In this document: one piece after another, positions 1-64,000 of the stretch
How the letters are laid out: each line of letters opens with the position of its first letter
Position numbering within the stretch: position 1 is the first letter of the stretch
From: Mycolicibacterium aubagnense
GTDB taxonomy: Bacteria > Actinomycetota > Actinomycetes > Mycobacteriales > Mycobacteriaceae
Length of the DNA: 64,000 nucleotides
Direction: 5' to 3'
Assembly (NCBI RefSeq): GCF_010730955.1
Contig: NZ_AP022577.1
Coordinates: forward strand, 3,100,001-3,164,000
Translations under genes and position numbers: made by a program
The notes under the pieces: model-generated
The model's input: the letters and a program-made list of their open reading frames with translations, nothing else
Database searches by the model: none
What the model was told of the DNA's origin: nothing

Positions 1-38
1 TTGGCGGCAATCTCGATGCCGCGGAAGACTGGCTCCAT
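1..38 (-). CDS. 1-acylglycerol-3-phosphate acyltransferase-like protein (N-terminal fragment)
   Basis: Only the first 12 codons lie inside the window. They read MEPVFRGIEIAA, which resembles the start of the mycobacterial PlsC-like acyltransferases of the Rv3814c-Rv3816c group. The ATG lies 4 bases past the stop of the upstream acyltransferase gene, so the two probably form an operon of tandem paralogues. The identification rests on the short N-terminus and the context. Confidence 0.55.
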   Translation of the reverse strand, partial: MEPVFRGIEIAA

Positions 39-42
39 GGCG

Positions 43-816
43 CTACTCAGGCGCCCCTTCCGCCTGCCGCGCCGCCCGCCGGGCCGCCTTCTCGCGAGCT
101 TCGTCGAGATCCATCTGGTCGGCCTCGGCCAGCGTCGGCGCACCGCCGCCCAACCGGTGCGGCACCCAGAACTCGCCGGCCGGGTGCTCCCCGTAGGCGT
201 CCTGGACCTCCGACAGCAGGTGCTGCATGCGGGCGTGCAGCAGCGCGGTCAATTCGGCCGCCGGCAGCGTCGGGTAGATGGGCTCGCCGACGTGGATGTA
301 GATGGGCACCTTGGGGCGGCGCATGTTGCGCGGATGACCCTTGGTCCAGATCCGCTGAGCACCCCAGATGATGTGCGGGACGATCGGCACGTCGGCCTCG
401 ATGGCCATGCGGGCCGCGCCCGACTTGAACGCCTTGATCTCGAAGCTGCGGCTGATCGTGGCCTCGGGGTAGACGCCGACGAGCTCTCCCAGTTTGAGTT
501 GCTTGACCGCCTCTGCATACGAGTCGGCGCCGCTGCCGCGGTCGACGGGGATGTGGCGCATCTTGCGCATCAGCCAGCCGCCGTACTTGTTGTCGAAGAC
601 TTCCTTCTTCGCCATGAACCGCACCTTGCGGCCCCGCTTCTGCAGGACAGCGGGCAACCCGGCGAAGGTGAAGTCGAAGTAGCTGGTGTGGTTGATGGCG
701 ACCACCGCACCGCCGCTGACCGGCAGGTTCTCTACGCCCGTGACGGTGAACTTCAAGCCCTGCACGCGCCACACCGTGCGCGCCAGCTTGATTGCCGTGC
801 CATATACCGGTTCCAC
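43..816 (-). CDS. PlsC-family lysophospholipid acyltransferase (Rv3816c-like)
   Basis: A 257-residue membrane-associated acyltransferase expected to move an acyl chain onto a lysophospholipid or related glycerolipid. With the GTG at 816 as start, the HX4D catalytic motif is His43/Asp48 (INHTSYFD) and the substrate-binding block is VYPEATISRS around residues 115-124. The GTG start was chosen because the product then begins VEPVYGTAIK, like its Rv3816c counterpart; longer forms add an implausible Pro/Thr-rich tail that overlaps the divergent gene. The next gene starts 4 bases after its stop and has the same kind of N-terminus, so this is a tandem paralogue operon. The exact lipid substrate is unknown. 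Confidence 0.85.
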   Translation of the reverse strand: MEPVYGTAIKLARTVWRVQGLKFTVTGVENLPVSGGAVVAINHTSYFDFTFAGLPAVLQKRGRKVRFMAKKEVFDNKYGGWLMRKMRHIPVDRGSGADSYAEAVKQLKLGELVGVYPEATISRSFEIKAFKSGAARMAIEADVPIVPHIIWGAQRIWTKGHPRNMRRPKVPIYIHVGEPIYPTLPAAELTALLHARMQHLLSEVQDAYGEHPAGEFWVPHRLGGGAPTLAEADQMDLDEAREKAARRAARQAEGAPE

Positions 817-886
817 GGGCAACAGCCTAGTGCGGACCGTCGGTACCGTGCGTGGAAGGCATACGAAGGTAGGCCACCCTGTAGAG

Positions 887-1564
887 GTGACCTTCCCAAC
901 CGGCCCGGTACCTGTTCCCGACGTCGTCGACGCACTCGCCGCCGGCCGTCCTGTGGCCCCGGTCTGGGTGAACGAACTCGGCGGCGTGACGTTCGCCATC
1001 GGCACCGGCGACGAGTATGTGAAGACCTACCCGGCCGATCACGCACCACTGCTGACCGACGAGGCGGTCCGGCTGCGCTGGGCCGGGCAGTACATCGCTG
1101 TCCCGCCCGTGCTGGGCGAGGGCGCGGGCTGGCTGCACACCGCGGGGTTGCCCGGGTATTCCGCCGTCGACCCTCGGTGGGCCGACGATCCCGAGACCGC
1201 GGCCCACGCGATCGGGGCCGGCCTGCGTGCCATGCACGACGCGCTGCCCGTCGAGGACTGCCGGTTCGGGCGCCCGTCGTGGGTCCCCGCCGACCCGGCC
1301 GGGCCGGACCCGGACCGGCTCGTCGTCTGCCACGGTGACGCCTGCGCACCCAACACCCTGATGAGCGCCGACGGCGCGTTCATCGGACACGTCGACGTCG
1401 GGGACCTCGGGGTAGCCGACCGGTGGGCGGACCTGGCCATCGCCACCATGTCCCTCGACTGGAGCTACCCCGGCAACTACGAGGCCGCCCTGCTGGACGC
1501 CTACGGGGTGGCACGGGACGAAGCCCGCATCGACTACTACCGCGCGCTCTGGGACGCCGGCTGA
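887..1564 (+). CDS. Aminoglycoside phosphotransferase-like (APH) kinase, Rv3817-like
   Basis: A 225-residue small-molecule kinase of the APH fold. The catalytic loop is CHGDACAPNTL (His149, Asp151, Asn156) and the metal-binding DFG-equivalent is HVDVGDLG (Asp170). The GTG at 887 gives an N-terminus like the M. tuberculosis orthologue; an ATG further upstream would overlap the divergent acyltransferase gene. It is one of the shorter family members. The family covers antibiotic and sugar or amino-alcohol kinases, and nothing here fixes the substrate. It lies just upstream of the Rieske gene in the same direction, with about 60 bases between. Confidence 0.8.
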   Translation: MTFPTGPVPVPDVVDALAAGRPVAPVWVNELGGVTFAIGTGDEYVKTYPADHAPLLTDEAVRLRWAGQYIAVPPVLGEGAGWLHTAGLPGYSAVDPRWADDPETAAHAIGAGLRAMHDALPVEDCRFGRPSWVPADPAGPDPDRLVVCHGDACAPNTLMSADGAFIGHVDVGDLGVADRWADLAIATMSLDWSYPGNYEAALLDAYGVARDEARIDYYRALWDAG

Positions 1565-1623
1565 CACAGCTGGACATCCAGCTAGACTCGCTGGCGAACT
1601 CGTCACCGCCAAAAGGGGCATTT

Positions 1624-3174
1624 GTGCAGGTCACAAGCGTTGGACACGCCGGATTCCGGATCGATACGGCCGCGGGCAGCATTCTGTGCGACCCGTGGGT
1701 GAACCCTGCCTACTTCGCATCGTGGTTCCCGTTCCCGGACAACAGCCAGCTGGACTGGGACGCCCTCGGCAACTGCGACTACCTGTACGTCAGCCACCTA
1801 CACAAGGACCACTTCGATCCGGAGCACCTGCGCGCCCACGTCAACAAGGACGCGACGGTGCTGCTGCCGGACTACCCGGTGCCGGACCTGCGCCGCGAAC
1901 TCGAAGCCCTGGGCTTCCATTCGTTCTTCGAGACCACCGATTCGGTGAAGCACCGCGTGAGCGGCCCGAAGGGCGATCTGGACGTGATGATCATCGCCCT
2001 GCGCGCCCCGGCCGACGGCCCGATCGGCGACTCGGGCCTGGTGGTGTCCGACGGCGAGACGGTCGCGTTCAACATGAACGATGCCCGCCCCATAGATTTG
2101 GATGTCCTGGACTCGGCCTTCGGCAACGTCGACGTGCACATGCTGCAGTACTCGGGCGCCATCTGGTACCCGATGGTCTACGACATGCCGGCCCGCGCCA
2201 AGGAAGCGTTCGGCACCCAGAAGCGGCAGCGCGGGATGGACCGGTGCCGCCAGTACATCGCGCAGGTCGGGGCCACCTGGGTGGTGCCCTCGGCCGGCCC
2301 GCCCTGCTTCCTGGACCCCGAATTACGTTGGCTCAACGACGATCACGACGACCCGGCGAACATCTTCCCGGACCAGGTGGTGTTCCTGGATCAGCTGCGC
2401 CGGCACGGCCACGACCGCGGGCTGCTGATGATCCCCGGCACGGTGGCCGCGTTCACCGGCTCCACGCTGGACTCACTGGTGCACCCGATTCCCGACGCCG
2501 AAGCCGAAGCCATCTTCACCACCGGCAAGGCCGAGTACATCGAGGCCTACGCGCAGCGCATGGCGCCCGTACTCGCCGCCGAAAAGGCCTCGTGGGCACC
2601 GGCTTCCGGTGACTCCCTACTGGAGCCGCTGCGGGCAAAGTTCGAGCCCATCATGGTGCAGAGCGACCAGATCTGCGACGGCATCGGCTACCCTGTCGAG
2701 CTCCGGATCGGCGCCGAAACCGTGGTGCTGGACTTTCCGAAAAGGGCGGTGCGGGAAGCGATTCCGGACGAGAAGTTCCGGTACGGCTTCGGCATCGCGC
2801 CCGAACTGGTGCGCACCGTGCTGCGCGACGACGAGCCGGACTGGGTGAACACCATCTTCCTGTCCACGCGCTTCGAGGCGTGGCGGGTCGGCGGCTACAA
2901 CGAGTACCTGTACACGTTCTTCAAGTGCCTCACCGACGAGCGCATCGCTTACGCCGACGGCTGGTTCGCCGAGGCACACGACACCTCGGCGTCGATCGAG
3001 CTGGGCGGCTACGAGATTCAGCGCCGGTGCCCGCACCTGAAGGCCGACCTGTCGAAGTTCGGGATCGTCGAGGGCAACACCCTGACCTGCAATCTGCACG
3101 GCTGGCAGTGGAACCTGGACAACGGCCGCTGCCTGACGTCCAAGGGCCACGAATTGCGGAGCGCCAAGCGGTGA
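1624..3174 (+). CDS. Metallo-beta-lactamase-fold / Rieske [2Fe-2S] protein (Rv3818-like)
   Basis: A 516-residue two-domain protein. The N-terminal two thirds is a metallo-beta-lactamase fold with the metal motif SHLHKDHFDP near residue 60. The C-terminus carries a Rieske cluster site: Cys-Pro-His in RRCPHLKAD and Cys-Asn-Leu-His in CNLHGWQW, followed by a GRC tail. The layout is reminiscent of UlaG/CMP-Neu5Ac hydroxylase-type proteins, so an iron-sulfur-dependent oxidation of a sugar or lipid-like substrate is conceivable, but no substrate is known. The GTG at 1624 gives exactly the length of the M. tuberculosis orthologue. Its TGA overlaps the next gene's GTG by four bases, implying translational coupling. 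Confidence 0.82.
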   Translation: MQVTSVGHAGFRIDTAAGSILCDPWVNPAYFASWFPFPDNSQLDWDALGNCDYLYVSHLHKDHFDPEHLRAHVNKDATVLLPDYPVPDLRRELEALGFHSFFETTDSVKHRVSGPKGDLDVMIIALRAPADGPIGDSGLVVSDGETVAFNMNDARPIDLDVLDSAFGNVDVHMLQYSGAIWYPMVYDMPARAKEAFGTQKRQRGMDRCRQYIAQVGATWVVPSAGPPCFLDPELRWLNDDHDDPANIFPDQVVFLDQLRRHGHDRGLLMIPGTVAAFTGSTLDSLVHPIPDAEAEAIFTTGKAEYIEAYAQRMAPVLAAEKASWAPASGDSLLEPLRAKFEPIMVQSDQICDGIGYPVELRIGAETVVLDFPKRAVREAIPDEKFRYGFGIAPELVRTVLRDDEPDWVNTIFLSTRFEAWRVGGYNEYLYTFFKCLTDERIAYADGWFAEAHDTSASIELGGYEIQRRCPHLKADLSKFGIVEGNTLTCNLHGWQWNLDNGRCLTSKGHELRSAKR

Positions 3175-3518
3175 CCAGCGCCCACTCGGACGCGCACTAC
3201 GACGACGGCCAGATCTTCCTGGACCGGCAGGCGATCACGTTGCGTCGCTATCACTTTCCGTCGGGCACATCGAAGATCATCCCGCTGGGCTCGATCCGCG
3301 GCTACAGGTCGGAGTCGCTCGGTTTCATCATGGACCGGTTCCTGATCTGGGGCGGCACCGACCCGCGCCGGTGGCTGCCGCTCGACATCTGGCGGCCCAT
3401 CAAGTCGACGCTGGTGACCCTCGACGTCGTCGGCACGACGCCCGCGCCGGCATGTACTCCATTGCGGCCCAAGGAGTTCCTGAAGGTGCTCGACGAGTTG
3501 TTGGCCAGCCGCGACTAG
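3171..3518 (+). CDS. Conserved hypothetical protein (Rv3819-like)
   Basis: A 115-residue protein with no signal peptide or membrane segment. It starts at a GTG that overlaps the Rieske gene's stop (GTGA). The product resembles a small PH-like beta domain (segments such as LRRYHFPSGTSKIIPLGSIRG and WLPLDIWRP). Constant pairing with the MBL/Rieske gene suggests an accessory role to that enzyme. Function unknown. Its 3' end overlaps the convergent CocE-type hydrolase gene by a few bases. Confidence 0.7.
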   Translation: MTSAHSDAHYDDGQIFLDRQAITLRRYHFPSGTSKIIPLGSIRGYRSESLGFIMDRFLIWGGTDPRRWLPLDIWRPIKSTLVTLDVVGTTPAPACTPLRPKEFLKVLDELLASRD

Positions 3519-5242
3519 CGCGAAGGTTCGGGCGCATCACCGAGCCCCGCCGTCAGACCTGCCCCGGGGATAGCGGGTACCCGCAATAGTGCGGGTCGGT
3601 CGGCACCCCAATGCAGGGTGCATAGTGCCGGCCTGCCGCTGACATACCACCCCGGAAAGCCGCCGAAGAGCGGGTTGCGTGGTGCCAACGGCCGACCCGC
3701 GACGATGAGACGGAGTTGCTCCCCGGCACGAAAAATGGTGGCTGAGGGGCCCAGCGCTACCCGGACCGGGACGATCTGGCCCGGCTCAAGCGGTTGGGGT
3801 CGGAGAAATGTATGTATAGGCGCAACCGGTGTGCCGTGCACTGGATCAAGTTCTCGCAGGGACGCCCGCTGCCAGCCGGTGGCGATGCGGTCGCGACCGA
3901 AACCGTATGAACCTTCGAACGGAATCCATTGATTGCCAACCCATTTCTCGACACCGACGAACAGTCCGACGTCGTCGGCGCCATCCACCGACACCCATAG
4001 GTCCAGGCTCATCGGTCCGGTCAGTTCGAGATCGCCACGGACACCGACGGTGAACGCAGCGGCACGGCGTCGGGTGTGGAAGGTGACCGATCCGTCGACC
4101 GCCACCGGCGCGGTGGTGAGTACGCCACCGTCGGCCAGGTACAGGCTGCGCCACTCGGTCTGCGGCAACGGCCACTCCTGCTCGGTGCGAACCTGGGCGA
4201 TGACGTCGCCACGTTCCCGGACTTCGAGCCGGACCACCGGAGGCTTGGGCACCTCGCGGTGTTTGAGGTATCGATCGAAGAAGCCCAGCTGCGCCTGCGG
4301 TGCATCGTCGCTGTAGAACGTCGCCCACTTTCCACCGCGGTGGGTGTACATGAATTTGTCTGTGGAACTGACGTTTTCGAACGCACGGAAAGACCCGCGG
4401 CTGTGCAGGTTGTTGTCGGAGAAGCTGGCGCAGACGAGCATTGGCACCTCGATCTTGGCCAAGTCGGGCACCATCGATTGCCACCACTGATCCCGTAGCG
4501 GGTGGGCCTTGCGCTGCGTGCCGAGGTCCTCGGCGCACCGCATGCCGCGTCGCACCGCCGTCTGCCAAATTCGGGAGAAGCCGTTCTCGACAATCCCTCC
4601 GGGGGTGAACAGGTCCCGATAGGCGTCGGTCAGCCCTTCCCAAGGACAGATCGCCTTGAGGCTTGGCGGGTGCAGTGCGGCCGCCTTGTATTGCGACATC
4701 GCAAGATAAGACACTCCCAGCATTCCGACGTTGCCGTCAGACCATGGCTGCGCCCCGGCCCATTCGATGATGTCGTACACATCGCGACCCTCTTGGTCGG
4801 AGAACAATGCACCGATGCCGCCCGAGGTACCCGCCCCCCGCAGATCGGCGTTGACCACGGCATAGCCCCGCGCTACCCACCACGCCGGATCCGGCGCTTC
4901 CCAAGAAGTCAGTGCCGAAAACCGCACCGCGTGTGGCTGGCGCAGGATGCGGTATTGCGAACTGAAGCGCCACCGGCCCCACACGCGTGTGGGCAACTTG
5001 TCCTTGCCGTACGGGTGCGCGGACAGGATCACCGGAAACGGTCCGTCGCCCGGTGGGCGGTACACGTTGACCCGCAGCGTGACGCCATCGCGGACCCGGA
5101 CCGCGACGTTGTGCTCGATCAGCAACTCGGGCGGCCGCGACACCTGCACGGGCGGCCGGACGATGCCGCGAATGCGCGCGGCGGCGTAGCGCACCGCGCC
5201 GGCACGCTTCCACGGACGGTCATAGATCTGATTCGAGCTCAT
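3515..5242 (-). CDS. CocE/NonD-family serine hydrolase (X-Pro dipeptidyl-peptidase S15 type)
   Basis: A 575-residue alpha/beta hydrolase. The nucleophile elbow is GVSYLA (residues about 172-177), preceded by the oxyanion-region segment YGKD and the GAGTSGG loop. The C-terminal ~220 residues form the jelly-roll domain typical of CocE/S15 hydrolases (ELTGPMSLDLWVS). No signal peptide is visible, so a cytoplasmic esterase or amidase is expected. It is divergent from a TetR gene, with two tandem palindromic operators between the starts, so it is probably that repressor's target. This pair interrupts the M. tuberculosis-like gene order. Substrate unknown. Confidence 0.82.
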   Translation of the reverse strand: MSSNQIYDRPWKRAGAVRYAAARIRGIVRPPVQVSRPPELLIEHNVAVRVRDGVTLRVNVYRPPGDGPFPVILSAHPYGKDKLPTRVWGRWRFSSQYRILRQPHAVRFSALTSWEAPDPAWWVARGYAVVNADLRGAGTSGGIGALFSDQEGRDVYDIIEWAGAQPWSDGNVGMLGVSYLAMSQYKAAALHPPSLKAICPWEGLTDAYRDLFTPGGIVENGFSRIWQTAVRRGMRCAEDLGTQRKAHPLRDQWWQSMVPDLAKIEVPMLVCASFSDNNLHSRGSFRAFENVSSTDKFMYTHRGGKWATFYSDDAPQAQLGFFDRYLKHREVPKPPVVRLEVRERGDVIAQVRTEQEWPLPQTEWRSLYLADGGVLTTAPVAVDGSVTFHTRRRAAAFTVGVRGDLELTGPMSLDLWVSVDGADDVGLFVGVEKWVGNQWIPFEGSYGFGRDRIATGWQRASLRELDPVHGTPVAPIHTFLRPQPLEPGQIVPVRVALGPSATIFRAGEQLRLIVAGRPLAPRNPLFGGFPGWYVSGRPALCTLHWGADRPALLRVPAIPGAGLTAGLGDAPEPSR

Positions 5243-5269
5243 GCCGGGACCTCCAGTTCACGCATTGAC

Positions 5270-5305
5270 TTGAGTGGCACTCAATTCGATTAGAGTAGCA
5301 CTCAA
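5270..5305. promoter_or_regulatory. Tandem TetR-type operators between hydrolase and regulator
   Basis: The first site, TTGAGTGGCACTCAA at 5270-5284, is a perfect 7-1-7 inverted repeat. The second, TAGAGTAGCACTCAA at 5291-5305, is the same sequence with two changes. They are spaced exactly 21 bp apart (two helical turns), placing two repressor dimers on the same face of the DNA. They sit between the divergent starts at 5242 and 5319/5328. Confidence 0.7.
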
Positions 5306-5318
5306 TCAATCGCATAGA

Positions 5319-5957
5319 ATGTGCGTTGTGAGCGACAAGCGGACGAGGAACGTCACCCGACGACGAGAGGCGGGGGCGGCCTCGCGCGCGCAGACGCGAC
5401 GGCTGCTGGTAGTAGCGGCCGGCGAGGAGTTCGCTCGCGTCGGGTATGTCGCGGCGACGGTGAGCCGGATCGCCGAGAATGCCGGGGTCACAGTGCAAAC
5501 GCTCTACCTGGCATGGGGTAGCAAGCACGCACTGCTGCGGGCCTATCTGGAGAGCACCTTGGCCCCCGACGCCTCGCCATCCGGGGAACACTTCGCGGCC
5601 CAGCTCCACCCCGATACGCCGGCGGGAGTTGTCACCCAGATTGCCGCGCTGTTCTGCGGTGTCGCGCAACGCTGCGCGGTGGCCTGGCAGGCCTACCGCG
5701 ACGGTGCCGCAGTGGACGCGGCCATCGCCGAGGACTGGCGGCAGATCCAGGCACTGCGCCGGAACACGCTGTCTACCCTGTTGGCCACGATTCCCGATGG
5801 GGCACTGCGGGTTTCGCGAGAGGATGCCATCGACACCGTATGGGCCGTGGCCAGTCCAGCCATGTATGCAGTGCTGATATCGGACGCCGGCTACACCATC
5901 GAACGATTCCAAACCTGGATCGCCACCACCCTGCAGGCCGCGATCCTGCACCCCTAG
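5319..5957 (+). CDS. TetR-family transcriptional regulator
   Basis: A TetR-type repressor of about 212 residues. The N-terminal helix-turn-helix runs FARVGYVAATVSRIAENAG then VTVQTLYLAWGSKHALLRAY; the rest is a variable ligand-binding domain. The start is either ATG 5319 (MCVVSDKR) or GTG 5328; the longer GTG at 5274 was rejected because it falls inside the operator. No clear Shine-Dalgarno precedes either start, so the message may be leaderless. Divergent from the CocE-type hydrolase gene, which it probably controls together with its own expression. Ligand unknown, presumably an ester or amide substrate of the hydrolase. Confidence 0.82.
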   Translation: MCVVSDKRTRNVTRRREAGAASRAQTRRLLVVAAGEEFARVGYVAATVSRIAENAGVTVQTLYLAWGSKHALLRAYLESTLAPDASPSGEHFAAQLHPDTPAGVVTQIAALFCGVAQRCAVAWQAYRDGAAVDAAIAEDWRQIQALRRNTLSTLLATIPDGALRVSREDAIDTVWAVASPAMYAVLISDAGYTIERFQTWIATTLQAAILHP

Positions 5958-5974
5958 ACCCCAGAGGGGGGTCT
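5956..5974 (+). terminator. Short terminator-like hairpin after the TetR gene
   Basis: AGACCCC (5956-5962) pairs with GGGGTCT (5968-5974) across a 5-base loop, overlapping the stop codon of the TetR gene. There is no T tract, so termination strength is uncertain. Confidence 0.4.
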
Positions 5975-6041
5975 GACGCCGCGGTGCGCAGCGCCGGCTG
6001 AACGCGAAGCCATCACACGCGGCGTCCCGCTGGGATGCGGG

Positions 6042-6854
6042 CTAGCTTCCCGCGGCGCGCACCGTCTGCCGCAGTTCCGAGACGTCGTCGGAGACGGTGT
6101 CGTACACGCGCACGACGGCCTGGTCACCCGGCTTGAGGTAGGTCGACTCGCCCAGCTCGGTGTAGCGCGTCGCGCCGATGCCGACGAGCAGGCGCGTCGG
6201 GTGACCGCTGGCGACCATCAGGGCACCGACGTCTTCCAAAGGCGTGTCGTCCGAACCCTTCTGGTTGGCCAGCCGGTCGACGATCCAGTCCAGCAGCTGC
6301 GTCCCGTAGTACGAGTAGCCCAGCAGCGGGCTGTCCTGGCCGTACGCGTGCTCGGTACCGGTGCCGTCGTCCAGGAAGCTGGCCAGCCGCAGCGACGACG
6401 TCGGGCCGTCGGGGCTCAAGTCGTCGATCTCGAAGAACCGAGGGGCCACGCCCTTGGACGCCGGACCCCAGTTCTTCTTGTGGCTGATCTTCGGGGCACC
6501 CGGCCGGCGGATCGAGCAGTCGTTGAACGCACCCAGTGCGAACGGCCGCAGCCCCACCACCCGGTCGCCCGACCACGACACCTCGCACGCCAGCCCGACC
6601 TCGGGCTCGATCTGCAGGTTCAGCGGGGTGTCACTCACCGGCAGGATCACCGCGTCCGTCGACAGCGGGAACTCCCCGAGGAAGGTGCCACTACCCGGCG
6701 CGTACCACGGGAAGATGCCCTTGGGCGCCCCGCCCTCCGATCGGACGTTCACGAAATCGACTGCCTCCCCGGCCTGTTCGAGGTGCCCGGCGAAGTTACC
6801 CGCCACCCCGAAGCCGAACCAGCCGCGCATGTCGTCCAGGTCGAGATCGATCAT
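6042..6854 (-). CDS. DUF5718 family protein
   Basis: A 270-residue soluble protein recognisable as DUF5718 (segments MRGWFGFGVAGNFAGHLEQA and ISHKKNWGPASKG). No catalytic motif can be named and no function is established. The ATG at 6854 was preferred to the GTG nine bases upstream because an AGGG Shine-Dalgarno lies eight bases before it. It lies downstream of serS in the same direction with a gap of about 70 bases, so co-transcription is possible. Confidence 0.65.
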   Translation of the reverse strand: MIDLDLDDMRGWFGFGVAGNFAGHLEQAGEAVDFVNVRSEGGAPKGIFPWYAPGSGTFLGEFPLSTDAVILPVSDTPLNLQIEPEVGLACEVSWSGDRVVGLRPFALGAFNDCSIRRPGAPKISHKKNWGPASKGVAPRFFEIDDLSPDGPTSSLRLASFLDDGTGTEHAYGQDSPLLGYSYYGTQLLDWIVDRLANQKGSDDTPLEDVGALMVASGHPTRLLVGIGATRYTELGESTYLKPGDQAVVRVYDTVSDDVSELRQTVRAAGS

Positions 6855-6922
6855 GGCTGCCACCCTACTGGGGCCGTGACCAGCACCGGGTTTCCACCGT
6901 CATGCCCCCGCCGACGTGGTTC

Positions 6923-8179
6923 CTACTTGGGCTGTAACACCGAGGTGCCGACGTACGGCACCAGCGCCTCGGGCACCCGGACGCTGCCGTCGGGCTGCTG
7001 GTGGTTCTCCAGGATGGCCACCAGCCAACGGGTGGTGGCCAGGGTGCCGTTGAGCGTGGCTGCCGTCTGCGGCTTGCCGTTCTCGTCGCGGTACCGGGTG
7101 GACAGGCGCCGGGCCTGGAACGTGGTGCAGTTCGAGGTCGACGTCAGTTCGCGGTAGGCCTGTTGCGTCGGGACCCAGGCCTCGCAGTCGTACTTGCGGG
7201 CGGCCGACGAACCGAGATCGCCTGCCGCGACGTCGATCACGCGGTAGGGCACCTCGATCATGGCCAGCATCTGGCGCTGCCAGCCGAGCAGCTTCTGGTG
7301 CTCGGCCTCGGCGTCTTCGGGCTTGCAGTAGATGAAGGCCTCGACCTTGTCGAACTGGTGCACGCGGATGATTCCGCGGGTGTCCTTGCCGTAGCTGCCG
7401 GCTTCCCGGCGGAAGCACGACGACCAGCCGGCATACCGCAGTGGGCCCGCGGACAGGTCCAAGATCTCGTCGGAGTGGTAACCGGCCAGCGGCACCTCCG
7501 ACGTCCCGACGAGATACAAGTCGTCGGCTTCGAGGCGATAGATCTCGTCGGCGTGCGCACCCAGGAATCCGGTGCCGCGCATGACTTCCGGGCGCACCAG
7601 CACCGGCGGGATCATGAGCGTGAACCCGTTCTCGGTGGCCAGCCGGACGGCCAGTTGCAGCAAGCCGAGCTGCAGCAGGGCGCCCTGGCCCGTCAGGAAG
7701 TAGAACCGCGAGCCGGACACCTTGGCGCCGCGCTCCATGTCCAGCAGCCCGATGGCCTCGCCCAGTTCCAGGTGGTCCTTCGGGTTGTCGATGGCCGTGG
7801 GGGTACCCACGACGTCCAGCACCTCGAAGTCGCTCTCGCCACCGGCGGGCACGCCGTCGATGATGACGTTGCCGATCGCCATGTGCGCGGCGGTGAACGC
7901 CTCTTCGGCCGCGCCCCCGCGTGCTTCGGCGGACTTGACCACCGCGGAAAGTTCCTTGGCCTTCTCCAGCAGTGCGGGCCGCTCTTCCGGTGAGGCCGCG
8001 CCGACGAGCTTGCTCGCCGCCTTCTGATTGGCTCGTGCGGTGTCGGCCTCGGCGATGGCGGCGCGCCGGGCCGCGTCAGCATCCAGCAGCGCATCCACAA
8101 GGCCAGGGTCTTCGCCACGGGACCGCTGCGACGCCCGCACCCGGTCCGGATCTTCGCGCAACAGCTTGAGGTCGATCAC
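6923..8179 (-). CDS. serS: Seryl-tRNA synthetase
   Basis: A 418-residue class II aminoacyl-tRNA synthetase that charges tRNA-Ser in the cytoplasm. The N-terminal ~110 residues form the tRNA-binding coiled coil (Ala/Glu/Lys-rich). Motif 2 is [15 protein letters not shown] and is followed by [11 protein letters not shown]; the motif 3 region is [17 protein letters not shown]. Length and position match M. tuberculosis Rv3834c. Divergent from the Rv3835-like membrane protein gene. Essential housekeeping gene with nothing unusual. Confidence 0.97.
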
Positions 8180-8289
8180 GGGCGTCAGACTACTTTTCGC
8201 ACCGCGACCATGTCCCTAGCGGGGCCGGGCCACAACCACATAACGTTACAACTGCAACTCTTGTCACAGCTCTAGCTGCGACTGTCACA

Positions 8290-9747
8290 ATGGAACCGAT
8301 GTTGGACGCACCCGCGGCGGTCGAACCGGGCCTGGATACGCCCCCCGACGAACCGAAGACGACGACCACCTGGCGGCAACGCATGCACGGCATGCATGTC
8401 ACCGGGACTCAACGCGCGCTCGTCCTCACCGCGCTCGGCGGACTGCTCATCGCCGGGATCCTCACCGTCATGCCCGACGGCTCGCTCGGCCCGACCGGGC
8501 TCGGCTTCACAGGCGGCCGCGTCAACGCCAGCCGGGTCAGCGACACGCTGGACCACGCCAAGCCCGGCGACTGCCTGAACTGGCCGGACCGCTCGCCGGA
8601 CGCCGTCGAGATCGTCGACTGCAAGAACGAACACCGCTTCGAGGTCGCTGAATCGCTCGACATGCGCACCTTCCCGGGCAGTGAGTACGGCCCCAACGCC
8701 GCGCCGCCGTCCGACGCCCGGATCAAGCAGATCAGCCAGGAGCAGTGCCAGAACGCGGCGCGCGACTACCTCGGACCGCGCTTCGATCCGAACGGGAAGT
8801 TCGCCGTCAGCCTGGTCTGGTCCGGTGACAAAGCCTGGAAGACCAAGGGCCAGCGCCGCATGCTGTGCGGTCTGCAGTTGCTCGGCCCGAACAGCCAGCA
8901 GCTGGCCTACAAGGGCAAGGTCGCCGACGTCGACCAGTCCAAGGTCTGGCCGGCCGGCACCTGCCTCGGCATCGACCCCGCGACCAACCAGCCCATCGAC
9001 ATCCCGGTCGACTGCTCGGCGCCGCACGCCATGGAGGTCACCGGTGCGGTCAACCTGGGCGACAAGTACCACGACGTCATGCCCGCCGAGCCTGACCAAC
9101 TGGCTTACATCAAGGACACCTGTACCAAGTCCACCGATGAGTACCTGGCTCCGGTTCAGCTGCGCGGCACCACGCTGACCCTGGTCTACAGCTCGATCTC
9201 GCTGCCCAGCTGGACGGCCGGCAGCCGCCAGGTGTCGTGCAGTATCGGCTCGTCCCTCGGCAACGGCGGCTGGTCGACGCTGGTCAACAGCGCCAAGGGG
9301 CCGCTGATGATCAACGGGCAGTCGCCCGCCGCGCCGCCGGCCATCCCCGAGGAACGGCTGAACCTCCCGCCGATCCCGGTCATCGAGCCGCCGGTGGACA
9401 CGTCGTCGCAGGGCGCGTCCTCGTCGCAGGGCTCCTCGTCGCAAGGTTCGCAGTCCGGCCAGAACCAGAGCGGCCAGCAGACCTCGCAGACGCCGCAGGG
9501 CAACCAGCACATGCCGGGCCAGACCGACACGTCGAACCAGCACGGCACCACCCCCGCAGGCACCCCTCAACAGCAACAGGGCAACACCTTCCTCAACGGT
9601 CCGCCGCCCCCACCGGCCGTGCCGGGCTCCGGCGCTCCCCTCGAGGGCCCGATGGAGGATGAGCCCGCACCTGCCGCACCGCCGGCCGGGCCCGTGGGCG
9701 CCGGGGCACCCCCTGGGCCGGTCGTGGCGCCGCCACCCGCGCCGTAA
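8290..9747 (+). CDS. Septum-formation-domain membrane protein with Pro/Gln-rich tail (Rv3835-like)
   Basis: A 485-residue protein with a cytoplasmic N-terminus (residues 1-45), one membrane helix (ALVLTALGGLLIAGILTV, about 44-62) and an extracytoplasmic region of about 280 residues with conserved cysteines (GDCLNW, VDCKNEHRF, DCSAPHAMEV) typical of the mycobacterial septum-formation domain. The last ~110 residues are low complexity, first Ser/Gln-Gly repeats and then Pro-rich (PPPPPAVPG, PAGPVGAGAPPG). No good ribosome-binding site precedes the ATG, so a leaderless start is possible. The next gene begins 2 bases after the stop, suggesting an operon with the metallopeptidase-like gene. Role in the envelope or division is inferred from the family only. 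Confidence 0.78.
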   Translation: MEPMLDAPAAVEPGLDTPPDEPKTTTTWRQRMHGMHVTGTQRALVLTALGGLLIAGILTVMPDGSLGPTGLGFTGGRVNASRVSDTLDHAKPGDCLNWPDRSPDAVEIVDCKNEHRFEVAESLDMRTFPGSEYGPNAAPPSDARIKQISQEQCQNAARDYLGPRFDPNGKFAVSLVWSGDKAWKTKGQRRMLCGLQLLGPNSQQLAYKGKVADVDQSKVWPAGTCLGIDPATNQPIDIPVDCSAPHAMEVTGAVNLGDKYHDVMPAEPDQLAYIKDTCTKSTDEYLAPVQLRGTTLTLVYSSISLPSWTAGSRQVSCSIGSSLGNGGWSTLVNSAKGPLMINGQSPAAPPAIPEERLNLPPIPVIEPPVDTSSQGASSSQGSSSQGSQSGQNQSGQQTSQTPQGNQHMPGQTDTSNQHGTTPAGTPQQQQGNTFLNGPPPPPAVPGSGAPLEGPMEDEPAPAAPPAGPVGAGAPPGPVVAPPPAP

Positions 9748-9749
9748 CC

Positions 9750-10100
9750 ATGCCCGTACGCATGGGTCGGCAGCGGTTCGAGGAACTGGTGTCCGACGCG
9801 CTCGACCTGATCCCGCCCCGACTCGCCGCGGCGCTCGACAACGTCGTGGTGCTGGTGCAACCGCGGCACCCGGACGAACCCGACATCCTCGGGCTATACG
9901 AAGGCGTCGCCCTCACCGAGCGCGATTCGTTCTACGCGGGCGCGCTGCCCGACACCATCACGATCTATCGCGATGCCCTGCTGGACATGTGCGACTCCGA
10001 GGAAGAGGTGGTCGACGAGGTCGCCATCACGGTGATCCACGAGGTCGCGCACCATTTCGGCATCGACGACGCGCGACTGCACGAGCTGGGCTGGGGTTGA
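9750..10100 (+). CDS. Small zincin-type metallopeptidase family protein (Rv3836-like)
   Basis: A 116-residue protein with the zinc-binding motif HEVAHHFGID, an HExxH plus downstream His/Asp arrangement, in the last 30 residues. This is the compact metallopeptidase family widespread in Actinobacteria. No signal peptide. It begins immediately after the stop of the septum-formation protein gene, a pairing conserved in mycobacteria. Proteolytic activity is expected from the motif; substrate unknown. Confidence 0.8.
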   Translation: MPVRMGRQRFEELVSDALDLIPPRLAAALDNVVVLVQPRHPDEPDILGLYEGVALTERDSFYAGALPDTITIYRDALLDMCDSEEEVVDEVAITVIHEVAHHFGIDDARLHELGWG

Positions 10101-10149
10101 GCAGCGCGGCACCCCGATTTTGTCGGACCGCGGTGTTACAACAGAGGCC

Positions 10150-10347
10150 ATGAGCACCACCTGCCGCAACTGCGTGGACGGGCTGGCGCACTGCCACGGC
10201 ACGGTCATCGTGCACGTCGGTCAGCCCGCCGAATGCACCGATGAAACGTGCGCGCTGCCCGAATCCGAACACGCGTTGCGCATCGACTGCGACGTCGTCG
10301 GCTGCGGCTGCGCAGAGCCCGCTGTGGGACTGCGCGCCACGGGGTAG
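10150..10347 (+). CDS. Small cysteine-rich conserved protein
   Basis: A 65-residue protein with eight cysteines, including CRNC near the N-terminus and CDVVGCGC near the C-terminus, plus histidines (AHCHG, VHVG). The pattern suggests a metal-binding or disulfide-rich fold. An AGAGG sits about five bases before the ATG. It follows the metallopeptidase gene in the same direction and converges with the phosphoglycerate mutase-like gene. No function can be assigned. Confidence 0.65.
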   Translation: MSTTCRNCVDGLAHCHGTVIVHVGQPAECTDETCALPESEHALRIDCDVVGCGCAEPAVGLRATG

Positions 10348-10350
10348 TCG

Positions 10351-11025
10351 TCAGCCCATGGGGTCGGGCGCCGGAGGCGCCTCGGGATCATGTCCCGGGT
10401 AGAACGGCGGCAGCACCGCTCCCCACTGCACGCAGCTCCATCGCCCATCCGTGATCGGGCTGAGCACCACGCATTGCCCGTTGCCCAGGTGATGCTCCAA
10501 CGCGAAATCCGCGTCCACACCGGCCATTTGCGCGGCCACCAGGCGGATCGCGGCGCCATGGCTCACCACCAGGATGTCGCCGGCCCAGTCGTGGTTGTCC
10601 AGATTGCGCAGCCGCAGGTTCGTCAGCACCGGTACATACCGGTCCAGCACCTCGCGCCCGGTCTCCCCACCGGGCATCGCGACATCCAGCTTGCCCCGCT
10701 GCCAGTCCTCGTACCGGGCTTCGAACTGCTCGATGGCCTCTGCGTCACTCCGGTCTTCCAGGTCGCCGACCTGCACCTCGTGGATGCCGTGGGCCTCGAC
10801 CGGTTCGAGTCCGAGCCCGTCCGCGATGTCGGCGGCCGTTTGAATCGCGCGCTGCGCCACCGAATGCACCACCAGACCGACGGGGTGCGCCCAATCGATC
10901 CCGAAGTCGCGCGCCTGTTGATGGCCGAGCTGCGTCAGCGGCGCGCCGGGCGGCCGGGTGTCCAACCGCTTGGCGACGTTCGCCTCCGACTGCCCGTGCC
11001 GCACCAGAACCAAGCGCCCACTCAT
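10351..11025 (-). CDS. Histidine phosphatase (phosphoglycerate mutase-like), Rv3837c-like
   Basis: A 224-residue cytoplasmic phosphatase of the histidine-phosphatase superfamily. The phosphohistidine motif is LVRHGQSEAN near the N-terminus and the second catalytic His is in VVSHGAAIRLV near residue 155. The ATG at 11025 overlaps the stop of pheA (ATGA), so it was chosen over longer forms and implies coupling with pheA. Family members include broad-specificity phosphatases and phosphoglycerate mutase; substrate unknown. Confidence 0.85.
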   Translation of the reverse strand: MSGRLVLVRHGQSEANVAKRLDTRPPGAPLTQLGHQQARDFGIDWAHPVGLVVHSVAQRAIQTAADIADGLGLEPVEAHGIHEVQVGDLEDRSDAEAIEQFEARYEDWQRGKLDVAMPGGETGREVLDRYVPVLTNLRLRNLDNHDWAGDILVVSHGAAIRLVAAQMAGVDADFALEHHLGNGQCVVLSPITDGRWSCVQWGAVLPPFYPGHDPEAPPAPDPMG

Positions 11026-11927
11026 GTCCGGTCCCCCTCTCTCAACTCCGCCAACCACTGCGCCGCCTCATCGGTGACCGGCGGCGCCGCGCCGGCGGCC
11101 ACCCCCGTCGGCCACGAACCCAGGTACCGCACGTCGGCCACCCGCCGGTGCAGCGCCTTCAGTGCCTCGGCGACCGGTGCGTCGTCGATATGTCCGACGC
11201 AGTCCAGGAAGAAGATGTAGGTGCCCAATTCCGTTCTGGTGGGCCGAGATTCGATGCGGGTCAGGTCGATGTCCCGGATGGAGAACTCGGTCATGGCAGC
11301 CACCAGGGCACCTGGTTCGTTGCGCAGCCGAAGGACGACGGACGTGCGGTCGGCGCCGGTGCGCGGCGGCGGCGGACCGGGCCGGCCGACGAGCACGAAA
11401 CGTGTTCTGGCATTGGGTTCGTCGACCACACCGTCGGCCAGCGAGTCCAATCCCCACCGCGCGGCCGCCAGCGCGGTACTCACACCCGCGTCGACCGTGC
11501 CTTCGGAAACCTGCTGCGCCGCACCGGCATTCGAGATCGCAGGGACCAGGGTGGCGTGCGGCAGCCGTTCGGCCAGCCAGCGGCGCACCTGGGCGGCAGC
11601 CACGGGGAACGCCGCGACCGTCGACACCGCGTCGGCGGCCACCCCGGGCCGGACGACGATGCTGAACGCGACGTCCAGCGTGTGCTCGGCGAAAATCTGC
11701 ACCCCGCTGCCGGACGACAGGCTGTCCATGGTCGGCAGCACCGAACCCTCGATCGAGTTCTCGATCGGCACGCACGCGTAGTCCGCGGCCCCCAGGCGAA
11801 CGGCTTCCACGGCCGCGCTCGAGCTGTCACAAGCGACTGGTTCGAAACCCGGCTTGTCCGCGACCAACTGCAGCATGGCCGCTTCAGTGAAGGTGCCTTG
11901 CGGCCCGAGATAGGCGATGCGTGCCAC
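11022..11927 (-). CDS. pheA: Prephenate dehydratase
   Basis: A 301-residue monofunctional prephenate dehydratase converting prephenate to phenylpyruvate in phenylalanine synthesis. The N-terminus is AYLGPQGTFTEAA, the catalytic Thr-Arg-Phe is in NARTRFVLVGR, and the C-terminal ACT regulatory domain carries the Phe-binding ESRP motif (LTRIESRPTR). It is the first gene of a two-gene unit with the histidine phosphatase, overlapping by four bases. Length and place match Rv3838c. Confidence 0.95.
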   Translation of the reverse strand: MARIAYLGPQGTFTEAAMLQLVADKPGFEPVACDSSSAAVEAVRLGAADYACVPIENSIEGSVLPTMDSLSSGSGVQIFAEHTLDVAFSIVVRPGVAADAVSTVAAFPVAAAQVRRWLAERLPHATLVPAISNAGAAQQVSEGTVDAGVSTALAAARWGLDSLADGVVDEPNARTRFVLVGRPGPPPPRTGADRTSVVLRLRNEPGALVAAMTEFSIRDIDLTRIESRPTRTELGTYIFFLDCVGHIDDAPVAEALKALHRRVADVRYLGSWPTGVAAGAAPPVTDEAAQWLAELREGDRT

Positions 11928-12009
11928 GCCGCAACCCTACTGGCTACCGGTCCGGCAGAGCTCGCGACGCGGTCCTTTCGATGGGCCTTGCGCCGACACC
12001 CATCGGTAG

Positions 12010-12028
12010 TTAACTTAGGCTTACCTCA
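12010..12028 (+). promoter_or_regulatory. IdeR iron box
   Basis: The 19-mer TTAACTTAGGCTTACCTCA matches the mycobacterial IdeR consensus TTAGGTTAGGCTAACCTAA at 15 of 19 positions and ends 20 bases before the ATG of the DUF2470 gene. A repressor there would block transcription when iron is plentiful. As I recall, the M. tuberculosis orthologue Rv3839 is an iron-repressed IdeR target. Confidence 0.75.
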
Positions 12029-12048
12029 CTTACTAGCGAAGGCGGGAC

Positions 12049-12852
12049 ATGCGCGACCTCACGACGACAATCGCAGCACCGACCACAGCCGAACGCGTCC
12101 GTAGCGCGTGCGCCCGAGCTGCAGACGCGATGCTGGCCGCCGACGGCGTCACTCCGACCACCACACCGGTCCACCACCTGCTCGCCGACGGCTCCGTCGC
12201 GCTGACGATGCCGGCAGCAGGACCACTCGCCGCCACGGTGACCGCCGCCGGAACCGGCGGCGTCGCCGCCATGCTGGAGCTCACCGACCTGGCCGCCCTG
12301 CCGCTGCGCGAGCGGGTGCGCTCCCTCGTCTGGTTCCGCGGCCGCCTTCTCGAGGTCCCCCCGGCACGGGTCCCGGCCATGCTCGACCTGGTCGCCTCCG
12401 AGAACCCTCACCCGGCATTGCTCCAGGTGAACGCCGGCTCTGGCCACGACGAAACCGACCCGCCCTCCGCGCTGGTCCGCCTCGAGATCGAGTCGGTCGT
12501 GGTAGCCGACGCCACCGGCGCCGAGTCAGTGCCCGTCGGGGCGCTCCTGGACGCCCGGCCGGACCCGTTCTGCGCCATGGAGTCGCATTGGGTGCAGCAC
12601 ATGGAGAGCGCACACCGCGACATGGTCGACCGGCTCGCCAGCCGGCTGCCGATGGCGCTGCGCCACGGCCACGTGCGCCCGCTGGGCCTGGACCGCTACG
12701 GCGTGCAGCTACGCGTCGAGCGCGAAGACGGCGACCACGATGTCCGGCTGCCGTTCAGCAAGCCCGTCGACGACGTCACCGGCCTCAGCCGCGCCATCCG
12801 CATGCTGATGGGCTGCCCGTTCCTCAACGGGCTGCGGGCACGCAGGATCTGA
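12049..12852 (+). CDS. DUF2470-domain protein (Rv3839-like), likely iron/heme related
   Basis: A 267-residue soluble protein. The C-terminal ~80 residues are the DUF2470 domain (HWVQHMESAHRDMVDRL), also found in HugZ-type heme-degrading or heme-binding proteins. The N-terminal part is an Ala/Thr-rich split-barrel-like domain. An AGGCGGG Shine-Dalgarno lies 2-3 bases before the ATG. An IdeR box lies directly upstream, so expression should rise in low iron. It stands alone, divergent from pheA. Heme binding is a family inference. Confidence 0.78.
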   Translation: MRDLTTTIAAPTTAERVRSACARAADAMLAADGVTPTTTPVHHLLADGSVALTMPAAGPLAATVTAAGTGGVAAMLELTDLAALPLRERVRSLVWFRGRLLEVPPARVPAMLDLVASENPHPALLQVNAGSGHDETDPPSALVRLEIESVVVADATGAESVPVGALLDARPDPFCAMESHWVQHMESAHRDMVDRLASRLPMALRHGHVRPLGLDRYGVQLRVEREDGDHDVRLPFSKPVDDVTGLSRAIRMLMGCPFLNGLRARRI

Positions 12853-12912
12853 GCGCGCCGATGAGCCGCTTGCGCGACGAGCGATAGCTACGCGCCGGTT
12901 ACGGTAGCTGCG

Positions 12913-13680
12913 ATGACCGGGCCGCAGCAGGAGCACACCGAACGTCGCGCGCTGCGCATCGAGATCGCCGTGGTGCTGGCGGTGACGTTCGGCCTGTCGG
13001 CCTACACGGCAATGGTCAGCCTGGCCGAGGCCGTCATTCTCGGCTTGTCCGGGCAGAAGGTCGCGCTCAATCACCGTCGCTCGCCGATCGACTTCATCGA
13101 CTTCTTGCTCAATCTGAGCCCGGTCCTCACCCTGGCCGGTTGGGGTTGCCTGGCCCTGTACCTGTTGTGGCGCACCGGCTTCCGGCCCGCGGCGATCGGG
13201 CTCGGCCGGTTCCGGTGGCGCCCCGACCTCTTGGGCGGCCTGGGACTCGCCGCGCTGATCGGACTGCCCGGACTCGGGCTTTACGTGGCCGGCAGGGCTC
13301 TGGGCATCGGCGTCGACGTGGTGCCGAGCACGCTCGGCGACACCTGGTGGCGGATTCCGGTCCTGCTGCTGACGGCGTTCGCCAACGCCTGGGCCGAGGA
13401 GATCGTCGTCGTCGGGTTCCTCCTGACCCGGCTCCGCCAATTGGACGTGTCCCCCACCAAATCGCTGGCCTTGTCGGCGCTGCTGCGCGGCAGCTATCAC
13501 CTGTACCAGGGGTTCGGCGCCGGGCTCGGCAACATCGCGATGGGGCTGGTGTTCGGCTACGCCTGGCGTCGCACCGGCCGGTTGTGGCCGTTGATCATCG
13601 GACACGGCGTGATCGATGCGGTGGCATTCGTCGGCTACGCGTTGGCCGCCCACCATTTGGGTTGGTTGCACTCGGCGTAA
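12913..13680 (+). CDS. CPBP-family intramembrane glutamic endopeptidase-like protein
   Basis: A 255-residue polytopic membrane protein with about six to seven helices. The CPBP (CAAX protease/bacteriocin-processing) motifs are AEEIVVVGFLL near residue 160, LRGSYHLYQG and GHGVIDAVAF near the C-terminus. The usual EExxxR motif reads EEIVVV, so the arginine is missing at the expected place; activity may be altered. It starts about 60 bases after the DUF2470 gene and precedes the bfrB promoter region. Target unknown. Confidence 0.78.
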   Translation: MTGPQQEHTERRALRIEIAVVLAVTFGLSAYTAMVSLAEAVILGLSGQKVALNHRRSPIDFIDFLLNLSPVLTLAGWGCLALYLLWRTGFRPAAIGLGRFRWRPDLLGGLGLAALIGLPGLGLYVAGRALGIGVDVVPSTLGDTWWRIPVLLLTAFANAWAEEIVVVGFLLTRLRQLDVSPTKSLALSALLRGSYHLYQGFGAGLGNIAMGLVFGYAWRRTGRLWPLIIGHGVIDAVAFVGYALAAHHLGWLHSA

Positions 13681-13694
13681 TTCCCGCGGCCCCG

Positions 13695-13795
13695 GCCAAG
13701 CCTTACCTGTATTTCCATTCAGCAATTCGAATTTCAATATATTGCGTCGGTCACACCCGGTAAGGATACGCTTTCCTGAATTAGGTTGACCTTGC
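13695..13795 (+). promoter_or_regulatory. bfrB upstream region with IdeR-like sites
   Basis: Two partial matches to the IdeR box lie upstream of bfrB: one around AAGCCTTACCT (13698-13708) and one around TTAGGTTGACCTT (13781-13793). Each matches about 11 of 19 consensus positions. In M. tuberculosis, IdeR activates bfrB in high iron from several upstream boxes. The sites here are weaker than the one before the DUF2470 gene. Confidence 0.5.
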
Positions 13796-13832
13796 ATGAC
13801 AGGGCCCTCTGACCTGCACTATCTTCGTTTCC

Positions 13833-14381
13833 ATGCCCGACGTGACGCGCCTCGAGACGAAATTCCACCAGCTCCTGCAGGAACAGATTCGGAGCGAATT
13901 CGGCGCGTCTCAGCAATACATTGCGGTCGCCGTTTACTTCGACGGAGAAGACCTGCCCCAGCTCGCCAAGCACTTCTACGCACAGGCCGTCGAGGAACGC
14001 AACCACGCCATGATGCTGGTGAAGTACCTACTCGACCGGGACATCGAGGTCGAGATTCCCGGCGTCGATCCGGTGCGTAACAGCTTCACCTCGCCGACCG
14101 ACGCCCTCAAGCTCGCGCTCACCCAGGAACGTGTGGTCACCGAGCAGATCAGCCGGTTGGCCAGCGTGGCCCGCGAAGAGGGCGACTACCTCGGCGAGCA
14201 GTTCATGCAGTGGTTCCTCAAAGAGCAGGTCGAAGAGGTCGCGACCATCACCACGCTGGTGAAGATCGCCGACCGCGCCGGGGAAAACCTGTTCAACCTC
14301 GAGGATTTCGTCGCACGTGAGCTTGCCGGTGCCGGTGCCGCCGACCCGACCGCACCCGAAGCCGCCGGTGGCAACCTCTAG
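13833..14381 (+). CDS. bfrB: Ferritin BfrB (iron storage)
   Basis: A 182-residue non-heme ferritin that oxidises Fe(II) and stores it as a mineral core in a 24-subunit shell. Ferroxidase ligands appear in the expected helices: the N-terminal Glu of QIRSEFGASQQYIA, EERNHA with an Ala/Met-rich continuation, and the later EQISRLASVAREEGDY and QWFLKEQVEEV segments. It has the C-terminal extension typical of mycobacterial BfrB. IdeR-like sites lie upstream. It converges on glpQ1 with 14 bases between. Confidence 0.93.
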   Translation: MPDVTRLETKFHQLLQEQIRSEFGASQQYIAVAVYFDGEDLPQLAKHFYAQAVEERNHAMMLVKYLLDRDIEVEIPGVDPVRNSFTSPTDALKLALTQERVVTEQISRLASVAREEGDYLGEQFMQWFLKEQVEEVATITTLVKIADRAGENLFNLEDFVARELAGAGAADPTAPEAAGGNL

Positions 14382-14395
14382 GCCGGACGACGTAC

Positions 14396-15247
14396 CTAGG
14401 TTTCCGCGTCCTGGCCGGCGGGACCCGCGCCGGTGAGCCCGTTCTGCAACCAGTCCTTCGTGCGGCCCGGGTGATTGGTGGCGACCCAACCGACGCCGAG
14501 ATCCGCGCAGTAACGCACGTCCTCGTAGTGGTCGACGGTCCAGCAGTACAGCGCACGCCCATGCGCGGCGGCGTGGTCGACCAGTTCGGGATGCTCACGC
14601 AGCGTCGTGATGGAGGGACCCACCGCCGTCGCGCCGACGGTCGTCGAGGCACTGCCCCCCAGGTACCGCGACGTCTCGCCGAGTAGCACGGTCGGCAGCA
14701 TCGGCGCCGCGCGGCGGATCCGCCACACCGCGGCCGCCGAGAACGACATCACCACGGCGCGAGCGAGATCTGCCGACGCCGGCGCCGCGATACCGTAGCG
14801 GTGCAGAAGCGCCAGCACCTTGCTCTCGACCAGCGCTCCGTACCGCACCGGATGCTTGGTCTCGATGAACAGCTTCACCGGGCGGCCCCACTCGAGCGCC
14901 AGCCGGATCAGCTCGTCGAGGGTGAGCAGACCGGCCGCGCTCTGGCCGCCTTCCGCACGACTGGAATGCCACGCGCCGTAATCCAATTCGCGAAGCTGGG
15001 CCAGGCTCATCTCGCTGACCAACCCGGTGCCGTTGGACGTGCGGTCCACCTTGCGGTCGTGCACGCACACCAGATGCCCGTCGCGAGTCAGCCGGACATC
15101 GCATTCGAGACCGTCCGCGCCCTGGCTCAGGGCCAGCTCGTAGGCCGCCAGGGTGTGCTCGGGCCGCTCGGCCGATGCCCCGCGGTGCGCCACCACGAAA
15201 GAGTTGTTGCGCGTGCCGTCTGTGCCGCCACTGCCGTCCACGCCCAT
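14396..15247 (-). CDS. glpQ1: Glycerophosphodiester phosphodiesterase
   Basis: A 283-residue GDPD-family enzyme hydrolysing glycerophosphodiesters to glycerol-3-phosphate and alcohol. The active-site motif is VVAHRGASAERPEHT with the paired acidic residues of GLECDVRLT and the second His in VCVHD. No signal sequence, so cytoplasmic. The ATG at 15247 gives a length near that of Rv3842c; upstream codons are Arg-rich and lie in the neighbouring gene. The DUF4328 gene ends 4 bases upstream, so the two are probably co-transcribed. Confidence 0.92.
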   Translation of the reverse strand: MGVDGSGGTDGTRNNSFVVAHRGASAERPEHTLAAYELALSQGADGLECDVRLTRDGHLVCVHDRKVDRTSNGTGLVSEMSLAQLRELDYGAWHSSRAEGGQSAAGLLTLDELIRLALEWGRPVKLFIETKHPVRYGALVESKVLALLHRYGIAAPASADLARAVVMSFSAAAVWRIRRAAPMLPTVLLGETSRYLGGSASTTVGATAVGPSITTLREHPELVDHAAAHGRALYCWTVDHYEDVRYCADLGVGWVATNHPGRTKDWLQNGLTGAGPAGQDAET

Positions 15248-15251
15248 GGTC

Positions 15252-16253
15252 CTATGCTGCCGGTTCCTCCGGCGCGGGCTCAACCGGAACCGCCGATTCG
15301 GTGGCCGACACCTCTGTTTCGTCTGTTTCTTGTGCCCCGACGACCACCCAGCGGTGTGCGGGTGCATCCGCCTGCGTGCGTTCGAAGGCGTCATAGACGC
15401 GCAGGACCGTGGCCAGCGCCAGCATGCCCATCAGGTACGCGATGACCGTCACCTCGGTGTTGTCGGCGATGCCCTGCGGGTCGGTCGCGAACATGCCCCC
15501 GATGGACCAGACGACAACCAGACCCGAGACGGCCCAGATGGACCACCAGATGCCGATGGGACGGCGCAACGCGCTCATCCGGTTCTCGGCCGTCGCCATC
15601 TCGCTGACGAACACCGGTGCGAGGAACATGTTCACCACGGGGACGAGGCAGCCCGCCCGCAAGACCCAGAGGCGGCGCGGGTCGGTGGTGCCGGCCCGGT
15701 GGTAGGCGGCTGCGCGGCGGGCGATCAGCCAATTGGTCAGCACGATTGCGACCGCAAGCACCGTGAACAGCGCGACGACGCTGGCCGCGACGCCCAGCCA
15801 ACTGCCCGCGATCGCCACCCACGGGTTGAGCAGCACCGTGCGGTTGATCAGTAACAGGATGTAGCGCACGACGTGCATCAGGGCCGCGGCACCGAGCGCG
15901 ATCATCGCGATGGCCGCGACGCCCTGCACCGTCCCGATCGACGGTCCACGGCGGGTCGTTTCCGGCTCCGCAGCCTGCCCAGAGACCTGCTCGTCGAACT
16001 CCTCGGTCAGGCCCCATCGCGGAATGTGATCGTAGTGAGGCGTCGGCCCCAGCGGCGGTTGGTGTCGCCGCGGCTTCGGCGCCGGGCCGGGACGGACTGC
16101 GATCCACCGGTATCCACGCGACGACTTCGCCTGCCCGGCGGCCGGCACCTGCGCGACAGGCGCCAACAACGGACCGCGACAGCGCGGGCACCACTGACGC
16201 TGGCGATCACGCACGTTCCAACGCGTCGCGCACCGGGAGCAGACCTGGATCAC
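15252..16253 (-). CDS. DUF4328 membrane protein with N-terminal zinc ribbon (Rv3843c-like)
   Basis: A 333-residue protein. Residues 5-27 hold a CxxC...CxxC zinc ribbon (CSRC, CPRC), followed by a Pro/Arg-rich linker and then about six hydrophobic helices from residue 110 onward (VAAIAMIALGAAALMHVV, GVAASVVALFTVLAVAIVL, GIWWSIWAVSGLVVVWSI). This matches the DUF4328 family. It is probably an operon partner of glpQ1 (4-base gap). Function unknown; zinc binding is inferred from the cysteines. Confidence 0.8.
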   Translation of the reverse strand: MIQVCSRCATRWNVRDRQRQWCPRCRGPLLAPVAQVPAAGQAKSSRGYRWIAVRPGPAPKPRRHQPPLGPTPHYDHIPRWGLTEEFDEQVSGQAAEPETTRRGPSIGTVQGVAAIAMIALGAAALMHVVRYILLLINRTVLLNPWVAIAGSWLGVAASVVALFTVLAVAIVLTNWLIARRAAAYHRAGTTDPRRLWVLRAGCLVPVVNMFLAPVFVSEMATAENRMSALRRPIGIWWSIWAVSGLVVVWSIGGMFATDPQGIADNTEVTVIAYLMGMLALATVLRVYDAFERTQADAPAHRWVVVGAQETDETEVSATESAVPVEPAPEEPAA

Positions 16254-16272
16254 GGAACCAGCCTACGGGCCG

Positions 16273-16623
16273 TCAGACGGCGCCGGGGGCGCCGTCGTCG
16301 GTGACGACGGCGCGGCCGGAACCCGACCAGGCCAGCATACCGCCGTTGACGTTGACCGGCTCGAACCCGTTGCGGGCCAGGTAATGCGAGACCTTCAGCG
16401 ATCGGCCACCGGCGTGGCAGATGACGTACAGCGCAGCATCACCGTCGATCTCGCCGAGCCGGGCAGGCACCTCGCTCATCGGGATGTGCTGCGCCCCGGC
16501 GGCATGGCCGCGGGCCCATTCGTCGTCTTCCCGCACGTCGAGGAGGACGGCGTTCGCGTCGAACTCGGTGGGCAACTGATCGACGTCAATCTGCGGCACA
16601 TGCACATCGTCCATGGGGTACAT
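16273..16623 (-). CDS. Single-domain rhodanese-like protein
   Basis: A 116-residue rhodanese domain. The active-site cysteine is in VICHAGGRS (Cys69), within the six-residue loop typical of sulfurtransferases, after the conserved LLDVREDDEW and GHAAGAQHIP segments. The start is ATG 16623 or ATG 16614; neither has a clear Shine-Dalgarno. Probably moves sulfane sulfur, perhaps from thiosulfate; acceptor unknown. It is transcribed toward the zinc-ribbon membrane gene 20 bases away and may share its transcript. Confidence 0.85.
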   Translation of the reverse strand: MYPMDDVHVPQIDVDQLPTEFDANAVLLDVREDDEWARGHAAGAQHIPMSEVPARLGEIDGDAALYVICHAGGRSLKVSHYLARNGFEPVNVNGGMLAWSGSGRAVVTDDGAPGAV

Positions 16624-17009
16624 GCTGGCACGAGTCGCACTCGCGCGACCACGGGACGCCACGACAGCAATCGGCCAACTATCCACAGTTTCCACAGGTT
16701 CATCCACAGGCTTGCAAGGAGCAATCAGCCGTCCGTACCGGCCAAAGCGCACCGAACCGGAAATTGACTGGGGATAAACAAGGGCCGTTGGTCCCAACTG
16801 ATCAACAGGCCGATGTGCGGCACGAGCGAAAAAGCTTGCCGAGCTAAGTAATTCTGGTGCCGCAAACCCGACCCACCGCCGATGGCGCCCGATTTCGCCC
16901 TCCCGCCGGCAAATGGTTATGATCGGCGTCACAACATCCGGTTGTGACAATCCTCACTCCGCTCGAGATCGGGAACTCAGGATTGTTCTGGCAGGTCAGG
17001 GAGTATGCA
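16624..17009. other. Intergenic region with DnaA-box-like repeats
   Basis: This gap of about 385 bases holds no convincing gene. It is A+T-richer than its flanks and contains three TCCACA repeats within 30 bases (CTATCCACA 16679-16687, GTTTCCACA 16688-16696, TCATCCACA 16700-16708) and TGGGGATAA at 16769-16777. Each differs from the DnaA box TTATCCACA/TGTGGATAA by one or two bases. The right part carries the promoter and ribosome-binding site of the small membrane protein gene. Confidence 0.5.
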
Positions 17010-17165
17010 ATGGCGGCACATCCGTTGCGTCCAGGCTCGGGCGCATCGCCGGAGTGGCATTCCGCTTTCCCGTCCCGCACCCACAGTCAACTCATCGCCT
17101 GCATCCGCGCCGGCATCATCGCGCTGTTCCTGCTTGTCGTGCTCGTTCTGATCGTTCTGGTCTAA
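17010..17165 (+). CDS. Small single-pass membrane protein
   Basis: A 51-residue peptide with a polar N-terminus and a C-terminal hydrophobic helix (RAGIIALFLLVVLVLIVLV). A strong AGGTCAGGGAG Shine-Dalgarno ends six bases before the ATG, which supports real translation; an earlier in-frame ATG at 16944 is less well placed. It lies upstream of sodA in the same direction. No function can be assigned. Confidence 0.6.
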   Translation: MAAHPLRPGSGASPEWHSAFPSRTHSQLIACIRAGIIALFLLVVLVLIVLV

Positions 17166-17310
17166 AGCCCCAACCGGCATCGACCACATCCCTGTTACGG
17201 GGGGTGTCCTTGCGGTGTGCGCACCGATGGAGCAATGTGGTCTCGGATCTGTGGACGAACCCCAACTAGGGTCGTTGATCCCGCACGCGATCATCTAAGG
17301 AAGGAATCCT

Positions 17311-17934
17311 GTGGCTGAGTACACCCTGCCGGAACTGGACTACGACTACGGCGCTCTGGAGCCGCACATCTCCGGTCAGATCAACGAAATCCACCACAGC
17401 AAGCACCACGCGGCCTACGTCAAGGGCGTCAACGATGCGGTGGCCAAGCTTGAAGAGGCGCGGGCCGGAGACGACCACGCCGCGATCTTCCTGAACGAGA
17501 AGAACCTGGCCTTCCACCTCGGCGGCCACGTCAACCACTCGATCTGGTGGAAGAACCTGTCCCCCAACGGCGGTGACAAGCCGACCGGCGAGCTGGCCGC
17601 GGCCATCGATGACCAGTTCGGTTCGTTCGACAAATTCCGCGCACAGTTCACCGCGGCCGCCAACGGCCTGCAGGGCTCTGGCTGGGCGGTACTGGGCTAC
17701 GACAGCCTCGGCGGCCGGCTGCTGACCTTCCAGCTGTACGACCAGCAGGCCAACGTGCCGCTCGGCATCATTCCGCTGCTGCAGGTCGACATGTGGGAGC
17801 ACGCCTTCTACCTGCAGTACAAGAACGTCAAGGCCGACTACGTCAAGGCGTTCTGGAACGTCGTCAACTGGGCCGACGTGCAGGAGCGCTTCGCCGCTGC
17901 CACCACGAAGACCAACGGCCTCATCTTCGGCTGA
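17311..17934 (+). CDS. sodA: Superoxide dismutase, probably Mn-dependent
   Basis: A 207-residue Fe/Mn-type superoxide dismutase. Metal ligands are visible in [20 protein letters not shown] and [10 protein letters not shown]. The second-sphere position that is His145 in the M. tuberculosis iron enzyme (YDHQ) reads Gln here (YDQQ), as in mycobacterial manganese enzymes, so manganese is the likely metal. The GTG start is preceded by AAGGAAGG. No signal peptide, yet mycobacterial SodA is commonly found outside the cell. A strong hairpin terminator follows. Confidence 0.95.
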
Positions 17935-17951
17935 TCTCGCGTTTTCCGGTT

Positions 17952-17985
17952 AACGGGGCGTCGCGCTTCTGCGCGGCGCCCCGTT
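17952..17985 (+). terminator. sodA terminator hairpin
   Basis: A 15-base arm (17952-17966, AACGGGGCGTCGCGC) pairs with 17971-17985 across a TTCT loop with a single mismatch, 17 bases after the sodA stop. Confidence 0.75.
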
Positions 17986-18118
17986 CTCGTTCACAATGGG
18001 CCCAGGGGACACATCTGGCACTCGTGCACTCTTGCGTGCTAACCCGCCACTGCCGCACCCTGTACTGATCGATCCACGGTCGTATCGACATATTGCCGAG
18101 CGAGCACCGGAGGCAGCC

Positions 18119-18652
18119 ATGGACAGCGGATCTGGTCAAGCGGTCGAAATTGCACCGTTCCATTCCGGCGGCGCGCTGAAGGGCTTCGTGGTCTCCGGGC
18201 GGTGGCCTGATTCCACCAAGGAATGGGCCCAGCTACTGATGGTCGCGGTACGGGTGGCCTCCTTGCCCGGCTTGCTGGCAACCACCACCATCTTTGGCGC
18301 GCGGGAAGAACTTCCAGAACATCCACAGCCTGGGACGGTTGGGCTGGTTCTCGCCGAAGGCCCCGTTATCGGCGAAGCTGCGGTGCCACCCGGATACTTC
18401 GCCGACCGCCAGCCGCCGGCACTGCTGATGCTCCACCCGCCCGCCGAGACGACACCATCGCTCCCAGAGTGCCGCGGCGCCGCGTCCGGCTGCCTGCTCC
18501 TACCCGGGCTCCCTTACCTGGGACTTGATCACCGCGCCGCCTGGGTTGAAGCCGAGGCGGACGGCACCATCACCTCGATGGTCAGCAGGGTCGGGGTGGA
18601 CCCCATCAGTCACCCCGATACCGCAATTCTGGCGATGCTGCTTGCCGCCTAG
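18119..18652 (+). CDS. Conserved hypothetical protein (Rv3847-like)
   Basis: A 177-residue soluble protein with exactly the length of M. tuberculosis Rv3847. A GGAGG lies five bases before the ATG. It shows no catalytic motif, signal peptide or membrane helix; it is hydrophobic-rich in the middle (LLMVAVRVASLPGLL). It lies between sodA and espR in a conserved mycobacterial neighbourhood. Function unknown. Confidence 0.72.
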   Translation: MDSGSGQAVEIAPFHSGGALKGFVVSGRWPDSTKEWAQLLMVAVRVASLPGLLATTTIFGAREELPEHPQPGTVGLVLAEGPVIGEAAVPPGYFADRQPPALLMLHPPAETTPSLPECRGAASGCLLLPGLPYLGLDHRAAWVEAEADGTITSMVSRVGVDPISHPDTAILAMLLAA

Positions 18653-19099
18653 CCCAACAGTGGTTTAACAGCAAAGTAGTCCACATTTCCGCCGCGCCTC
18701 CGCCATGCCGCTTCGGTGGCTCGACAACCGGCATGAGCGGTTACCGCTTCATGCCGCCACGGTTAATCCCCGGTACGCTAACGGCAAATACTCCGGACGA
18801 CACCGACCGCCCCATACCCCGATTGCTGAATCGTCCACCACCCGACAGCGACTGCGACGCGACAGGTAGCCGAAGTCCGGGCAAAATAGCATACGCGTCA
18901 AAATTTGCCCCACCCGGCTGCAGGTGAGGGCTCGGATCCGCACCCAGAATCCCAGCTCGCGGGCCTATGGACCGACAAATTTGGTAGCTGGACCGGGTTT
19001 TCCGTGGTTTGCACTTGGCTCTCGGCGCAACTCTCGCTACGATAGTCAGCAAATAGTGACACTGACGCCTGCAGATATCGCTAAGTGGAGGAATAACCG
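18653..19099. other. espR upstream intergenic region
   Basis: About 450 bases with no supported gene. Short open frames on both strands lack ribosome-binding sites or recognisable homology. The region is less G+C-rich than the genes and must contain the espR promoter; a GGAGG lies just before the espR ATG. M. tuberculosis has a membrane protein gene (Rv3848) at this point, which is absent here. Confidence 0.5.
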
Positions 19100-19498
19100 A
19101 TGAGCATGACGTTCGCCGCTCGGCTGAACCGGCTGTTTGACACCGTCTACCCGCCAGGACGCGGTGCCCACACATCTGCCGAGGTTATCGCTGCACTCAA
19201 GGCCGAAGGTGTGACCATGTCCGCCCCGTACCTGTCGCAGCTGCGTTCGGGCAACCGGACCAACCCGTCCGTCGCGACCATGGCCGCGCTTGCCAACTTC
19301 TTCCGGATCAAGCCGGCCTACTTCACCGACGACGAGTACTACGAGAAGCTCGACAAGGAACTGACCTGGCTCGCCAACATGCGCGACGAGGGCATCCGCC
19401 GCATTGCCGCTCGTACCGTCGGCCTGTCCCCCGAAGCCAAGAAGGACCTCGCCGACAAGGTCGACGAGCTTCGTCGTCAAGAGAACCTCGACAGCTAA
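19100..19498 (+). CDS. espR: Nucleoid-associated regulator EspR
   Basis: A 132-residue XRE-type DNA-binding protein. The N-terminal helix-turn-helix covers residues about 8-75 (SAPYLSQLRSGNRTNPSVAT as the recognition region) and the C-terminal half is the dimerisation helix bundle (KKDLADKVDELRRQE). In M. tuberculosis EspR bridges distant sites and regulates cell-wall and ESX-1-related genes. GTGGAGG precedes the ATG. It is convergent with an ImmA/IrrE-like protease operon, and a long shared hairpin separates them. Confidence 0.94.
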   Translation: MSMTFAARLNRLFDTVYPPGRGAHTSAEVIAALKAEGVTMSAPYLSQLRSGNRTNPSVATMAALANFFRIKPAYFTDDEYYEKLDKELTWLANMRDEGIRRIAARTVGLSPEAKKDLADKVDELRRQENLDS

Positions 19499-19525
19499 TC
19501 CGGTTAGCCCGATCGGGCTGACCAC

Positions 19526-19564
19526 AGTACGACCAGCGGATTCCGTTAATCCGCTGGTCGTACT
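19526..19564. terminator. Bidirectional terminator after espR
   Basis: A perfect 17-bp stem (19526-19542 pairing with 19548-19564) with a five-base CCGTT loop. It lies 27 bases after the espR stop and overlaps the last codons and stop of the convergent membrane protein gene. Confidence 0.75.
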
Positions 19565-20709
19565 GCTTTAGCCCGGCTTACAGACGCCTTGGCGGTCGTT
19601 CTCGCCGCGTCGGCCTTCCCCTGCCGATCCAGCTCGCGGTACTGCGCGGCAATCGCCAGGATCCATTCGCGATCCGAGTACGTCACGGGCTGCCGCAGCC
19701 AGGCCGGGCCGGGGAACTTTGTCCGCGACCCACCCTTCGGCCGGTCGCTGCGACCGTCGTAAATCCAGCCGGCCACGCGTCGAGCCTGGGTGTCCGGCGC
19801 CACGTCGACGCGCTCGCCGCCCGCAACATGGCCACCGTCCAGCACGGCCGTGGCTTCCAGGTACAGCGCATCGGAGATCAGCGACATCTGCTCCGCGACC
19901 CGGAACAGAAGCGGGCCGCGCGGACGCACGCCGATGCCGATGTTCGGATGACGGCGACTCAGTTCGGCGAGCAGCGGAGCGATGGTCCGCAATTCCCGCC
20001 GCGCCCCGAACCAATCCTCGACGCTGGGCAGCAGCGAGCCACTGGCCACCACCAGCATGGCGCAGCCGAGGATGGTCGCTGCCGCCCCGACGCCGACCAG
20101 CTGGGTGCTGCCCACGGCGCGTAGCAGGATGAAGGCGCTGGCCAGCACGATCAGCACGATGCCGACACTGAAAACGAACAGAGCCCGGCCCCGCCGGGTC
20201 CGGTTGGAGTTGCGCACACCGGCCCACGCCACCAGCGTCAGCGCCAGCAGCACGTACAACAACGGCAGCAGCCACGACAGCGAGTTGCCGCCCGACCCGA
20301 GATTTCTGCGCAGGTACTCCTCCGGTGCCATCTCCGGCTGCTGCGGGGTCACGAAGAACAGCACCAACGTGAGCACCGCGATCGCCCCGGCGACGCTGTA
20401 CTGAGCCAGGGCGATGCGGCGGATGACCAGCGGTTTGCGGCTCGACGACGCCGACGTGATCATCACGCAGCTGCCGGCGGCGCAGGCGATCAGTGCCACC
20501 TGGCTGAGCATGCTGGAGACGTTGGGCCAGTGCAGGATCGTGTCGAGCAGCAGCGTGAGCGGCTCCCAGTTCAGTGCCGCGACCAAACCCAGACTGCCGA
20601 GTGCCACGATCATCGCTGCACTGACGAGTGATTGCTTGTTGACCAGTGCCCAACCGATACGCAGGCCGGTCGCCAGGCCGAGCAGGCCGGCGATTACCCA
20701 GATGATCAA
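19546..20709 (-). CDS. MAB_1171c-type polytopic membrane protein
   Basis: A 387-residue protein. The first ~230 residues hold about seven hydrophobic helices (MIIWVIAGLLGLATGLRIGW, VAGAIAVLTLVLFFV, VFSVGIVLIVLASAFILL) and the last ~150 are a soluble tail (APLLAELSRRHPNIGIG). This resembles the actinobacterial putative-transporter family encoded beside ImmA-like genes. It overlaps the ImmA-like gene by four bases (ATGA), so the two are translationally coupled. The final codons fall within the bidirectional hairpin. Function unknown. Confidence 0.72.
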   Translation of the reverse strand: MIIWVIAGLLGLATGLRIGWALVNKQSLVSAAMIVALGSLGLVAALNWEPLTLLLDTILHWPNVSSMLSQVALIACAAGSCVMITSASSSRKPLVIRRIALAQYSVAGAIAVLTLVLFFVTPQQPEMAPEEYLRRNLGSGGNSLSWLLPLLYVLLALTLVAWAGVRNSNRTRRGRALFVFSVGIVLIVLASAFILLRAVGSTQLVGVGAAATILGCAMLVVASGSLLPSVEDWFGARRELRTIAPLLAELSRRHPNIGIGVRPRGPLLFRVAEQMSLISDALYLEATAVLDGGHVAGGERVDVAPDTQARRVAGWIYDGRSDRPKGGSRTKFPGPAWLRQPVTYSDREWILAIAAQYRELDRQGKADAARTTAKASVSRAKAVRPAD

Positions 20710-21197
20710 CCAAACGCCTCGCCGAGACGGATCTGGACGATCGAGGACCGGTCAGAAGGCAGCCGACCCAGCCGGTGGATCAGCAGCGCGGCGAAATCCT
20801 CGGCCTCCTGTTCGGCTTCCTCACCAGCCGGACCCATGCAGCCGGTCCGCTGATTCAGCATGTAGCCGATGAGGTCGGAACTCGCCAGCTCCATCGTGTC
20901 CCGGGCGGCTTCGACCACGGACACGCCTTCATGGCCGAGCACCAGGTGGCCGAGCTCGTGCGCGAGGGTCCGATCCCCGGCCGGAAGGCCCCGCTGCATG
21001 AGGAACACGTCGCGGTCGTTGTACTGGCGCCACTGTCCGCATACCCCGGCCGGGAGGTCTGCCATGGTCACCTCGATGGGGCGGCCACGATCTTCACTGA
21101 CTGCATCGACGAGACGGGCAAGTGAGACTTCACCACGTCGCGGGGCCAAATCCAGCACCGAATTGACTGCGCGTGTGACACGGCGGCTCGCGGGCAT
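20706..21197 (-). CDS. ImmA/IrrE-family metallopeptidase-like protein
   Basis: A 163-residue protein with the zinc motif LAHELGHLVLGHEG (HExxH, His79-His83 region) in the ImmA/IrrE arrangement. ImmA proteases typically cleave XRE-type repressors. GGGGGTT precedes the ATG. It forms a coupled pair with the membrane protein gene and converges on espR, itself an XRE protein. A regulatory protease role is inferred from the family; a link to EspR is speculative. Confidence 0.78.
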   Translation of the reverse strand: MPASRRVTRAVNSVLDLAPRRGEVSLARLVDAVSEDRGRPIEVTMADLPAGVCGQWRQYNDRDVFLMQRGLPAGDRTLAHELGHLVLGHEGVSVVEAARDTMELASSDLIGYMLNQRTGCMGPAGEEAEQEAEDFAALLIHRLGRLPSDRSSIVQIRLGEAFG

Positions 21198-21259
21198 GCC
21201 GAACCCCCTTTCACTGCGATTGGCACGGTTGCCATCAATTGTGCCGCAGTCCCGTTCCG

Positions 21260-22786
21260 TCAGGTCATAAATCGTGCAGTGCCGCTGCGGCGGACCACAT
21301 GACCAGCGCGCGCCTGCCGGTACCCGACCAGCCCACCGGCACCGGTCAGGATGAGGATGCCGGTGAAGCCGGGGACGGCCACCGCCGCCACCTCACCGAG
21401 ACCGGCTGCGCGCAGGTAGTCAGGATATCCGGCGCGGAATGCGGGTTCGGCGATGATCTCGTTCTTGGCGCCGAATGTGGTCGGTTGCGGTGACCGCACC
21501 GCCGGGACTTCCGCCGGGGCACTGACGACGACCGGGCTGTCGAGTTTCAGGGCGGGAAACGCGGGCGCGTCCAGCACGGGCGCCGACGGCAAGCTCGCCG
21601 CCGGCGTGGGCATGCGGTTCTGGCGTCCGAGGTTCATGCTCGGCACGACTTGCTGGCCCAGCATCGAAAGCGACGTCTGCATGAACGGCAGCGACGTCGC
21701 CACGTCGAGCGTCGCGTTGGTGAGGCCCGCGACCAAGTCGTACACCGGCTCGAAGTGGGCGAGCACGAAAACCGGAATAGCGGCCAGCTGAGCGAGCACC
21801 GGAATGTTCGACATGTCGGGGAGCTGCGGGAGCTGGTCCCACAGCGGCAATCTCGGTACCAGCGACGCCAGCGGAATCTTCGTCAGGTCCACGCTCTGGA
21901 CGGTGCCGGTCGGACTCATGTGGACCGCCGAGGCCGGCAGGGAGAACGTCAGGCCCATCAGGTTGAGGGTGGTCGTCGGGGCAGGAGTCGTTTTGACGGG
22001 CACTGTGGTGGGCAACGTCGGCGATGCGGGACTGGCCGAACCGCTTCCGGAAGTGACGCCGCTCGGGACCGGGAGGGCGGGCAGGCCCGGCAGCGCAGGC
22101 AGGTGGGGAAAAGCCGGGAGGCCGAGGAGGCTCGGGATGTTGGGGAGACTGGGGAGCTGAAGGCTGGGGAGGCCCACCGCGGTCGCCGGCGCCGGGCCGG
22201 TCACGCCCGTCGGTTCGGTTGCCGCGGCCGGAGCGGGCTGGCTTGTCCCGCCCGTCGTCACGGGCGCCGCGGTGCCGCCCGTCGTCCCGGTTTCGGTCTG
22301 CTGCGTCGACGAGCCCGCCGACGGCTGGTGTTCGCCAGCGGCCGGGTTTGACGTTCCGGATTCCTCGGATCGCCCCGGCGAACTTCCCGAATTTTGTTTG
22401 CTGGGAGGATTGCTTTCGGATGCATTCTTGCCCGATTCACCGGTATTGCCCGGACTCCGGACACCGGTTTGCGAACCACCGGCAGCAACGCCGCCGGATG
22501 TGTCGCGCTTATCCTTCTTCGCGCCCGAACCGGTACTACCGGCAGCCGGCGCCTCGGACTGACCGTCGGCGGGCTTGGTCGCCCGCTCTGGGGTCCCATG
22601 CCCGTCACCAGCGGCTGAGCCACCACTGGGCTTCTTGGAGTCGTGATCACCACCGCCACTGTGGTCACTAGAGCCACTACCGGAAGCAGCAGAATCAGCG
22701 AAGGCGTTCGCGCCCCCCATGCCAGCGATCAACAGCCCAGATGCCATCAGAGCGGCAGCTGTAGCTATTCGTTGGCGTGGCGCCAT
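21260..22786 (-). CDS. Large secreted/anchored Ser-Pro-Gly-rich protein
   Basis: A 508-residue envelope protein. Residues 1-30 are a Sec signal peptide (ATAAALMASGLLIAGMGG, likely cleavage after ANAFA). Residues 30-210 are disordered, rich in Ser, Gly, Asn and Thr. A Leu/Pro-repeat section follows (LPSLPNIPSLLGLPAFPHLP), then a folded region and a C-terminal hydrophobic helix with a basic tail (GILILTGAGGLVGYRQARAG). GGAGGGG precedes the ATG; the longer open frame upstream is ignored. It looks like a surface protein held by its C-terminus. No recognised domain; function unknown. Confidence 0.68.
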   Translation of the reverse strand: MAPRQRIATAAALMASGLLIAGMGGANAFADSAASGSGSSDHSGGGDHDSKKPSGGSAAGDGHGTPERATKPADGQSEAPAAGSTGSGAKKDKRDTSGGVAAGGSQTGVRSPGNTGESGKNASESNPPSKQNSGSSPGRSEESGTSNPAAGEHQPSAGSSTQQTETGTTGGTAAPVTTGGTSQPAPAAATEPTGVTGPAPATAVGLPSLQLPSLPNIPSLLGLPAFPHLPALPGLPALPVPSGVTSGSGSASPASPTLPTTVPVKTTPAPTTTLNLMGLTFSLPASAVHMSPTGTVQSVDLTKIPLASLVPRLPLWDQLPQLPDMSNIPVLAQLAAIPVFVLAHFEPVYDLVAGLTNATLDVATSLPFMQTSLSMLGQQVVPSMNLGRQNRMPTPAASLPSAPVLDAPAFPALKLDSPVVVSAPAEVPAVRSPQPTTFGAKNEIIAEPAFRAGYPDYLRAAGLGEVAAVAVPGFTGILILTGAGGLVGYRQARAGHVVRRSGTARFMT

Positions 22787-23028
22787 CGTCCCCTCCGCTT
22801 TCATGGCATCAAAAACCCGCTCAGATGAATTCCGATTAATTGTCTCACAGCGGCCGGACTTTGTTTGCTGGATAAAGTAGCCAGAAATGTGGGAAATTCC
22901 ACCCTGGAATTGCGGCCGAATTCGACGTGTGACCCGGTGACCGATTCCGGCCCACGGACGATAAGGTGACGTCACCATCGCAGCAAGATCGTGCACACGT
23001 GTCGAGGAGACCGGGAGGTCAGCGGAGA

Positions 23029-23685
23029 ATGGGCCTGTTCAAGCGACGCAAGAGCCGGGCAACCCGCCGAGCCGAGGCGAAGGCGATCAAGGCGAAGGCA
23101 AAACTCGAGGCGAAGTTGTCCGCGCGGAACGAGGCCCGTCGCATCAAGGCGGACGGCCGTCGGCAAACGAAGCGGGACCGGGCCGGCGTCAAAGCCCAGC
23201 GCGACAGCGACAAGATGGCGCTCAAAGTTGCTGAAACCCAGCTGCAAGCGGCCCGCGAGGGCAAGCTGCTGTCGCCGACCAAGATTCGCCGGCTGTTGCT
23301 GGTGTCGCGAATCCTCACCCCCGTCGTCGTGCCGGTGGCGTACCGGGCGGTGATCGCCGCGCGCGGAGTCCTGGACCAGCGCCGCGCAGACCAGCTGGGT
23401 GTGCCGCTGAGTCAGATCGGCCAGTTCTCTGGCACCGGCGGCGCGTTGTCCGCGCGAATCGCGGGAGCCGAGCGCTCGCTGCGCCAGGTGGCCGAGAACA
23501 AGCCCAAGGACGCCGAGACCAAGCAATTCGTGACGACGCTGACGAGCAAGCTGGCCGACCTTTCCGCCGCGGTGACGGCTGCGGAGAACATGCCGGCTCC
23601 GCAGCGACGGACCGCGCACGCAGCCATCGACAACCAACTCAATGGCATCGACGCGGACGTCCTGGCCCGGCTCGGGGTGTCGTAA
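23029..23685 (+). CDS. DUF6474-like basic protein (Rv3850-like)
   Basis: A 218-residue protein with the same length as Rv3850. The first ~80 residues are strongly basic and helical (RRAEAKAIKAKAKLEAKL), followed by one hydrophobic segment (LLLVSRILTPVVVPVAYRAVIAA) and a helical C-terminal half. GGAG precedes the ATG. The basic start could contact nucleic acid or the inner membrane face. It is followed 20 bases later by the hns-like gene, a conserved pair. Function unknown. Confidence 0.75.
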   Translation: MGLFKRRKSRATRRAEAKAIKAKAKLEAKLSARNEARRIKADGRRQTKRDRAGVKAQRDSDKMALKVAETQLQAAREGKLLSPTKIRRLLLVSRILTPVVVPVAYRAVIAARGVLDQRRADQLGVPLSQIGQFSGTGGALSARIAGAERSLRQVAENKPKDAETKQFVTTLTSKLADLSAAVTAAENMPAPQRRTAHAAIDNQLNGIDADVLARLGVS

Positions 23686-23705
23686 CCGCTCGGAGGAGCA
23701 TCCGC

Positions 23706-24131
23706 ATGGCAGACGAGCAGAATTCCCCCGACGAGTCGCAGCCCGGCGTTCCGGCGAAAGAGGCACCGGCCGCGAAGGCACCGGCCAAGAAGGGCCCCGC
23801 CAAGAAGGTGCCGGCGAAAAAGGCCGCTGCCAAAAAGGTGCCTGCCAAGAACGTGCCTGCGAAGAAGACGCCCGCCAAGAAGGCCGCCACCACCGCCCCG
23901 GCCAAGAAGGCGCCCGCGAAGAAGGCTCCGCCCAAAGTCGCGCCACCGCAACCGCCGGCACCCGAACCCGAGACCCCGACTGCCGAGCCCCAGGCACCGG
24001 CCCCGCTGCCCGTCCTCACGCTGGCTCCGCCAGCTCCCCAGCGCTCCCGGGTGCCGGCGCGCGCGATCATCGCCGCGAGCGTGCTGGTCCTGCTCGTCGT
24101 GCTGCTGGTCCGACGCCGCGCCGCGGACTGA
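23706..24131 (+). CDS. hns: Histone-like Hns-type protein with C-terminal membrane anchor (Rv3852-like)
   Basis: A 141-residue protein. Residues 15-80 are about a dozen PAKK/AAKK-type repeats (APAKKGPAKKVPAKKAAAKK), a histone H1-like DNA-binding tail. A Pro-rich linker (APPKVAPPQPPAPEPETP) and a C-terminal membrane helix (IIAASVLVLLVVLLV) follow. The M. tuberculosis orthologue is a membrane-anchored nucleoid protein. GGAGGAG lies before the ATG. The lysine repeats are prone to slippage, so length may vary between strains. Confidence 0.88.
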   Translation: MADEQNSPDESQPGVPAKEAPAAKAPAKKGPAKKVPAKKAAAKKVPAKNVPAKKTPAKKAATTAPAKKAPAKKAPPKVAPPQPPAPEPETPTAEPQAPAPLPVLTLAPPAPQRSRVPARAIIAASVLVLLVVLLVRRRAAD

Positions 24132-24155
24132 CACCGCCCCTGAGATAATCAGCGG

Positions 24156-24635
24156 GTGACCATCGAACCCCGCGCCACCGCTGACCTCGTCGACGAGATC
24201 TATCCCGATGTCCGCAGCTGCGATCTGCAGCTGCAGAACTACGGCGGTCGAGCCATGTTCGCCGGCCGGATCACCACGGTGAAGTGCTTCCAGGACAACG
24301 CCCTGCTCAAGTCCATCCTGTCGACGCCGGGCGATGGCGGCGTCCTGGTGGTCGACGGCGACGGATCACTGCACACCGCCCTCGTCGGCGACATCATCGC
24401 CGGCCTGGCTCACGACAACGGCTGGTCCGGCGTCGTCGTCAACGGACCGGTGCGCGACGCCTCGACGCTGCGCACCATCGACGTCGGTATCAAGGCCCTG
24501 GGCACCAACCCCCGCAAGGGCACCAAAACCGGTGCCGGCGAGCGTGACGTCGAGGTCACCTTCGGCGGCGTCACCTTCGTCCCGGGCGACATCGCCTACT
24601 GCGACGAGGACGGTATCGTCGTCGTCTCCCCCTAG
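24156..24635 (+). CDS. rraA: RraA-family protein (formerly annotated menG)
   Basis: A 159-residue RraA-fold protein. The conserved segments are [23 protein letters not shown] and [12 protein letters not shown]. RraA in other bacteria binds RNase E and limits its activity; other members of the fold are HMG/CHA aldolases, and the older menG label is not supported. It starts at GTG 24156. A strong bidirectional terminator follows. Confidence 0.88.
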
Positions 24636-24663
24636 TCACAAACCGGACCCGCTTGCGGGCACG

Positions 24664-24703
24664 GCGAAAACCCCCAAAATCCTTTGATTCTGGGGGTTTT
24701 CGC
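24664..24703. terminator. Bidirectional terminator between rraA and ethA
   Basis: An 18-base arm (GCGAAAACCCCCAAAATC, 24664-24681) pairs with 24686-24703 with one mismatch and a CTTT loop. A-rich and T-rich ends on both sides suit both convergent genes. Confidence 0.82.
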
Positions 24704-24720
24704 GACTGTTGGGCACCGAA

Positions 24721-26190
24721 CTACGCGTTCACGGCCACCCGGTGTTTCGTGAACTGCAGGCCCTGCTCGTCGACCTTGCCGTACCGGATGGTCCGCATGT
24801 CGAAGAAGTAGTTCTGCTTCAGCTTCCACGGCGCTTCCGAACCCGACTTGGGCAGGCTGTCCATGGCCCGCTTGAAGTAGCCGGGGGTGAAGTCCATGAA
24901 TGGCAGCTCGTCGACGCTGTCACCCGGGTGCTGCGGCTCGACGCGGTCAAACCCGTTGGCGTCCATGTAGTTCAGCACGCGGCAGATGAATTCGGACACC
25001 AGGTCGGCCTTGAGGGTCCAGGACGCGTTGGTGTACCCGAAGGTGATCGCCATGTTCGGGACGCCCGACAACATGAGGCCCTTGTAGGTCATGCACGACG
25101 GCAGGTCGATCGGCTCTCCGTTGCGGTGCGCGACCGCGCCACCGAACAGCTGCATGTTCAAACCTGTTGCGGTGACGATGATGTCGGCCTGCAGCTCCTC
25201 GCCCGAGCTCAGCTTGATGCCATTCTCGGTGAAGGTCTCGATGGTGTCGGTGACGACGCCGGCCTTGCCTGAGCGGATGGCCTTGAACAGATCACCGCCC
25301 GGCGCCAAGCAGACTCGCTCGTCCCACGGGTTGTAGCGCGGGCTGAAGTGCTTGTCGTAGTCGAAGCCTTCGGGCAGGCGCCGGGTCGCCATCTGGCGCA
25401 GCGCCTTCTTGAACACGGCCGGGAACTTGCGGGCGAGCTGGTACTGCCCGGTGCTGTAACCGATCTGCTTCCAGCGGTTCACGAAGTGCGCCAGGTGCTT
25501 CGGCAGGTACTTGTTGGTCTGCTTGGCCACCGGGTCCTCGAGCGGCAGCGCGCCGATGTAAGTGGGCGACCGCTGCAGCATGGTCACGTGGCCGACGCCA
25601 CCGTTCACGAGTGACGGGATCAGCGTGACGGCCGTTGCGCCGGAACCGATCACGACGACGTTCTTGCCGGTGTAGTCCAGGTCCTCGGGCCAGTGCTGCG
25701 GGTGCACGATCTGTCCCTTGAAGTCGGCAGCGCCCGGGAACTCGGGCGAGTAGCCCTCGTCGTAGTTGTAGTAGCCGCTACACACCGACAGGAACGACGC
25801 GGTGATCTGCTTTTCCTCGCCACCGGCGGTGATGTTGATGGTCCAGCGGTTGTCGGCGTCCGACCAGTCCACCGAGGTGACTTGCTGGCCGGTGCGGATG
25901 TGCTGCCGGATGCCGTTCTCGTCGGCGGCCTCGTTGATGTAGTTCCAGATCGACTGGCCATCGGCGATCGACTTGGCCGACTCCCACGGCTTGAACCGGA
26001 AGCCGAGGGTGAACATGTCCGAGTCGGAGCGGATGCCCGGGTACTTGAACAGGTCCCAGGTGCCACCGATGTTCTCCCGGCGCTCCAGGATCACGTAGCT
26101 CTTGGTGGGACAGCGGTCCTGGAGATGCCAGGCGGTGCTGATGCCGGAGATCCCGGCGCCGACGATGACAACATCGAAGTGTTCGATCAT
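24721..26190 (-). CDS. ethA: FAD-containing Baeyer-Villiger monooxygenase EthA
   Basis: A 489-residue flavoprotein of the same length as M. tuberculosis EthA, which oxidises ketones and activates ethionamide. The FAD Rossmann motif is GAGISGIS near residue 11, the Baeyer-Villiger signature FKGQIVHPQHWP lies near residue 146, and the NADPH motif is GSGATAVT near residue 180. It is divergent from ethR, with the EthR operator between the two. Confidence 0.95.
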   Translation of the reverse strand: MIEHFDVVIVGAGISGISTAWHLQDRCPTKSYVILERRENIGGTWDLFKYPGIRSDSDMFTLGFRFKPWESAKSIADGQSIWNYINEAADENGIRQHIRTGQQVTSVDWSDADNRWTINITAGGEEKQITASFLSVCSGYYNYDEGYSPEFPGAADFKGQIVHPQHWPEDLDYTGKNVVVIGSGATAVTLIPSLVNGGVGHVTMLQRSPTYIGALPLEDPVAKQTNKYLPKHLAHFVNRWKQIGYSTGQYQLARKFPAVFKKALRQMATRRLPEGFDYDKHFSPRYNPWDERVCLAPGGDLFKAIRSGKAGVVTDTIETFTENGIKLSSGEELQADIIVTATGLNMQLFGGAVAHRNGEPIDLPSCMTYKGLMLSGVPNMAITFGYTNASWTLKADLVSEFICRVLNYMDANGFDRVEPQHPGDSVDELPFMDFTPGYFKRAMDSLPKSGSEAPWKLKQNYFFDMRTIRYGKVDEQGLQFTKHRVAVNA

Positions 26191-26203
26191 GGTACCGACG
26201 GTA

Positions 26204-26238
26204 TCAACACGGTGTTGAGTAGGTCAACGGTGTGTTGA
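26204..26238. promoter_or_regulatory. EthR operator (two dyads)
   Basis: TCAACACGGTGTTGA (26204-26218) is a perfect 7-1-7 inverted repeat; TCAACGGTGTGTTGA (26224-26238) is a second, imperfect copy 20 bp away. Both lie between the divergent starts of ethA and ethR. EthR is known to bind its long operator cooperatively as several dimers. Confidence 0.8.
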
Positions 26239-26268
26239 AAAACTCGACAAACTGTTAGTCTCAGCTGC

Positions 26269-26910
26269 GTGAGTACCGCCGCACAGACCCGGGCGCCCCG
26301 GGGCCGACGCGCGGCTCGACCCTCGGGTGACGACCGCGAAGCAGCCATTCTGGCCACTGCGGCGACCCTGTTGGAGCAGCGCTCGTTCTCGGAGATTTCC
26401 GTCGACGACCTGGCCAAAGGCGCCGGAATCTCGAGGCCGACGTTCTACTTCTACTTCCCGTCCAAGGAAGCGGTGCTGCTGTCGCTGCTCGACCCGCTGA
26501 TCAAGCGTGCCGACACCGGCTTCGACGGCGCGCTCGAAGACATGCCGGCCGATCCCAAGCGGGCCATCCGGCACGGCATCGAGATCTTTTTCAGCTCGTT
26601 CGGTTCCCACCCGGCCACCGCCAAGGCGGGCGTCGAAGCGGTCAGAACGGTCCCCGAACTACGCGAGTTCTGGGCCGGCCTCATGCACAAGTGGATCACC
26701 CTGACCGCCGCCCTGATCACCGCCGAGCGCGCTCGCGGCGCGGCACCCGAGACGCTGTCCGCCCGGGACCTGGCGACCTCGTTGAACTTGATGAACGAGC
26801 GCATGATCATGGCCACCCTGGCCGGCGAGCCCGGGGCCGTCGCCCACGACGACGTCGTGAACACCCTCACCCATATCTGGCTGACCAGCATCTACGGCGC
26901 CGCCCAATAG
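26269..26910 (+). CDS. ethR: TetR-family repressor EthR
   Basis: A 213-residue TetR-type repressor of ethA. The helix-turn-helix covers FSEISVDDLAKGAGISRPTF and is followed by YFYFPSKEAVLLSLLD. The C-terminal domain matches M. tuberculosis EthR in length and character (NLMNERMIMATLAGEP, a Trp-rich end). GTG start at 26269. It should also repress itself through the shared operator. Confidence 0.94.
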   Translation: MSTAAQTRAPRGRRAARPSGDDREAAILATAATLLEQRSFSEISVDDLAKGAGISRPTFYFYFPSKEAVLLSLLDPLIKRADTGFDGALEDMPADPKRAIRHGIEIFFSSFGSHPATAKAGVEAVRTVPELREFWAGLMHKWITLTAALITAERARGAAPETLSARDLATSLNLMNERMIMATLAGEPGAVAHDDVVNTLTHIWLTSIYGAAQ

Positions 26911-26953
26911 CCGTCACCGGCCGCCGTGATGATCACTTCGTGAGGCCGCACCG

Positions 26954-28138
26954 CTACATTGCGTACGCCGGCAACTCGATCTCGTCGCTGAATTCGCGTC
27001 GAATCGCCCACTGCGCCAACGCCGGGACGTCCAGCAGCCTGCTGACCCGGTTGCGCGTCCACAGGCCCAATGAGGTTTTCGGGGCGAGGGCGGCAGCGAA
27101 TGCCCGCGCCGATTTCTGTTTGCCTTCGATGAGCGCGCGGAGCCGCTGCTCGTAGCAGCGAAACGCCTCACGGTGGTCGCCGCCCGCCTTGTCGAGTTCC
27201 CCGGCGAGGACATAGGCCTGCAGCATCGCAAGTCCGGTCCCTTCGCCGGCGAGGAGCGACACACAACACGCCGCGTCGCCGATCAGCGCCACCCGGCCGT
27301 TCGACCAGCAGTCCATACTGATCTGGCTGACCCGATCGAAATACAGATCGCCGGCCCGATCCAGCTGGGCGAGGATCTGCGGGCATTCCCACCCGTCGGC
27401 TCCGAAAACCTGGCGTAGAACCGTTTTTCCGTCTCGCGTGTCGCCGAGTTCCGCCGGGGCCACCTGGTCGTCGGAAAAGACGAACAGGAACATGGTGCGA
27501 TCGTTGCGCAGGGCAAACCGCGCCACCATCCGCCCGGCCTGCGCGTAGGCAAGGTAGACGAGTTCGTCGCGCGGCCGGTAGCCCTCGGTTTCGAATGCGG
27601 CCACCCAGTACCCCAGATTTTTCGTGAACGCCACATCAGGGCCGAAAACCGCACCCCTTACCGAGGAATGGATGCCATCGGCGCCGATCACCAGGTCGAA
27701 CTCGCGGTGCCGGCCGCTCCCGAACGCGACCTGCACACCGTCATCACGTTGGTCGATCGCCGCAATGCGGTCGTTGAAGATCGTTTCCACGTCGCCGTCG
27801 ATGGCTTCGTAGATCAACCTCGCGAGCTCGCCGCGCGGCACGCTGGTGAAGCGCCCGTCGAAGACCTGCCTGAACGGACCCACCCCGAAACCGCCTGTCT
27901 TGCGGCCACTTCGATCGAGCAGGCGCACTTCCTCGATCGCGTAGCCCGCCTGCCGCACTGCCGGCGCCAGACCCATTCGGTCGGCGATTGCATAACCCGC
28001 GCCCCAGAAGTCGATGACGTAGCCGCCGGTTCGCAACTGCGGGGCGGTCTCGATGAGCACCGGCTCGTGTCCAGTGCGCGACAACCAGTACGCCAGGGTC
28101 GGTCCAGCGATGCCGGCACCGCTGATCGCGATCTTCAT
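26954..28138 (-). CDS. FAD-dependent monooxygenase of the PHBH/TetX type
   Basis: A 394-residue group A flavin monooxygenase. The FAD motif is ISGAGIAGPTLAYWL at the N-terminus, the DG motif is VIGADGIHSSVRG near residue 160, and the GD motif is VALIGDAACCVSLLAGEG near residue 285. No membrane segment. The ATG overlaps the stop of the upstream F420-type gene (ATGA). Such enzymes hydroxylate aromatics or inactivate polyketide antibiotics; the TetR neighbour suggests induction by the substrate. Absent from this point in M. tuberculosis. Confidence 0.82.
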   Translation of the reverse strand: MKIAISGAGIAGPTLAYWLSRTGHEPVLIETAPQLRTGGYVIDFWGAGYAIADRMGLAPAVRQAGYAIEEVRLLDRSGRKTGGFGVGPFRQVFDGRFTSVPRGELARLIYEAIDGDVETIFNDRIAAIDQRDDGVQVAFGSGRHREFDLVIGADGIHSSVRGAVFGPDVAFTKNLGYWVAAFETEGYRPRDELVYLAYAQAGRMVARFALRNDRTMFLFVFSDDQVAPAELGDTRDGKTVLRQVFGADGWECPQILAQLDRAGDLYFDRVSQISMDCWSNGRVALIGDAACCVSLLAGEGTGLAMLQAYVLAGELDKAGGDHREAFRCYEQRLRALIEGKQKSARAFAAALAPKTSLGLWTRNRVSRLLDVPALAQWAIRREFSDEIELPAYAM

Positions 28139-28644
28139 GAGCGGGCGTCGAGCCGCAGCGCCACCATCGGCAACGGCGTATTGGTCGCGGTCACTTCGGT
28201 GCCGAGGGTCTGGTCGAGGACTCCCCTCAACCGTGCCCAGGCGCGCGGGTGGCGGCCGATGTAGGCGCCGAGCGCGCGGTCGGCGTCCGGCTGGTCCAGC
28301 ACCCGCGCCGTCGCAGCCGCGGGCCGGTGGCTCCCGGCATAGACCCGCACCCGGGGGTTGACCACAATATTGCGGAACCACTGGGCTCTTCCACCGAAAC
28401 CGGAAGCCACCACGTAGGTATCCGGTGCCGGGTGGTCGATGACTTCCAGGACGACGTGTCGGCGAGCCCCCGACGCGCGTCCGATGTGTTCCAGCATCAA
28501 CATCCGCGAGCCGAACAGCGCGCCCGCGCCGGCCCGATAGATCCAGATCGGCGCACGCACGAAGCGACGGCACCGCAAGAGTCTCGCCCCGCCGGCGGCC
28601 AATGCGCCGCCATCACCAGTCGGCGGAGTGTGGGGGGTGGACAT
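28135..28644 (-). CDS. Deazaflavin (F420)-dependent nitroreductase-family protein
   Basis: A 169-residue split beta-barrel protein of the DDN/DUF385 family, which binds F420H2 and reduces quinones or nitro compounds. Recognisable segments are LMLEHIGRASGARRHVVLEV and GFGGRAQWFRNIVVNPRVRV. It overlaps the flavin monooxygenase gene downstream by four bases and lies about 40 bases after the TetR gene, all leftward, so the three appear to form one unit. A paired oxidation/reduction of a xenobiotic is a reasonable inference. Confidence 0.8.
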   Translation of the reverse strand: MSTPHTPPTGDGGALAAGGARLLRCRRFVRAPIWIYRAGAGALFGSRMLMLEHIGRASGARRHVVLEVIDHPAPDTYVVASGFGGRAQWFRNIVVNPRVRVYAGSHRPAAATARVLDQPDADRALGAYIGRHPRAWARLRGVLDQTLGTEVTATNTPLPMVALRLDARS

Positions 28645-28682
28645 GGTGTTCCCTGCCTTTCTGTAGTGGTGGCGCGGGGCGG

Positions 28683-29312
28683 TCAGGTGCCGCCCGGCGG
28701 CCCGGCCAGACCGTCGCGGTAGATCGCGAAGACCTCCGTGGCCCAGCGGCCCATCCCGGCGGCCGTCAGCGGATCGACGCCGAGCACTTCGGCGAGGTGC
28801 CGGCGCAGGATCAGCACCGCCAGGTCGTTGACCATGAGGAAAGCGGCACGCACCGCAGGATCGTCGCCGGCGCCGGCAGCTCCCGCCGTCACCATCGCCG
28901 CCAGGGCGTCCTTGCTGATCTCGTACAGCCGCGCGAACAATGTCGAGCCCACGGCGCCGCCCGTGATCAGCAGGCGGCCGAGGTAGTCCGGGATGGCCGA
29001 CTGCGGCGGCAGATACAAGGCAAACGCATCGAGCATCGTCGGCACCCCGGTCGACTGCAGGCTGGCCTCGCCGCCCTGCTTGGTCACCTGGGTCAGCAGC
29101 GCCTCCAGGGTGGCCAGGACATGGTTGTCGACCGCCTCCACCAGACCGTCCTTGGACCCGTAATGCCGTATCACCAGTGCCGCGGAGACGTCGGCCGCAG
29201 CGGCGATATCGCGCATCGTGACCGCGTCGGGACCGCGCTCGGCGAACATCCGCAACGCCTCGTCGCGAATTCTGGCCCGCGCCGTCCGATCATCCGCAGC
29301 AGGTAAACGCAC
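28683..29312 (-). CDS. TetR-family transcriptional regulator
   Basis: A 209-residue TetR repressor. The helix-turn-helix is VTMRDIAAAADVSAALVIRH followed by YGSKDGLVEAVD. The GTG at 29312 was chosen because it places the helix-turn-helix at the usual depth; longer frames run into the dinB promoter. The start codon lies inside a 10-bp-periodic operator array, so self-repression is likely. First gene of the unit with the F420-type and flavin monooxygenase genes. Confidence 0.8.
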   Translation of the reverse strand: MRLPAADDRTARARIRDEALRMFAERGPDAVTMRDIAAAADVSAALVIRHYGSKDGLVEAVDNHVLATLEALLTQVTKQGGEASLQSTGVPTMLDAFALYLPPQSAIPDYLGRLLITGGAVGSTLFARLYEISKDALAAMVTAGAAGAGDDPAVRAAFLMVNDLAVLILRRHLAEVLGVDPLTAAGMGRWATEVFAIYRDGLAGPPGGT

Positions 29313-29338
29313 GTTTACTAATGTAAACAATTGTTTAG
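29303..29338. promoter_or_regulatory. Periodic operator array of four alternating hexamers
   Basis: GTAAAC (29303), GTTTAC (29313), GTAAAC (29323) and GTTTAG (29333) alternate in orientation, each separated by four bases, giving an exact 10-bp period. Adjacent pairs form overlapping dyads, including TAAACAATTGTTTA (29324-29337). The array overlaps the TetR GTG start. Confidence 0.7.
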
Positions 29339-29363
29339 CATACGACAAGCCCCTAGGCGCCAT

Positions 29364-29379
29364 ACGAACGTATGTGCGA
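29364..29379 (+). promoter_or_regulatory. LexA (SOS) box-like site before dinB
   Basis: ACGAACGTATGTGCGA matches the mycobacterial SOS box TCGAAC-N4-GTTCGA with two changes. It ends 10 bases before the chosen dinB start. It also contains the perfect 6-2-6 repeat CATACGAACGTATG (29361-29374). Confidence 0.45.
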
Positions 29380-29389
29380 AGCTGATCGA

Positions 29390-30592
29390 GTGTCAGACCT
29401 CCGAGCGGCAATCCTGCATGCCGACCTCGACTCGTTCTACGCATCGGTGGAGCAGCGCGACGATCCCGCGCTGCGCGGGCGGCCGGTGATTGTCGGCGCC
29501 GGCGTGGTGCTCGCGGCCAGCTACGAAGCCAAGGCCTTCGGGGTGCGCACCGCGATGGGCGGGCATCAGGCCCGTGACCTCTGTCCGCAGGCCATCGTCG
29601 TGCCGCCGCGGATGTCCGCCTACTCGGAGGCGAGTCGAGAGGTCTTCAGGGTCTTTGACGACACCACTCCGTTGGTCGAGCCACTGTCAGTGGACGAGGC
29701 CTTCCTGGACGTCAGCGGCCTGGGCCGGGTGTCCGGCACACCGGTGCAGATCGGCGCGCAATTGCGCGACGCGGTCCGCGAGCGGGTCGGGCTGCCGATC
29801 ACGGTGGGGATCGCCCGGACCAAGTTCCTGGCCAAGGTCGCGAGCCGGGAAGCCAAGCCTGACGGGCTCCTGCTGGTGCCGCCGGACCGCGAGCTGGCAT
29901 TCCTGCACCCGCTGCCGGTCCAACATCTTTGGGGCGTCGGGGCGAAGACCGCGGACAAGCTCCGCGAACACGGCATCGAGACCGTGGCCGACGTCGCCGC
30001 ACTGACCGAGTCGGCACTGGGCGCCATGGTGGGTGCGGCAATGGGACGGCAGCTGTACGCGTTGTCGCACAACATTGACCGCAGGCGGGTCACCACCGGT
30101 GTCCGGCGCCGCTCGGTCGGCGCTCAACGGGCGGTGGGACGGCGTGGAAACACCATGTCCGACAACGACATCGACGCCATGGTGATCAACCTGGTCGACC
30201 GCATCACCCGCCGCATGCGCAGTAGCGGACGGACCGGGCGGACGGTGGTCCTGCGGCTGCGGTTCGACGACTACGGTCGCGCCACGCGTTCGCACACCAT
30301 GCGCCGCGCCACCGCGTCTACCGAGGAAATCCTCACCGCGGCACGCGGATTGGTAGCCGCTGCGGGGCCGCTGATCGCCGAACGCGGGCTCACCTTGCTG
30401 GGGTTCTCGGTGTCGAACGTCGACAACGCCGGCACCGAACAGCTCGAGCTGCCATTCGACGGCGAGCCGGACACCGCCGCGGTCGACTGCGCCGTCGACC
30501 TGGTCCGCCACCGGTTCGGCAACGCGTGCCTGACGCGCGGGATGCTGGTCGGCGCAGACCCGGGCTGGGAGATGCCGATGCTTCCGGACTAA
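29390..30592 (+). CDS. dinB: DNA polymerase IV (Y-family, DinB)
   Basis: A 400-residue error-prone translesion polymerase. Catalytic carboxylates lie in HADLDSFYASVEQ and SVDEAFLDVSG; the little-finger domain follows, with a C-terminal clamp-binding QLELPF motif. The GTG at 29390 is preferred to ATG 29372, which lies inside the LexA-like site. Its stop overlaps the stop of the convergent hypothetical gene. Mycobacteria carry two or three DinB paralogues; this one has the clamp motif. Confidence 0.93.
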   Translation: MSDLRAAILHADLDSFYASVEQRDDPALRGRPVIVGAGVVLAASYEAKAFGVRTAMGGHQARDLCPQAIVVPPRMSAYSEASREVFRVFDDTTPLVEPLSVDEAFLDVSGLGRVSGTPVQIGAQLRDAVRERVGLPITVGIARTKFLAKVASREAKPDGLLLVPPDRELAFLHPLPVQHLWGVGAKTADKLREHGIETVADVAALTESALGAMVGAAMGRQLYALSHNIDRRRVTTGVRRRSVGAQRAVGRRGNTMSDNDIDAMVINLVDRITRRMRSSGRTGRTVVLRLRFDDYGRATRSHTMRRATASTEEILTAARGLVAAAGPLIAERGLTLLGFSVSNVDNAGTEQLELPFDGEPDTAAVDCAVDLVRHRFGNACLTRGMLVGADPGWEMPMLPD

Positions 30593-30981
30593 CCGGTCCG
30601 GTACGTCCACCCCGCGTCGGCAACGCACTGCTGGATCGGAATCTTCATGTCGTCGGTCGTGATGAGGTGGTGCATGCAGTTCGAGTTGCCTGACCAGAAC
30701 AGTTGCAGGTCCCCGGTGTCGTGGCACTCGATCCACTGCCCTTCGGCATCCTGCCGCCATTCGACCAGGTGATCCACTACGTGCAGCAGTTGCTGCTCGG
30801 TATCCAGCCGCAGATGGATCTGGAAGGTCAGGGCCACCCCGAGGTCTTCGAGCACCTGCCGCCAGTCCGGATCGCCGAACTTCCACTCGGCCACCAGGTC
30901 GACGCCCTCAGCAGCGCCGTCGCGGATCTGCCACGGGCGTGCCGGGCTGTTCAGCTGCAGCAGGCTGTCGCGAAATGTCAC
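30589..30981 (-). CDS. Conserved hypothetical protein next to DUF4333 lipoprotein
   Basis: A 130-residue soluble protein starting at GTG 30981, which overlaps the stop of the lipoprotein gene (GTGA). Trp- and acid-rich (EWKFGDPDWRQVLEDLG, HDTGDLQLFWSGNSNC), with three Cys in the C-terminal half. No known domain recognised. The overlap implies coupled translation with the lipoprotein. Function unknown. Confidence 0.65.
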   Translation of the reverse strand: MTFRDSLLQLNSPARPWQIRDGAAEGVDLVAEWKFGDPDWRQVLEDLGVALTFQIHLRLDTEQQLLHVVDHLVEWRQDAEGQWIECHDTGDLQLFWSGNSNCMHHLITTDDMKIPIQQCVADAGWTYRTG

Positions 30982-31298
30982 TGGCCGGGAATGATCTCGA
31001 TGCTGAGTGCGATGTCGGACCCCCGGGTGTCGGCAACTCGCACCATCGCGTGGCGAGACTTCGCCCCGGTGACCACGGTGCACGTCTGAGCGGCCCCAAC
31101 CTTGCCCTCGAGACCGCCATCGCAGACCACGGAGTCGATATGCGATGTGGTCTGGCTGCTCAGTTTGTTCTTGACCGCCGTCTCCAACTGGTCTTTGGAC
31201 ATGGCGGTCACCTGGGAACCAACGTGCAGCGAGCACGAGGCCAGGAGGCCGGCGGCAGCCAACGCGGCGACCCGACGCGTCTTCGATCGAAGGGCCAT
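30978..31298 (-). CDS. DUF4333 lipoprotein
   Basis: A 106-residue lipoprotein. The signal peptide ends in the lipobox LLASC (Cys24), and the DUF4333 domain follows (MSKDQLETAVKNKLSS, VVCDGGLEGKVGAAQTCTV, with two further Cys likely bridged). DUF4333 proteins are envelope proteins characteristic of mycobacteria. The ATG at 31298 puts the lipobox at the usual distance. Coupled to the hypothetical gene downstream. Function unknown. Confidence 0.8.
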   Translation of the reverse strand: MALRSKTRRVAALAAAGLLASCSLHVGSQVTAMSKDQLETAVKNKLSSQTTSHIDSVVCDGGLEGKVGAAQTCTVVTGAKSRHAMVRVADTRGSDIALSIEIIPGQ

Positions 31299-31326
31299 GC
31301 TTACGGAGTATGCCCGCACGCGAGGC

Positions 31327-31749
31327 TCAGAACTGCGCAACCACGAAACCCGATAGCAGCACCAGGAAACCGCCGACCTCACCGAGGATCAGCGCAACCA
31401 TCCCGGCATGCAGACCGACGCTCGAGTGCTCGAACTGGTTGGTGGTGTCGCGCCGGAGCCCATGCTGGATGTACGCGGCAATCGCGACGACGAAGAAGAA
31501 CACCAAAACCATTGCGGCGGTGAGGTTCACCCACGACGGCCAGGCACTGAGCTGCACGAACACCGCGACCAGCAGGGTCGAGAACGAGTACATCAGCGCG
31601 GCCCGGTGCGCGATGTCCACATAGGGGTGCGCCAGATGGTCGGGGCCCGTGGCCATCTGCCGGTACTTCCAGATGCCGAGGATCAAGGCCAACAGGAAGA
31701 TCAGGCCGGCAGCGAAAAGCGTGACGGCGGTGGCGGTACCGAGAAGCAT
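31327..31749 (-). CDS. Four-helix integral membrane protein
   Basis: A 140-residue protein with four hydrophobic helices (AVTLFAAGLIFLLALILGIW, LLVAVFVQLSAWPSW, AAMVLVFFFVVAIAAYI, VALILGEVGGFLVLLSGFVV). The ATG at 31749 was chosen because upstream codons are not membrane-like. A conserved mycobacterial protein without an assigned role. It lies 10 bases after the PHP-domain gene, so co-transcription is likely. Confidence 0.7.
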   Translation of the reverse strand: MLLGTATAVTLFAAGLIFLLALILGIWKYRQMATGPDHLAHPYVDIAHRAALMYSFSTLLVAVFVQLSAWPSWVNLTAAMVLVFFFVVAIAAYIQHGLRRDTTNQFEHSSVGLHAGMVALILGEVGGFLVLLSGFVVAQF

Positions 31750-31759
31750 GGGGCCGACG

Positions 31760-32764
31760 CTACGCGCCGGTCCACGACAGCAACCGATCGACCGGCCAGG
31801 TGTTGACGATCCGCTCCTGCGGCACACCGGCATCCAGTGCCCGCTGCGCCCCATAGCCGAGGAAGTCCAACTGGCCGGGCGCATGCGCGTCGGTGTCGAT
31901 CGAGAACAGGCAACCGGTGTCCAACGCCAGGTTCAGCAGTCGGCTCGGCGGGTCGCGCCGTTCCGGCCGCGAATTGATCTCTACCGCAATACCATTGGTG
32001 GCGCACGCTTCGAATACCGCCGCCGCGTCGAATTTCGATTCCGCCCGGATGCCGCGCGAGCCTTCCACCAAGCGGCCGGTGCAGTGCCCCAATATGTTCG
32101 CCTGGCCGCCGGACACCGCGCTGACCATACGTCGGGTCATCGCCGCGGCATCCATGGACAGCTTGGAGTGCACACTCGCCACCACCACGTCCAGCCGTTC
32201 CAGCAACTCGGGTTCCTGATCCAGCGAGCCGTCGTCGAGGATGTCGACCTCGATGCCGGTAAGGATGTGCATCGGCTCGAAGCGGTCACGGATTTCGTCG
32301 ATGATGTCCAGTTGCTGCCGGAGCCGGTCCGCACTCAGCCCGTTGGCTACGGTCAGCCGCGGCGAGTGGTCGGTCAGTGCGCAGTACTCGTGACCCAAAC
32401 GCTGTGCGGTAGCCATCATTTCGCTGATCGGCGCCGATCCGTCGGACCAGTTGGAGTGCAGGTGCAGGTCCCCCTTCAGCGCCGTACGCAGCTCGGCGCC
32501 GCCCAAATCGGCTGCGGCGGAACGCAGCTGGACCAACGCATCGGGCTCACGACCCGCCCACGCCTGGGAGATCACCGCGGCGGTCTTGGGCCCGACGCCG
32601 GCCAGCTGCTGCCAGCCATTGGTGCGGCCCAGCTTTTCGCGCTGCTCCGGACTCAGCGCCTCAATTACGTCGGCGGCTTTGCGGTAGGCCATGACGCGGC
32701 GCGATTCTTCGCGCGCGCGGTCCTTGTAGAAGGCGATCTCCCGCAGCGCGTCCACCGGATCCAT
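31760..32764 (-). CDS. PHP-domain phosphoesterase with helix-hairpin-helix (Rv3856c-like)
   Basis: A 334-residue protein. The N-terminal ~95 residues carry a helix-hairpin-helix (LAGVGPKTAAVISQAW). The PHP metallo-phosphoesterase domain follows: GDLHLHSNWSDGS, ALTDHSP, ILTGIEVDIL, DVVVASVHS, ILGHCTGR and SIDTDAHAPGQ provide the metal ligands. This is like the C-terminal half of PolX without the polymerase domain, and suggests a DNA-directed phosphatase or nuclease. Place and length match Rv3856c. Confidence 0.85.
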   Translation of the reverse strand: MDPVDALREIAFYKDRAREESRRVMAYRKAADVIEALSPEQREKLGRTNGWQQLAGVGPKTAAVISQAWAGREPDALVQLRSAAADLGGAELRTALKGDLHLHSNWSDGSAPISEMMATAQRLGHEYCALTDHSPRLTVANGLSADRLRQQLDIIDEIRDRFEPMHILTGIEVDILDDGSLDQEPELLERLDVVVASVHSKLSMDAAAMTRRMVSAVSGGQANILGHCTGRLVEGSRGIRAESKFDAAAVFEACATNGIAVEINSRPERRDPPSRLLNLALDTGCLFSIDTDAHAPGQLDFLGYGAQRALDAGVPQERIVNTWPVDRLLSWTGA

Positions 32765-32836
32765 GGCGTCCAGTCTGCCAACGCATCGGGGAAACTCACA
32801 GGAATTAGTCGACGGTCTTGACTAGTTTCACTAAGC

Positions 32837-33688
32837 GTGCGATTCGCCTTCAAAACCTCACCGCAAGACACCACCTGGTCGGACATGCTCGCCGTCTGGC
32901 AGGCCGCCGACGATATCGACGCCTTCGACTCCGGTTGGACCTTCGACCACTTCTATCCGATCTTCTCCGACTCCAGCGGCCCGTGCCTGGAGGGCTGGGT
33001 CACGCTGACCGCGCTGGCCCAGGCCACCACCCGGCTGCGGGTCGGCGTGCTGGTGACCGGCATTCACTACCGGCACCCGGCTGTCCTGGCCAACATGGCG
33101 TCAGCGTTGGACATCGTGTCGGGCGGCCGCCTCGAACTGGGAATCGGCGCCGGCTGGAACGAGGAGGAGTCCGGCGCCTACGGCATCGAGCTGGGCTCCG
33201 TCAAAGAGCGGTTCGACCGCTTCGAAGAGGCCTGCGCTGTGCTCAAGGGGCTCCTCACTCAGGACACGACGACGTTCGACGGGAAGTTCTACCAACTGAA
33301 GGACGCCCGCAACGAGCCGAAGGGGCCGCAGCAGCCGCACCCGCCATTCTGCATCGGCGGTAGCGGCGAGAAGCGCACCCTGAAAATCACCGCCAAATAC
33401 GCCGATCACTGGAACTTCGTCGGTGGTCCGCCCGAGGAGTTCGCCCGCAAGCGCGACGTCCTCGCCGCACATTGCGCCGATATCGGCCGCGATCCCAAGG
33501 AGATCACGTTGTCGGCCCACGTCCGGCTCGGCCAGGATCGGGACTACCGCAAGGTGGTCGACGAGGCCGCAGGCCTGGGTGCCGAAGGCCTGGATCTGGC
33601 GATCATCTACATCCCCCAGCCGCATGACCCCGCCGTACTCGAACCACTTGCCGAGGCGATCCGCGACTCCGGTCTGCAGACAGCCTGA
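32837..33688 (+). CDS. LLM-class F420-dependent oxidoreductase
   Basis: A 283-residue luciferase-like TIM barrel. The segments VGVLVTGIHYRHPAVLANMA, SGGRLELGIGAGWNEEE and FCIGGSGEKRTLKI are typical of F420-dependent members. GTG start at 32837. Substrate unknown; mycobacteria have many such enzymes. A terminator hairpin follows. Confidence 0.88.
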   Translation: MRFAFKTSPQDTTWSDMLAVWQAADDIDAFDSGWTFDHFYPIFSDSSGPCLEGWVTLTALAQATTRLRVGVLVTGIHYRHPAVLANMASALDIVSGGRLELGIGAGWNEEESGAYGIELGSVKERFDRFEEACAVLKGLLTQDTTTFDGKFYQLKDARNEPKGPQQPHPPFCIGGSGEKRTLKITAKYADHWNFVGGPPEEFARKRDVLAAHCADIGRDPKEITLSAHVRLGQDRDYRKVVDEAAGLGAEGLDLAIIYIPQPHDPAVLEPLAEAIRDSGLQTA

Positions 33689-33698
33689 GATACGGAAA

Positions 33699-33730
33699 CC
33701 GCCCGGAGCCGAGAAATCGGTTCCGGGCGG
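33699..33730 (+). terminator. Terminator after the F420-dependent oxidoreductase gene
   Basis: CCGCCCGGAGCCGA (33699-33712) pairs with TCGGTTCCGGGCGG (33717-33730) with one mismatch and a GAAA loop, 11 bases after the stop; a short T-containing stretch follows. Confidence 0.75.
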
Positions 33731-33830
33731 GCGTGGGTTCTTAATTATCGCGAAGTCACAAATTGGTAACGATCAGCAAATTCGCTGACGTTACCGCCGG
33801 CCGCACGTGGCCGAAGCGGTCGATCAGTCG

Positions 33831-33971
33831 CTAGACGCCGAAGCGGACCATGTCCGCCGCGGTGACCAGACGCTCGTTCTTGGCCGGAAACTCGCGGCTC
33901 TTGACCGGGTGGCGGAACAGGGACCAGGCAATACGGCCCATGCGCGAACGCGAAATCGGGTTGTTGTACAC
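33831..33971 (-). CDS. Small basic conserved protein
   Basis: A 46-residue protein beginning VYNNPISRSRMGRIAW. A GCAGGAG Shine-Dalgarno eight bases upstream selects the GTG at 33971. It is basic and Trp/Phe-containing (WSLFRHPVKSREFPAKNERL) with no membrane helix. The good ribosome-binding site and protein-like composition support it, but I cannot assign a function. The region upstream holds a perfect palindrome at 34148-34162. Confidence 0.6.
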   Translation of the reverse strand: MYNNPISRSRMGRIAWSLFRHPVKSREFPAKNERLVTAADMVRFGV

Positions 33972-34147
33972 GGTGATCACTCCTGCGGTCGGCGATTGGT
34001 TGCACCGTGGGGCCAGACTAACGCAAGGCCCTCGCGATTTCATTACAACGCCGGTCACCGGCAAACGTCCGGAGGCGCGCCGAAAGTAACTGCGGCGTGT
34101 CTGGTGTGACTGATGTGATTCATGTTGCGCGATAAGTCCTTAAAGCC

Positions 34148-34162
34148 CTCTTAAGTTAAGAG
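34148..34162. promoter_or_regulatory. Perfect 7-1-7 palindrome
   Basis: CTCTTAAGTTAAGAG is a perfect inverted repeat in an A+T-rich stretch between the deacetylase stop and the small basic protein gene, about 180 bases upstream of the latter's start. Likely an operator; protein unknown. Confidence 0.45.
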
Positions 34163-34217
34163 ATTGAACTCCCCCCAAGTGACCCACGAGACAATATGAG
34201 CTACATCACTTTTCGAA

Positions 34218-35057
34218 TCAGACAGGGAGTTCGCGCGGCTTCCGGAACACATCGTCGAGCGTGACGGTGCGCAGGTTGCGTTCCTTCAGCAGATCGACCA
34301 GTTGGCCATAAACGTGCGTCACCGGCAGGTGGTTCAGGTGTCCGATGACCACCGTCTGCTCGGTGAAGTACTTGCCCGCCATCTTGAGGATGTAGTCCTC
34401 GGTCACGATGTTCTCGTCACCCAGCGATCCCGTCCACATCGTCGGCGTCGAGTAGCCGAGCTCCGCGGCGATCCGGTCGACGATCGCGTTGTGGCTGCCA
34501 TAGGGCGGCCGGAAGTACGGCCGGGAGTCGACGCCGAAGGTCGACTGCAGGAACTTGTGGTTGCGCTCCAGCTGGTCGACGATCTCGTCCTTCGACAGTT
34601 TCGCCAGGTCCGGATGTGACCAAGTGTGGTTGCCCAACTGAATCTGCCCCGACTCGACCAACGGCAGCATCAGGTCCCGATTCTCGGTCCACGACTGATA
34701 CCTGCCGTTGACGAAGTAGGTGAGCCGCATCCCGGTGTCGCGCGCCAGTTTGGTGTACGCGCGCACCACCTCGGAACTCACGCCGTCGTCGAGCGTGATC
34801 GCGACTCGATTGCCGGCCACACCCGGCAGGCTGCTGAGTTCGCCGCCACCGGGCAACGCCAACTCCATGCCGCGCCTGACCGGTTCCGCCGGCGCCTTCG
34901 GCGGCGCCGCGGCCACGCTGGTGGCCGGACCGTCGACAGCGCATCGCGCCAGGCCGACCCCGGCGACCACCGAGGCCGACAAGCCCACCAAAAAGCGTCG
35001 CCGGCTCAGCTCGGAGCCGGCGAACAGGGATCCGGGGGTAGTGGAGTAGTTCGCCAT
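34218..35057 (-). CDS. Tat-exported polysaccharide deacetylase (NodB family)
   Basis: A 279-residue secreted carbohydrate esterase. The N-terminus is a twin-arginine signal (SRRRFLVGLSASVVAGVGLA), ending in a lipobox-like LARC, so it may be a lipoprotein. NodB motifs are visible: ITLDDG with the metal-binding Asp pair, HTWSHPDL for the two His ligands, RPPYGS and a C-terminal VIGHLNH. It probably removes acetyl groups from peptidoglycan or another envelope glycan. It stands between gltD and the small basic protein gene. Confidence 0.87.
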   Translation of the reverse strand: MANYSTTPGSLFAGSELSRRRFLVGLSASVVAGVGLARCAVDGPATSVAAAPPKAPAEPVRRGMELALPGGGELSSLPGVAGNRVAITLDDGVSSEVVRAYTKLARDTGMRLTYFVNGRYQSWTENRDLMLPLVESGQIQLGNHTWSHPDLAKLSKDEIVDQLERNHKFLQSTFGVDSRPYFRPPYGSHNAIVDRIAAELGYSTPTMWTGSLGDENIVTEDYILKMAGKYFTEQTVVIGHLNHLPVTHVYGQLVDLLKERNLRTVTLDDVFRKPRELPV

Positions 35058-35210
35058 AAGTATTCAGTTCTGGTCGATCGAGACCCGAACCGACTCATTG
35101 TGCAACTTTCGTAACACCAGCCTCACACGACACACCCGGATGTATCGAGCTGTTACCAAGGCCATTGACTGAACGCCCACACCGGGGAAGGCAGGTGGGC
35201 GCAGAAAGCA

Positions 35211-35245
35211 GTTCGCCGGCCCCAGGAAACCTGGGACCGGCGAAC
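35211..35245 (-). terminator. gltBD terminator hairpin
   Basis: A 16-base arm (35211-35226) pairs with 35230-35245 with one mismatch and an AAA loop, about 47 bases past the gltD stop. Confidence 0.75.
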
Positions 35246-35291
35246 GGAATGCCTAACTCAGCGCTGTGTCATCGGCTCTTCGCGCAAGCGC

Positions 35292-36750
35292 TCAGCGCTG
35301 AGGCGCAGCTGTCGGCTTGATCGGCTTCGGCAGCGCCGACTCACCCATCAGGTAGCGGTCGGCACCGGCGGCCGCGGCGCGACCCTCGGCGATGGCCCAC
35401 ACGATCAGCGACTGGCCGCGGCCCATGTCACCGGCTACGAACACGCCGGGCACAGTGGTCTGGAAGTCGTTGTCCCGGGCCACGTTTCCGCGGTCGGTCA
35501 GCTCCACACCCAGCTCGGTCAGCAGGCCTTCGCGCTCCGGGCCGACGAAGCCCATGGCCAGGAAGACGATGTCCGCCGGGAGTTCGAAGTCCGAACCCTC
35601 GACCTTCTCGAACCGGCCGGCCTTCATCACGACCTCATGCACCTTCAGTGCGGACACCTTGCCGTCGGTGCCCAGGAACTCCTCGGTGTTGACCGAGAAG
35701 ACGCGCTCGCCGCCCTCTTCGTGTGCCGAAGACACCCGGAACATCAGCGGGTAGGTCGGCCACGGGGTCGACTCGGCGCGCTCCTCCGGCGGACGCGGCA
35801 TGATCTCGAACTGGTGGACGCTCTCGGCACCCTGCCGGTGCGCGGTGCCCAGGCAGTCAGCGCCGGTGTCACCGCCACCGATGATGACGACCTTCTTACC
35901 CTTGGCCGTGATCGGCGGCTGGCCGTCCGGTCCGAGGACGTCGTCGCCGAGCTGAACGCGGTTGCCCCACGGCAGGTACTCCATGGCCTGGTGGATGCCG
36001 TCGAGCTCGCGGCCCGGGATCGGCAGGTCACGCCATGCGGTCGCGCCGCCGGCCAGGACCACCGCATCGAAGTCTTCCTGCAGCTGCTCGACGGTGAGGT
36101 CGACGCCGACGTTGACGCCGGTGCGGAACTGCGTACCCTCGGCCGCCATCTGCTCCAGACGACGGTCGATGTGCCGCTTCTCCATCTTGAATTCCGGGAT
36201 GCCGTAGCGCAGCAGGCCGCCGATGCGGTCGGCCCGCTCGAAGACGGTCACGTCATGTCCGGCGCGGGTGAGCTGCTGGGCAGCGGCCAGACCGGCCGGT
36301 CCGGAACCGACGACGGCGACCGTCTTGCCGGTCTTCACGTCCGGAACCATCGGCTTGACCCAGCCCTTGTCGAAGGCGTTGTCGATGAGCTCGACCTCGA
36401 CCTGCTTGATGGTCACCGGGTCCTGGTTGATGCCGAGGACGCACGACGCCTCACACGGTGCCGGGCACAGCCGCCCGGTGAACTCCGGGAAGTTGTTGGT
36501 GGCGTGCAGGCGCTCGATGCCGTCACGCCAGCGGTCCCGGTACACCAGGTCGTTCCACTCGGGGATCAGGTTCCCCAGCGGACAACCGTTGTGGCAGAAC
36601 GGGATACCGCAGTCCATGCAGCGCGAAGCCTGGACCTGCAGGGTCTCCTTCGAGAACTCCTCGTAGACCTCTTTCCAGTCCTTGAGGCGCAGGTCGACCG
36701 GCCGGCGAACCGGGGTCTGACGGTGGGTGTGCTTGAGGAAGCCGTTCGGA

Positions 36751-36758
<8 letters not shown>
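35292..36758 (-). CDS. gltD: Glutamate synthase (NADPH) small subunit
   Basis: A 488-residue FAD/Fe-S protein that passes electrons from NADPH to GltB in ammonia assimilation. The N-terminal cysteine clusters [14 protein letters not shown] and [12 protein letters not shown] hold 4Fe-4S centres; the FAD motif is [15 protein letters not shown] and the NADPH motif [16 protein letters not shown] 36758 gives [10 protein letters not shown] and exactly the M. tuberculosis length. It overlaps the gltB stop by eight bases. Confidence 0.96.
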
Positions 36759-41358
<4,600 letters not shown>

Positions 41359-41908
41359 TCCCACCTAACCCTTCACCATCTTCTTTACGAAGCATCGCTT
41401 GACCGCCGCTTTTCAGCGGCGCCAGCGGACTGAGCGACGGTATGCCAGCGTGCAGCACTGAACGACGGGCCGTCCCGCTCGCCTCGATTGAGACAAAACG
41501 ATATGACAAACCCGGCCTGACATGCCAACTTAGGCAGACCTAATGAGGTTGCTGCGACTGTGGTCGACAACACTCTGAAGCTACCGGTCGGTAGGTCCAA
41601 TTGTATTGGAGCCCTTGCGGTTTCGCCAATCGATTCCGGTCACATCCAGACGGGGACCGCCCGCACCACTGGCCACAACACCCGATAGCTATTTGCTGAA
41701 AATCACATTTGCGCAGGCTGTTACCAAATATTTATTTGCTACAAAGATTGCTCAGATTCTTAGATTCGCCGCCTGCCACCGAGCAACCTCCGGTCACCTT
41801 TGGGCGGCTGTTCAGCAACGAGCGGCGGTTCCGCCGCCCATCGGTGAGACGCTCGAACTGCGGTTTGCTGACCCGGCGTTTTCGATTCGAAGTGGAGGGT
41901 TTGACCAA
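41359..41908. other. gltB-aqpZ divergent intergenic region
   Basis: A 550-base gap without a convincing gene. It holds a hairpin in the gltB leader (CGCCGCT-TTTC-AGCGGCG, 41404-41421), a dyad TTAGGCAGACCTAA (41530-41543), and an unusually A+T-rich stretch around 41690-41765. A GGAGG lies ahead of the aqpZ start. This is where the M. tuberculosis-like gene order ends and the methylotrophy island begins. Confidence 0.55.
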
Positions 41909-42628
41909 ATGAGTGCTCCCACGATGACACACAAGCTGGCGGCGGAGGCCGTCGGCACGTTCTGGCTGGTGCTCGGCGGCTGCGGAGCCGCGGTGTTCGC
42001 CGCCAACCCGAGTGAACACACCTCGGTGGGCATCGGATTCCTCGGTGTCGCAATCGCTTTCGGCCTGACAGTGCTCACGGGCGTGTACGCGTTCGGCTCC
42101 GTGTCCGGCGGTCATTTCAACCCGGCCGTCACACTGGGCGCCGCCCTGGCCCGCCGCATCGAATGGAAGGCCCTGCCGGCGTACTGGATCGCCCAGGTCG
42201 TCGGCGGTCTGGTCGCCGGCGGGGTGATCTACTGGGTCGGCACCGGTCAGCCAGGCTGGAGCGCCACCGGGAACATGGCCGCCAACGGGTTCGGCGACCA
42301 TTCACCGGAACATTTCGGCCTCACCTCGGTGATCATCATCGAGATCGTGCTGACCGCGATGTTCCTGCTGGTGATCCTGGGCTCCACCGACGCCCGGGCA
42401 CCCAAGGGATTCGCCGGCCTGTCCATCGGACTGTCCCTGACCCTGATCCACCTGATCTCGATCCCGATCTCCAACACGTCGGTCAACCCGGCCCGCTCCA
42501 CCGCCGTCGCGTTCTTCAACGGGAACGGGGCGCCGACGCAGCTCTGGGTGTTCTGGCTGGCACCGCTGGTCGGGGCCGCGGTCGCCGGCGTCGCCTACCC
42601 GCTGCTGTTCGGTAAGGCCTCGGACTAG
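41909..42628 (+). CDS. aqpZ: Aquaporin Z-type channel
   Basis: A 239-residue MIP-family channel with six helices and both NPA boxes (GHFNPAVTLG near residue 69, SVNPARSTAV near 192). The narrow-type selectivity filter region (EAVGTFWLVLGGCG) points to a water channel more than a glycerol facilitator. The ATG at 41909 follows GGAGGG. It marks the edge of the RuMP island and is oriented opposite to pfkA; any link with methylotrophy is open. Confidence 0.9.
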   Translation: MSAPTMTHKLAAEAVGTFWLVLGGCGAAVFAANPSEHTSVGIGFLGVAIAFGLTVLTGVYAFGSVSGGHFNPAVTLGAALARRIEWKALPAYWIAQVVGGLVAGGVIYWVGTGQPGWSATGNMAANGFGDHSPEHFGLTSVIIIEIVLTAMFLLVILGSTDARAPKGFAGLSIGLSLTLIHLISIPISNTSVNPARSTAVAFFNGNGAPTQLWVFWLAPLVGAAVAGVAYPLLFGKASD

Positions 42629-42711
42629 ATCGGGGCTCGATTCCCACAAATTTGGGATCGCCTGGCGCGCAACGCATATCGGATTGCGCGCCAGGCCACT
42701 GCCGTGGCAGG

Positions 42712-43737
42712 TCAGCCGAACAGAAGCGCGGCTTCCTCGTAGCGCCGCTGCGGAACGGCCTTGAGCTTGCCAAGGGCCTCCGCAAAGCTCACATGGTCGA
42801 TCTCTGTGCCCTTCAGCGCCACCATCGTGCCCCAGCACCCGTCAACCACAGAGTCGATCGCCGCCATGCCCAGCCGGGTGGCCAGGACCCGATCGAACGC
42901 TGACGGCACGCCGCCGCGCTGGATGTGGCCAAGGATGGTTGCGCGGGTCTCGATGCCGGTACGGGCTTCGATCTCCGGGGCCAGCTGATCTGCGATCCCA
43001 CCGAGCCGCGGACGGCCGAAGGCGTCCAGCCCACGCTCGGAATGCGGGGACTCCATGTGTTCGGGAACGAACCCTTCGGCCACCACTATCAGTGGCGCCC
43101 GTCCGCGGGAGTGTGCGCCCTTGGCCCACTGGACGATCTGCTCGATACCGATCTTCTGCTCGGGGATGAGGATGGCGTGGGCACAGGCCGCCATGCCGGC
43201 GTGCAACGCGATCCAGCCCGCGTGCCGGCCCATCACCTCGGCGATCATGCAGCGGTGGTGCGACTCGCCGGTGGTGCGCAGCCGGTCGATCGCTTCCGTG
43301 GCAATCTGCACGGCGGTGTCGAAACCGAACGTGTAGTCCGTGGCGTCGAGGTCGTTGTCCACCGTCTTCGGCACGCCCACGATCTTCAGACCGGCGTCGC
43401 TCAGCCGCTTGGCTGCAGCCAACGTGCCCTCGCCGCCGATGGCGATGATCGCGTCGATGCCGAGCCGATCCAGGTGCGCCTTGATGACCTCGGGACCACC
43501 GCCGTTGTCGAACGGGTTGGTGCGTGAGGTGCCCAGGATGGTGCCGCCCTGCTTCGCGATACCGCGGATCGCCGTACGGGGAAGATCGATGATGTCGGCC
43601 TCGACCACGCCGCGCCAGCCGTCCAAGAATCCAACGAACTCGTGACCGTAGACGGTAATGCCTTTGAGCACGGCGCCGCGGATCACCGCATTCAAACCGG
43701 GGCAGTCGCCACCGCTGGTCAGAATTCCTATTTTCAT
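42712..43737 (-). CDS. pfkA: 6-phosphofructokinase (RuMP-cluster paralogue)
   Basis: A 341-residue phosphofructokinase. The phosphoryl-donor loop GGEGT (Gly at the position that is Asp in pyrophosphate enzymes) together with PKTVDND suggests an ATP enzyme of the actinobacterial group; the substrate site is TTGESHHRCMIAEVMGRHAGW. It follows hxlB and a cupin gene in the leftward unit and supplies fructose-1,6-bisphosphate to the clustered fba, as in the FBP-aldolase variant of the RuMP cycle. A housekeeping copy is expected elsewhere. Confidence 0.92.
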   Translation of the reverse strand: MKIGILTSGGDCPGLNAVIRGAVLKGITVYGHEFVGFLDGWRGVVEADIIDLPRTAIRGIAKQGGTILGTSRTNPFDNGGGPEVIKAHLDRLGIDAIIAIGGEGTLAAAKRLSDAGLKIVGVPKTVDNDLDATDYTFGFDTAVQIATEAIDRLRTTGESHHRCMIAEVMGRHAGWIALHAGMAACAHAILIPEQKIGIEQIVQWAKGAHSRGRAPLIVVAEGFVPEHMESPHSERGLDAFGRPRLGGIADQLAPEIEARTGIETRATILGHIQRGGVPSAFDRVLATRLGMAAIDSVVDGCWGTMVALKGTEIDHVSFAEALGKLKAVPQRRYEEAALLFG

Positions 43738-43886
43738 GTTTCGACTCAGATCGTAGGAGAGGGTTTACCGGAGCATCACGCTGTCCTATTGCGGCGCAAC
43801 ATCTTTGAAACGCCGCTACTTGTTGTTCTGCGGCGGCGAGGTGCCGTCGGCGAAGCGTCGTGATCCCGTCGAACACCATCCTGCCG

Positions 43887-43994
43887 CGCAGCCGACGGGG
43901 GAAGTCCCCGTCGGCTGCGTCGGACAGCGTCTGGTTGATGCGGGTAAGGGCAAGGGCCTCAGCAGAATTCAACTGTCCGGCCCGAGCGGGCCGG
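43887..43994 (-). terminator. Two hairpins between cupin and pfkA
   Basis: A 14-bp perfect stem (43887-43900 with 43906-43919, loop GAAGT) and a second stem (CCGGCCC 43977-43983 with GGGCCGG 43988-43994) lie between the cupin stop and the pfkA start. They may attenuate or stabilise the hxlB-cupin transcript rather than end it. Confidence 0.55.
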
Positions 43995-44034
43995 CCGGGC
44001 GCGGGGCGTGCCCGCGGACCCGGCCAGCGCTGAA

Positions 44035-44397
44035 TCAGGCCGCGTAGACCACGAAGAACTTGCGGATCCGTTCCTGGATTTCCCAGGTTCCCTTCCACCC
44101 GACCGGGAAAAAGGCGGCAGATCCAGCCTCCAGGGTGACGGGGGCCGTGCCGTCCTGGGTGATGACCATGCGTCCTTCGAGGACGTGGATGGCTTCGCCC
44201 CGCTCGGTGAACTCCCAGCGGGAAAGACCCGGCTGGGCCTCCCAGACGCCGGAACGGATGCCGTGGTCTTCGTCGATGAAGGGAACCGAAGAACGCACTC
44301 CGATCGGGTCGCCCAACACCTCGGCCGACGGCTGGCCGAGCAGAGTCTCTTCGAGCTGCTCTCCGAAGCGGTCAACGGGCCGGAAGGTCTGGTTCAT
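44035..44397 (-). CDS. Cupin_3 (DUF861) small protein
   Basis: A 120-residue single-domain cupin. The beta-barrel segments WEFTERGEAIHVLEGRMVI and AGSAAFFPVGWKGTWEI are typical of the DUF861/cupin_3 group. It lies 95 bases after hxlB and about 300 bases before pfkA, all leftward. One of three cupins in the island. It could be a small-molecule isomerase or sensor in formaldehyde or sugar-phosphate handling; there is no direct evidence. Confidence 0.8.
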   Translation of the reverse strand: MNQTFRPVDRFGEQLEETLLGQPSAEVLGDPIGVRSSVPFIDEDHGIRSGVWEAQPGLSRWEFTERGEAIHVLEGRMVITQDGTAPVTLEAGSAAFFPVGWKGTWEIQERIRKFFVVYAA

Positions 44398-44492
44398 GGG
44401 GTTTGATTACCTTTCTGCTTACCGAATGGAGGCACGGTGCCCCCGCGGTGGTCCTGACAAGATTCAGGCGAGTTGGGCCGTCACAGCCCGGG

Positions 44493-45086
44493 TCATTCGA
44501 GGTTGGCGTGCCGAAGCCACAGCTCTTCGGCCTGAATATCGGCGTGATCCCACAGCGACTGGAACACCGCGTCGGTGACGACAAACAGCACCTGTTCGAA
44601 CAACGAACCGGCGTACTGCTGCGAGGCGTTGGAACCGTGATCGGTCTTCTGCGCGGCGGGGATGATCACCACCGCATCGCAGAGCGCGGCCAGCGGCGAA
44701 TCCGCGTTGGTCGTGAACGCCGCTACCCGGGCACCCGACTTCTTCGCCGTTTCAGCCGACTTCACCACGCCCGAGGTCGTACCCGACCCGGAGGCGACCA
44801 GAAGCAAATCCCCCGCACCGATCGCCGGTGTGGTGGTGTCGCCGGCGACATGCACGTTCAAGCCGAGGTGCATCAGCCGCATCGCAGCCATCCGCAACAC
44901 CAGCCCACTACGGCCTGCCCCGGCGGCGAACACGCGTGCCGACTCCGTCAGAAGCCGAGCGAGATCAGCGACCTGCTGCACATCGACTTTGGCCGCGGTA
45001 CCCGTGATCTCGTCACCGACAAGCGACAAGTTCCGGACGAGCACATCCCCGGTTACTCTCGCGCCGAGATCGGTTGTGACAGTCAT
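44493..45086 (-). CDS. hxlB: 6-phospho-3-hexuloisomerase
   Basis: A 197-residue SIS-domain isomerase turning hexulose-6-phosphate (from HxlA) into fructose-6-phosphate, the second step of RuMP formaldehyde fixation. The SIS core is AAGAGRSGLVLRM, LLLVASGSGTTSGVV and a conserved DHGSNASQQYAGSLFEQ stretch. GAGGAG precedes the ATG. The C-terminus EELWLRHANLE recurs as a fragment near hxlA at 59465-59505. First gene of its unit, downstream of one copy of the island's shared element. Confidence 0.93.
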   Translation of the reverse strand: MTVTTDLGARVTGDVLVRNLSLVGDEITGTAAKVDVQQVADLARLLTESARVFAAGAGRSGLVLRMAAMRLMHLGLNVHVAGDTTTPAIGAGDLLLVASGSGTTSGVVKSAETAKKSGARVAAFTTNADSPLAALCDAVVIIPAAQKTDHGSNASQQYAGSLFEQVLFVVTDAVFQSLWDHADIQAEELWLRHANLE

Positions 45087-45561
45087 ATTTTCATCTCCTC
45101 GTACAGCGATGGCCTCGACACCTATCGTGCGGTCGTTCACGGGTGGGGGGAACGCCAATTTGGGATGGTTCGATCTACCCGTTTGTGTAGGCGGCGGCGT
45201 ACGCACCCCTGGTGGCCATGGACCCGGTAACACGCCGCGGCGTGGGGTCGGCGCCGAACGCCTCCCCGAATAGCCGGTTCCCGGCCCTACTTTCAGCTCC
45301 CAGCAACGTCCCAGAATGTGACCCTTGACACACCCGCAGGCGGGGTGTTCCATTCATACCGGTGAACAACGTGTCTTGTAAGGAAACATTGGCGGTCATC
45401 GTCAGAGCCGCCGCGAGGGACGTTCGATTGCCACATGCCGGTAACTCCGCCACGAGACAGCCGACATCCGCTGAATCACCAATTCGGCGCTCACGGCCTT
45501 CTGGCATTTCCCGATGCCGGGCGGAATCGCGACTCACCGCTTCAGGAAGAGGTAAATTGCC
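45087..45561. other. Divergent promoter region, hxlB / APC-permease operon
   Basis: About 475 bases without a gene. It holds the third copy of the RuMP regulatory element (45141-45191), about 90 bases from the hxlB start. Toward the other side a TTGACA (45325-45330) followed by a C/G-rich dyad may serve the rightward operon; AGGAAGAGG precedes its first ATG. Confidence 0.55.
45141..45191 (-). promoter_or_regulatory. RuMP regulatory element, copy C (upstream of hxlB)
   Basis: Aligns without gaps to copy B (59598-59649) at about 72% identity, including GGGTGGGGG, GGTTC and CTACCC-N4 blocks in identical spacing. It lies upstream of hxlB on the same side as the other copies lie from tkt and hxlA. 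Confidence 0.6.
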
Positions 45562-45903
45562 ATGAATCCAGCGCTCGACGCACGAATTCACACCATGTTC
45601 ATGCGGGATGTCATCATCGCCTCCACACTCGCGGCAGCGATGTGGGCGACATTGATATTCGTGTTCACCGCCGCTTTCAGCGTCATCGACAGCACCGCCG
45701 TCAAAGCAATACTCGCAATTGCGTTCGCTGTCTTGGGCGTATTCAACTCAATGGGACTATTGTCCATGAGCCGTCGTTACAAGATCGAGCGTGAGCATGT
45801 GTATGGCGAGGATATCCATCACATCGATGCGAATCGCCAGGCCCGGAAGGCCATTCGGAATTCCCGCCAGGCGACCCGCTCTTTGGCAACGAGCCCAGCA
45901 TGA
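45562..45903 (+). CDS. Small two-helix membrane protein, first gene of permease operon
   Basis: A 113-residue protein with two membrane helices (IIASTLAAAMWATLIFVFTAAF and AILAIAFAVLGVFNSMGLL) and a basic, His-containing cytoplasmic tail (RRYKIEREHVYGEDIHHIDA). AGGAAGAGG lies before the ATG. Its stop overlaps the next ATG (ATGA). I know no family for it; it travels with two other small membrane proteins and an APC permease, so an accessory role is likely. Confidence 0.7.
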   Translation: MNPALDARIHTMFMRDVIIASTLAAAMWATLIFVFTAAFSVIDSTAVKAILAIAFAVLGVFNSMGLLSMSRRYKIEREHVYGEDIHHIDANRQARKAIRNSRQATRSLATSPA

Positions 45904-46325
45904 CAAGCGCCACGTCAACGTCGACGAGGCAAAGCGGCGCTGGACAATTCATCGATGCCGCGACTTTGATCGGTCTGCTGTTCATCACATTGTTCGTCAC
46001 CACATTCGTCTTCGCGCAGGCAGACGAGGCGCCGAGCGCGGAGCAGACGAAAACCATCTCGCAGCTCAATATCAGCCCGGCCGAAAAACGACAGTTCGAA
46101 CTCATGAAGTCCAAGGGCATGGTAGACGATGCCACGGCCACAGAACTCGTCAAGAACAACACGCCGAGCAACAACAAGTACTCAATCGAATGGCTTCCGT
46201 TGATCGGTATCACCGCGTTGGCAGCGGCGTACCTGGCATTTGTTTATCTCATGTCATTCCGCGAATACGGCGAAGTCATCACGGCCAGGTTTGGACCGCG
46301 ATTCCAACGAGACGAGGAATCATGA
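45900..46325 (+). CDS. Small membrane protein with extracytoplasmic loop, permease operon
   Basis: A 141-residue protein. Helix one (IDAATLIGLLFITLFVTTFVF) ends in AQA, which also looks like a signal-peptidase site. A polar helical loop of about 65 residues follows (KTISQLNISPAEKRQFELMK), then helix two (WLPLIGITALAAAYLAFVYLM) and a short basic tail. ATGA overlaps join it to both neighbours. The loop would face outside and could bind substrate or a partner. No recognised family. Confidence 0.7.
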   Translation: MTSATSTSTRQSGAGQFIDAATLIGLLFITLFVTTFVFAQADEAPSAEQTKTISQLNISPAEKRQFELMKSKGMVDDATATELVKNNTPSNNKYSIEWLPLIGITALAAAYLAFVYLMSFREYGEVITARFGPRFQRDEES

Positions 46326-46522
46326 ACTTTTGGACTCTTCTTGAAAACGGCGCCTGGGTTCTGTCCGCGCTCGTGGCCAGTTGGTTGCTGTACGACGCAT
46401 ACCGCGTCGGCCGCGACTACGACGAGGACTTCCTCGTCCACACCGTCGAGGATCTCGGCGAGGACGCGGAATGGCAGCACGCGACCGCCGAGTCGCATGA
46501 CACAGAAAGGCACCCCTCATGA
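46322..46522 (+). CDS. Single-helix acidic-tailed membrane peptide, permease operon
   Basis: A 66-residue peptide with one N-terminal helix (LENGAWVLSALVASWLLYDAY) and an acidic, His-containing cytoplasmic tail (DYDEDFLVHTVEDLGEDAEW). Its ATG overlaps the stop of the preceding gene and its stop overlaps the permease ATG (ATGA on both sides), so it is made together with the permease. It resembles the small subunits seen with some transporters only in layout. Function unknown. Confidence 0.68.
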   Translation: MNFWTLLENGAWVLSALVASWLLYDAYRVGRDYDEDFLVHTVEDLGEDAEWQHATAESHDTERHPS

Positions 46523-47946
46523 GCGACGTCGATACCGCTGCAGGCGGCGAAGCGCTCACCCTCAAGAAGGTGCTTGGCCCGATCCACATCTGGGGGCTGG
46601 GTGTCGGCATCGTTCTGGTCGGCGAGTTCATGGGCTGGAACTTCACGGTGGAGAAGGGCGGCCTCTACGGTGCCCTGATCGCCTGTTGGTTCGTGGGTCT
46701 GCTCTACACCTGTGTCGTCATGATCAACTCCGAGGTGGCGTCGGCGATCCCGGCGGCCGGCGGTCAATACGCCCAGGCCAAGCACTCGATCGGGCCGCTG
46801 ATGGCGTTCAATGTGGGGCTCTATCTCACCATGGCTTACACCATGCTGGAGGCCGCCAACGCGAACGTTCTGGGCGACCTGCTCACCACGATGTCGGGGT
46901 TGCTCGGCAATAAGCAGCATCTGTCCGCCTACCCGTTCGCGGTGCTGGCGATCCTGCTCCTCGCACTACTGAATTACCGTGGCGTGCTGGCGACACTGTC
47001 GGTCAACTTCATCATCACCGGCTTTGCCTTCGTGACCATCATCGCGCTGTTCGTCGGAGTTTCCGGCTGGGACCTGGATTCCGGCACCCAATTCAGCGCA
47101 CTCGTCGGATCGAGCGATGCCGGGCTTCCCTACGGCTGGATCGGCGTGATCGCAGCGTTCCAGTTCGGCATGTGGTTCTACCTCGGCATCGAGGGCACCG
47201 CGCAGGCCGCGGAGGAGTGCCGCTCGCCGAGCCGGTCCATCCCGCTCGGCAGCCTGGCCGGCATCATGACGCTGATCATCGCGGCCAGCCTGACCTGGTA
47301 CCTGTGCTCGGCGCTGCTGCCCTGGCAGTACCTGGGTACGTCCATCACGCCGCTGTTCGACGCCGCTCAGCTCGCCCATTCGGGCGTGCTCGTCTGGCTG
47401 CTGTTCCTCGGCACGCTCGCGGCGACCCTCGCGTCGGCAAACGGCTGCATCACCGACTCCTCCCGGTCATGGTTCGCGATGAGTCGCGACCGTTATCTCC
47501 CGGAGTGGTTCGGAGCCGTGCACCCGCGGTACCGGACGCCGTACCGCTCGATCCTGTTCCTGGTGCCGGTCGCCATCGCCTTCGCGATCCTTCCACTGCT
47601 GCTCAACAAGCCGACGCTGCTGTCGACCGTGATCACCTTCTCGATTCTGTCGGGACTGCTGACCTACGCGTTTATGGTCGTCAACATGCTGCGGTTCCGG
47701 AAGCTGTGGCCGATCGGCTCCATCAAGCGGGCCTACACGCTGCCCATGCACCCGATCCCCTCGATTGCCCTGGCAGTGGTCGCGATGATCGTGTTCTTCG
47801 CGACATACCTGGGCTACGGCAGCACCCTGATGTCGATCCTGGTGTTCTACTTGCTGGCCTCGGTGTGGTTCGTCCTACGGCGGTTCAAGTACGTCGACCG
47901 GAACGCCGAGTTCACCGCGCCGTTGCCACGTCCCCGCGGTTACTGA
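46519..47946 (+). CDS. APC-superfamily amino-acid/amine permease
   Basis: A 475-residue, 12-helix transporter of the APC superfamily, closest in feel to the ethanolamine/amine group: consensus segments GEFMGWNFTVEKGGLYGALI, IPAAGGQYAQAK, LGIEGTAQAAEECRSPSRSIP and SSRSWFAMSRDRYLPEWFG. Coupled through ATGA overlaps to the three small membrane proteins before it and, by a 1-base overlap, to the next gene. In this setting a methylated amine or related nitrogen compound is a plausible substrate, but substrates cannot be read from sequence in this family. Confidence 0.83.
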   Translation: MSDVDTAAGGEALTLKKVLGPIHIWGLGVGIVLVGEFMGWNFTVEKGGLYGALIACWFVGLLYTCVVMINSEVASAIPAAGGQYAQAKHSIGPLMAFNVGLYLTMAYTMLEAANANVLGDLLTTMSGLLGNKQHLSAYPFAVLAILLLALLNYRGVLATLSVNFIITGFAFVTIIALFVGVSGWDLDSGTQFSALVGSSDAGLPYGWIGVIAAFQFGMWFYLGIEGTAQAAEECRSPSRSIPLGSLAGIMTLIIAASLTWYLCSALLPWQYLGTSITPLFDAAQLAHSGVLVWLLFLGTLAATLASANGCITDSSRSWFAMSRDRYLPEWFGAVHPRYRTPYRSILFLVPVAIAFAILPLLLNKPTLLSTVITFSILSGLLTYAFMVVNMLRFRKLWPIGSIKRAYTLPMHPIPSIALAVVAMIVFFATYLGYGSTLMSILVFYLLASVWFVLRRFKYVDRNAEFTAPLPRPRGY

Positions 47947-48632
47947 TGTCCGGAACGCTCGCGGTCGCGCTGACGCTGGCCGCAGTGGGCGTGGCGGTGC
48001 TGACGTACCTGCAGCGCCGCCACCTGGCCCGCGTCCAGCGCGACCGCACGGCTCTGTTCGAGCACGCCACCGGCGTGCTCGAACAGAGCCGTATCGTGCC
48101 TCGCGGCCTCGACTACCCCCTGCTCTACGGCCGATATAACGGCCGGAACGTACGGGTCGAGCCCGTGGTCGATGCTCTCGGCCTGCGCGTCGTCCCGGTG
48201 CTGCGCCTCATGGTCACCGTCCGTGCGCCACTTCCGGGGCAGCCGAGGTTGTCGGTACTCAGCAATGAGACCGGAAACGAGTTCTACTCCGGTCACCGCG
48301 ACCTGCTGCGGTGGCGCGACCCGGCGTGGCCCACGTGGGCTTCGGTGGCCTGTGCCCCGGAAGGTGTGGACCGCAAACTGGCCGAAACCGCCGTAGGCAT
48401 GGTGACCGAGGATTCGATGGTGAAGCAGGTACTGGTGACCGAGCGCGGTGTGCGGTGCGTTGTCCGTGGCGCACAAGCCAATTCGACGGCCTACCGCGTC
48501 ACCCGCCGGGTCGACCTGTCCGAGGTCCGAGTGACGGCGGAGAATCTGCTGCAGGCGGTCACCATGGCCGGCGAGCTGTGCGACCAGGCTGCGTCTCGTC
48601 GCCTTGACGTATCGGAGGCCGAAGCGCGGTGA
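47946..48632 (+). CDS. Hypothetical membrane-anchored protein with internal perfect inverted repeat
   Basis: A 228-residue protein with one N-terminal helix (LAVALTLAAVGVAVLTYL) and a soluble domain of about 200 residues facing the cytoplasm by charge. No known domain. Its ATG overlaps the permease stop by one base (TGATG). Codons 35-49 contain a 21-bp perfect inverted repeat (48048-48092). It is followed by a GTGA overlap with the last gene. Function unknown. Confidence 0.68.
   Translation: MSGTLAVALTLAAVGVAVLTYLQRRHLARVQRDRTALFEHATGVLEQSRIVPRGLDYPLLYGRYNGRNVRVEPVVDALGLRVVPVLRLMVTVRAPLPGQPRLSVLSNETGNEFYSGHRDLLRWRDPAWPTWASVACAPEGVDRKLAETAVGMVTEDSMVKQVLVTERGVRCVVRGAQANSTAYRVTRRVDLSEVRVTAENLLQAVTMAGELCDQAASRRLDVSEAEAR
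48048..48092. repeat. 21-bp perfect inverted repeat with 3-base loop, inside a coding sequence
   Basis: Bases 48048-48068 (starting ACGGCTCTGTTCGAGC) are the exact reverse complement of 48072-48092, separated by ACC. The hairpin would be very stable in RNA and could extrude as a cruciform in DNA. Confidence 0.9.
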
Positions 48633-48892
48633 CCCGACCAATTCACCCGTTGTTGGTGCTCCTCATCGCCGCAGTGCTGCCCGGGGTCGGACAAGTCGTC
48701 AACGGACAGCCCCGGCGTGGCCTGGTGTTCGTCTTCTACACCGTGCTGCTGGGAATGATCACTTACGCAGCGGCGCCTGCCGCGGCATCTGCCATCGGGC
48801 GGGTGGCCGGCGGGGTGTTCGTGTACGCCCTCAGCTTGCTCGACGCCTATCAGGTTGCTGCCCGGCGCTATCACGCCGCCAAGACCTCCTGA
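48629..48892 (+). CDS. Small two/three-helix membrane protein
   Basis: An 87-residue, mostly hydrophobic protein (LLVLLIAAVLPGVGQVVNGQ, GLVFVFYTVLLGMITYAA, VAGGVFVYALSLLDAYQVAA). The PGVGQVVNGQ and C-terminal DAYQ pattern is like TM2-type small membrane proteins. It starts at GTG 48629, overlapping the preceding stop (GTGA), and ends the six-gene operon. Confidence 0.68.
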   Translation: MTRPIHPLLVLLIAAVLPGVGQVVNGQPRRGLVFVFYTVLLGMITYAAAPAAASAIGRVAGGVFVYALSLLDAYQVAARRYHAAKTS

Positions 48893-48936
48893 GCTGAATC
48901 AAGATTCCGGCTGAGAGCCCGGCCAGGGACGCGATT

Positions 48937-48974
48937 GTGCCGACCAACAGGCCCAGGGGCCCGCTGGTCGGCAC
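48937..48974. terminator. Hairpin between permease operon and fba
   Basis: GTGCCGACCA (48937-48946) pairs perfectly with TGGTCGGCAC (48965-48974) across an 18-base G/C-rich loop, between two convergent operons. It may serve both. Confidence 0.6.
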
Positions 48975-49001
48975 AGGGCCGGCGGAATCACGGCGCAGGG
49001 T

Positions 49002-50021
<1,020 letters not shown>

Positions 50022-50102
50022 TGGGGACTCCTGTCTCGAGTTCTTCGGCGAATCAGGGCGAACCGGGCCGAATCTGTTGGCGCAGCACCGGATTACGCCG
50101 GA

Positions 50103-50576
50103 CTACTCCACGACCTCGCCGGTGGTTTCGTAGGCGGCGATCTTGCCGATGCGCCGGACGTGGCGCTCGGCATTGCTGAACGGTTCGGCCAGGAACGCCT
50201 CGATCAGTTCGGTTGCCTCGTCGACGCTGTGCTGGCGGCCGCCCACGGCAACGACGTTGGCGTCGTTGTGTTCGCGGGCCAGCTTGGCCGTGTCGAGGTT
50301 CCACACCAAGGCGGCGCGTACGCCCTTGACCTTGTTCGCGGCGATCTGCTCACCGTTGCCCGAGCCGCCCAGCACGATCCCGAGGGCGGCCACGCCGGCA
50401 GCCTGGTCGGCCACCACGGCGAGCGCGGCGTTGATGCAGAATGCCGGGTAGTCGTCCTCGGCGTCGTAAACCGCAGGCCCGTGGTTCACCATCTCGTAGC
50501 CCTTTGCTGACAGGGCTTCGATCAAGTGGGAGCTGAGCTCCATGCCGGCGTGGTCGGTCGCGATGTGAACGCGCAT
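50103..50576 (-). CDS. rpiB: Ribose-5-phosphate isomerase B
   Basis: A 157-residue RpiB interconverting ribulose-5-phosphate and ribose-5-phosphate. The N-terminal phosphate site HIATDHAGMELS, the GIVLGGSGNGEQIAANK loop and the RAALVWNLDTAKLAREHNDANV segment are typical. In the RuMP cycle it feeds the transketolase reactions that regenerate ribulose-5-phosphate. Between rpe and fba, same strand. Confidence 0.94.
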   Translation of the reverse strand: MRVHIATDHAGMELSSHLIEALSAKGYEMVNHGPAVYDAEDDYPAFCINAALAVVADQAAGVAALGIVLGGSGNGEQIAANKVKGVRAALVWNLDTAKLAREHNDANVVAVGGRQHSVDEATELIEAFLAEPFSNAERHVRRIGKIAAYETTGEVVE

Positions 50577-50612
50577 GAATATTGGGTCTTTCAGGCTGGT
50601 TGGGATGCGGCG

Positions 50613-51284
50613 CTAGCCGGCGAACGCAAGCTGTGCGTTGGCCCGCAGCGATTCGATGGCGTCCGCCGGCGACGGCTTTCCGTACACGGACGATCCGGCC
50701 ACGAAGATGTTGGCGCCGGCCTCCGCCGCCCGGATGATGGTCTCTTCGGTGACGCCGCCGTCGACCTGGATCGCCACGTTCACTCCGGAGCCGTCGATCG
50801 CCGCGCGGGCCCGGCGGATTTTCGGCAGGGTGACGTCCAGGAAGGCCTGGCCGCCGAAGCCCGGCTCCACCGTCATGATCAGGAGCATGTCCAGTTCAGG
50901 GAGCATGTCCAGGTAAGGCTCCACCGGAGTGGCCGGACGCAGTGCCATGCCGGCCTTCGACCCGCGCGCACGCAGCTCGCGCGCGAGTTTGATCGGTGCG
51001 GCAGATGCCTCGACGTGGAACGTCACCGAATCCAGTCCGGCGTCGGCGAACTGGGGTGCCCAGCGATCGACCTCGGCGATCATCAGATGGGCGTCCAGCG
51101 GTACGGGGCTGACCTTCTGCAGCCGTTCCACCACGGGCAAGCCGATGGTCAGGTTCGGCACGAAGTGGTTGTCCATGACGTCCACGTGTGCGGCATCAGC
51201 ATTGCTGATGCGCGCCAGCTCGGCTTCCAGGTTGACGAAGTCGGCCGACAGGATGCTGGGGTTGATGCAGCAAGACCTGGACAT
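50613..51284 (-). CDS. rpe: Ribulose-phosphate 3-epimerase
   Basis: A 223-residue TIM-barrel epimerase converting xylulose-5-phosphate to ribulose-5-phosphate, the formaldehyde acceptor. [39 protein letters not shown] and [11 protein letters not shown] hold the metal ligands and catalytic Asp pair. The ATG at 51284 lies two bases from the tal stop, so the two are tightly coupled; the longer frame upstream is a shadow of tal. Confidence 0.95.
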
Positions 51285-51286
51285 GA

Positions 51287-52405
51287 TCAACCCTTCCGGG
51301 CAGCGGCGAGGGCGCTCTCGACATCGGCCAGAAGTGACTTCCAGCTGTCGACGAACTTGTCCAGGCCTTCGGATTCGAGCAGTGCGACGACCTCGTCGTA
51401 GGAGATACCGAGCGCATCGATGGCGTCGAGCACAGCCTTTGCGTCCCCGTAGGTTCCGCTGATGGTGTCGCCGGTGACCACGCCGTGATCGAAGGTGGCG
51501 TCGAGGGTCTTCTCCGGCATGGTGTTCACCACGTCGGCAGCCACGAGTTCGGTGACGTACAGGGTGTCCGGGTACGCCGGGTCCTTGACACCGGTCGAGG
51601 CCCACAGGGGACGCTGCGGACGCGCTCCGACCTTGGTGAGCGACGCCCAGCGCTCGGTGGCGAAGAGCTCCTCGTAGACCTGGTAGGCCAGGCGGGCATT
51701 GGCAACGCCGGCCCTGCCCTTGAGTGCCTTGGCATCGTCGGTGCCGATGGCGTCGAGCCGCTTGTCGATTTCGGTGTCGACGCGGGAGACGAAGAACGAC
51801 GCGACCGAATGGATCGTGGACAGGTCGTGGCCGTTCTCGTGAGCCTGCTCCAGGCCGGACTGGAAGGCGTTGATCACGGCGCGGTAGCGCTCCAGGGAGA
51901 AGATCAGCGTCACGTTGACGCTGATGCCCTCGGCCAAGGTTGCGGTGATGGCCGCCAGACCCTGCCGGGTGGCCGGGATCTTGATCAGGACGTTGTCCTT
52001 GCCGACCTTTTTGTGCAGGACCTTCGCCTCCGCGATCGTCCCCTCGGTGTCCCAGGCGAGACGGGGGTCGACCTCGATGGAAACGCGGCCATCGAACCCG
52101 GCGGTCGCGGCTGCGACCGGGGCGAACAGGTCGCAGGCGTCGGCGACGTCGGCGGTGGTGATCTCGAAGATCGTCTCGTCGACGCTGGCACCCTGTGCGG
52201 CCAGTTCGGCGATCTTCGCGTCGTAGTCGTTGCCGGTGGTGATCGCGGCCTGGAAGATCGACGGGTTGGTGGTGACACCCACGACGTTCTTCTCGTCGAT
52301 CAGCTTCTGCAGCGAACCGCTGTCCAGACGACCACGGGAAAGGTCATCGAGCCAGATCGAGAGGCCGGCTTCCGAAAGCTGTGCGGTGGGGGTTGCTTTG
52401 CTCAT
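51287..52405 (-). CDS. tal: Transaldolase
   Basis: A 372-residue transaldolase moving a dihydroxyacetone unit in the rearrangement phase of the RuMP cycle. The Schiff-base lysine region is [18 protein letters not shown]; the N-terminal signature is [12 protein letters not shown] and a later segment reads [12 protein letters not shown]. The ATG at 52405 is preceded by GAAGAAG. Between tkt and rpe in the same unit. Confidence 0.95.
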
Positions 52406-52517
52406 CGCTTCTGCTTCTTCCTTGAATAACGTGAATAAAGTTGACTGGCCTGCGGTCGCGCCGCGGGACGGCCGGGCAGACGGTCCCGCGGCGCGCCGAG
52501 CACCGGGTGTTGTGGGG

Positions 52518-54656
52518 TCAGTTGCCTGCGGCGGCGATGGAGTCCTTGGCAGCGGCGACAACCGCGTCTGCGGTGATGCCGAACTCCGTGAACAGGCGCT
52601 TGTAGTCGGCCGAGGCGCCGAAGTGCTCCAGGCTGATGGACCGGCCGGCGTCGCCGACGAATTCCTTCCAGCCCAGGGCCAACCCGGCCTCTACCGAGAC
52701 CCGGGCGGTCACGGCCTCAGGCAGCACGGACTCGCGGTAGGCGGCGTCCTGCTGGTTGAACCACTCGACGCACGGCATGGAGACCACGCGAGTGGGGATG
52801 CCGTCAGCCTGGAGCGCTTCCCGGGCCTGCACCGCGAGGTGAACCTCGGAGCCGGTGGCGATCAGCAGCACCTGGGCCGGGACGGTGGCGCCATCCTTCG
52901 AGGCCTCCGCCAACACGTACCCGCCCTTGGCGACGCCGGCGCTGGACGCGAAGGTGTCGCCCTCGGCCGCGCCTTCGCCGCGAGCGAAGGTCGGGATGTT
53001 CTGCCGGGTCAGCACGATGCCCGCCGGGTTGTCGTGGTTTTCCAGGATGGTCTGCCACGCCACACCGACCTCATTGGCGTCGCCGGGACGGACAACATCC
53101 AGGCCGGGGATCGCCCGCAGGGTCGAGAGTTGTTCCACCGGCTGGTGCGTCGGGCCGTCCTCGCCGAGGCCGATCGAGTCGTGCGACCAGACGTAGACCG
53201 AGGGCACCCCCATCAGCGCGGAGAGCCGGATGGCCGGGCGCTGGTAGTCGCTGAAGATGAGGAATGTGCCCGAGAACGCACGGGTGGGTCCGTGCAACAC
53301 GATGCCGTTGACGATCGACGCGGCCGCGTGCTCGCGGATGCCGAAGTGTAGGACTCGTCCGTAGGGGTTGCCCTTCCACGAACTCGTCGAGCGGGAGGCC
53401 GGGATGAACGACGGCGATCCCTCGATGGTGGTGTTGTTCGATTCGGCCAGGTCAGCCGAGCCGCCCCACAGCTCGGGCAGAACCGGGCCCAGGGCGTTGA
53501 GAACCTTGCCGGATGCGGCACGTGTCGAGACGTCCTTGCCGGCTTCGAACACGGGCAGCACCGCCTCGACACCGGCAGGCAGTTCCTTGGCCTCGATGCG
53601 CTGCAGGAGCGCATCACCTTCCGGATTGCCGGCCTGCCAGGACTTGAAGGCGGCGTCCCATTCGCTGCGGGCAGCGGCTCCGCGGTCCAGCGCCGCACGG
53701 GTGTGGGCCAGGATCGACGGGTCGACCTCGAATGACTTGCCGGGGTCGAAGCCCAGCACCTCCTTCACCGCCGCGACTTCCTCGGCGCCCAGCGCAGAAC
53801 CGTGGATCTTGCCTGTGTTCTGCTTCTTCGGGGCCGGGTAGCCGATGATGGTGCGCAGCGAAATGATGGACGGCTTCGAGGTCTCGGCCTTGGCAGCCAG
53901 CAAGGCTGCGTGGAGCTCCTCGACGTCTTCCTTGTACTCGCCGGTCCGGGTCCAGTCCACCCGCTGGACGTGCCAGCCGTAGGACTCGTATCGCTTGAGG
54001 ACGTCCTCGGTGAAGGAGATGTCGGTGTCGTCCTCGATCGAGATGTGGTTCTCGTCGTAGACCACCACAAGGTTCCCGAGTTCCTGATGCCCGGCCAGGG
54101 AGCACGCCTCGGAGGTCACGCCCTCCTGCAGGTCGCCGTCGGAAGCGATGACCCAGACGGTGTGGTCGAACGGGGAGGTTCCCGGGGCGGCGTCGGGGTC
54201 GAACAGACCGCGCATCCGGCGCTGCGAGTACGCGAAACCAACCGACGAGGCGAGCCCCTGGCCCAGCGGACCGGTGGTGATCTCCACACCCTTGGTGTGC
54301 TTGTACTCCGGGTGGCCCGGCGTCAGCGAGCCCCAGGTACGGAAGGACTGAAGGTCTTCCAGCTCCAGCCCGTAGCCGGCCAGGAACAGCTGGATGTACA
54401 GCGTCAGCGACGAGTGGCCCGGAGACAGGATGAACCGGTCGCGACCCAGCCACTCCGCGTCGCTGGGGTCATGGCGCATCAGCTTCTGGAACAACAGGTA
54501 GGCCACCGGCGCCAGGCTCATCGCCGTTCCGGGGTGGCCATTGCCCACCTTCTCCACTGCGTCCGCGGCCAACACCCGGACGGTGTCCACTGCGCGCTGG
54601 TCCTCGGCGGTCCAGTTCAACGACGTGGTGTTGATCAAATCTGCGGTTTGAGTCAC
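52518..54656 (-). CDS. tkt: Transketolase
   Basis: A 712-residue thiamine diphosphate enzyme that regenerates pentose phosphates in the RuMP cycle. The ThDP motif is [20 protein letters not shown]; catalytic His residues lie in [18 protein letters not shown] and KIHGSALG; the dimer Glu and pyrimidine domain are around [17 protein letters not shown] 54656 follows AGGAGA. First gene of the five-gene unit and divergent from the LuxR-type regulator, sharing element A. Confidence 0.95.
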
Positions 54657-54733
54657 GACTTCTCCTCTTGATTCGGTCATCGGCCAGGGGCCGCACGGGG
54701 CTTTCCGGTACATCGCGCTGAAATCGATGATTG

Positions 54734-54795
54734 CGAACCAAACGGGCAGGGGTAACGCTATTTTCTGACGGTTGCGACTACACTTTCGAGTTGGT
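54734..54795. promoter_or_regulatory. RuMP regulatory element, copy A (tkt / regulator)
   Basis: A 62-bp block about 79% identical to copy B (59589-59650), including an identical 13-mer TTTTCTGACGGTT and a dyad-like CTACACTTTCGAGTTGG. It lies between the divergent starts of tkt (54656) and the regulator (54828). Confidence 0.75.
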
Positions 54796-54827
54796 TGCGC
54801 CTGTTTCACCCGCGATAAACTGTCGGA

Positions 54828-56114
54828 GTGAGCGCCACCACTACCCCATCTGCTGAACTTCCGTGGCCACTTCTGGACGCCGTGGCGTCACTCGCCGGCG
54901 CCCCGTTGGCCCAGATCGCCGAACGCCTTCGGACGGCGGCGCTGCCCTACCTCAGATGCACCGCGCTGGTCATCTTCACCGAAGACTGCACCGGCCGGCC
55001 GCAGAAGAAAGCCGGCGCGGAAACGATCATTTCGCGGGTCTCCATCGCGGAGCTCGACGACATTCGCGCGACCCTTGCGGATGAGACGCCCTGGCAGGGG
55101 GAAGCCGAGCTCGCCGGGCGGCCCCGACCTGTTCTCGCCCTGAAGCACGCAGCGTCCGGCGCCCTCCTCGTCCTTGCGGATCCGCAGCCGACCGACGCAG
55201 TACACGACGACGACGGACTCGACGTGGTGACGTACCTGTGGCGCATCGCGGCCCAGCGCATCCAGGAGAAAGTGGCCGATGCGCCGCCGTCGTACCTGTT
55301 GGAATCGCGAGCGGCGTCGGCTGAACGAATCCGCGTGACGGCCGAACTGACCGATCTGCATTCCACCACCCTGGAAACCCTCCTGGCCGCCCTCCGCTCA
55401 TCGTCAATGGACGATGCGGCAGCCCGGACAGCTGTCACCGACCTCGCGGCCAGGGCCCTGGTCGGGCTCAGGACTCTCAGCGACCGCACGACGGACATGG
55501 CAGAAGTGCCGGTTGCCATCGCTTTCGAGCGCCTACGGGAGGATCTGCGACCGCTCGCCCGTTTCAGCGGTCTCGAGGTCGAATTCATCGAACCCCCGCA
55601 GAATGGCCGGGCGCTGCCCGGCGAGGTTGCGCACGCGGGACGCGCCATCGTCCGCGGGCTGGTGTTGGCCATGATGGAACAGCCCGACATCAGTCGGGTA
55701 CGGACGCAGTGGGACTGCGACGGCGAAAACCTGCTGATCAACGTGCGTGACGACGGCCGGGGCATGCTCGCCGCGGACTCGCCGAGCATCGGCCGGCTGG
55801 ACCGCCAGGTGCAGGCGCTCGACGGACAGCTGCGGATCGAGGTCATGAGCGGCTGGGGTGCGGACGTGTTCGTCACGCTGCCCCTGGACCTACAGGCCCG
55901 CCCCGCCGGGAATGTCGCCGGGTGGGACCTTGCCGCCCGCGAACTCGAGGTGCTCCAGCACCTGGTCGCCGGACATCGCAACCGGACAATCGCGTCGACG
56001 CTCGGGATCAGTGAGAACACGGTCAAGTTCCATGTGCGGAACTTGTTCAGGAAGCTCGACGTCAGCTCACGCACCGAGGCGATTGCGTTGGCGAACAGCC
56101 ACGGCGTCCGGTAG
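54828..56114 (+). CDS. GAF / histidine-kinase-ATPase / LuxR-HTH fusion regulator
   Basis: A 428-residue one-protein sensor and DNA-binding factor. Residues about 10-150 look like a GAF domain; residues about 165-360 resemble a histidine-kinase dimerisation plus GHKL ATPase (NVRDDGRGM near 305 and GWGADVFVTLPL near 345); residues 365-428 are a LuxR-type helix-turn-helix (LAARELEVLQHLVAGHRNRT, then ISENTVKFHVRNLFRKL). No phosphoacceptor receiver domain is present. GTG start at 54828. Lying inside the RuMP island and sharing element A with tkt, it is the best candidate for controlling the three units. A signal such as formaldehyde is speculation. Confidence 0.85.
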   Translation: MSATTTPSAELPWPLLDAVASLAGAPLAQIAERLRTAALPYLRCTALVIFTEDCTGRPQKKAGAETIISRVSIAELDDIRATLADETPWQGEAELAGRPRPVLALKHAASGALLVLADPQPTDAVHDDDGLDVVTYLWRIAAQRIQEKVADAPPSYLLESRAASAERIRVTAELTDLHSTTLETLLAALRSSSMDDAAARTAVTDLAARALVGLRTLSDRTTDMAEVPVAIAFERLREDLRPLARFSGLEVEFIEPPQNGRALPGEVAHAGRAIVRGLVLAMMEQPDISRVRTQWDCDGENLLINVRDDGRGMLAADSPSIGRLDRQVQALDGQLRIEVMSGWGADVFVTLPLDLQARPAGNVAGWDLAARELEVLQHLVAGHRNRTIASTLGISENTVKFHVRNLFRKLDVSSRTEAIALANSHGVR

Positions 56115-56156
56115 CCGGCCCCGCGCGGTACCGGGGAACCGCCGCGCCGGAGGTCG

Positions 56157-57089
56157 TTACGACGCCTTCTGGTAGGCGACCGCGCCCGCACCCAGACTGC
56201 GAACCGTTTCACCGAAGACCTCGTCGGGGTCGAGTCGGCGGAGCTCCTCGGCGAGGCAGCCTTTGAGGGTGGGACGGGGCAGGGAGATTCGTTGCGCAGG
56301 CTGTCCGGGCTGGGTCAGTTCAGCCACTGAACGACCCGGCCGGAGCAACTGAACATCCCCGGTCTCGCGGCCGAGACGGACACTGTGGATACCCGTCCCC
56401 GCAGGCTCAGCTACAACAGTCACCGGAACCTGCAGGCGCAACGCGAGCCAGGCCGCGAGGAGCCGAGTGCTCGGCGAGTCTGAGGCGCCCGCGACGGTCA
56501 CCGAGGTGACGGGCGCGGAATCCACGTGGTCCAGCGCCGCTGCCAACTGGGTCCGCCAGTTTGTGAGACGGGTCCATGCGAGGTCGGTGTCGCCGGCCCG
56601 GTAGGTGTTCCGGATGTTCTCCAACGCCGCTACGGGATCGGCCGCGTTCGCGGAGTCGGTGATCCGGCGGTGCGCAATGCGTCCGATGGAGGTCTCGCCG
56701 ACGTTGGCCGGTGCGTTGCCCGGCCACCAGGCGACGATGGGTGCGTCGGGCAGCAGTAGCCCGGCGACGACGGATTCGCTTTCCGTGGCAAGTTCCCCAT
56801 ACCCACGCACGATGACGACCTCGGAGGCGCCGGCATCGCCGCTGACCCGAATCTGGGCGTCCAGTCGGTTCGGTGCCGACGCCCCGCCATCGGCGAGGAC
56901 GATGATCCGGCAGGGGTGTTCCCGGCTGGCTTCGTTGGCGGCGTCGATGGCCTCCGTTTCGAGCCCGACCTGGGTGACCACCACCAGCGTCAGCACCCTG
57001 CCGAGGGTGACCACACCGTGCTGCTCCCGGAGGGCCACGATCTTCTTTGAAATCTCCGCGGAGGTGGTGTCGGAAAGGTCGATGATCAT
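56157..57089 (-). CDS. opcA: Glucose-6-phosphate dehydrogenase assembly protein OpcA
   Basis: A 310-residue OpcA protein that assembles or allosterically stimulates G6PDH in Actinobacteria and cyanobacteria. The segments VTLGRVLTLVVVT, APIVAWWPGNAP and LTNWRTQLAAALDH are characteristic. Its ATG overlaps the zwf stop (ATGA). End of the hxlA-zwf-opcA unit; converges with the regulator gene. Confidence 0.92.
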   Translation of the reverse strand: MIIDLSDTTSAEISKKIVALREQHGVVTLGRVLTLVVVTQVGLETEAIDAANEASREHPCRIIVLADGGASAPNRLDAQIRVSGDAGASEVVIVRGYGELATESESVVAGLLLPDAPIVAWWPGNAPANVGETSIGRIAHRRITDSANAADPVAALENIRNTYRAGDTDLAWTRLTNWRTQLAAALDHVDSAPVTSVTVAGASDSPSTRLLAAWLALRLQVPVTVVAEPAGTGIHSVRLGRETGDVQLLRPGRSVAELTQPGQPAQRISLPRPTLKGCLAEELRRLDPDEVFGETVRSLGAGAVAYQKAS

Positions 57090-58642
57090 GGCCTTCTCCA
57101 GGTTCGTCCGTCGCGGGCAAGCAGCTCGGTGGCAGAGGCCGGGCCCCAGCTACCTGGTGCGTACTGTTCGGGCTGTTCGTCGAGACTGGCCCAGTACTCC
57201 TCGAACGGATCGAGGATTTTCCACGACAATTCGACTTCGGTGTGCCGCGGGAACAGCGGCGGCTCTCCGAGTAACACGTCCACGATGAGCCGCTCATAGG
57301 CTTCCGGACTGGACTCGGTAAAGGCGTGGCCGTAGCCGAAGTCCATGGTGACGTCGCGGACCTCCGTCTGGGTTCCCGGCACCTTGGAGCCGAACCGGAT
57401 CGTGGCGCCCTCGTCTGGCTGGACACGGATCACCACGGCGTTCTGGCCGAAGTCGTCCTCGGCGAATTCATGGAACAGCAGGTTGGGGGCGCGCTTGAAC
57501 ACCACGGCAATTTCGGTCACGCGGCGGCCCAGGCGCTTGCCGGCGCGCAGGTAGAACGGCACGCCCGCCCAGCGCCGCGTGTTGATGTCCACGCGGATGG
57601 CCGCATAGGTTTCGGTGGTGGAGTCGGCCGGGATGCCCTCTTCTTCCAGGAAGCCGAGGACATGCTCGCCGCCCTGCCAGCCGCCGGTGAACTGTCCCCG
57701 GGCCGAGTGCGTCGATAAGTCGTCAGGCAGCTTGACCGCAGCCAGGACCTTTTCCTTCTCCGCGCGCAGGTCGTCCGCATCGAACGAGATGGGTTCCTCC
57801 ATGGCCGTCAGAGCCAACAGCTGGAGCAGATGATTCTGGATGACGTCGCGGGCCGCACCCACGCCGTCGTAATAGCCGGCCCGGCCGCCGGTGCCGATGG
57901 ACTCAGCCATGGTGATTTGGACGTGGTCGACGTAGTTGGCATTCCAGAGCGGCTCGAAGAGCTGGTTGGCAAAGCGCAGGGCCAGGATGTTCTGGACCGT
58001 CTCCTTGCCGAGGTAATGATCGATCCGGAACACCGCGTCCGGCGGGAACACGGACTCGACGACGTCGTTGAGTTGACGAGCCGACTCGAGGTCGTGCCCA
58101 AAGGGCTTCTCGATCACCACCCGGCGCCAGGTGTCGCCCTCGGCTTGCGCCAGCCCGGAATCGGACAGCTGACGGCAAACCTGCTCGAAGGCCTTCGGTG
58201 GGATGGAGAGATAGAACGCGTGATTGCCCCGCGTACCGCGCTGCTCGTCGAGTTCCTCGAGCGTTGCACGCAGCCGCTTGAACGCCGTGTCGTCGTCGAA
58301 CTCGCCGTGCACGAAGCGGATGCCTTCGGACAGCTGCTCCCACACGGTCTCGTCGAACGGCGTCCGGGCATAGGCCGTCACGGACGCTTTGACCTCCGCG
58401 ACGAAGTCCACACTCGTCCAGTCGCGCCGGCCGAAACCCACCAGCGCAAAGCTCGGCGGCAGCAGGCCCCGGTTCGCGAGGTCATACACCGCCGGCACGA
58501 GCTTCTTCCGGGCCAGGTCCCCGGTAACGCCAAAGAGCACCAGAGACGACGGGCCGGCAATGCGGCTCAGCCGACGATCGCGAGGATCCCGGAGCAGGTT
58601 GCGTCTGGGCCTCACGCTCGAAACGCCATGATCAACGGACAC
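57086..58642 (-). CDS. zwf: Glucose-6-phosphate 1-dehydrogenase
   Basis: A 518-residue G6PDH. The NADP-binding motif is LFGVTGDLARKKL, the substrate lysine motif is FRIDHYLGKETVQN, and EKPFGHD is conserved. It starts the oxidative branch that burns formaldehyde-derived hexose phosphate to CO2 and NADPH in the dissimilatory RuMP cycle; no 6-phosphogluconate dehydrogenase is seen here, so it must come from elsewhere. GTG 58642 is the called start; later in-frame starts are possible. Follows hxlA after a hairpin. Confidence 0.94.
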   Translation of the reverse strand: MSVDHGVSSVRPRRNLLRDPRDRRLSRIAGPSSLVLFGVTGDLARKKLVPAVYDLANRGLLPPSFALVGFGRRDWTSVDFVAEVKASVTAYARTPFDETVWEQLSEGIRFVHGEFDDDTAFKRLRATLEELDEQRGTRGNHAFYLSIPPKAFEQVCRQLSDSGLAQAEGDTWRRVVIEKPFGHDLESARQLNDVVESVFPPDAVFRIDHYLGKETVQNILALRFANQLFEPLWNANYVDHVQITMAESIGTGGRAGYYDGVGAARDVIQNHLLQLLALTAMEEPISFDADDLRAEKEKVLAAVKLPDDLSTHSARGQFTGGWQGGEHVLGFLEEEGIPADSTTETYAAIRVDINTRRWAGVPFYLRAGKRLGRRVTEIAVVFKRAPNLLFHEFAEDDFGQNAVVIRVQPDEGATIRFGSKVPGTQTEVRDVTMDFGYGHAFTESSPEAYERLIVDVLLGEPPLFPRHTEVELSWKILDPFEEYWASLDEQPEQYAPGSWGPASATELLARDGRTWRRP

Positions 58643-58689
58643 GGTGAATGACAGCTCTCTACCGGATTGACTTCTCGGATTGGGGGTGC

Positions 58690-58743
58690 CCTGGAAGGTG
58701 GTGTCCTGCAGTCGCTTTCACGGCGCTGGACACCACCTCCAGG
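58690..58743 (-). promoter_or_regulatory. Intercistronic hairpin between hxlA and zwf
   Basis: A 15-bp stem with one bulged A (arms 58690-58706 and 58728-58743, core GGTGGTGTCC/GGACACCACC) and a 21-base loop. No T tract follows in the direction of transcription, so it may be an mRNA stabiliser or processing site rather than a terminator. Confidence 0.55.
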
Positions 58744-58760
58744 AGGCCAAGGGCGCGCGA

Positions 58761-59384
58761 TCAGGCAATCGCCGCGCGCAGCTCCTTGGCAGCCAACGCC
58801 GGATCGGCAGCACCGTAAATAGCACCACCGGCAACAGCAACCTCCGCACCGGCCTTCTGCACCGCCGCAATGGTGCCCACCTTCACACCACCGGCCACCG
58901 AGAACGGAACCCGGGCCGCCTCACCAGCGGCCAGCAGGCCGGTCAGATCGAAGCCCGGCTTGGCCTGCTCATCCAGACCCGCGTGCATCTCCACGAACTT
59001 GGCACCCAGGGCGCGGACCTGCTGCGCCCGCGCGGCCTTGTCCTCGATACCGATCAGGTCGACAACAACACCCTTGTTGTGCGCCTGCGCCGCCTTCACC
59101 GCACCGGCAATCGTGGAATCGTCAGCCGAACCCAGCACCGTCATCAAGTCAGCACCGGCCTTGAACGCGATATCAGCCTCCAGCTCACCGGCGTCCATCG
59201 TCTTCATATCGGCAAAAACGATCTTGTCCGGATGCGCGTTCTTGACCGCCGTAATCACCGACAGGCCCTCCGCCTTGATCAACGGAGTGCCCAACTCGAT
59301 GATGTCGACGTACTCGGCCACCTTGCCGGCCAACTCAAGAGCAGCCTCGGTGGTCAGCAAATCAATAGCAACCTGCAGCTTCAT
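58761..59384 (-). CDS. hxlA: 3-hexulose-6-phosphate synthase
   Basis: A 207-residue TIM-barrel aldolase of the OMP-decarboxylase superfamily that adds formaldehyde to ribulose-5-phosphate. Catalytic signatures are DIIELGTPLIKAEG, FADMKTMDAGELEAD and SVAGGVKVGTI. AGAAAGAAGGA precedes the ATG. First intact gene of the leftward hxlA-zwf-opcA unit. Its partner hxlB is not next to it but 14 kb away, and an hxlB tail fragment lies upstream. Confidence 0.95.
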   Translation of the reverse strand: MKLQVAIDLLTTEAALELAGKVAEYVDIIELGTPLIKAEGLSVITAVKNAHPDKIVFADMKTMDAGELEADIAFKAGADLMTVLGSADDSTIAGAVKAAQAHNKGVVVDLIGIEDKAARAQQVRALGAKFVEMHAGLDEQAKPGFDLTGLLAAGEAARVPFSVAGGVKVGTIAAVQKAGAEVAVAGGAIYGAADPALAAKELRAAIA

Positions 59385-59464
59385 GGTGCGTCCTTCTTTC
59401 TGTTAGGGAACTACGTCGGTACTGGAACTGTGATGGTCGGCTGGGACGGTTGACCGCCCGGTCG

Positions 59465-59505
59465 TTTCGAGGTTGGGGTGGCGGAGCCAGAGTTCTTCGG
59501 CCTCT
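59465..59505 (-). pseudogene. hxlB 3'-end remnant
   Basis: On the minus strand this encodes EAEELWLRHPNLE, nearly the same as the HxlB C-terminus QAEELWLRHANLE; the DNA differs from 44495-44533 at only a few bases. The stop codon is lost. Nothing else of hxlB can be recognised upstream. It lies between element B and hxlA. Confidence 0.72.
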
Positions 59506-59588
59506 TCAAACCCATCGCTGCCCCCTTCGATTCGGCGATCCGGCTGCGGGGAGCCGAACAGATGATTTCCGGTTGACACTCATCGTTC

Positions 59589-59650
59589 CGAAGCAGACGG
59601 GTGGGGGTAATACTGTTTTCTGACGGTTCCACCTACCCTTTCGGGTTGGT
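59589..59650. promoter_or_regulatory. RuMP regulatory element, copy B (hxlA)
   Basis: Matches copy A over 62 bp at about 79% and shares its TTTTCTGACGGTT core. It contains a near-perfect dyad CCTACCC-TTTC-GGGTTGG (59632-59649). It lies about 205 bases from hxlA, with the hxlB remnant between. Confidence 0.75.
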
Positions 59651-60077
59651 CGGATAGCTCGCCCTCGCGACGCCGTCGGCGCACTCGGCGGCCTCGCCAC
59701 CCGCGCGGACCTGCGCGCATCGACAACGCGTCGCGTCGTGCGCCCCGGTCATCGGATTCGTGATCGCGTTGGGCGCCAGCGAGATCCCCGGCGATCAAAT
59801 GGAAACTTCTTTCACGGAAATCCTTCTCGAACGGTTGACATGAACGCCTGTCCATGTCAGGGTTCATGAACGCCGATAGTGATAGGCATCACACCAGGCG
59901 CGTTGGGATCAGAACTCGGTTGGTTCTCCGGGAGTCACGGACTGTCAGCTTTCCAGACAATTCTTCCCAGAGCCGAAATCCGATTCAATCCAGTTTGCTG
60001 AAGCGATCTCTGGCGCACTCCAACTTGCGACCACTGCGCAATTCCAATATTCGGACACATACACCAAGACAAACAGT

Positions 60078-60094
60078 TCGAACCAAAGGTTCGA
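60078..60094. promoter_or_regulatory. Perfect 7-3-7 dyad upstream of the EutQ-like cupin
   Basis: TCGAACCAAAGGTTCGA, 41 bases before the ATG at 60136. It resembles an SOS box but has a 5-base rather than 4-base spacer, so a dedicated repressor is more likely. Confidence 0.55.
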
Positions 60095-60135
60095 CTGGTG
60101 AGTTGTTTCCACATCACCACACGACAGGAGTAAGC

Positions 60136-60519
60136 ATGGCTGAAACCACAATCCTCGGAACCCTGAACAAGGCCGGGGCCATCCACAAGGTGCAGGGCGG
60201 CTTCAACGGACTGCCCAGCATGAACGAGCCCGGTGTCATCGCCGCCATCGGCGACTCCCTGCACAACCCGCAAGGCTCGGTCATGTGCTCCGGATTCTTC
60301 GAGCTCAAGAAGTCAGAACCCCTGATCTACACCTACACCTACGACGAGATGAAGCTCGTCGTCCAAGGCGAATTCATCCTCACCGACCAGGACACCGGCG
60401 AAGTCACCCACGCCAAGGAACGCGACGTGCTGTTCTTCCCCAAGGGCACCACCGTCAAATTCGAGACCCCGGACTACGGGCTCGGATTCTTCGTCGGCGA
60501 CCGCACCTTCGCGCCCTAG
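60136..60519 (+). CDS. EutQ-like cupin protein
   Basis: A 127-residue single-domain cupin resembling the EutQ family (FFELKKSEPLIYTYTYDEMK, VVQGEFILTDQDTGEV, ERDVLFFPKGTTVKFETPDYG). AGGAG precedes the ATG; a longer frame upstream has no such site. It lies divergent from hxlA and upstream of the Tmm gene in the same direction. EutQ in enteric bacteria supports ethanolamine use, but cupins of this type also occur in amine or formaldehyde gene clusters; no function is proven. Confidence 0.8.
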   Translation: MAETTILGTLNKAGAIHKVQGGFNGLPSMNEPGVIAAIGDSLHNPQGSVMCSGFFELKKSEPLIYTYTYDEMKLVVQGEFILTDQDTGEVTHAKERDVLFFPKGTTVKFETPDYGLGFFVGDRTFAP

Positions 60520-60682
60520 ATCACTTCACCGCGTTCACTGGGTGGCCAGCCGCCCCTATGACGAACGCAGACTCTGTTTTTCTTTACGCATCGATGTGCC
60601 GGCCAAGAAACGGCAAGCCCAATCGGCTATGAATCGAGCGCCAGGGATGCACACCTCCGTCCTGTTTATCTCTGCCCTGGCG

Positions 60683-60772
60683 AGATGATCCGGTAGTACA
60701 TCATCTATCGCTGCCGGAAAGCGAAATCGCTTAATTGCTGGCTTGATATGTGGCCCAATCCAAACGTTGGAT
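60683..60772. promoter_or_regulatory. Operator-like dyads upstream of tmm
   Basis: Two dyads precede the tmm start: AGATGAT-N10-ATCATCT (60683-60706, perfect) and ATCCAA-ACG-TTGGAT (60758-60772, perfect), the latter 34 bases from the GTG. A shorter AAGCGA-AA-TCGCTT lies between. They are candidate sites for the TetR protein encoded just after tmm. Confidence 0.5.
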
Positions 60773-60805
60773 GACAGCCATGATGATTAGGAAGAGGTAA
60801 GTAGC

Positions 60806-62287
60806 GTGACATTACGAGTCGGAATTATTGGCGCCGGCCCCAGCGGCCTGGCGCAGCTGCGAGCATTCGAGTCGGCACGGCAAAAAGGGATCGCGATCCC
60901 CGACATCATGTGCTTCGAGAAACAGGAGGATTGGGGCGGGCAATGGAACTACGGCTGGCGCATCGGCCTGGACGCCGCGGGCGAGCCGGTGCACTCCAGC
61001 ATGTACCGCCACCTGTGGTCCAACGGACCCAAGGAGTGCCTGGAGTTCGCCGACTACTCCTTTGACGAGCACTTCGGCCGTCCAATCTCCTCCTTCCCAC
61101 CCCGCGCTGTGCTCGTCGACTACATCAAGGGCCGCGTCGAGAAGTCCGACGTCCGCAAGTACGTCCAGTTCAACACCGTCGCCCGGCACACCAGCTATAA
61201 CGAGGCCACCGAGGAATTCACGGTCACGGTGGAGAACCTCAAGACCAACCAGACCGAAACTCACGTGTTCGACAAGCTCGTGGTGGCCACCGGTCACTTC
61301 CACGTCCCCGCAGTCCCCGACTTCGAGGGCATCAAGACTTTCCCCGGCGAGGTTCTACACGCCCACGATTTCCGCGGTGCCGAGCGCTTCTACGGCAAGC
61401 GGCTCCTGATGATCGGCAGCAGCTACTCCGCTGAGGACATCGGCATGCAGGCCCACAAGATGGGTGCCGCCGCTATCACGATGAGCTACCGCACCAACCC
61501 GATGGGCTATGACTGGCCCCGGAACACCGTGGAACGCCCGCTGGTCACCCACTTCGAGGGCAGCACTGCACATTTCAGTGACGGCACCCACGATGATTTC
61601 GACGCCGTCGTGCTGTGCACCGGCTACCAGCACAAGTACCCGTTCCTGCCCAGCGAGCTCTCGCTGTCCTCACCGAACGTGCTGTACCCGGCCAACCTCT
61701 ACAAGGGCGTGGTGTGGCAGCAGAACACCAACCTCTTCTACCTCGGCGCGCAGGACCAGTACTACACGTTCAACATGTTCGACGCACAGGCCTGGTTCGC
61801 CCGCGATGTCATGACCGGCGTGCTCGCGCTGCCCGAGTTCGACAAGCGCGAGGCCGACATCGAGTCCTGGCTCGCGCGTCAAGCCGCGCTGCCGGATCAC
61901 GACGCGGAGGCCGAATTCCAGACCGATTACGTGCGCGAACTGCACGAAGCCACCGATTACCCGTCCTTTGACCTCGATGCGGTGTGCCAGTTGTTCAAGG
62001 ACTGGATGCACAACAAGCACGTGGACATCCTCGGCTACCGCGACGCTCAGCACCGTTCGGTGATCACCGGCACTCTGTCGGCAAAGCACCACACCCGCTG
62101 GCTCAACGCCATGGACGACTCCCTGGAGCGCTACCTCTACGGACCTTCGCAGGACGACATCCATGCGCCTGCCGGTCTCACCGACCGCCACCGTGGTGGA
62201 GAGGAAAAACCGGGTGCCGGCGCGGGACCATCGCTGATCCACCACACAGAAGTTCTCGGGTCCCAGCCGCAGCCGACTTTTAGCTGA
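60806..62287 (+). CDS. tmm: Flavin-dependent trimethylamine monooxygenase-like enzyme
   Basis: A 493-residue group B flavin monooxygenase very similar in recall to bacterial trimethylamine monooxygenase (Tmm), which turns trimethylamine into the N-oxide with NADPH and O2. The FAD motif is IGAGPSGLAQLRAF (residues 8-21), the FMO signature is FPGEVLHAHDF (179-189), and the NADPH motif GSSYSAEDIG (204-213) includes Tyr207, the position reported as Tyr207 in the Roseovarius enzyme as I remember it. GHFHVPAVP and DQYYTFNMFDAQAWFARDV also match Tmm. The last ~40 residues are a Pro/Gly-rich extension not typical of the family. GTG start after AGGAAGAGG. Confidence 0.85.
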   Translation: MTLRVGIIGAGPSGLAQLRAFESARQKGIAIPDIMCFEKQEDWGGQWNYGWRIGLDAAGEPVHSSMYRHLWSNGPKECLEFADYSFDEHFGRPISSFPPRAVLVDYIKGRVEKSDVRKYVQFNTVARHTSYNEATEEFTVTVENLKTNQTETHVFDKLVVATGHFHVPAVPDFEGIKTFPGEVLHAHDFRGAERFYGKRLLMIGSSYSAEDIGMQAHKMGAAAITMSYRTNPMGYDWPRNTVERPLVTHFEGSTAHFSDGTHDDFDAVVLCTGYQHKYPFLPSELSLSSPNVLYPANLYKGVVWQQNTNLFYLGAQDQYYTFNMFDAQAWFARDVMTGVLALPEFDKREADIESWLARQAALPDHDAEAEFQTDYVRELHEATDYPSFDLDAVCQLFKDWMHNKHVDILGYRDAQHRSVITGTLSAKHHTRWLNAMDDSLERYLYGPSQDDIHAPAGLTDRHRGGEEKPGAGAGPSLIHHTEVLGSQPQPTFS

Positions 62288-62363
62288 CCCGATGCCCCAG
62301 TCTCCTGCTATCCCTGGACGGAAGCTTCGCAGCCCAGGCAATAATCTTGGGGAGGTTTCTCAG

Positions 62364-62984
62364 ATGGACCGAAAGCCGGAGACTGGGGGCGTGGCCATGC
62401 GGGTGTCCGCAGACGAACGACGTGGACAGCTGATTTCGGCGACCCTGGAACTGATGAGGCGTAAAGGCGTTCAGTCCGTAACCATGCGGGCCATCGCCAA
62501 GGAGGCCAACGCCCCCTTGGCCACCGCACATTACTGCTTCGACGACAAGAGCGAACTCATGGACGCGGCCGCCGAAGCCTGGTTGAAGAACTTGAACCGA
62601 TTTTCTCGCGAGATTTCAGTGCACCTGGGACTCCGTAAGGCCGTGGAACAAGTGGCCGAAGAGTACTGGCGTTCGTTGACAGAAGAGCCGGCAAGTCTCC
62701 TCGCCGAGATCGAGCTCATTCTGTGGGCAACACGTAATGCCGCGGTAAGCCCGCTGGCCGCGAAGATTTACCCTGCCTACGTGGTGGAGCTGGGAAATAT
62801 CTTCTCCGCCGCGGTCGCAAACAATGGCGATCAGTGTCTGACTGACATCGCGACGCTCGTACGGTCATTCCTGATGATCTACGACGGAGCGGCCATTCAG
62901 TATCTGACCGACCCAACGGCGACCGATTACCGCGCCATGTTCTTCGAGATGGTCGATGCCCTTCTCCTCAAGGCCGGCGTCTAA
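62364..62984 (+). CDS. TetR-family transcriptional regulator
   Basis: A 206-residue TetR regulator. The helix-turn-helix covers VTMRAIAKEANAPLATAHYC and is followed by FDDKSELMDAAAEAW. A GGGGAGG precedes the ATG. It lies directly downstream of the Tmm gene in the same direction, so an amine or its product could be the ligand. The dyads upstream of tmm are its likely sites. Confidence 0.83.
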   Translation: MDRKPETGGVAMRVSADERRGQLISATLELMRRKGVQSVTMRAIAKEANAPLATAHYCFDDKSELMDAAAEAWLKNLNRFSREISVHLGLRKAVEQVAEEYWRSLTEEPASLLAEIELILWATRNAAVSPLAAKIYPAYVVELGNIFSAAVANNGDQCLTDIATLVRSFLMIYDGAAIQYLTDPTATDYRAMFFEMVDALLLKAGV

Positions 62985-63234
62985 ACTCCGCGGGCCGCAA
63001 GGTATTTGACCCGACAGGCCGATCGGAACCCTGCGCTGGCCGCCGCGCGGGCCCGGCCGGCGACGGCGGGGTCTAGGGCACGCCCCTAGGCGCCGAGAGT
63101 TTCTGTTCCAGAAAGGTTGACAGGTTCCGCGCTTTCTTTGAGGTGCCTGTTTGCCCGAAACTCCCGTCTTGCTTTTCCCGAATTATTGACCGGGACTTTC
63201 CGCGATGCGGATTGCTCTGAGAAACGGATAGCGA

Positions 63235-63645
63235 ATGACGAAATCCACTTCCCCGACCTCCACACTGACAATGGGGAAAGCAATCGATTCTTGGCGGGCG
63301 AAACCCATGAAGGCCATGAGGCCCGAATGGCCCCGGATGCGATGCAGGTTCATGAATGGCGATCCGGTGGGCGCCTGGGATGACGTCTTACTCTCGGAAT
63401 GGGAACTGGAGCGCTGCGGTTGGGAGGACTTCCACCCCCACACCGAGACGGCCTTCGTCGTGGAAGGCGAGCTCCACATCGAATGCGATGGCGAGGCCGT
63501 CATTCTGGGGCCAGGGGACGCGGCTCGCGTGAACCCGGGACGCACGGGCCGATATTGGGCACCCGTCTACGCCCGCATGCTCACCACGTACGGCCCCAAT
63601 CCCGACGGTTTGGAATCTCACTCGTTCCGGTATTTCGAAATCTGA
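63235..63645 (+). CDS. Cupin_2-type small protein
   Basis: A cupin of up to 136 residues; the barrel motif is HPHTETAFVVEGELHI (metal-binding His pair and Glu), followed by GDAARVNPGRTGRY. The first ~30 codons are poorly conserved in character, so the true start may be the ATG near 63313. It lies between the TetR gene and the next permease gene, same direction. Third cupin in the island. Function unknown. Confidence 0.65.
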   Translation: MTKSTSPTSTLTMGKAIDSWRAKPMKAMRPEWPRMRCRFMNGDPVGAWDDVLLSEWELERCGWEDFHPHTETAFVVEGELHIECDGEAVILGPGDAARVNPGRTGRYWAPVYARMLTTYGPNPDGLESHSFRYFEI

Positions 63646-63805
63646 GTTCGATGTCCGCACCGGGCGGAGATAGCGAAAACACTTCGCCGACAAGCGGTCT
63701 CGGAAGAAATACATCGTGGGCCTCTCGGTCCGATCGATCCTGCAGGTCCGCCCTACTTGGCAGTCGGACCATGTGTAGTTCTCACCTTTCATCAAAGGAA
63801 AACTC

Positions 63806-64000
63806 ATGACTCAAGAAACTCTGGATGGAGTCGATCAGCTGAAACGCTCGATTGACTGGAAGCAAGGCCTGGCGATTGCGCTGGGTGTGCCATTGCTGAT
63901 CCTGCCATCCTTGGGCTACCTGCCGACCTACGTGGCGGCCGCCGCGATCCTCGTCTGGGGACTATCAATCCTTCAGACCTTCTTTCAGAACACCGCCTAC
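63806..64000 (+). CDS. APC-family permease (N-terminal part, runs off the window)
   Basis: The first 65 codons of a transporter. After a charged N-terminus (MTQETLDGVDQLKRSIDWKQ) come helix one (GLAIALGVPLLILPSLGYL) and helix two (AAAAILVWGLSILQTFFQN), in the spacing of APC permeases. AAAGGAAAA precedes the ATG. It is the last gene seen of the Tmm-TetR-cupin set and, like the complete APC permease at 46.5 kb, a candidate carrier of a methylated amine. Confidence 0.72.
   Translation, partial: MTQETLDGVDQLKRSIDWKQGLAIALGVPLLILPSLGYLPTYVAAAAILVWGLSILQTFFQNTAY

Follow-up and report, generated by a model that had tools for sequence, protein, structure and literature searches.

A shared promoter element heads RuMP-cycle operons in a mycobacterium and marks a candidate regulon of a LuxR-HTH protein

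The 64-kb stretch of DNA analysed here (the window) carries three RuMP units on the minus strand, each headed by a copy (A, B or C) of a shared element. Copy A is followed by tkt (transketolase, 52518..54656, start chosen by eye), tal (transaldolase, 51287..52396), rpe (ribulose-phosphate epimerase, 50613..51272; the starts of tal and rpe are uncertain), rpiB (ribose-phosphate isomerase, 50103..50576) and fba (class II aldolase, 49002..50021), all with Pfam matches. Copy B precedes hxlA (3-hexulose-6-phosphate synthase, 58761..59384; TIGR03128, E 1.1e-74), zwf (glucose-6-phosphate dehydrogenase, 57086..58642) and opcA (56157..57089), the latter two identified by Pfam, and copy C precedes hxlB (6-phospho-3-hexuloisomerase, 44493..45086, start by eye; TIGR03127, E 1.8e-71), a EutQ-like cupin gene (44035..44397; PF05899, E 1.9e-18) and pfk (phosphofructokinase, 42712..43737; TIGR02483, E 1.8e-137). 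The Pfam/TIGR matches support the identities given in the initial annotation for HxlA, HxlB, Pfk, Tkt, Tal, Rpe, RpiB, Fba, Zwf and OpcA, and its placing of the copies upstream of the first gene of each unit (tkt, hxlA, hxlB) was confirmed. Between copy B and hxlA lies a remnant of a deleted hxlB, consisting of its last 13 codons (59466..59504, minus strand; tblastn 85% over 13 aa, E 5.8e-6); the DNA here matches the M. brisbanense locus L014 in two blocks. A gene for a LuxR-HTH regulator of 428 aa lies on the plus strand at 54828..56114.

Copy A (54734..54795, model E 5.3e-15) is situated between the divergent tkt and LuxR-HTH genes, copy B (59589..59650, model E 2.1e-17) has a -10 of AACGAT at 59582-59587 and copy C (45131..45192, model E 2.0e-12) has a -10 of CACGAT at 45124-45129; all three are on the minus strand. 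The initial annotation put the likeness of A to B at about 79% and that of C to B at about 72%; the likeness stands, with the figures corrected to 81% (50 of 62 positions, ungapped) and 71% (36 of 51, for C taken as 45141-45191). Against A, this shorter C has 34 of 51 identical positions, and when C is widened to 62 bp it shares 40 positions with B and 37 with A. The best other 62-bp window match to A, with B and C excluded, had 32 identities and the top score in 30 dinucleotide shuffles was 34, as compared to 50 observed; for C the shuffles reached a maximum of 31/51, against 36 observed. The identical 13-mer described for A and B occurs exactly twice in the genome, in these two copies, and with one mismatch at two further sites, namely copy D and a site on the second contig with ill-fitting surroundings. 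The dyad with a TTTC centre reported in B is real (ACCC-TTTC-GGGT). That the copies are intergenic holds if tkt and hxlB begin at 54656 and 45086, codons picked by eye that are preceded by a ribosome-binding-like stretch; the longest open frames would enter A and C. The extent first given to the element was too short, as the module continues past its downstream end for about 7 bp, as far as the -10.

All three copies first described are real, and the genome adds to them a fourth full copy and a fifth, weaker one; copy D, the promoter core and the 22-bp repeat had been overlooked in the initial annotation. In a search of the 6.3-Mb genome with a sequence-only model, in which scoring covered the best 150 of the 679 first-look candidates, four strong matches were obtained, before tkt, hxlA, hxlB and a second hxlA (hxlA2, headed by the fourth full copy, D), and the next match beyond the island had an E-value of 0.32. 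The element is thus specific: instead of lying at many unrelated promoters, as could have been the case, the four strong matches all head RuMP genes. A specific element heads several functionally linked operons, as is expected of a regulon. Copy D is flanked by an XRE-cupin gene. The fifth copy, E, is a weaker match, and its -10 keeps the A and the T if a one-base insertion is allowed, so that it may have retained this -10.

The element, of about 70 bases, is a module with a fixed promoter geometry: operator-like repeats 22 bp apart run into a weak -35, a conserved -10 (nAnnAT) follows at a fixed distance, and the start of the downstream coding match lies 43 to 205 bp away. Among 95 unique copies, an A and a T stand at the fixed offset in 95% and nAnnAT in 88%, and both TTACCC (-35) and nAnnAT (-10) are weak matches to consensus. 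In copy A, on the minus strand, the repeats are O1 (54777..54794, profile positions 1-18), a dyad of the CTACCC-N4-GGGTAG type; O2 (54755..54772, positions 23-40), which lies 22 bp from O1 and is the weaker case; and O3 (54733..54750, positions 45-62), which lies 44 bp from O1 within the -35/-10 spacer. The -35-like hexamer of the tkt promoter is at 54750-54755 and its predicted -10 (AATCAT, at the fixed offset) at 54727..54732, with a predicted start near 54720. The autocorrelation of the profile was 0.56 at shift 44, reached by none of 2000 column permutations, and 0.30 at shift 22, reached by two of 2000; in permuted profiles the best shift has a 95% level of 0.34, which shift 44 exceeds and shift 22 alone does not. 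O1 is the best palindromic centre of the profile (9.5), and the palindromes of O2 and O3 do not stand out from other profile centres; the left halves of O3 and O1 are conserved to about the same degree. A separate second dyad (AAC-N14-GTT, centre 31.5) was considered and rejected, as its outer bases are complementary in 68-94% and most inner ones are not; it was taken as O2. Upstream of the predicted start, conservation extends for about 74 bp. On the opposite strand, TAnnnT starting at -20 was seen in 26% of 72 divergent copies (22% one base off) and in at most 4% of the 23 other copies, a suggestive hint that the regulator may have its own promoter there and could be autoregulated.

The module is conserved in other genomes and co-occurs with the regulator. 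In 75 of 80 regulator loci the element is found just upstream of the LuxR-HTH gene, facing tkt or hxlB; these loci were fetched by the regulator itself and the adjacency is therefore partly ascertained. The other five regulator genes (L017, L035, L042, L044 and L080) have no element just upstream in a divergent layout. Among 99 copies (from the 80 loci, the window and L005) 96 head hxlB (55), tkt (35), gap or gap-pfk (four, assigned by hand) or hxlA (two); of the other three, one precedes a fructokinase-like gene and two have no assigned gene. Larger genome searches, in which the best first-look candidates were scored with stricter filters and weak copies can be lost, found the element (E <1e-7) in eight of 297 genus genomes, the same eight that have a regulator ortholog (E <1e-190). 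HxlB was above the cut-off in 12 genus genomes, and the four of these without the ortholog also lack the element. Likewise, among 345 genomes of the class, strong matches were confined to the same three genomes that have the ortholog (E <1e-170). Weak matches (E 0.0016-0.0094) occur in G003, G469 and G559, which are without the ortholog, and in the class genome G482 two of five copies are not by RuMP genes, being next to a BCCT transporter gene and a copper amine oxidase/DUF5134 pair. No element was recognised at regulators only 41-45% identical that lie beside hxlB in four genomes (L124-L127). Copies from the same genome (14 pairs, copies scoring ≤55 excluded) are more alike than copies across genomes (0.775 vs. 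0.742, 0 of 5000 permutations), a difference from which species relatedness has not been removed. The actinobacteria considered include a methane-using mycobacterium (L012). The search of own and related genomes proposed in the initial annotation ties the element to RuMP genes and to the regulator ortholog, and its choice of the LuxR-HTH protein as candidate binder is supported by co-occurrence (8/8, and 0/4 without ortholog) and adjacency (75/80).

The regulator ends in a GerE helix-turn-helix (PF00196, E 1.5e-19, residues 368-422), and Pfam matches with E-values as high as 5 included no receiver domain. In the structure model the N-terminal part is GAF-like and kinase-like. The 50 Foldseek matches listed (E 2.0e-9 to 2.5e-6) were mostly histidine kinases, phytochromes and chemotaxis kinase units, with TM-scores by query of only 0.23-0.31, and the fold search gave a kinase-like fold of the HisKA_3 type, with helices and catalytic domain. 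The HATPase_c Pfam match is weak (E 0.051); hhalign against the genome's own kinase L132 aligned the catalytic part only (E 5e-4, probability 30%), and against kinase L131 the regulator profile gave nothing useful. The phosphoacceptor His of the H-box is absent in the listed rows (22 of 44) of alignment A4, at a column set by eye from the pattern ER-x-R-x-x-x-E-L-[T175]-D, no program having aligned this region to a kinase. In place of the N-box Asn of the ATP site a low-probability alignment puts Ala281, which is >90% conserved; the motif C54-x-G-R-P-x-K-K of the GAF-like domain is also conserved. The best reading of the regulator is a LuxR-HTH protein whose kinase-like body has degenerated.

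Taken together, our results support the reading of a candidate regulon, and judging from sequence we consider it likely that the tkt, hxlA, hxlB and hxlA2 units belong to one RuMP regulon with the LuxR-HTH regulator as binder, be it an activator or a repressor. The element would serve as the promoter through which an actinobacterial RuMP-cycle regulon is controlled, with repeats centred near -65, -43 and -21 of the predicted start beside the weak -35 and the conserved -10. The 22-bp spacing is about two helical turns and the repeats would therefore lie on one face of the DNA, where the protein from the gene beside copy A may bind them, probably as adjacent dimers. Oxidation of a one-carbon substrate to formaldehyde would be the trigger, most likely for a joint switching-on of tkt-tal-rpe-rpiB-fba, hxlA-zwf-opcA, hxlB-cupin-pfk and the second hxlA. 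The LuxR-HTH protein as binder, activation as its effect and formaldehyde, or a compound derived from it, as the signal are inferred. It is possible, although we hold it with little confidence, that a dead histidine kinase fused directly to a LuxR HTH has ceased to transfer phosphate and acts as a one-component formaldehyde sensor, perhaps via C54-x-G-R-P-x-K-K. It would bind a three-operator array in the core promoter of the entire RuMP cycle, in Arthrobacter-like bacteria as well as in mycobacteria, and would have spread with the pathway by horizontal transfer.

Activation is favoured over repression. If the LuxR-HTH protein is the binder, it could also be a repressor that leaves the same operator when formaldehyde or a sugar phosphate appears, which we regard as rather improbable. 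O3 is centred near -21 within the core promoter, its left half is conserved about like that of O1, and a protein bound between -35 and -10 more often represses; on the other hand, the weak TTACCC and nAnnAT suit an activator, and in the available text of two papers both HxlR control of hxlAB in Bacillus (PMC7835342) and the DevR arrangement in mycobacteria (PMC3029386) are activating. That another protein binds, e.g. a TetR, GntR or XRE regulator of the same island, with the LuxR-HTH gene as a passenger, is unlikely: gntR is found beside some hxlB copies (L014, L029, L040) and the XRE-cupin gene flanks copy D, but the element follows the LuxR-HTH ortholog in 8/8 genus and 3/3 class genomes, and the 80 loci show matches to gntR in four, to tetR in five and to xre in none, a weak test as loci end at 10 kb or at the contig end. 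An alternative-sigma promoter without a dedicated binder is very unlikely. The words GAAC and CGTT resemble ECF promoters, which have a spacing of 16-17; here it is 13 bp (by eye), a misfit on which an ECF promoter was rejected, and conservation over the ~74 bp upstream of the predicted start shows a repeat. A conserved RNA leader or riboswitch, for which the O1 dyad could pair as RNA, is hardly credible and was discarded, as Rfam gave no match in 44000-60600 and in 88-95% of copies the element precedes the predicted -10, and would hence not be transcribed toward the RuMP genes.

Within the parts of the literature covered by our search, no known regulator was found. DevR (DosR) of mycobacteria resembles the present case in its LuxR/NarL-type HTH and in packed sites, of which the start-proximal one overlaps the -35 (PMC3029386, in part); however, DevR possesses a receiver domain and is paired with separate kinases, whereas no receiver was found here, and the repeats here are at 22 bp with the last one within the spacer. 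HxlR of Bacillus subtilis likewise controls formaldehyde fixation by HxlA and HxlB and is described, in the portion of the source available, as a formaldehyde-activated positive regulator of hxlAB (PMC7835342); it is a MarR/DUF24 winged-helix protein, for which the regulator here has no Pfam match. MnoSR, for methanol oxidation in Mycobacterium smegmatis, shares the one-carbon control and a palindromic site, but according to the accessible text it consists of a kinase and a response regulator, and a single consensus site is present in that genome, before the mno operon (PMC11303327), as compared to a single fused protein and full sites at four RuMP units here. Gene clusters of methylamine-using Mycobacterium and Arthrobacter contain the same genes as here (PMC5023230, in part), and two strains from that paper, 141 and MA-N2, are represented in the analysed loci (L011, L017, L019); in its available portion the only mention of regulatory genes is a colour in a figure legend, and the main text does not contain the word "promoter".

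The same promoter switch thus stands before the RuMP operons of a methylamine-using environmental mycobacterium and is found across actinobacteria with one unstudied regulator gene. Because switch and regulator are found together, the missing control system of formaldehyde fixation becomes directly testable. RuMP-cycle enzymes are a main target of synthetic methylotrophy, and if the model is true, a transferable cassette of the regulator and a ~75 bp promoter would coordinate the cycle in actinobacteria, including the methane-using mycobacterium. It would also offer a test of what signals formaldehyde load, as well as a candidate inducible promoter, and would be a case in which a kinase body has found new use as the sensor part of a one-component regulator.

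Pairwise comparison bore out the positions at which the initial annotation had placed copies A (54734-54795), B (59589-59650) and C (45141-45191) of the element, all on the minus strand. A and B are identical at 50 of 62 bases, and C matches B at 36 and A at 34 of 51 bases; when the window was dinucleotide-shuffled 30 times, the maximum was 34/62 for A and 31/51 for C. All three proposed copies were present, but the total fell short, as the genome adds a full copy D and a weaker copy E. The 13-mer shared by A and B occurs exactly twice in the 6.32-Mb genome, and a search with one mismatch returned copy D and, on the second contig, a single unrelated site. Copy D lies on the minus strand some 14 kb beyond the right-hand end of the window (G000:C1:3177839-3177900, equal to 13839-13900 of L005, the own-genome stretch right of the window), where it precedes a second hxlA and a divergent XRE-cupin regulator gene adjoins (L005:13068-13900); HxlA2 has the same family scores as HxlA1. 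Copy E is found with a fructokinase-like gene and a divergent FAD oxidoreductase gene (L005:14736-15394), and the gene following it resembles the later part of a fructokinase only (NF006957 positions 165-263 of 302, E-value 8.6e-7).

The four full copies served as seed for scanning 80 loci from named genomes, which had been retrieved by a search with the regulator protein as the top-ranking 80 among 406 relatives. At score 10 the refined ungapped profile gave 100 matches in 1.49 Mb, compared with none for five column-permuted profiles. A sequence-only model was built from 49 copies and applied to the own genome, with 150 of 679 first-look candidates scored. Such a genome search with a matrix had been proposed initially, and its strong matches were B, D, A and C only (E-values 2.1e-17 to 2.0e-12), followed by copy E at 0.0083 and by the next match elsewhere at 0.32. 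When 297 genomes of the genus were searched under stricter filters, with scoring limited to 16 candidates in each genome, 28 matches were found at E ≤0.01, 24 of them at E ≤2.2e-8 in 8 genomes and four weak. Outside the own genome there were 20 strong matches: 11 head hxlB, seven lie between tkt and the regulator gene, one (L121) precedes the fructokinase-like gene known from copy E, and the last (L102) is at a contig end. Three of the weak matches (E, L122 and L123) lie between the fructokinase-like gene and the FAD oxidoreductase gene, and the fourth (L108) has no recognised neighbour gene. Since L121-L123, from three other genomes of the genus, share its gene context, the position of copy E is conserved although weaker.

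The element follows the regulator across genomes. The regulator or a relative (E <1e-60) was detected in 12 of the 297 genus genomes and an ortholog (E <1e-190, identity at least 84%) in 8, exactly the 8 that carry strong elements. HxlB scored above the curated cut-off in 12/297, and in the four of these without an ortholog (G012, G056, G141 and G251) neither the model search nor a direct scan around the hxlB genes revealed an element. Among 345 genomes drawn from the class, orthologs (E <1e-170) and strong elements were found in the same three (G000, G298 and G482), and a single weak match (E near 0.002) was present in each of G469 and G559, which lack an ortholog. Two of the G482 copies fall within fetched locus L031, so this genome is either the source of L031 or a near twin of it and is not independent of the fetched loci. 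Distant regulators (41-45% identity) are divergent beside hxlB-hxlA in G012, G251, G056 and G295 with no recognisable element beside them (L124-L127), and perhaps these represent a sister system with another operator. In G281 a second relative of the regulator adjoins a glutathione-independent formaldehyde dehydrogenase gene (L129:1673-4405; TIGR02819, E 4.3e-221). This relative is shortened, lacks the C54 motif as read by eye and has an HTH part that looks broken; the site holds a partial element look-alike, whose first 47 positions score 3.5.

Numbered from 0 in the sense of the element, three operator-like repeats were recognised, O1 (1-18, CTACCC-N4-GGGTAG), O2 (23-40) and O3 (45-62). The most conserved bases, TT at 40-41, begin a -35-like TTACCC, and 17 bp beyond it is a predicted -10, nAnnAT (63-68), retained in A (AATCAT), B (AACGAT), C (CACGAT) and D (GATGAT). 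Of 95 unique copies, 95% carry both A64 and T68 (88% also A67), and the pair is kept in 87% of the 23 copies not located beside the regulator gene, against a median background of 1% for such a pair over offsets 62-94; the distance to the downstream coding match varies from 43 to 205 bp. Self-correlation of the whole-element profile was 0.56 at shift 44 and 0.30 at shift 22, values reached by 0/2000 and 2/2000 column permutations, respectively. With correction for the selection of the best among shifts 10-45, the 95% level is 0.34; shift 44 alone exceeded it, which makes O1 and O3 firm repeats and O2 the weaker one. As a palindrome O1 scored best (0.69), and O3 (0.38) and O2 (0.35) were no better than neighbouring centres. 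The layout resembles promoters of DevR, a mycobacterial NarL-type activator, where sites are closely packed and the proximal one overlaps the -35 (PMC3029386).

In the 428-aa regulator (gene at 54828-56114, plus strand) GerE alone passes a Pfam cut-off. An AlphaFold2 model with 37 orthologs predicted a GAF-like part, long helices, a kinase-like catalytic part and then the HTH, an arrangement left uncertain by a mean pLDDT of 79 and a pTM of 0.53. Sensor kinases came first among the Foldseek matches listed (top 50, E 2.0e-9 to 2.5e-6). The N-box Asn position is Ala281 (in an alignment of 30% probability) and the H-box His position, by eye, Thr175, which makes phosphotransfer unlikely. Residues C54, G56, R57, P58, K60 and K61 are invariant in the 37 orthologs and, by analogy with HxlR, which senses formaldehyde through a Cys-Lys link (PMC7835342), this motif is a candidate sensor, nothing more.

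In relatives the counterpart of copy B heads hxlB-hxlA (e.g. L012-L014). In the window this hxlB has been deleted except for its final 13 codons, which remain between B and hxlA (59466-59504); several relatives keep the full gene there, and the remaining hxlB of the own genome is the one under copy C. Over 115 bp at their starts, hxlA1 and hxlA2 share 96.5% identity, but identity falls to 76% over 95 bp of promoter, which argues that the element common to both is not merely a fresh duplication.

A literature search (main texts only; subscription papers, such as the first rmp study in Mycobacterium gastri, mostly outside) revealed neither a regulator nor a promoter element for RuMP genes of actinobacteria. 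The available parts of PMC5023230, PMC12366331 and PMC11303327 describe no such regulator or element.

Judged from sequence, the putative targets in the own genome are tkt-tal-rpe-rpiB-fba, hxlA-zwf-opcA, hxlB-cupin-pfk and hxlA2, perhaps with the fructokinase-like gene after copy E. In relatives gap or gap-pfk is also headed (4 copies), with GAPDH identity established for L037 only (NF006139, E 6.5e-239). An EutQ-like cupin gene lies inside the hxlB-pfk unit (44035-44397), and another adjoins the trimethylamine monooxygenase gene. The latter belongs to a methylated-amine island (window 59854-62984; L005:5192-8121; L006:1-3218) that also contains a gene for a DmmA-family protein, accompanied by a reductase-like partner, as well as gma- and mgsABC-like genes, assigned to the glutamine-synthetase, GATase and GXGXG families. 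In the own-genome model search none of the island's tmm, dmm and mgs-like genes had a match nearby, the one exception being E beside the FAD oxidoreductase gene. Given these island genes, formaldehyde is probably produced next to the RuMP genes. Two of the five copies in G482 lie by a BCCT transporter gene and between copper amine oxidase and DUF5134 genes (L141, L143), so the regulon there may reach amine uptake and oxidation.
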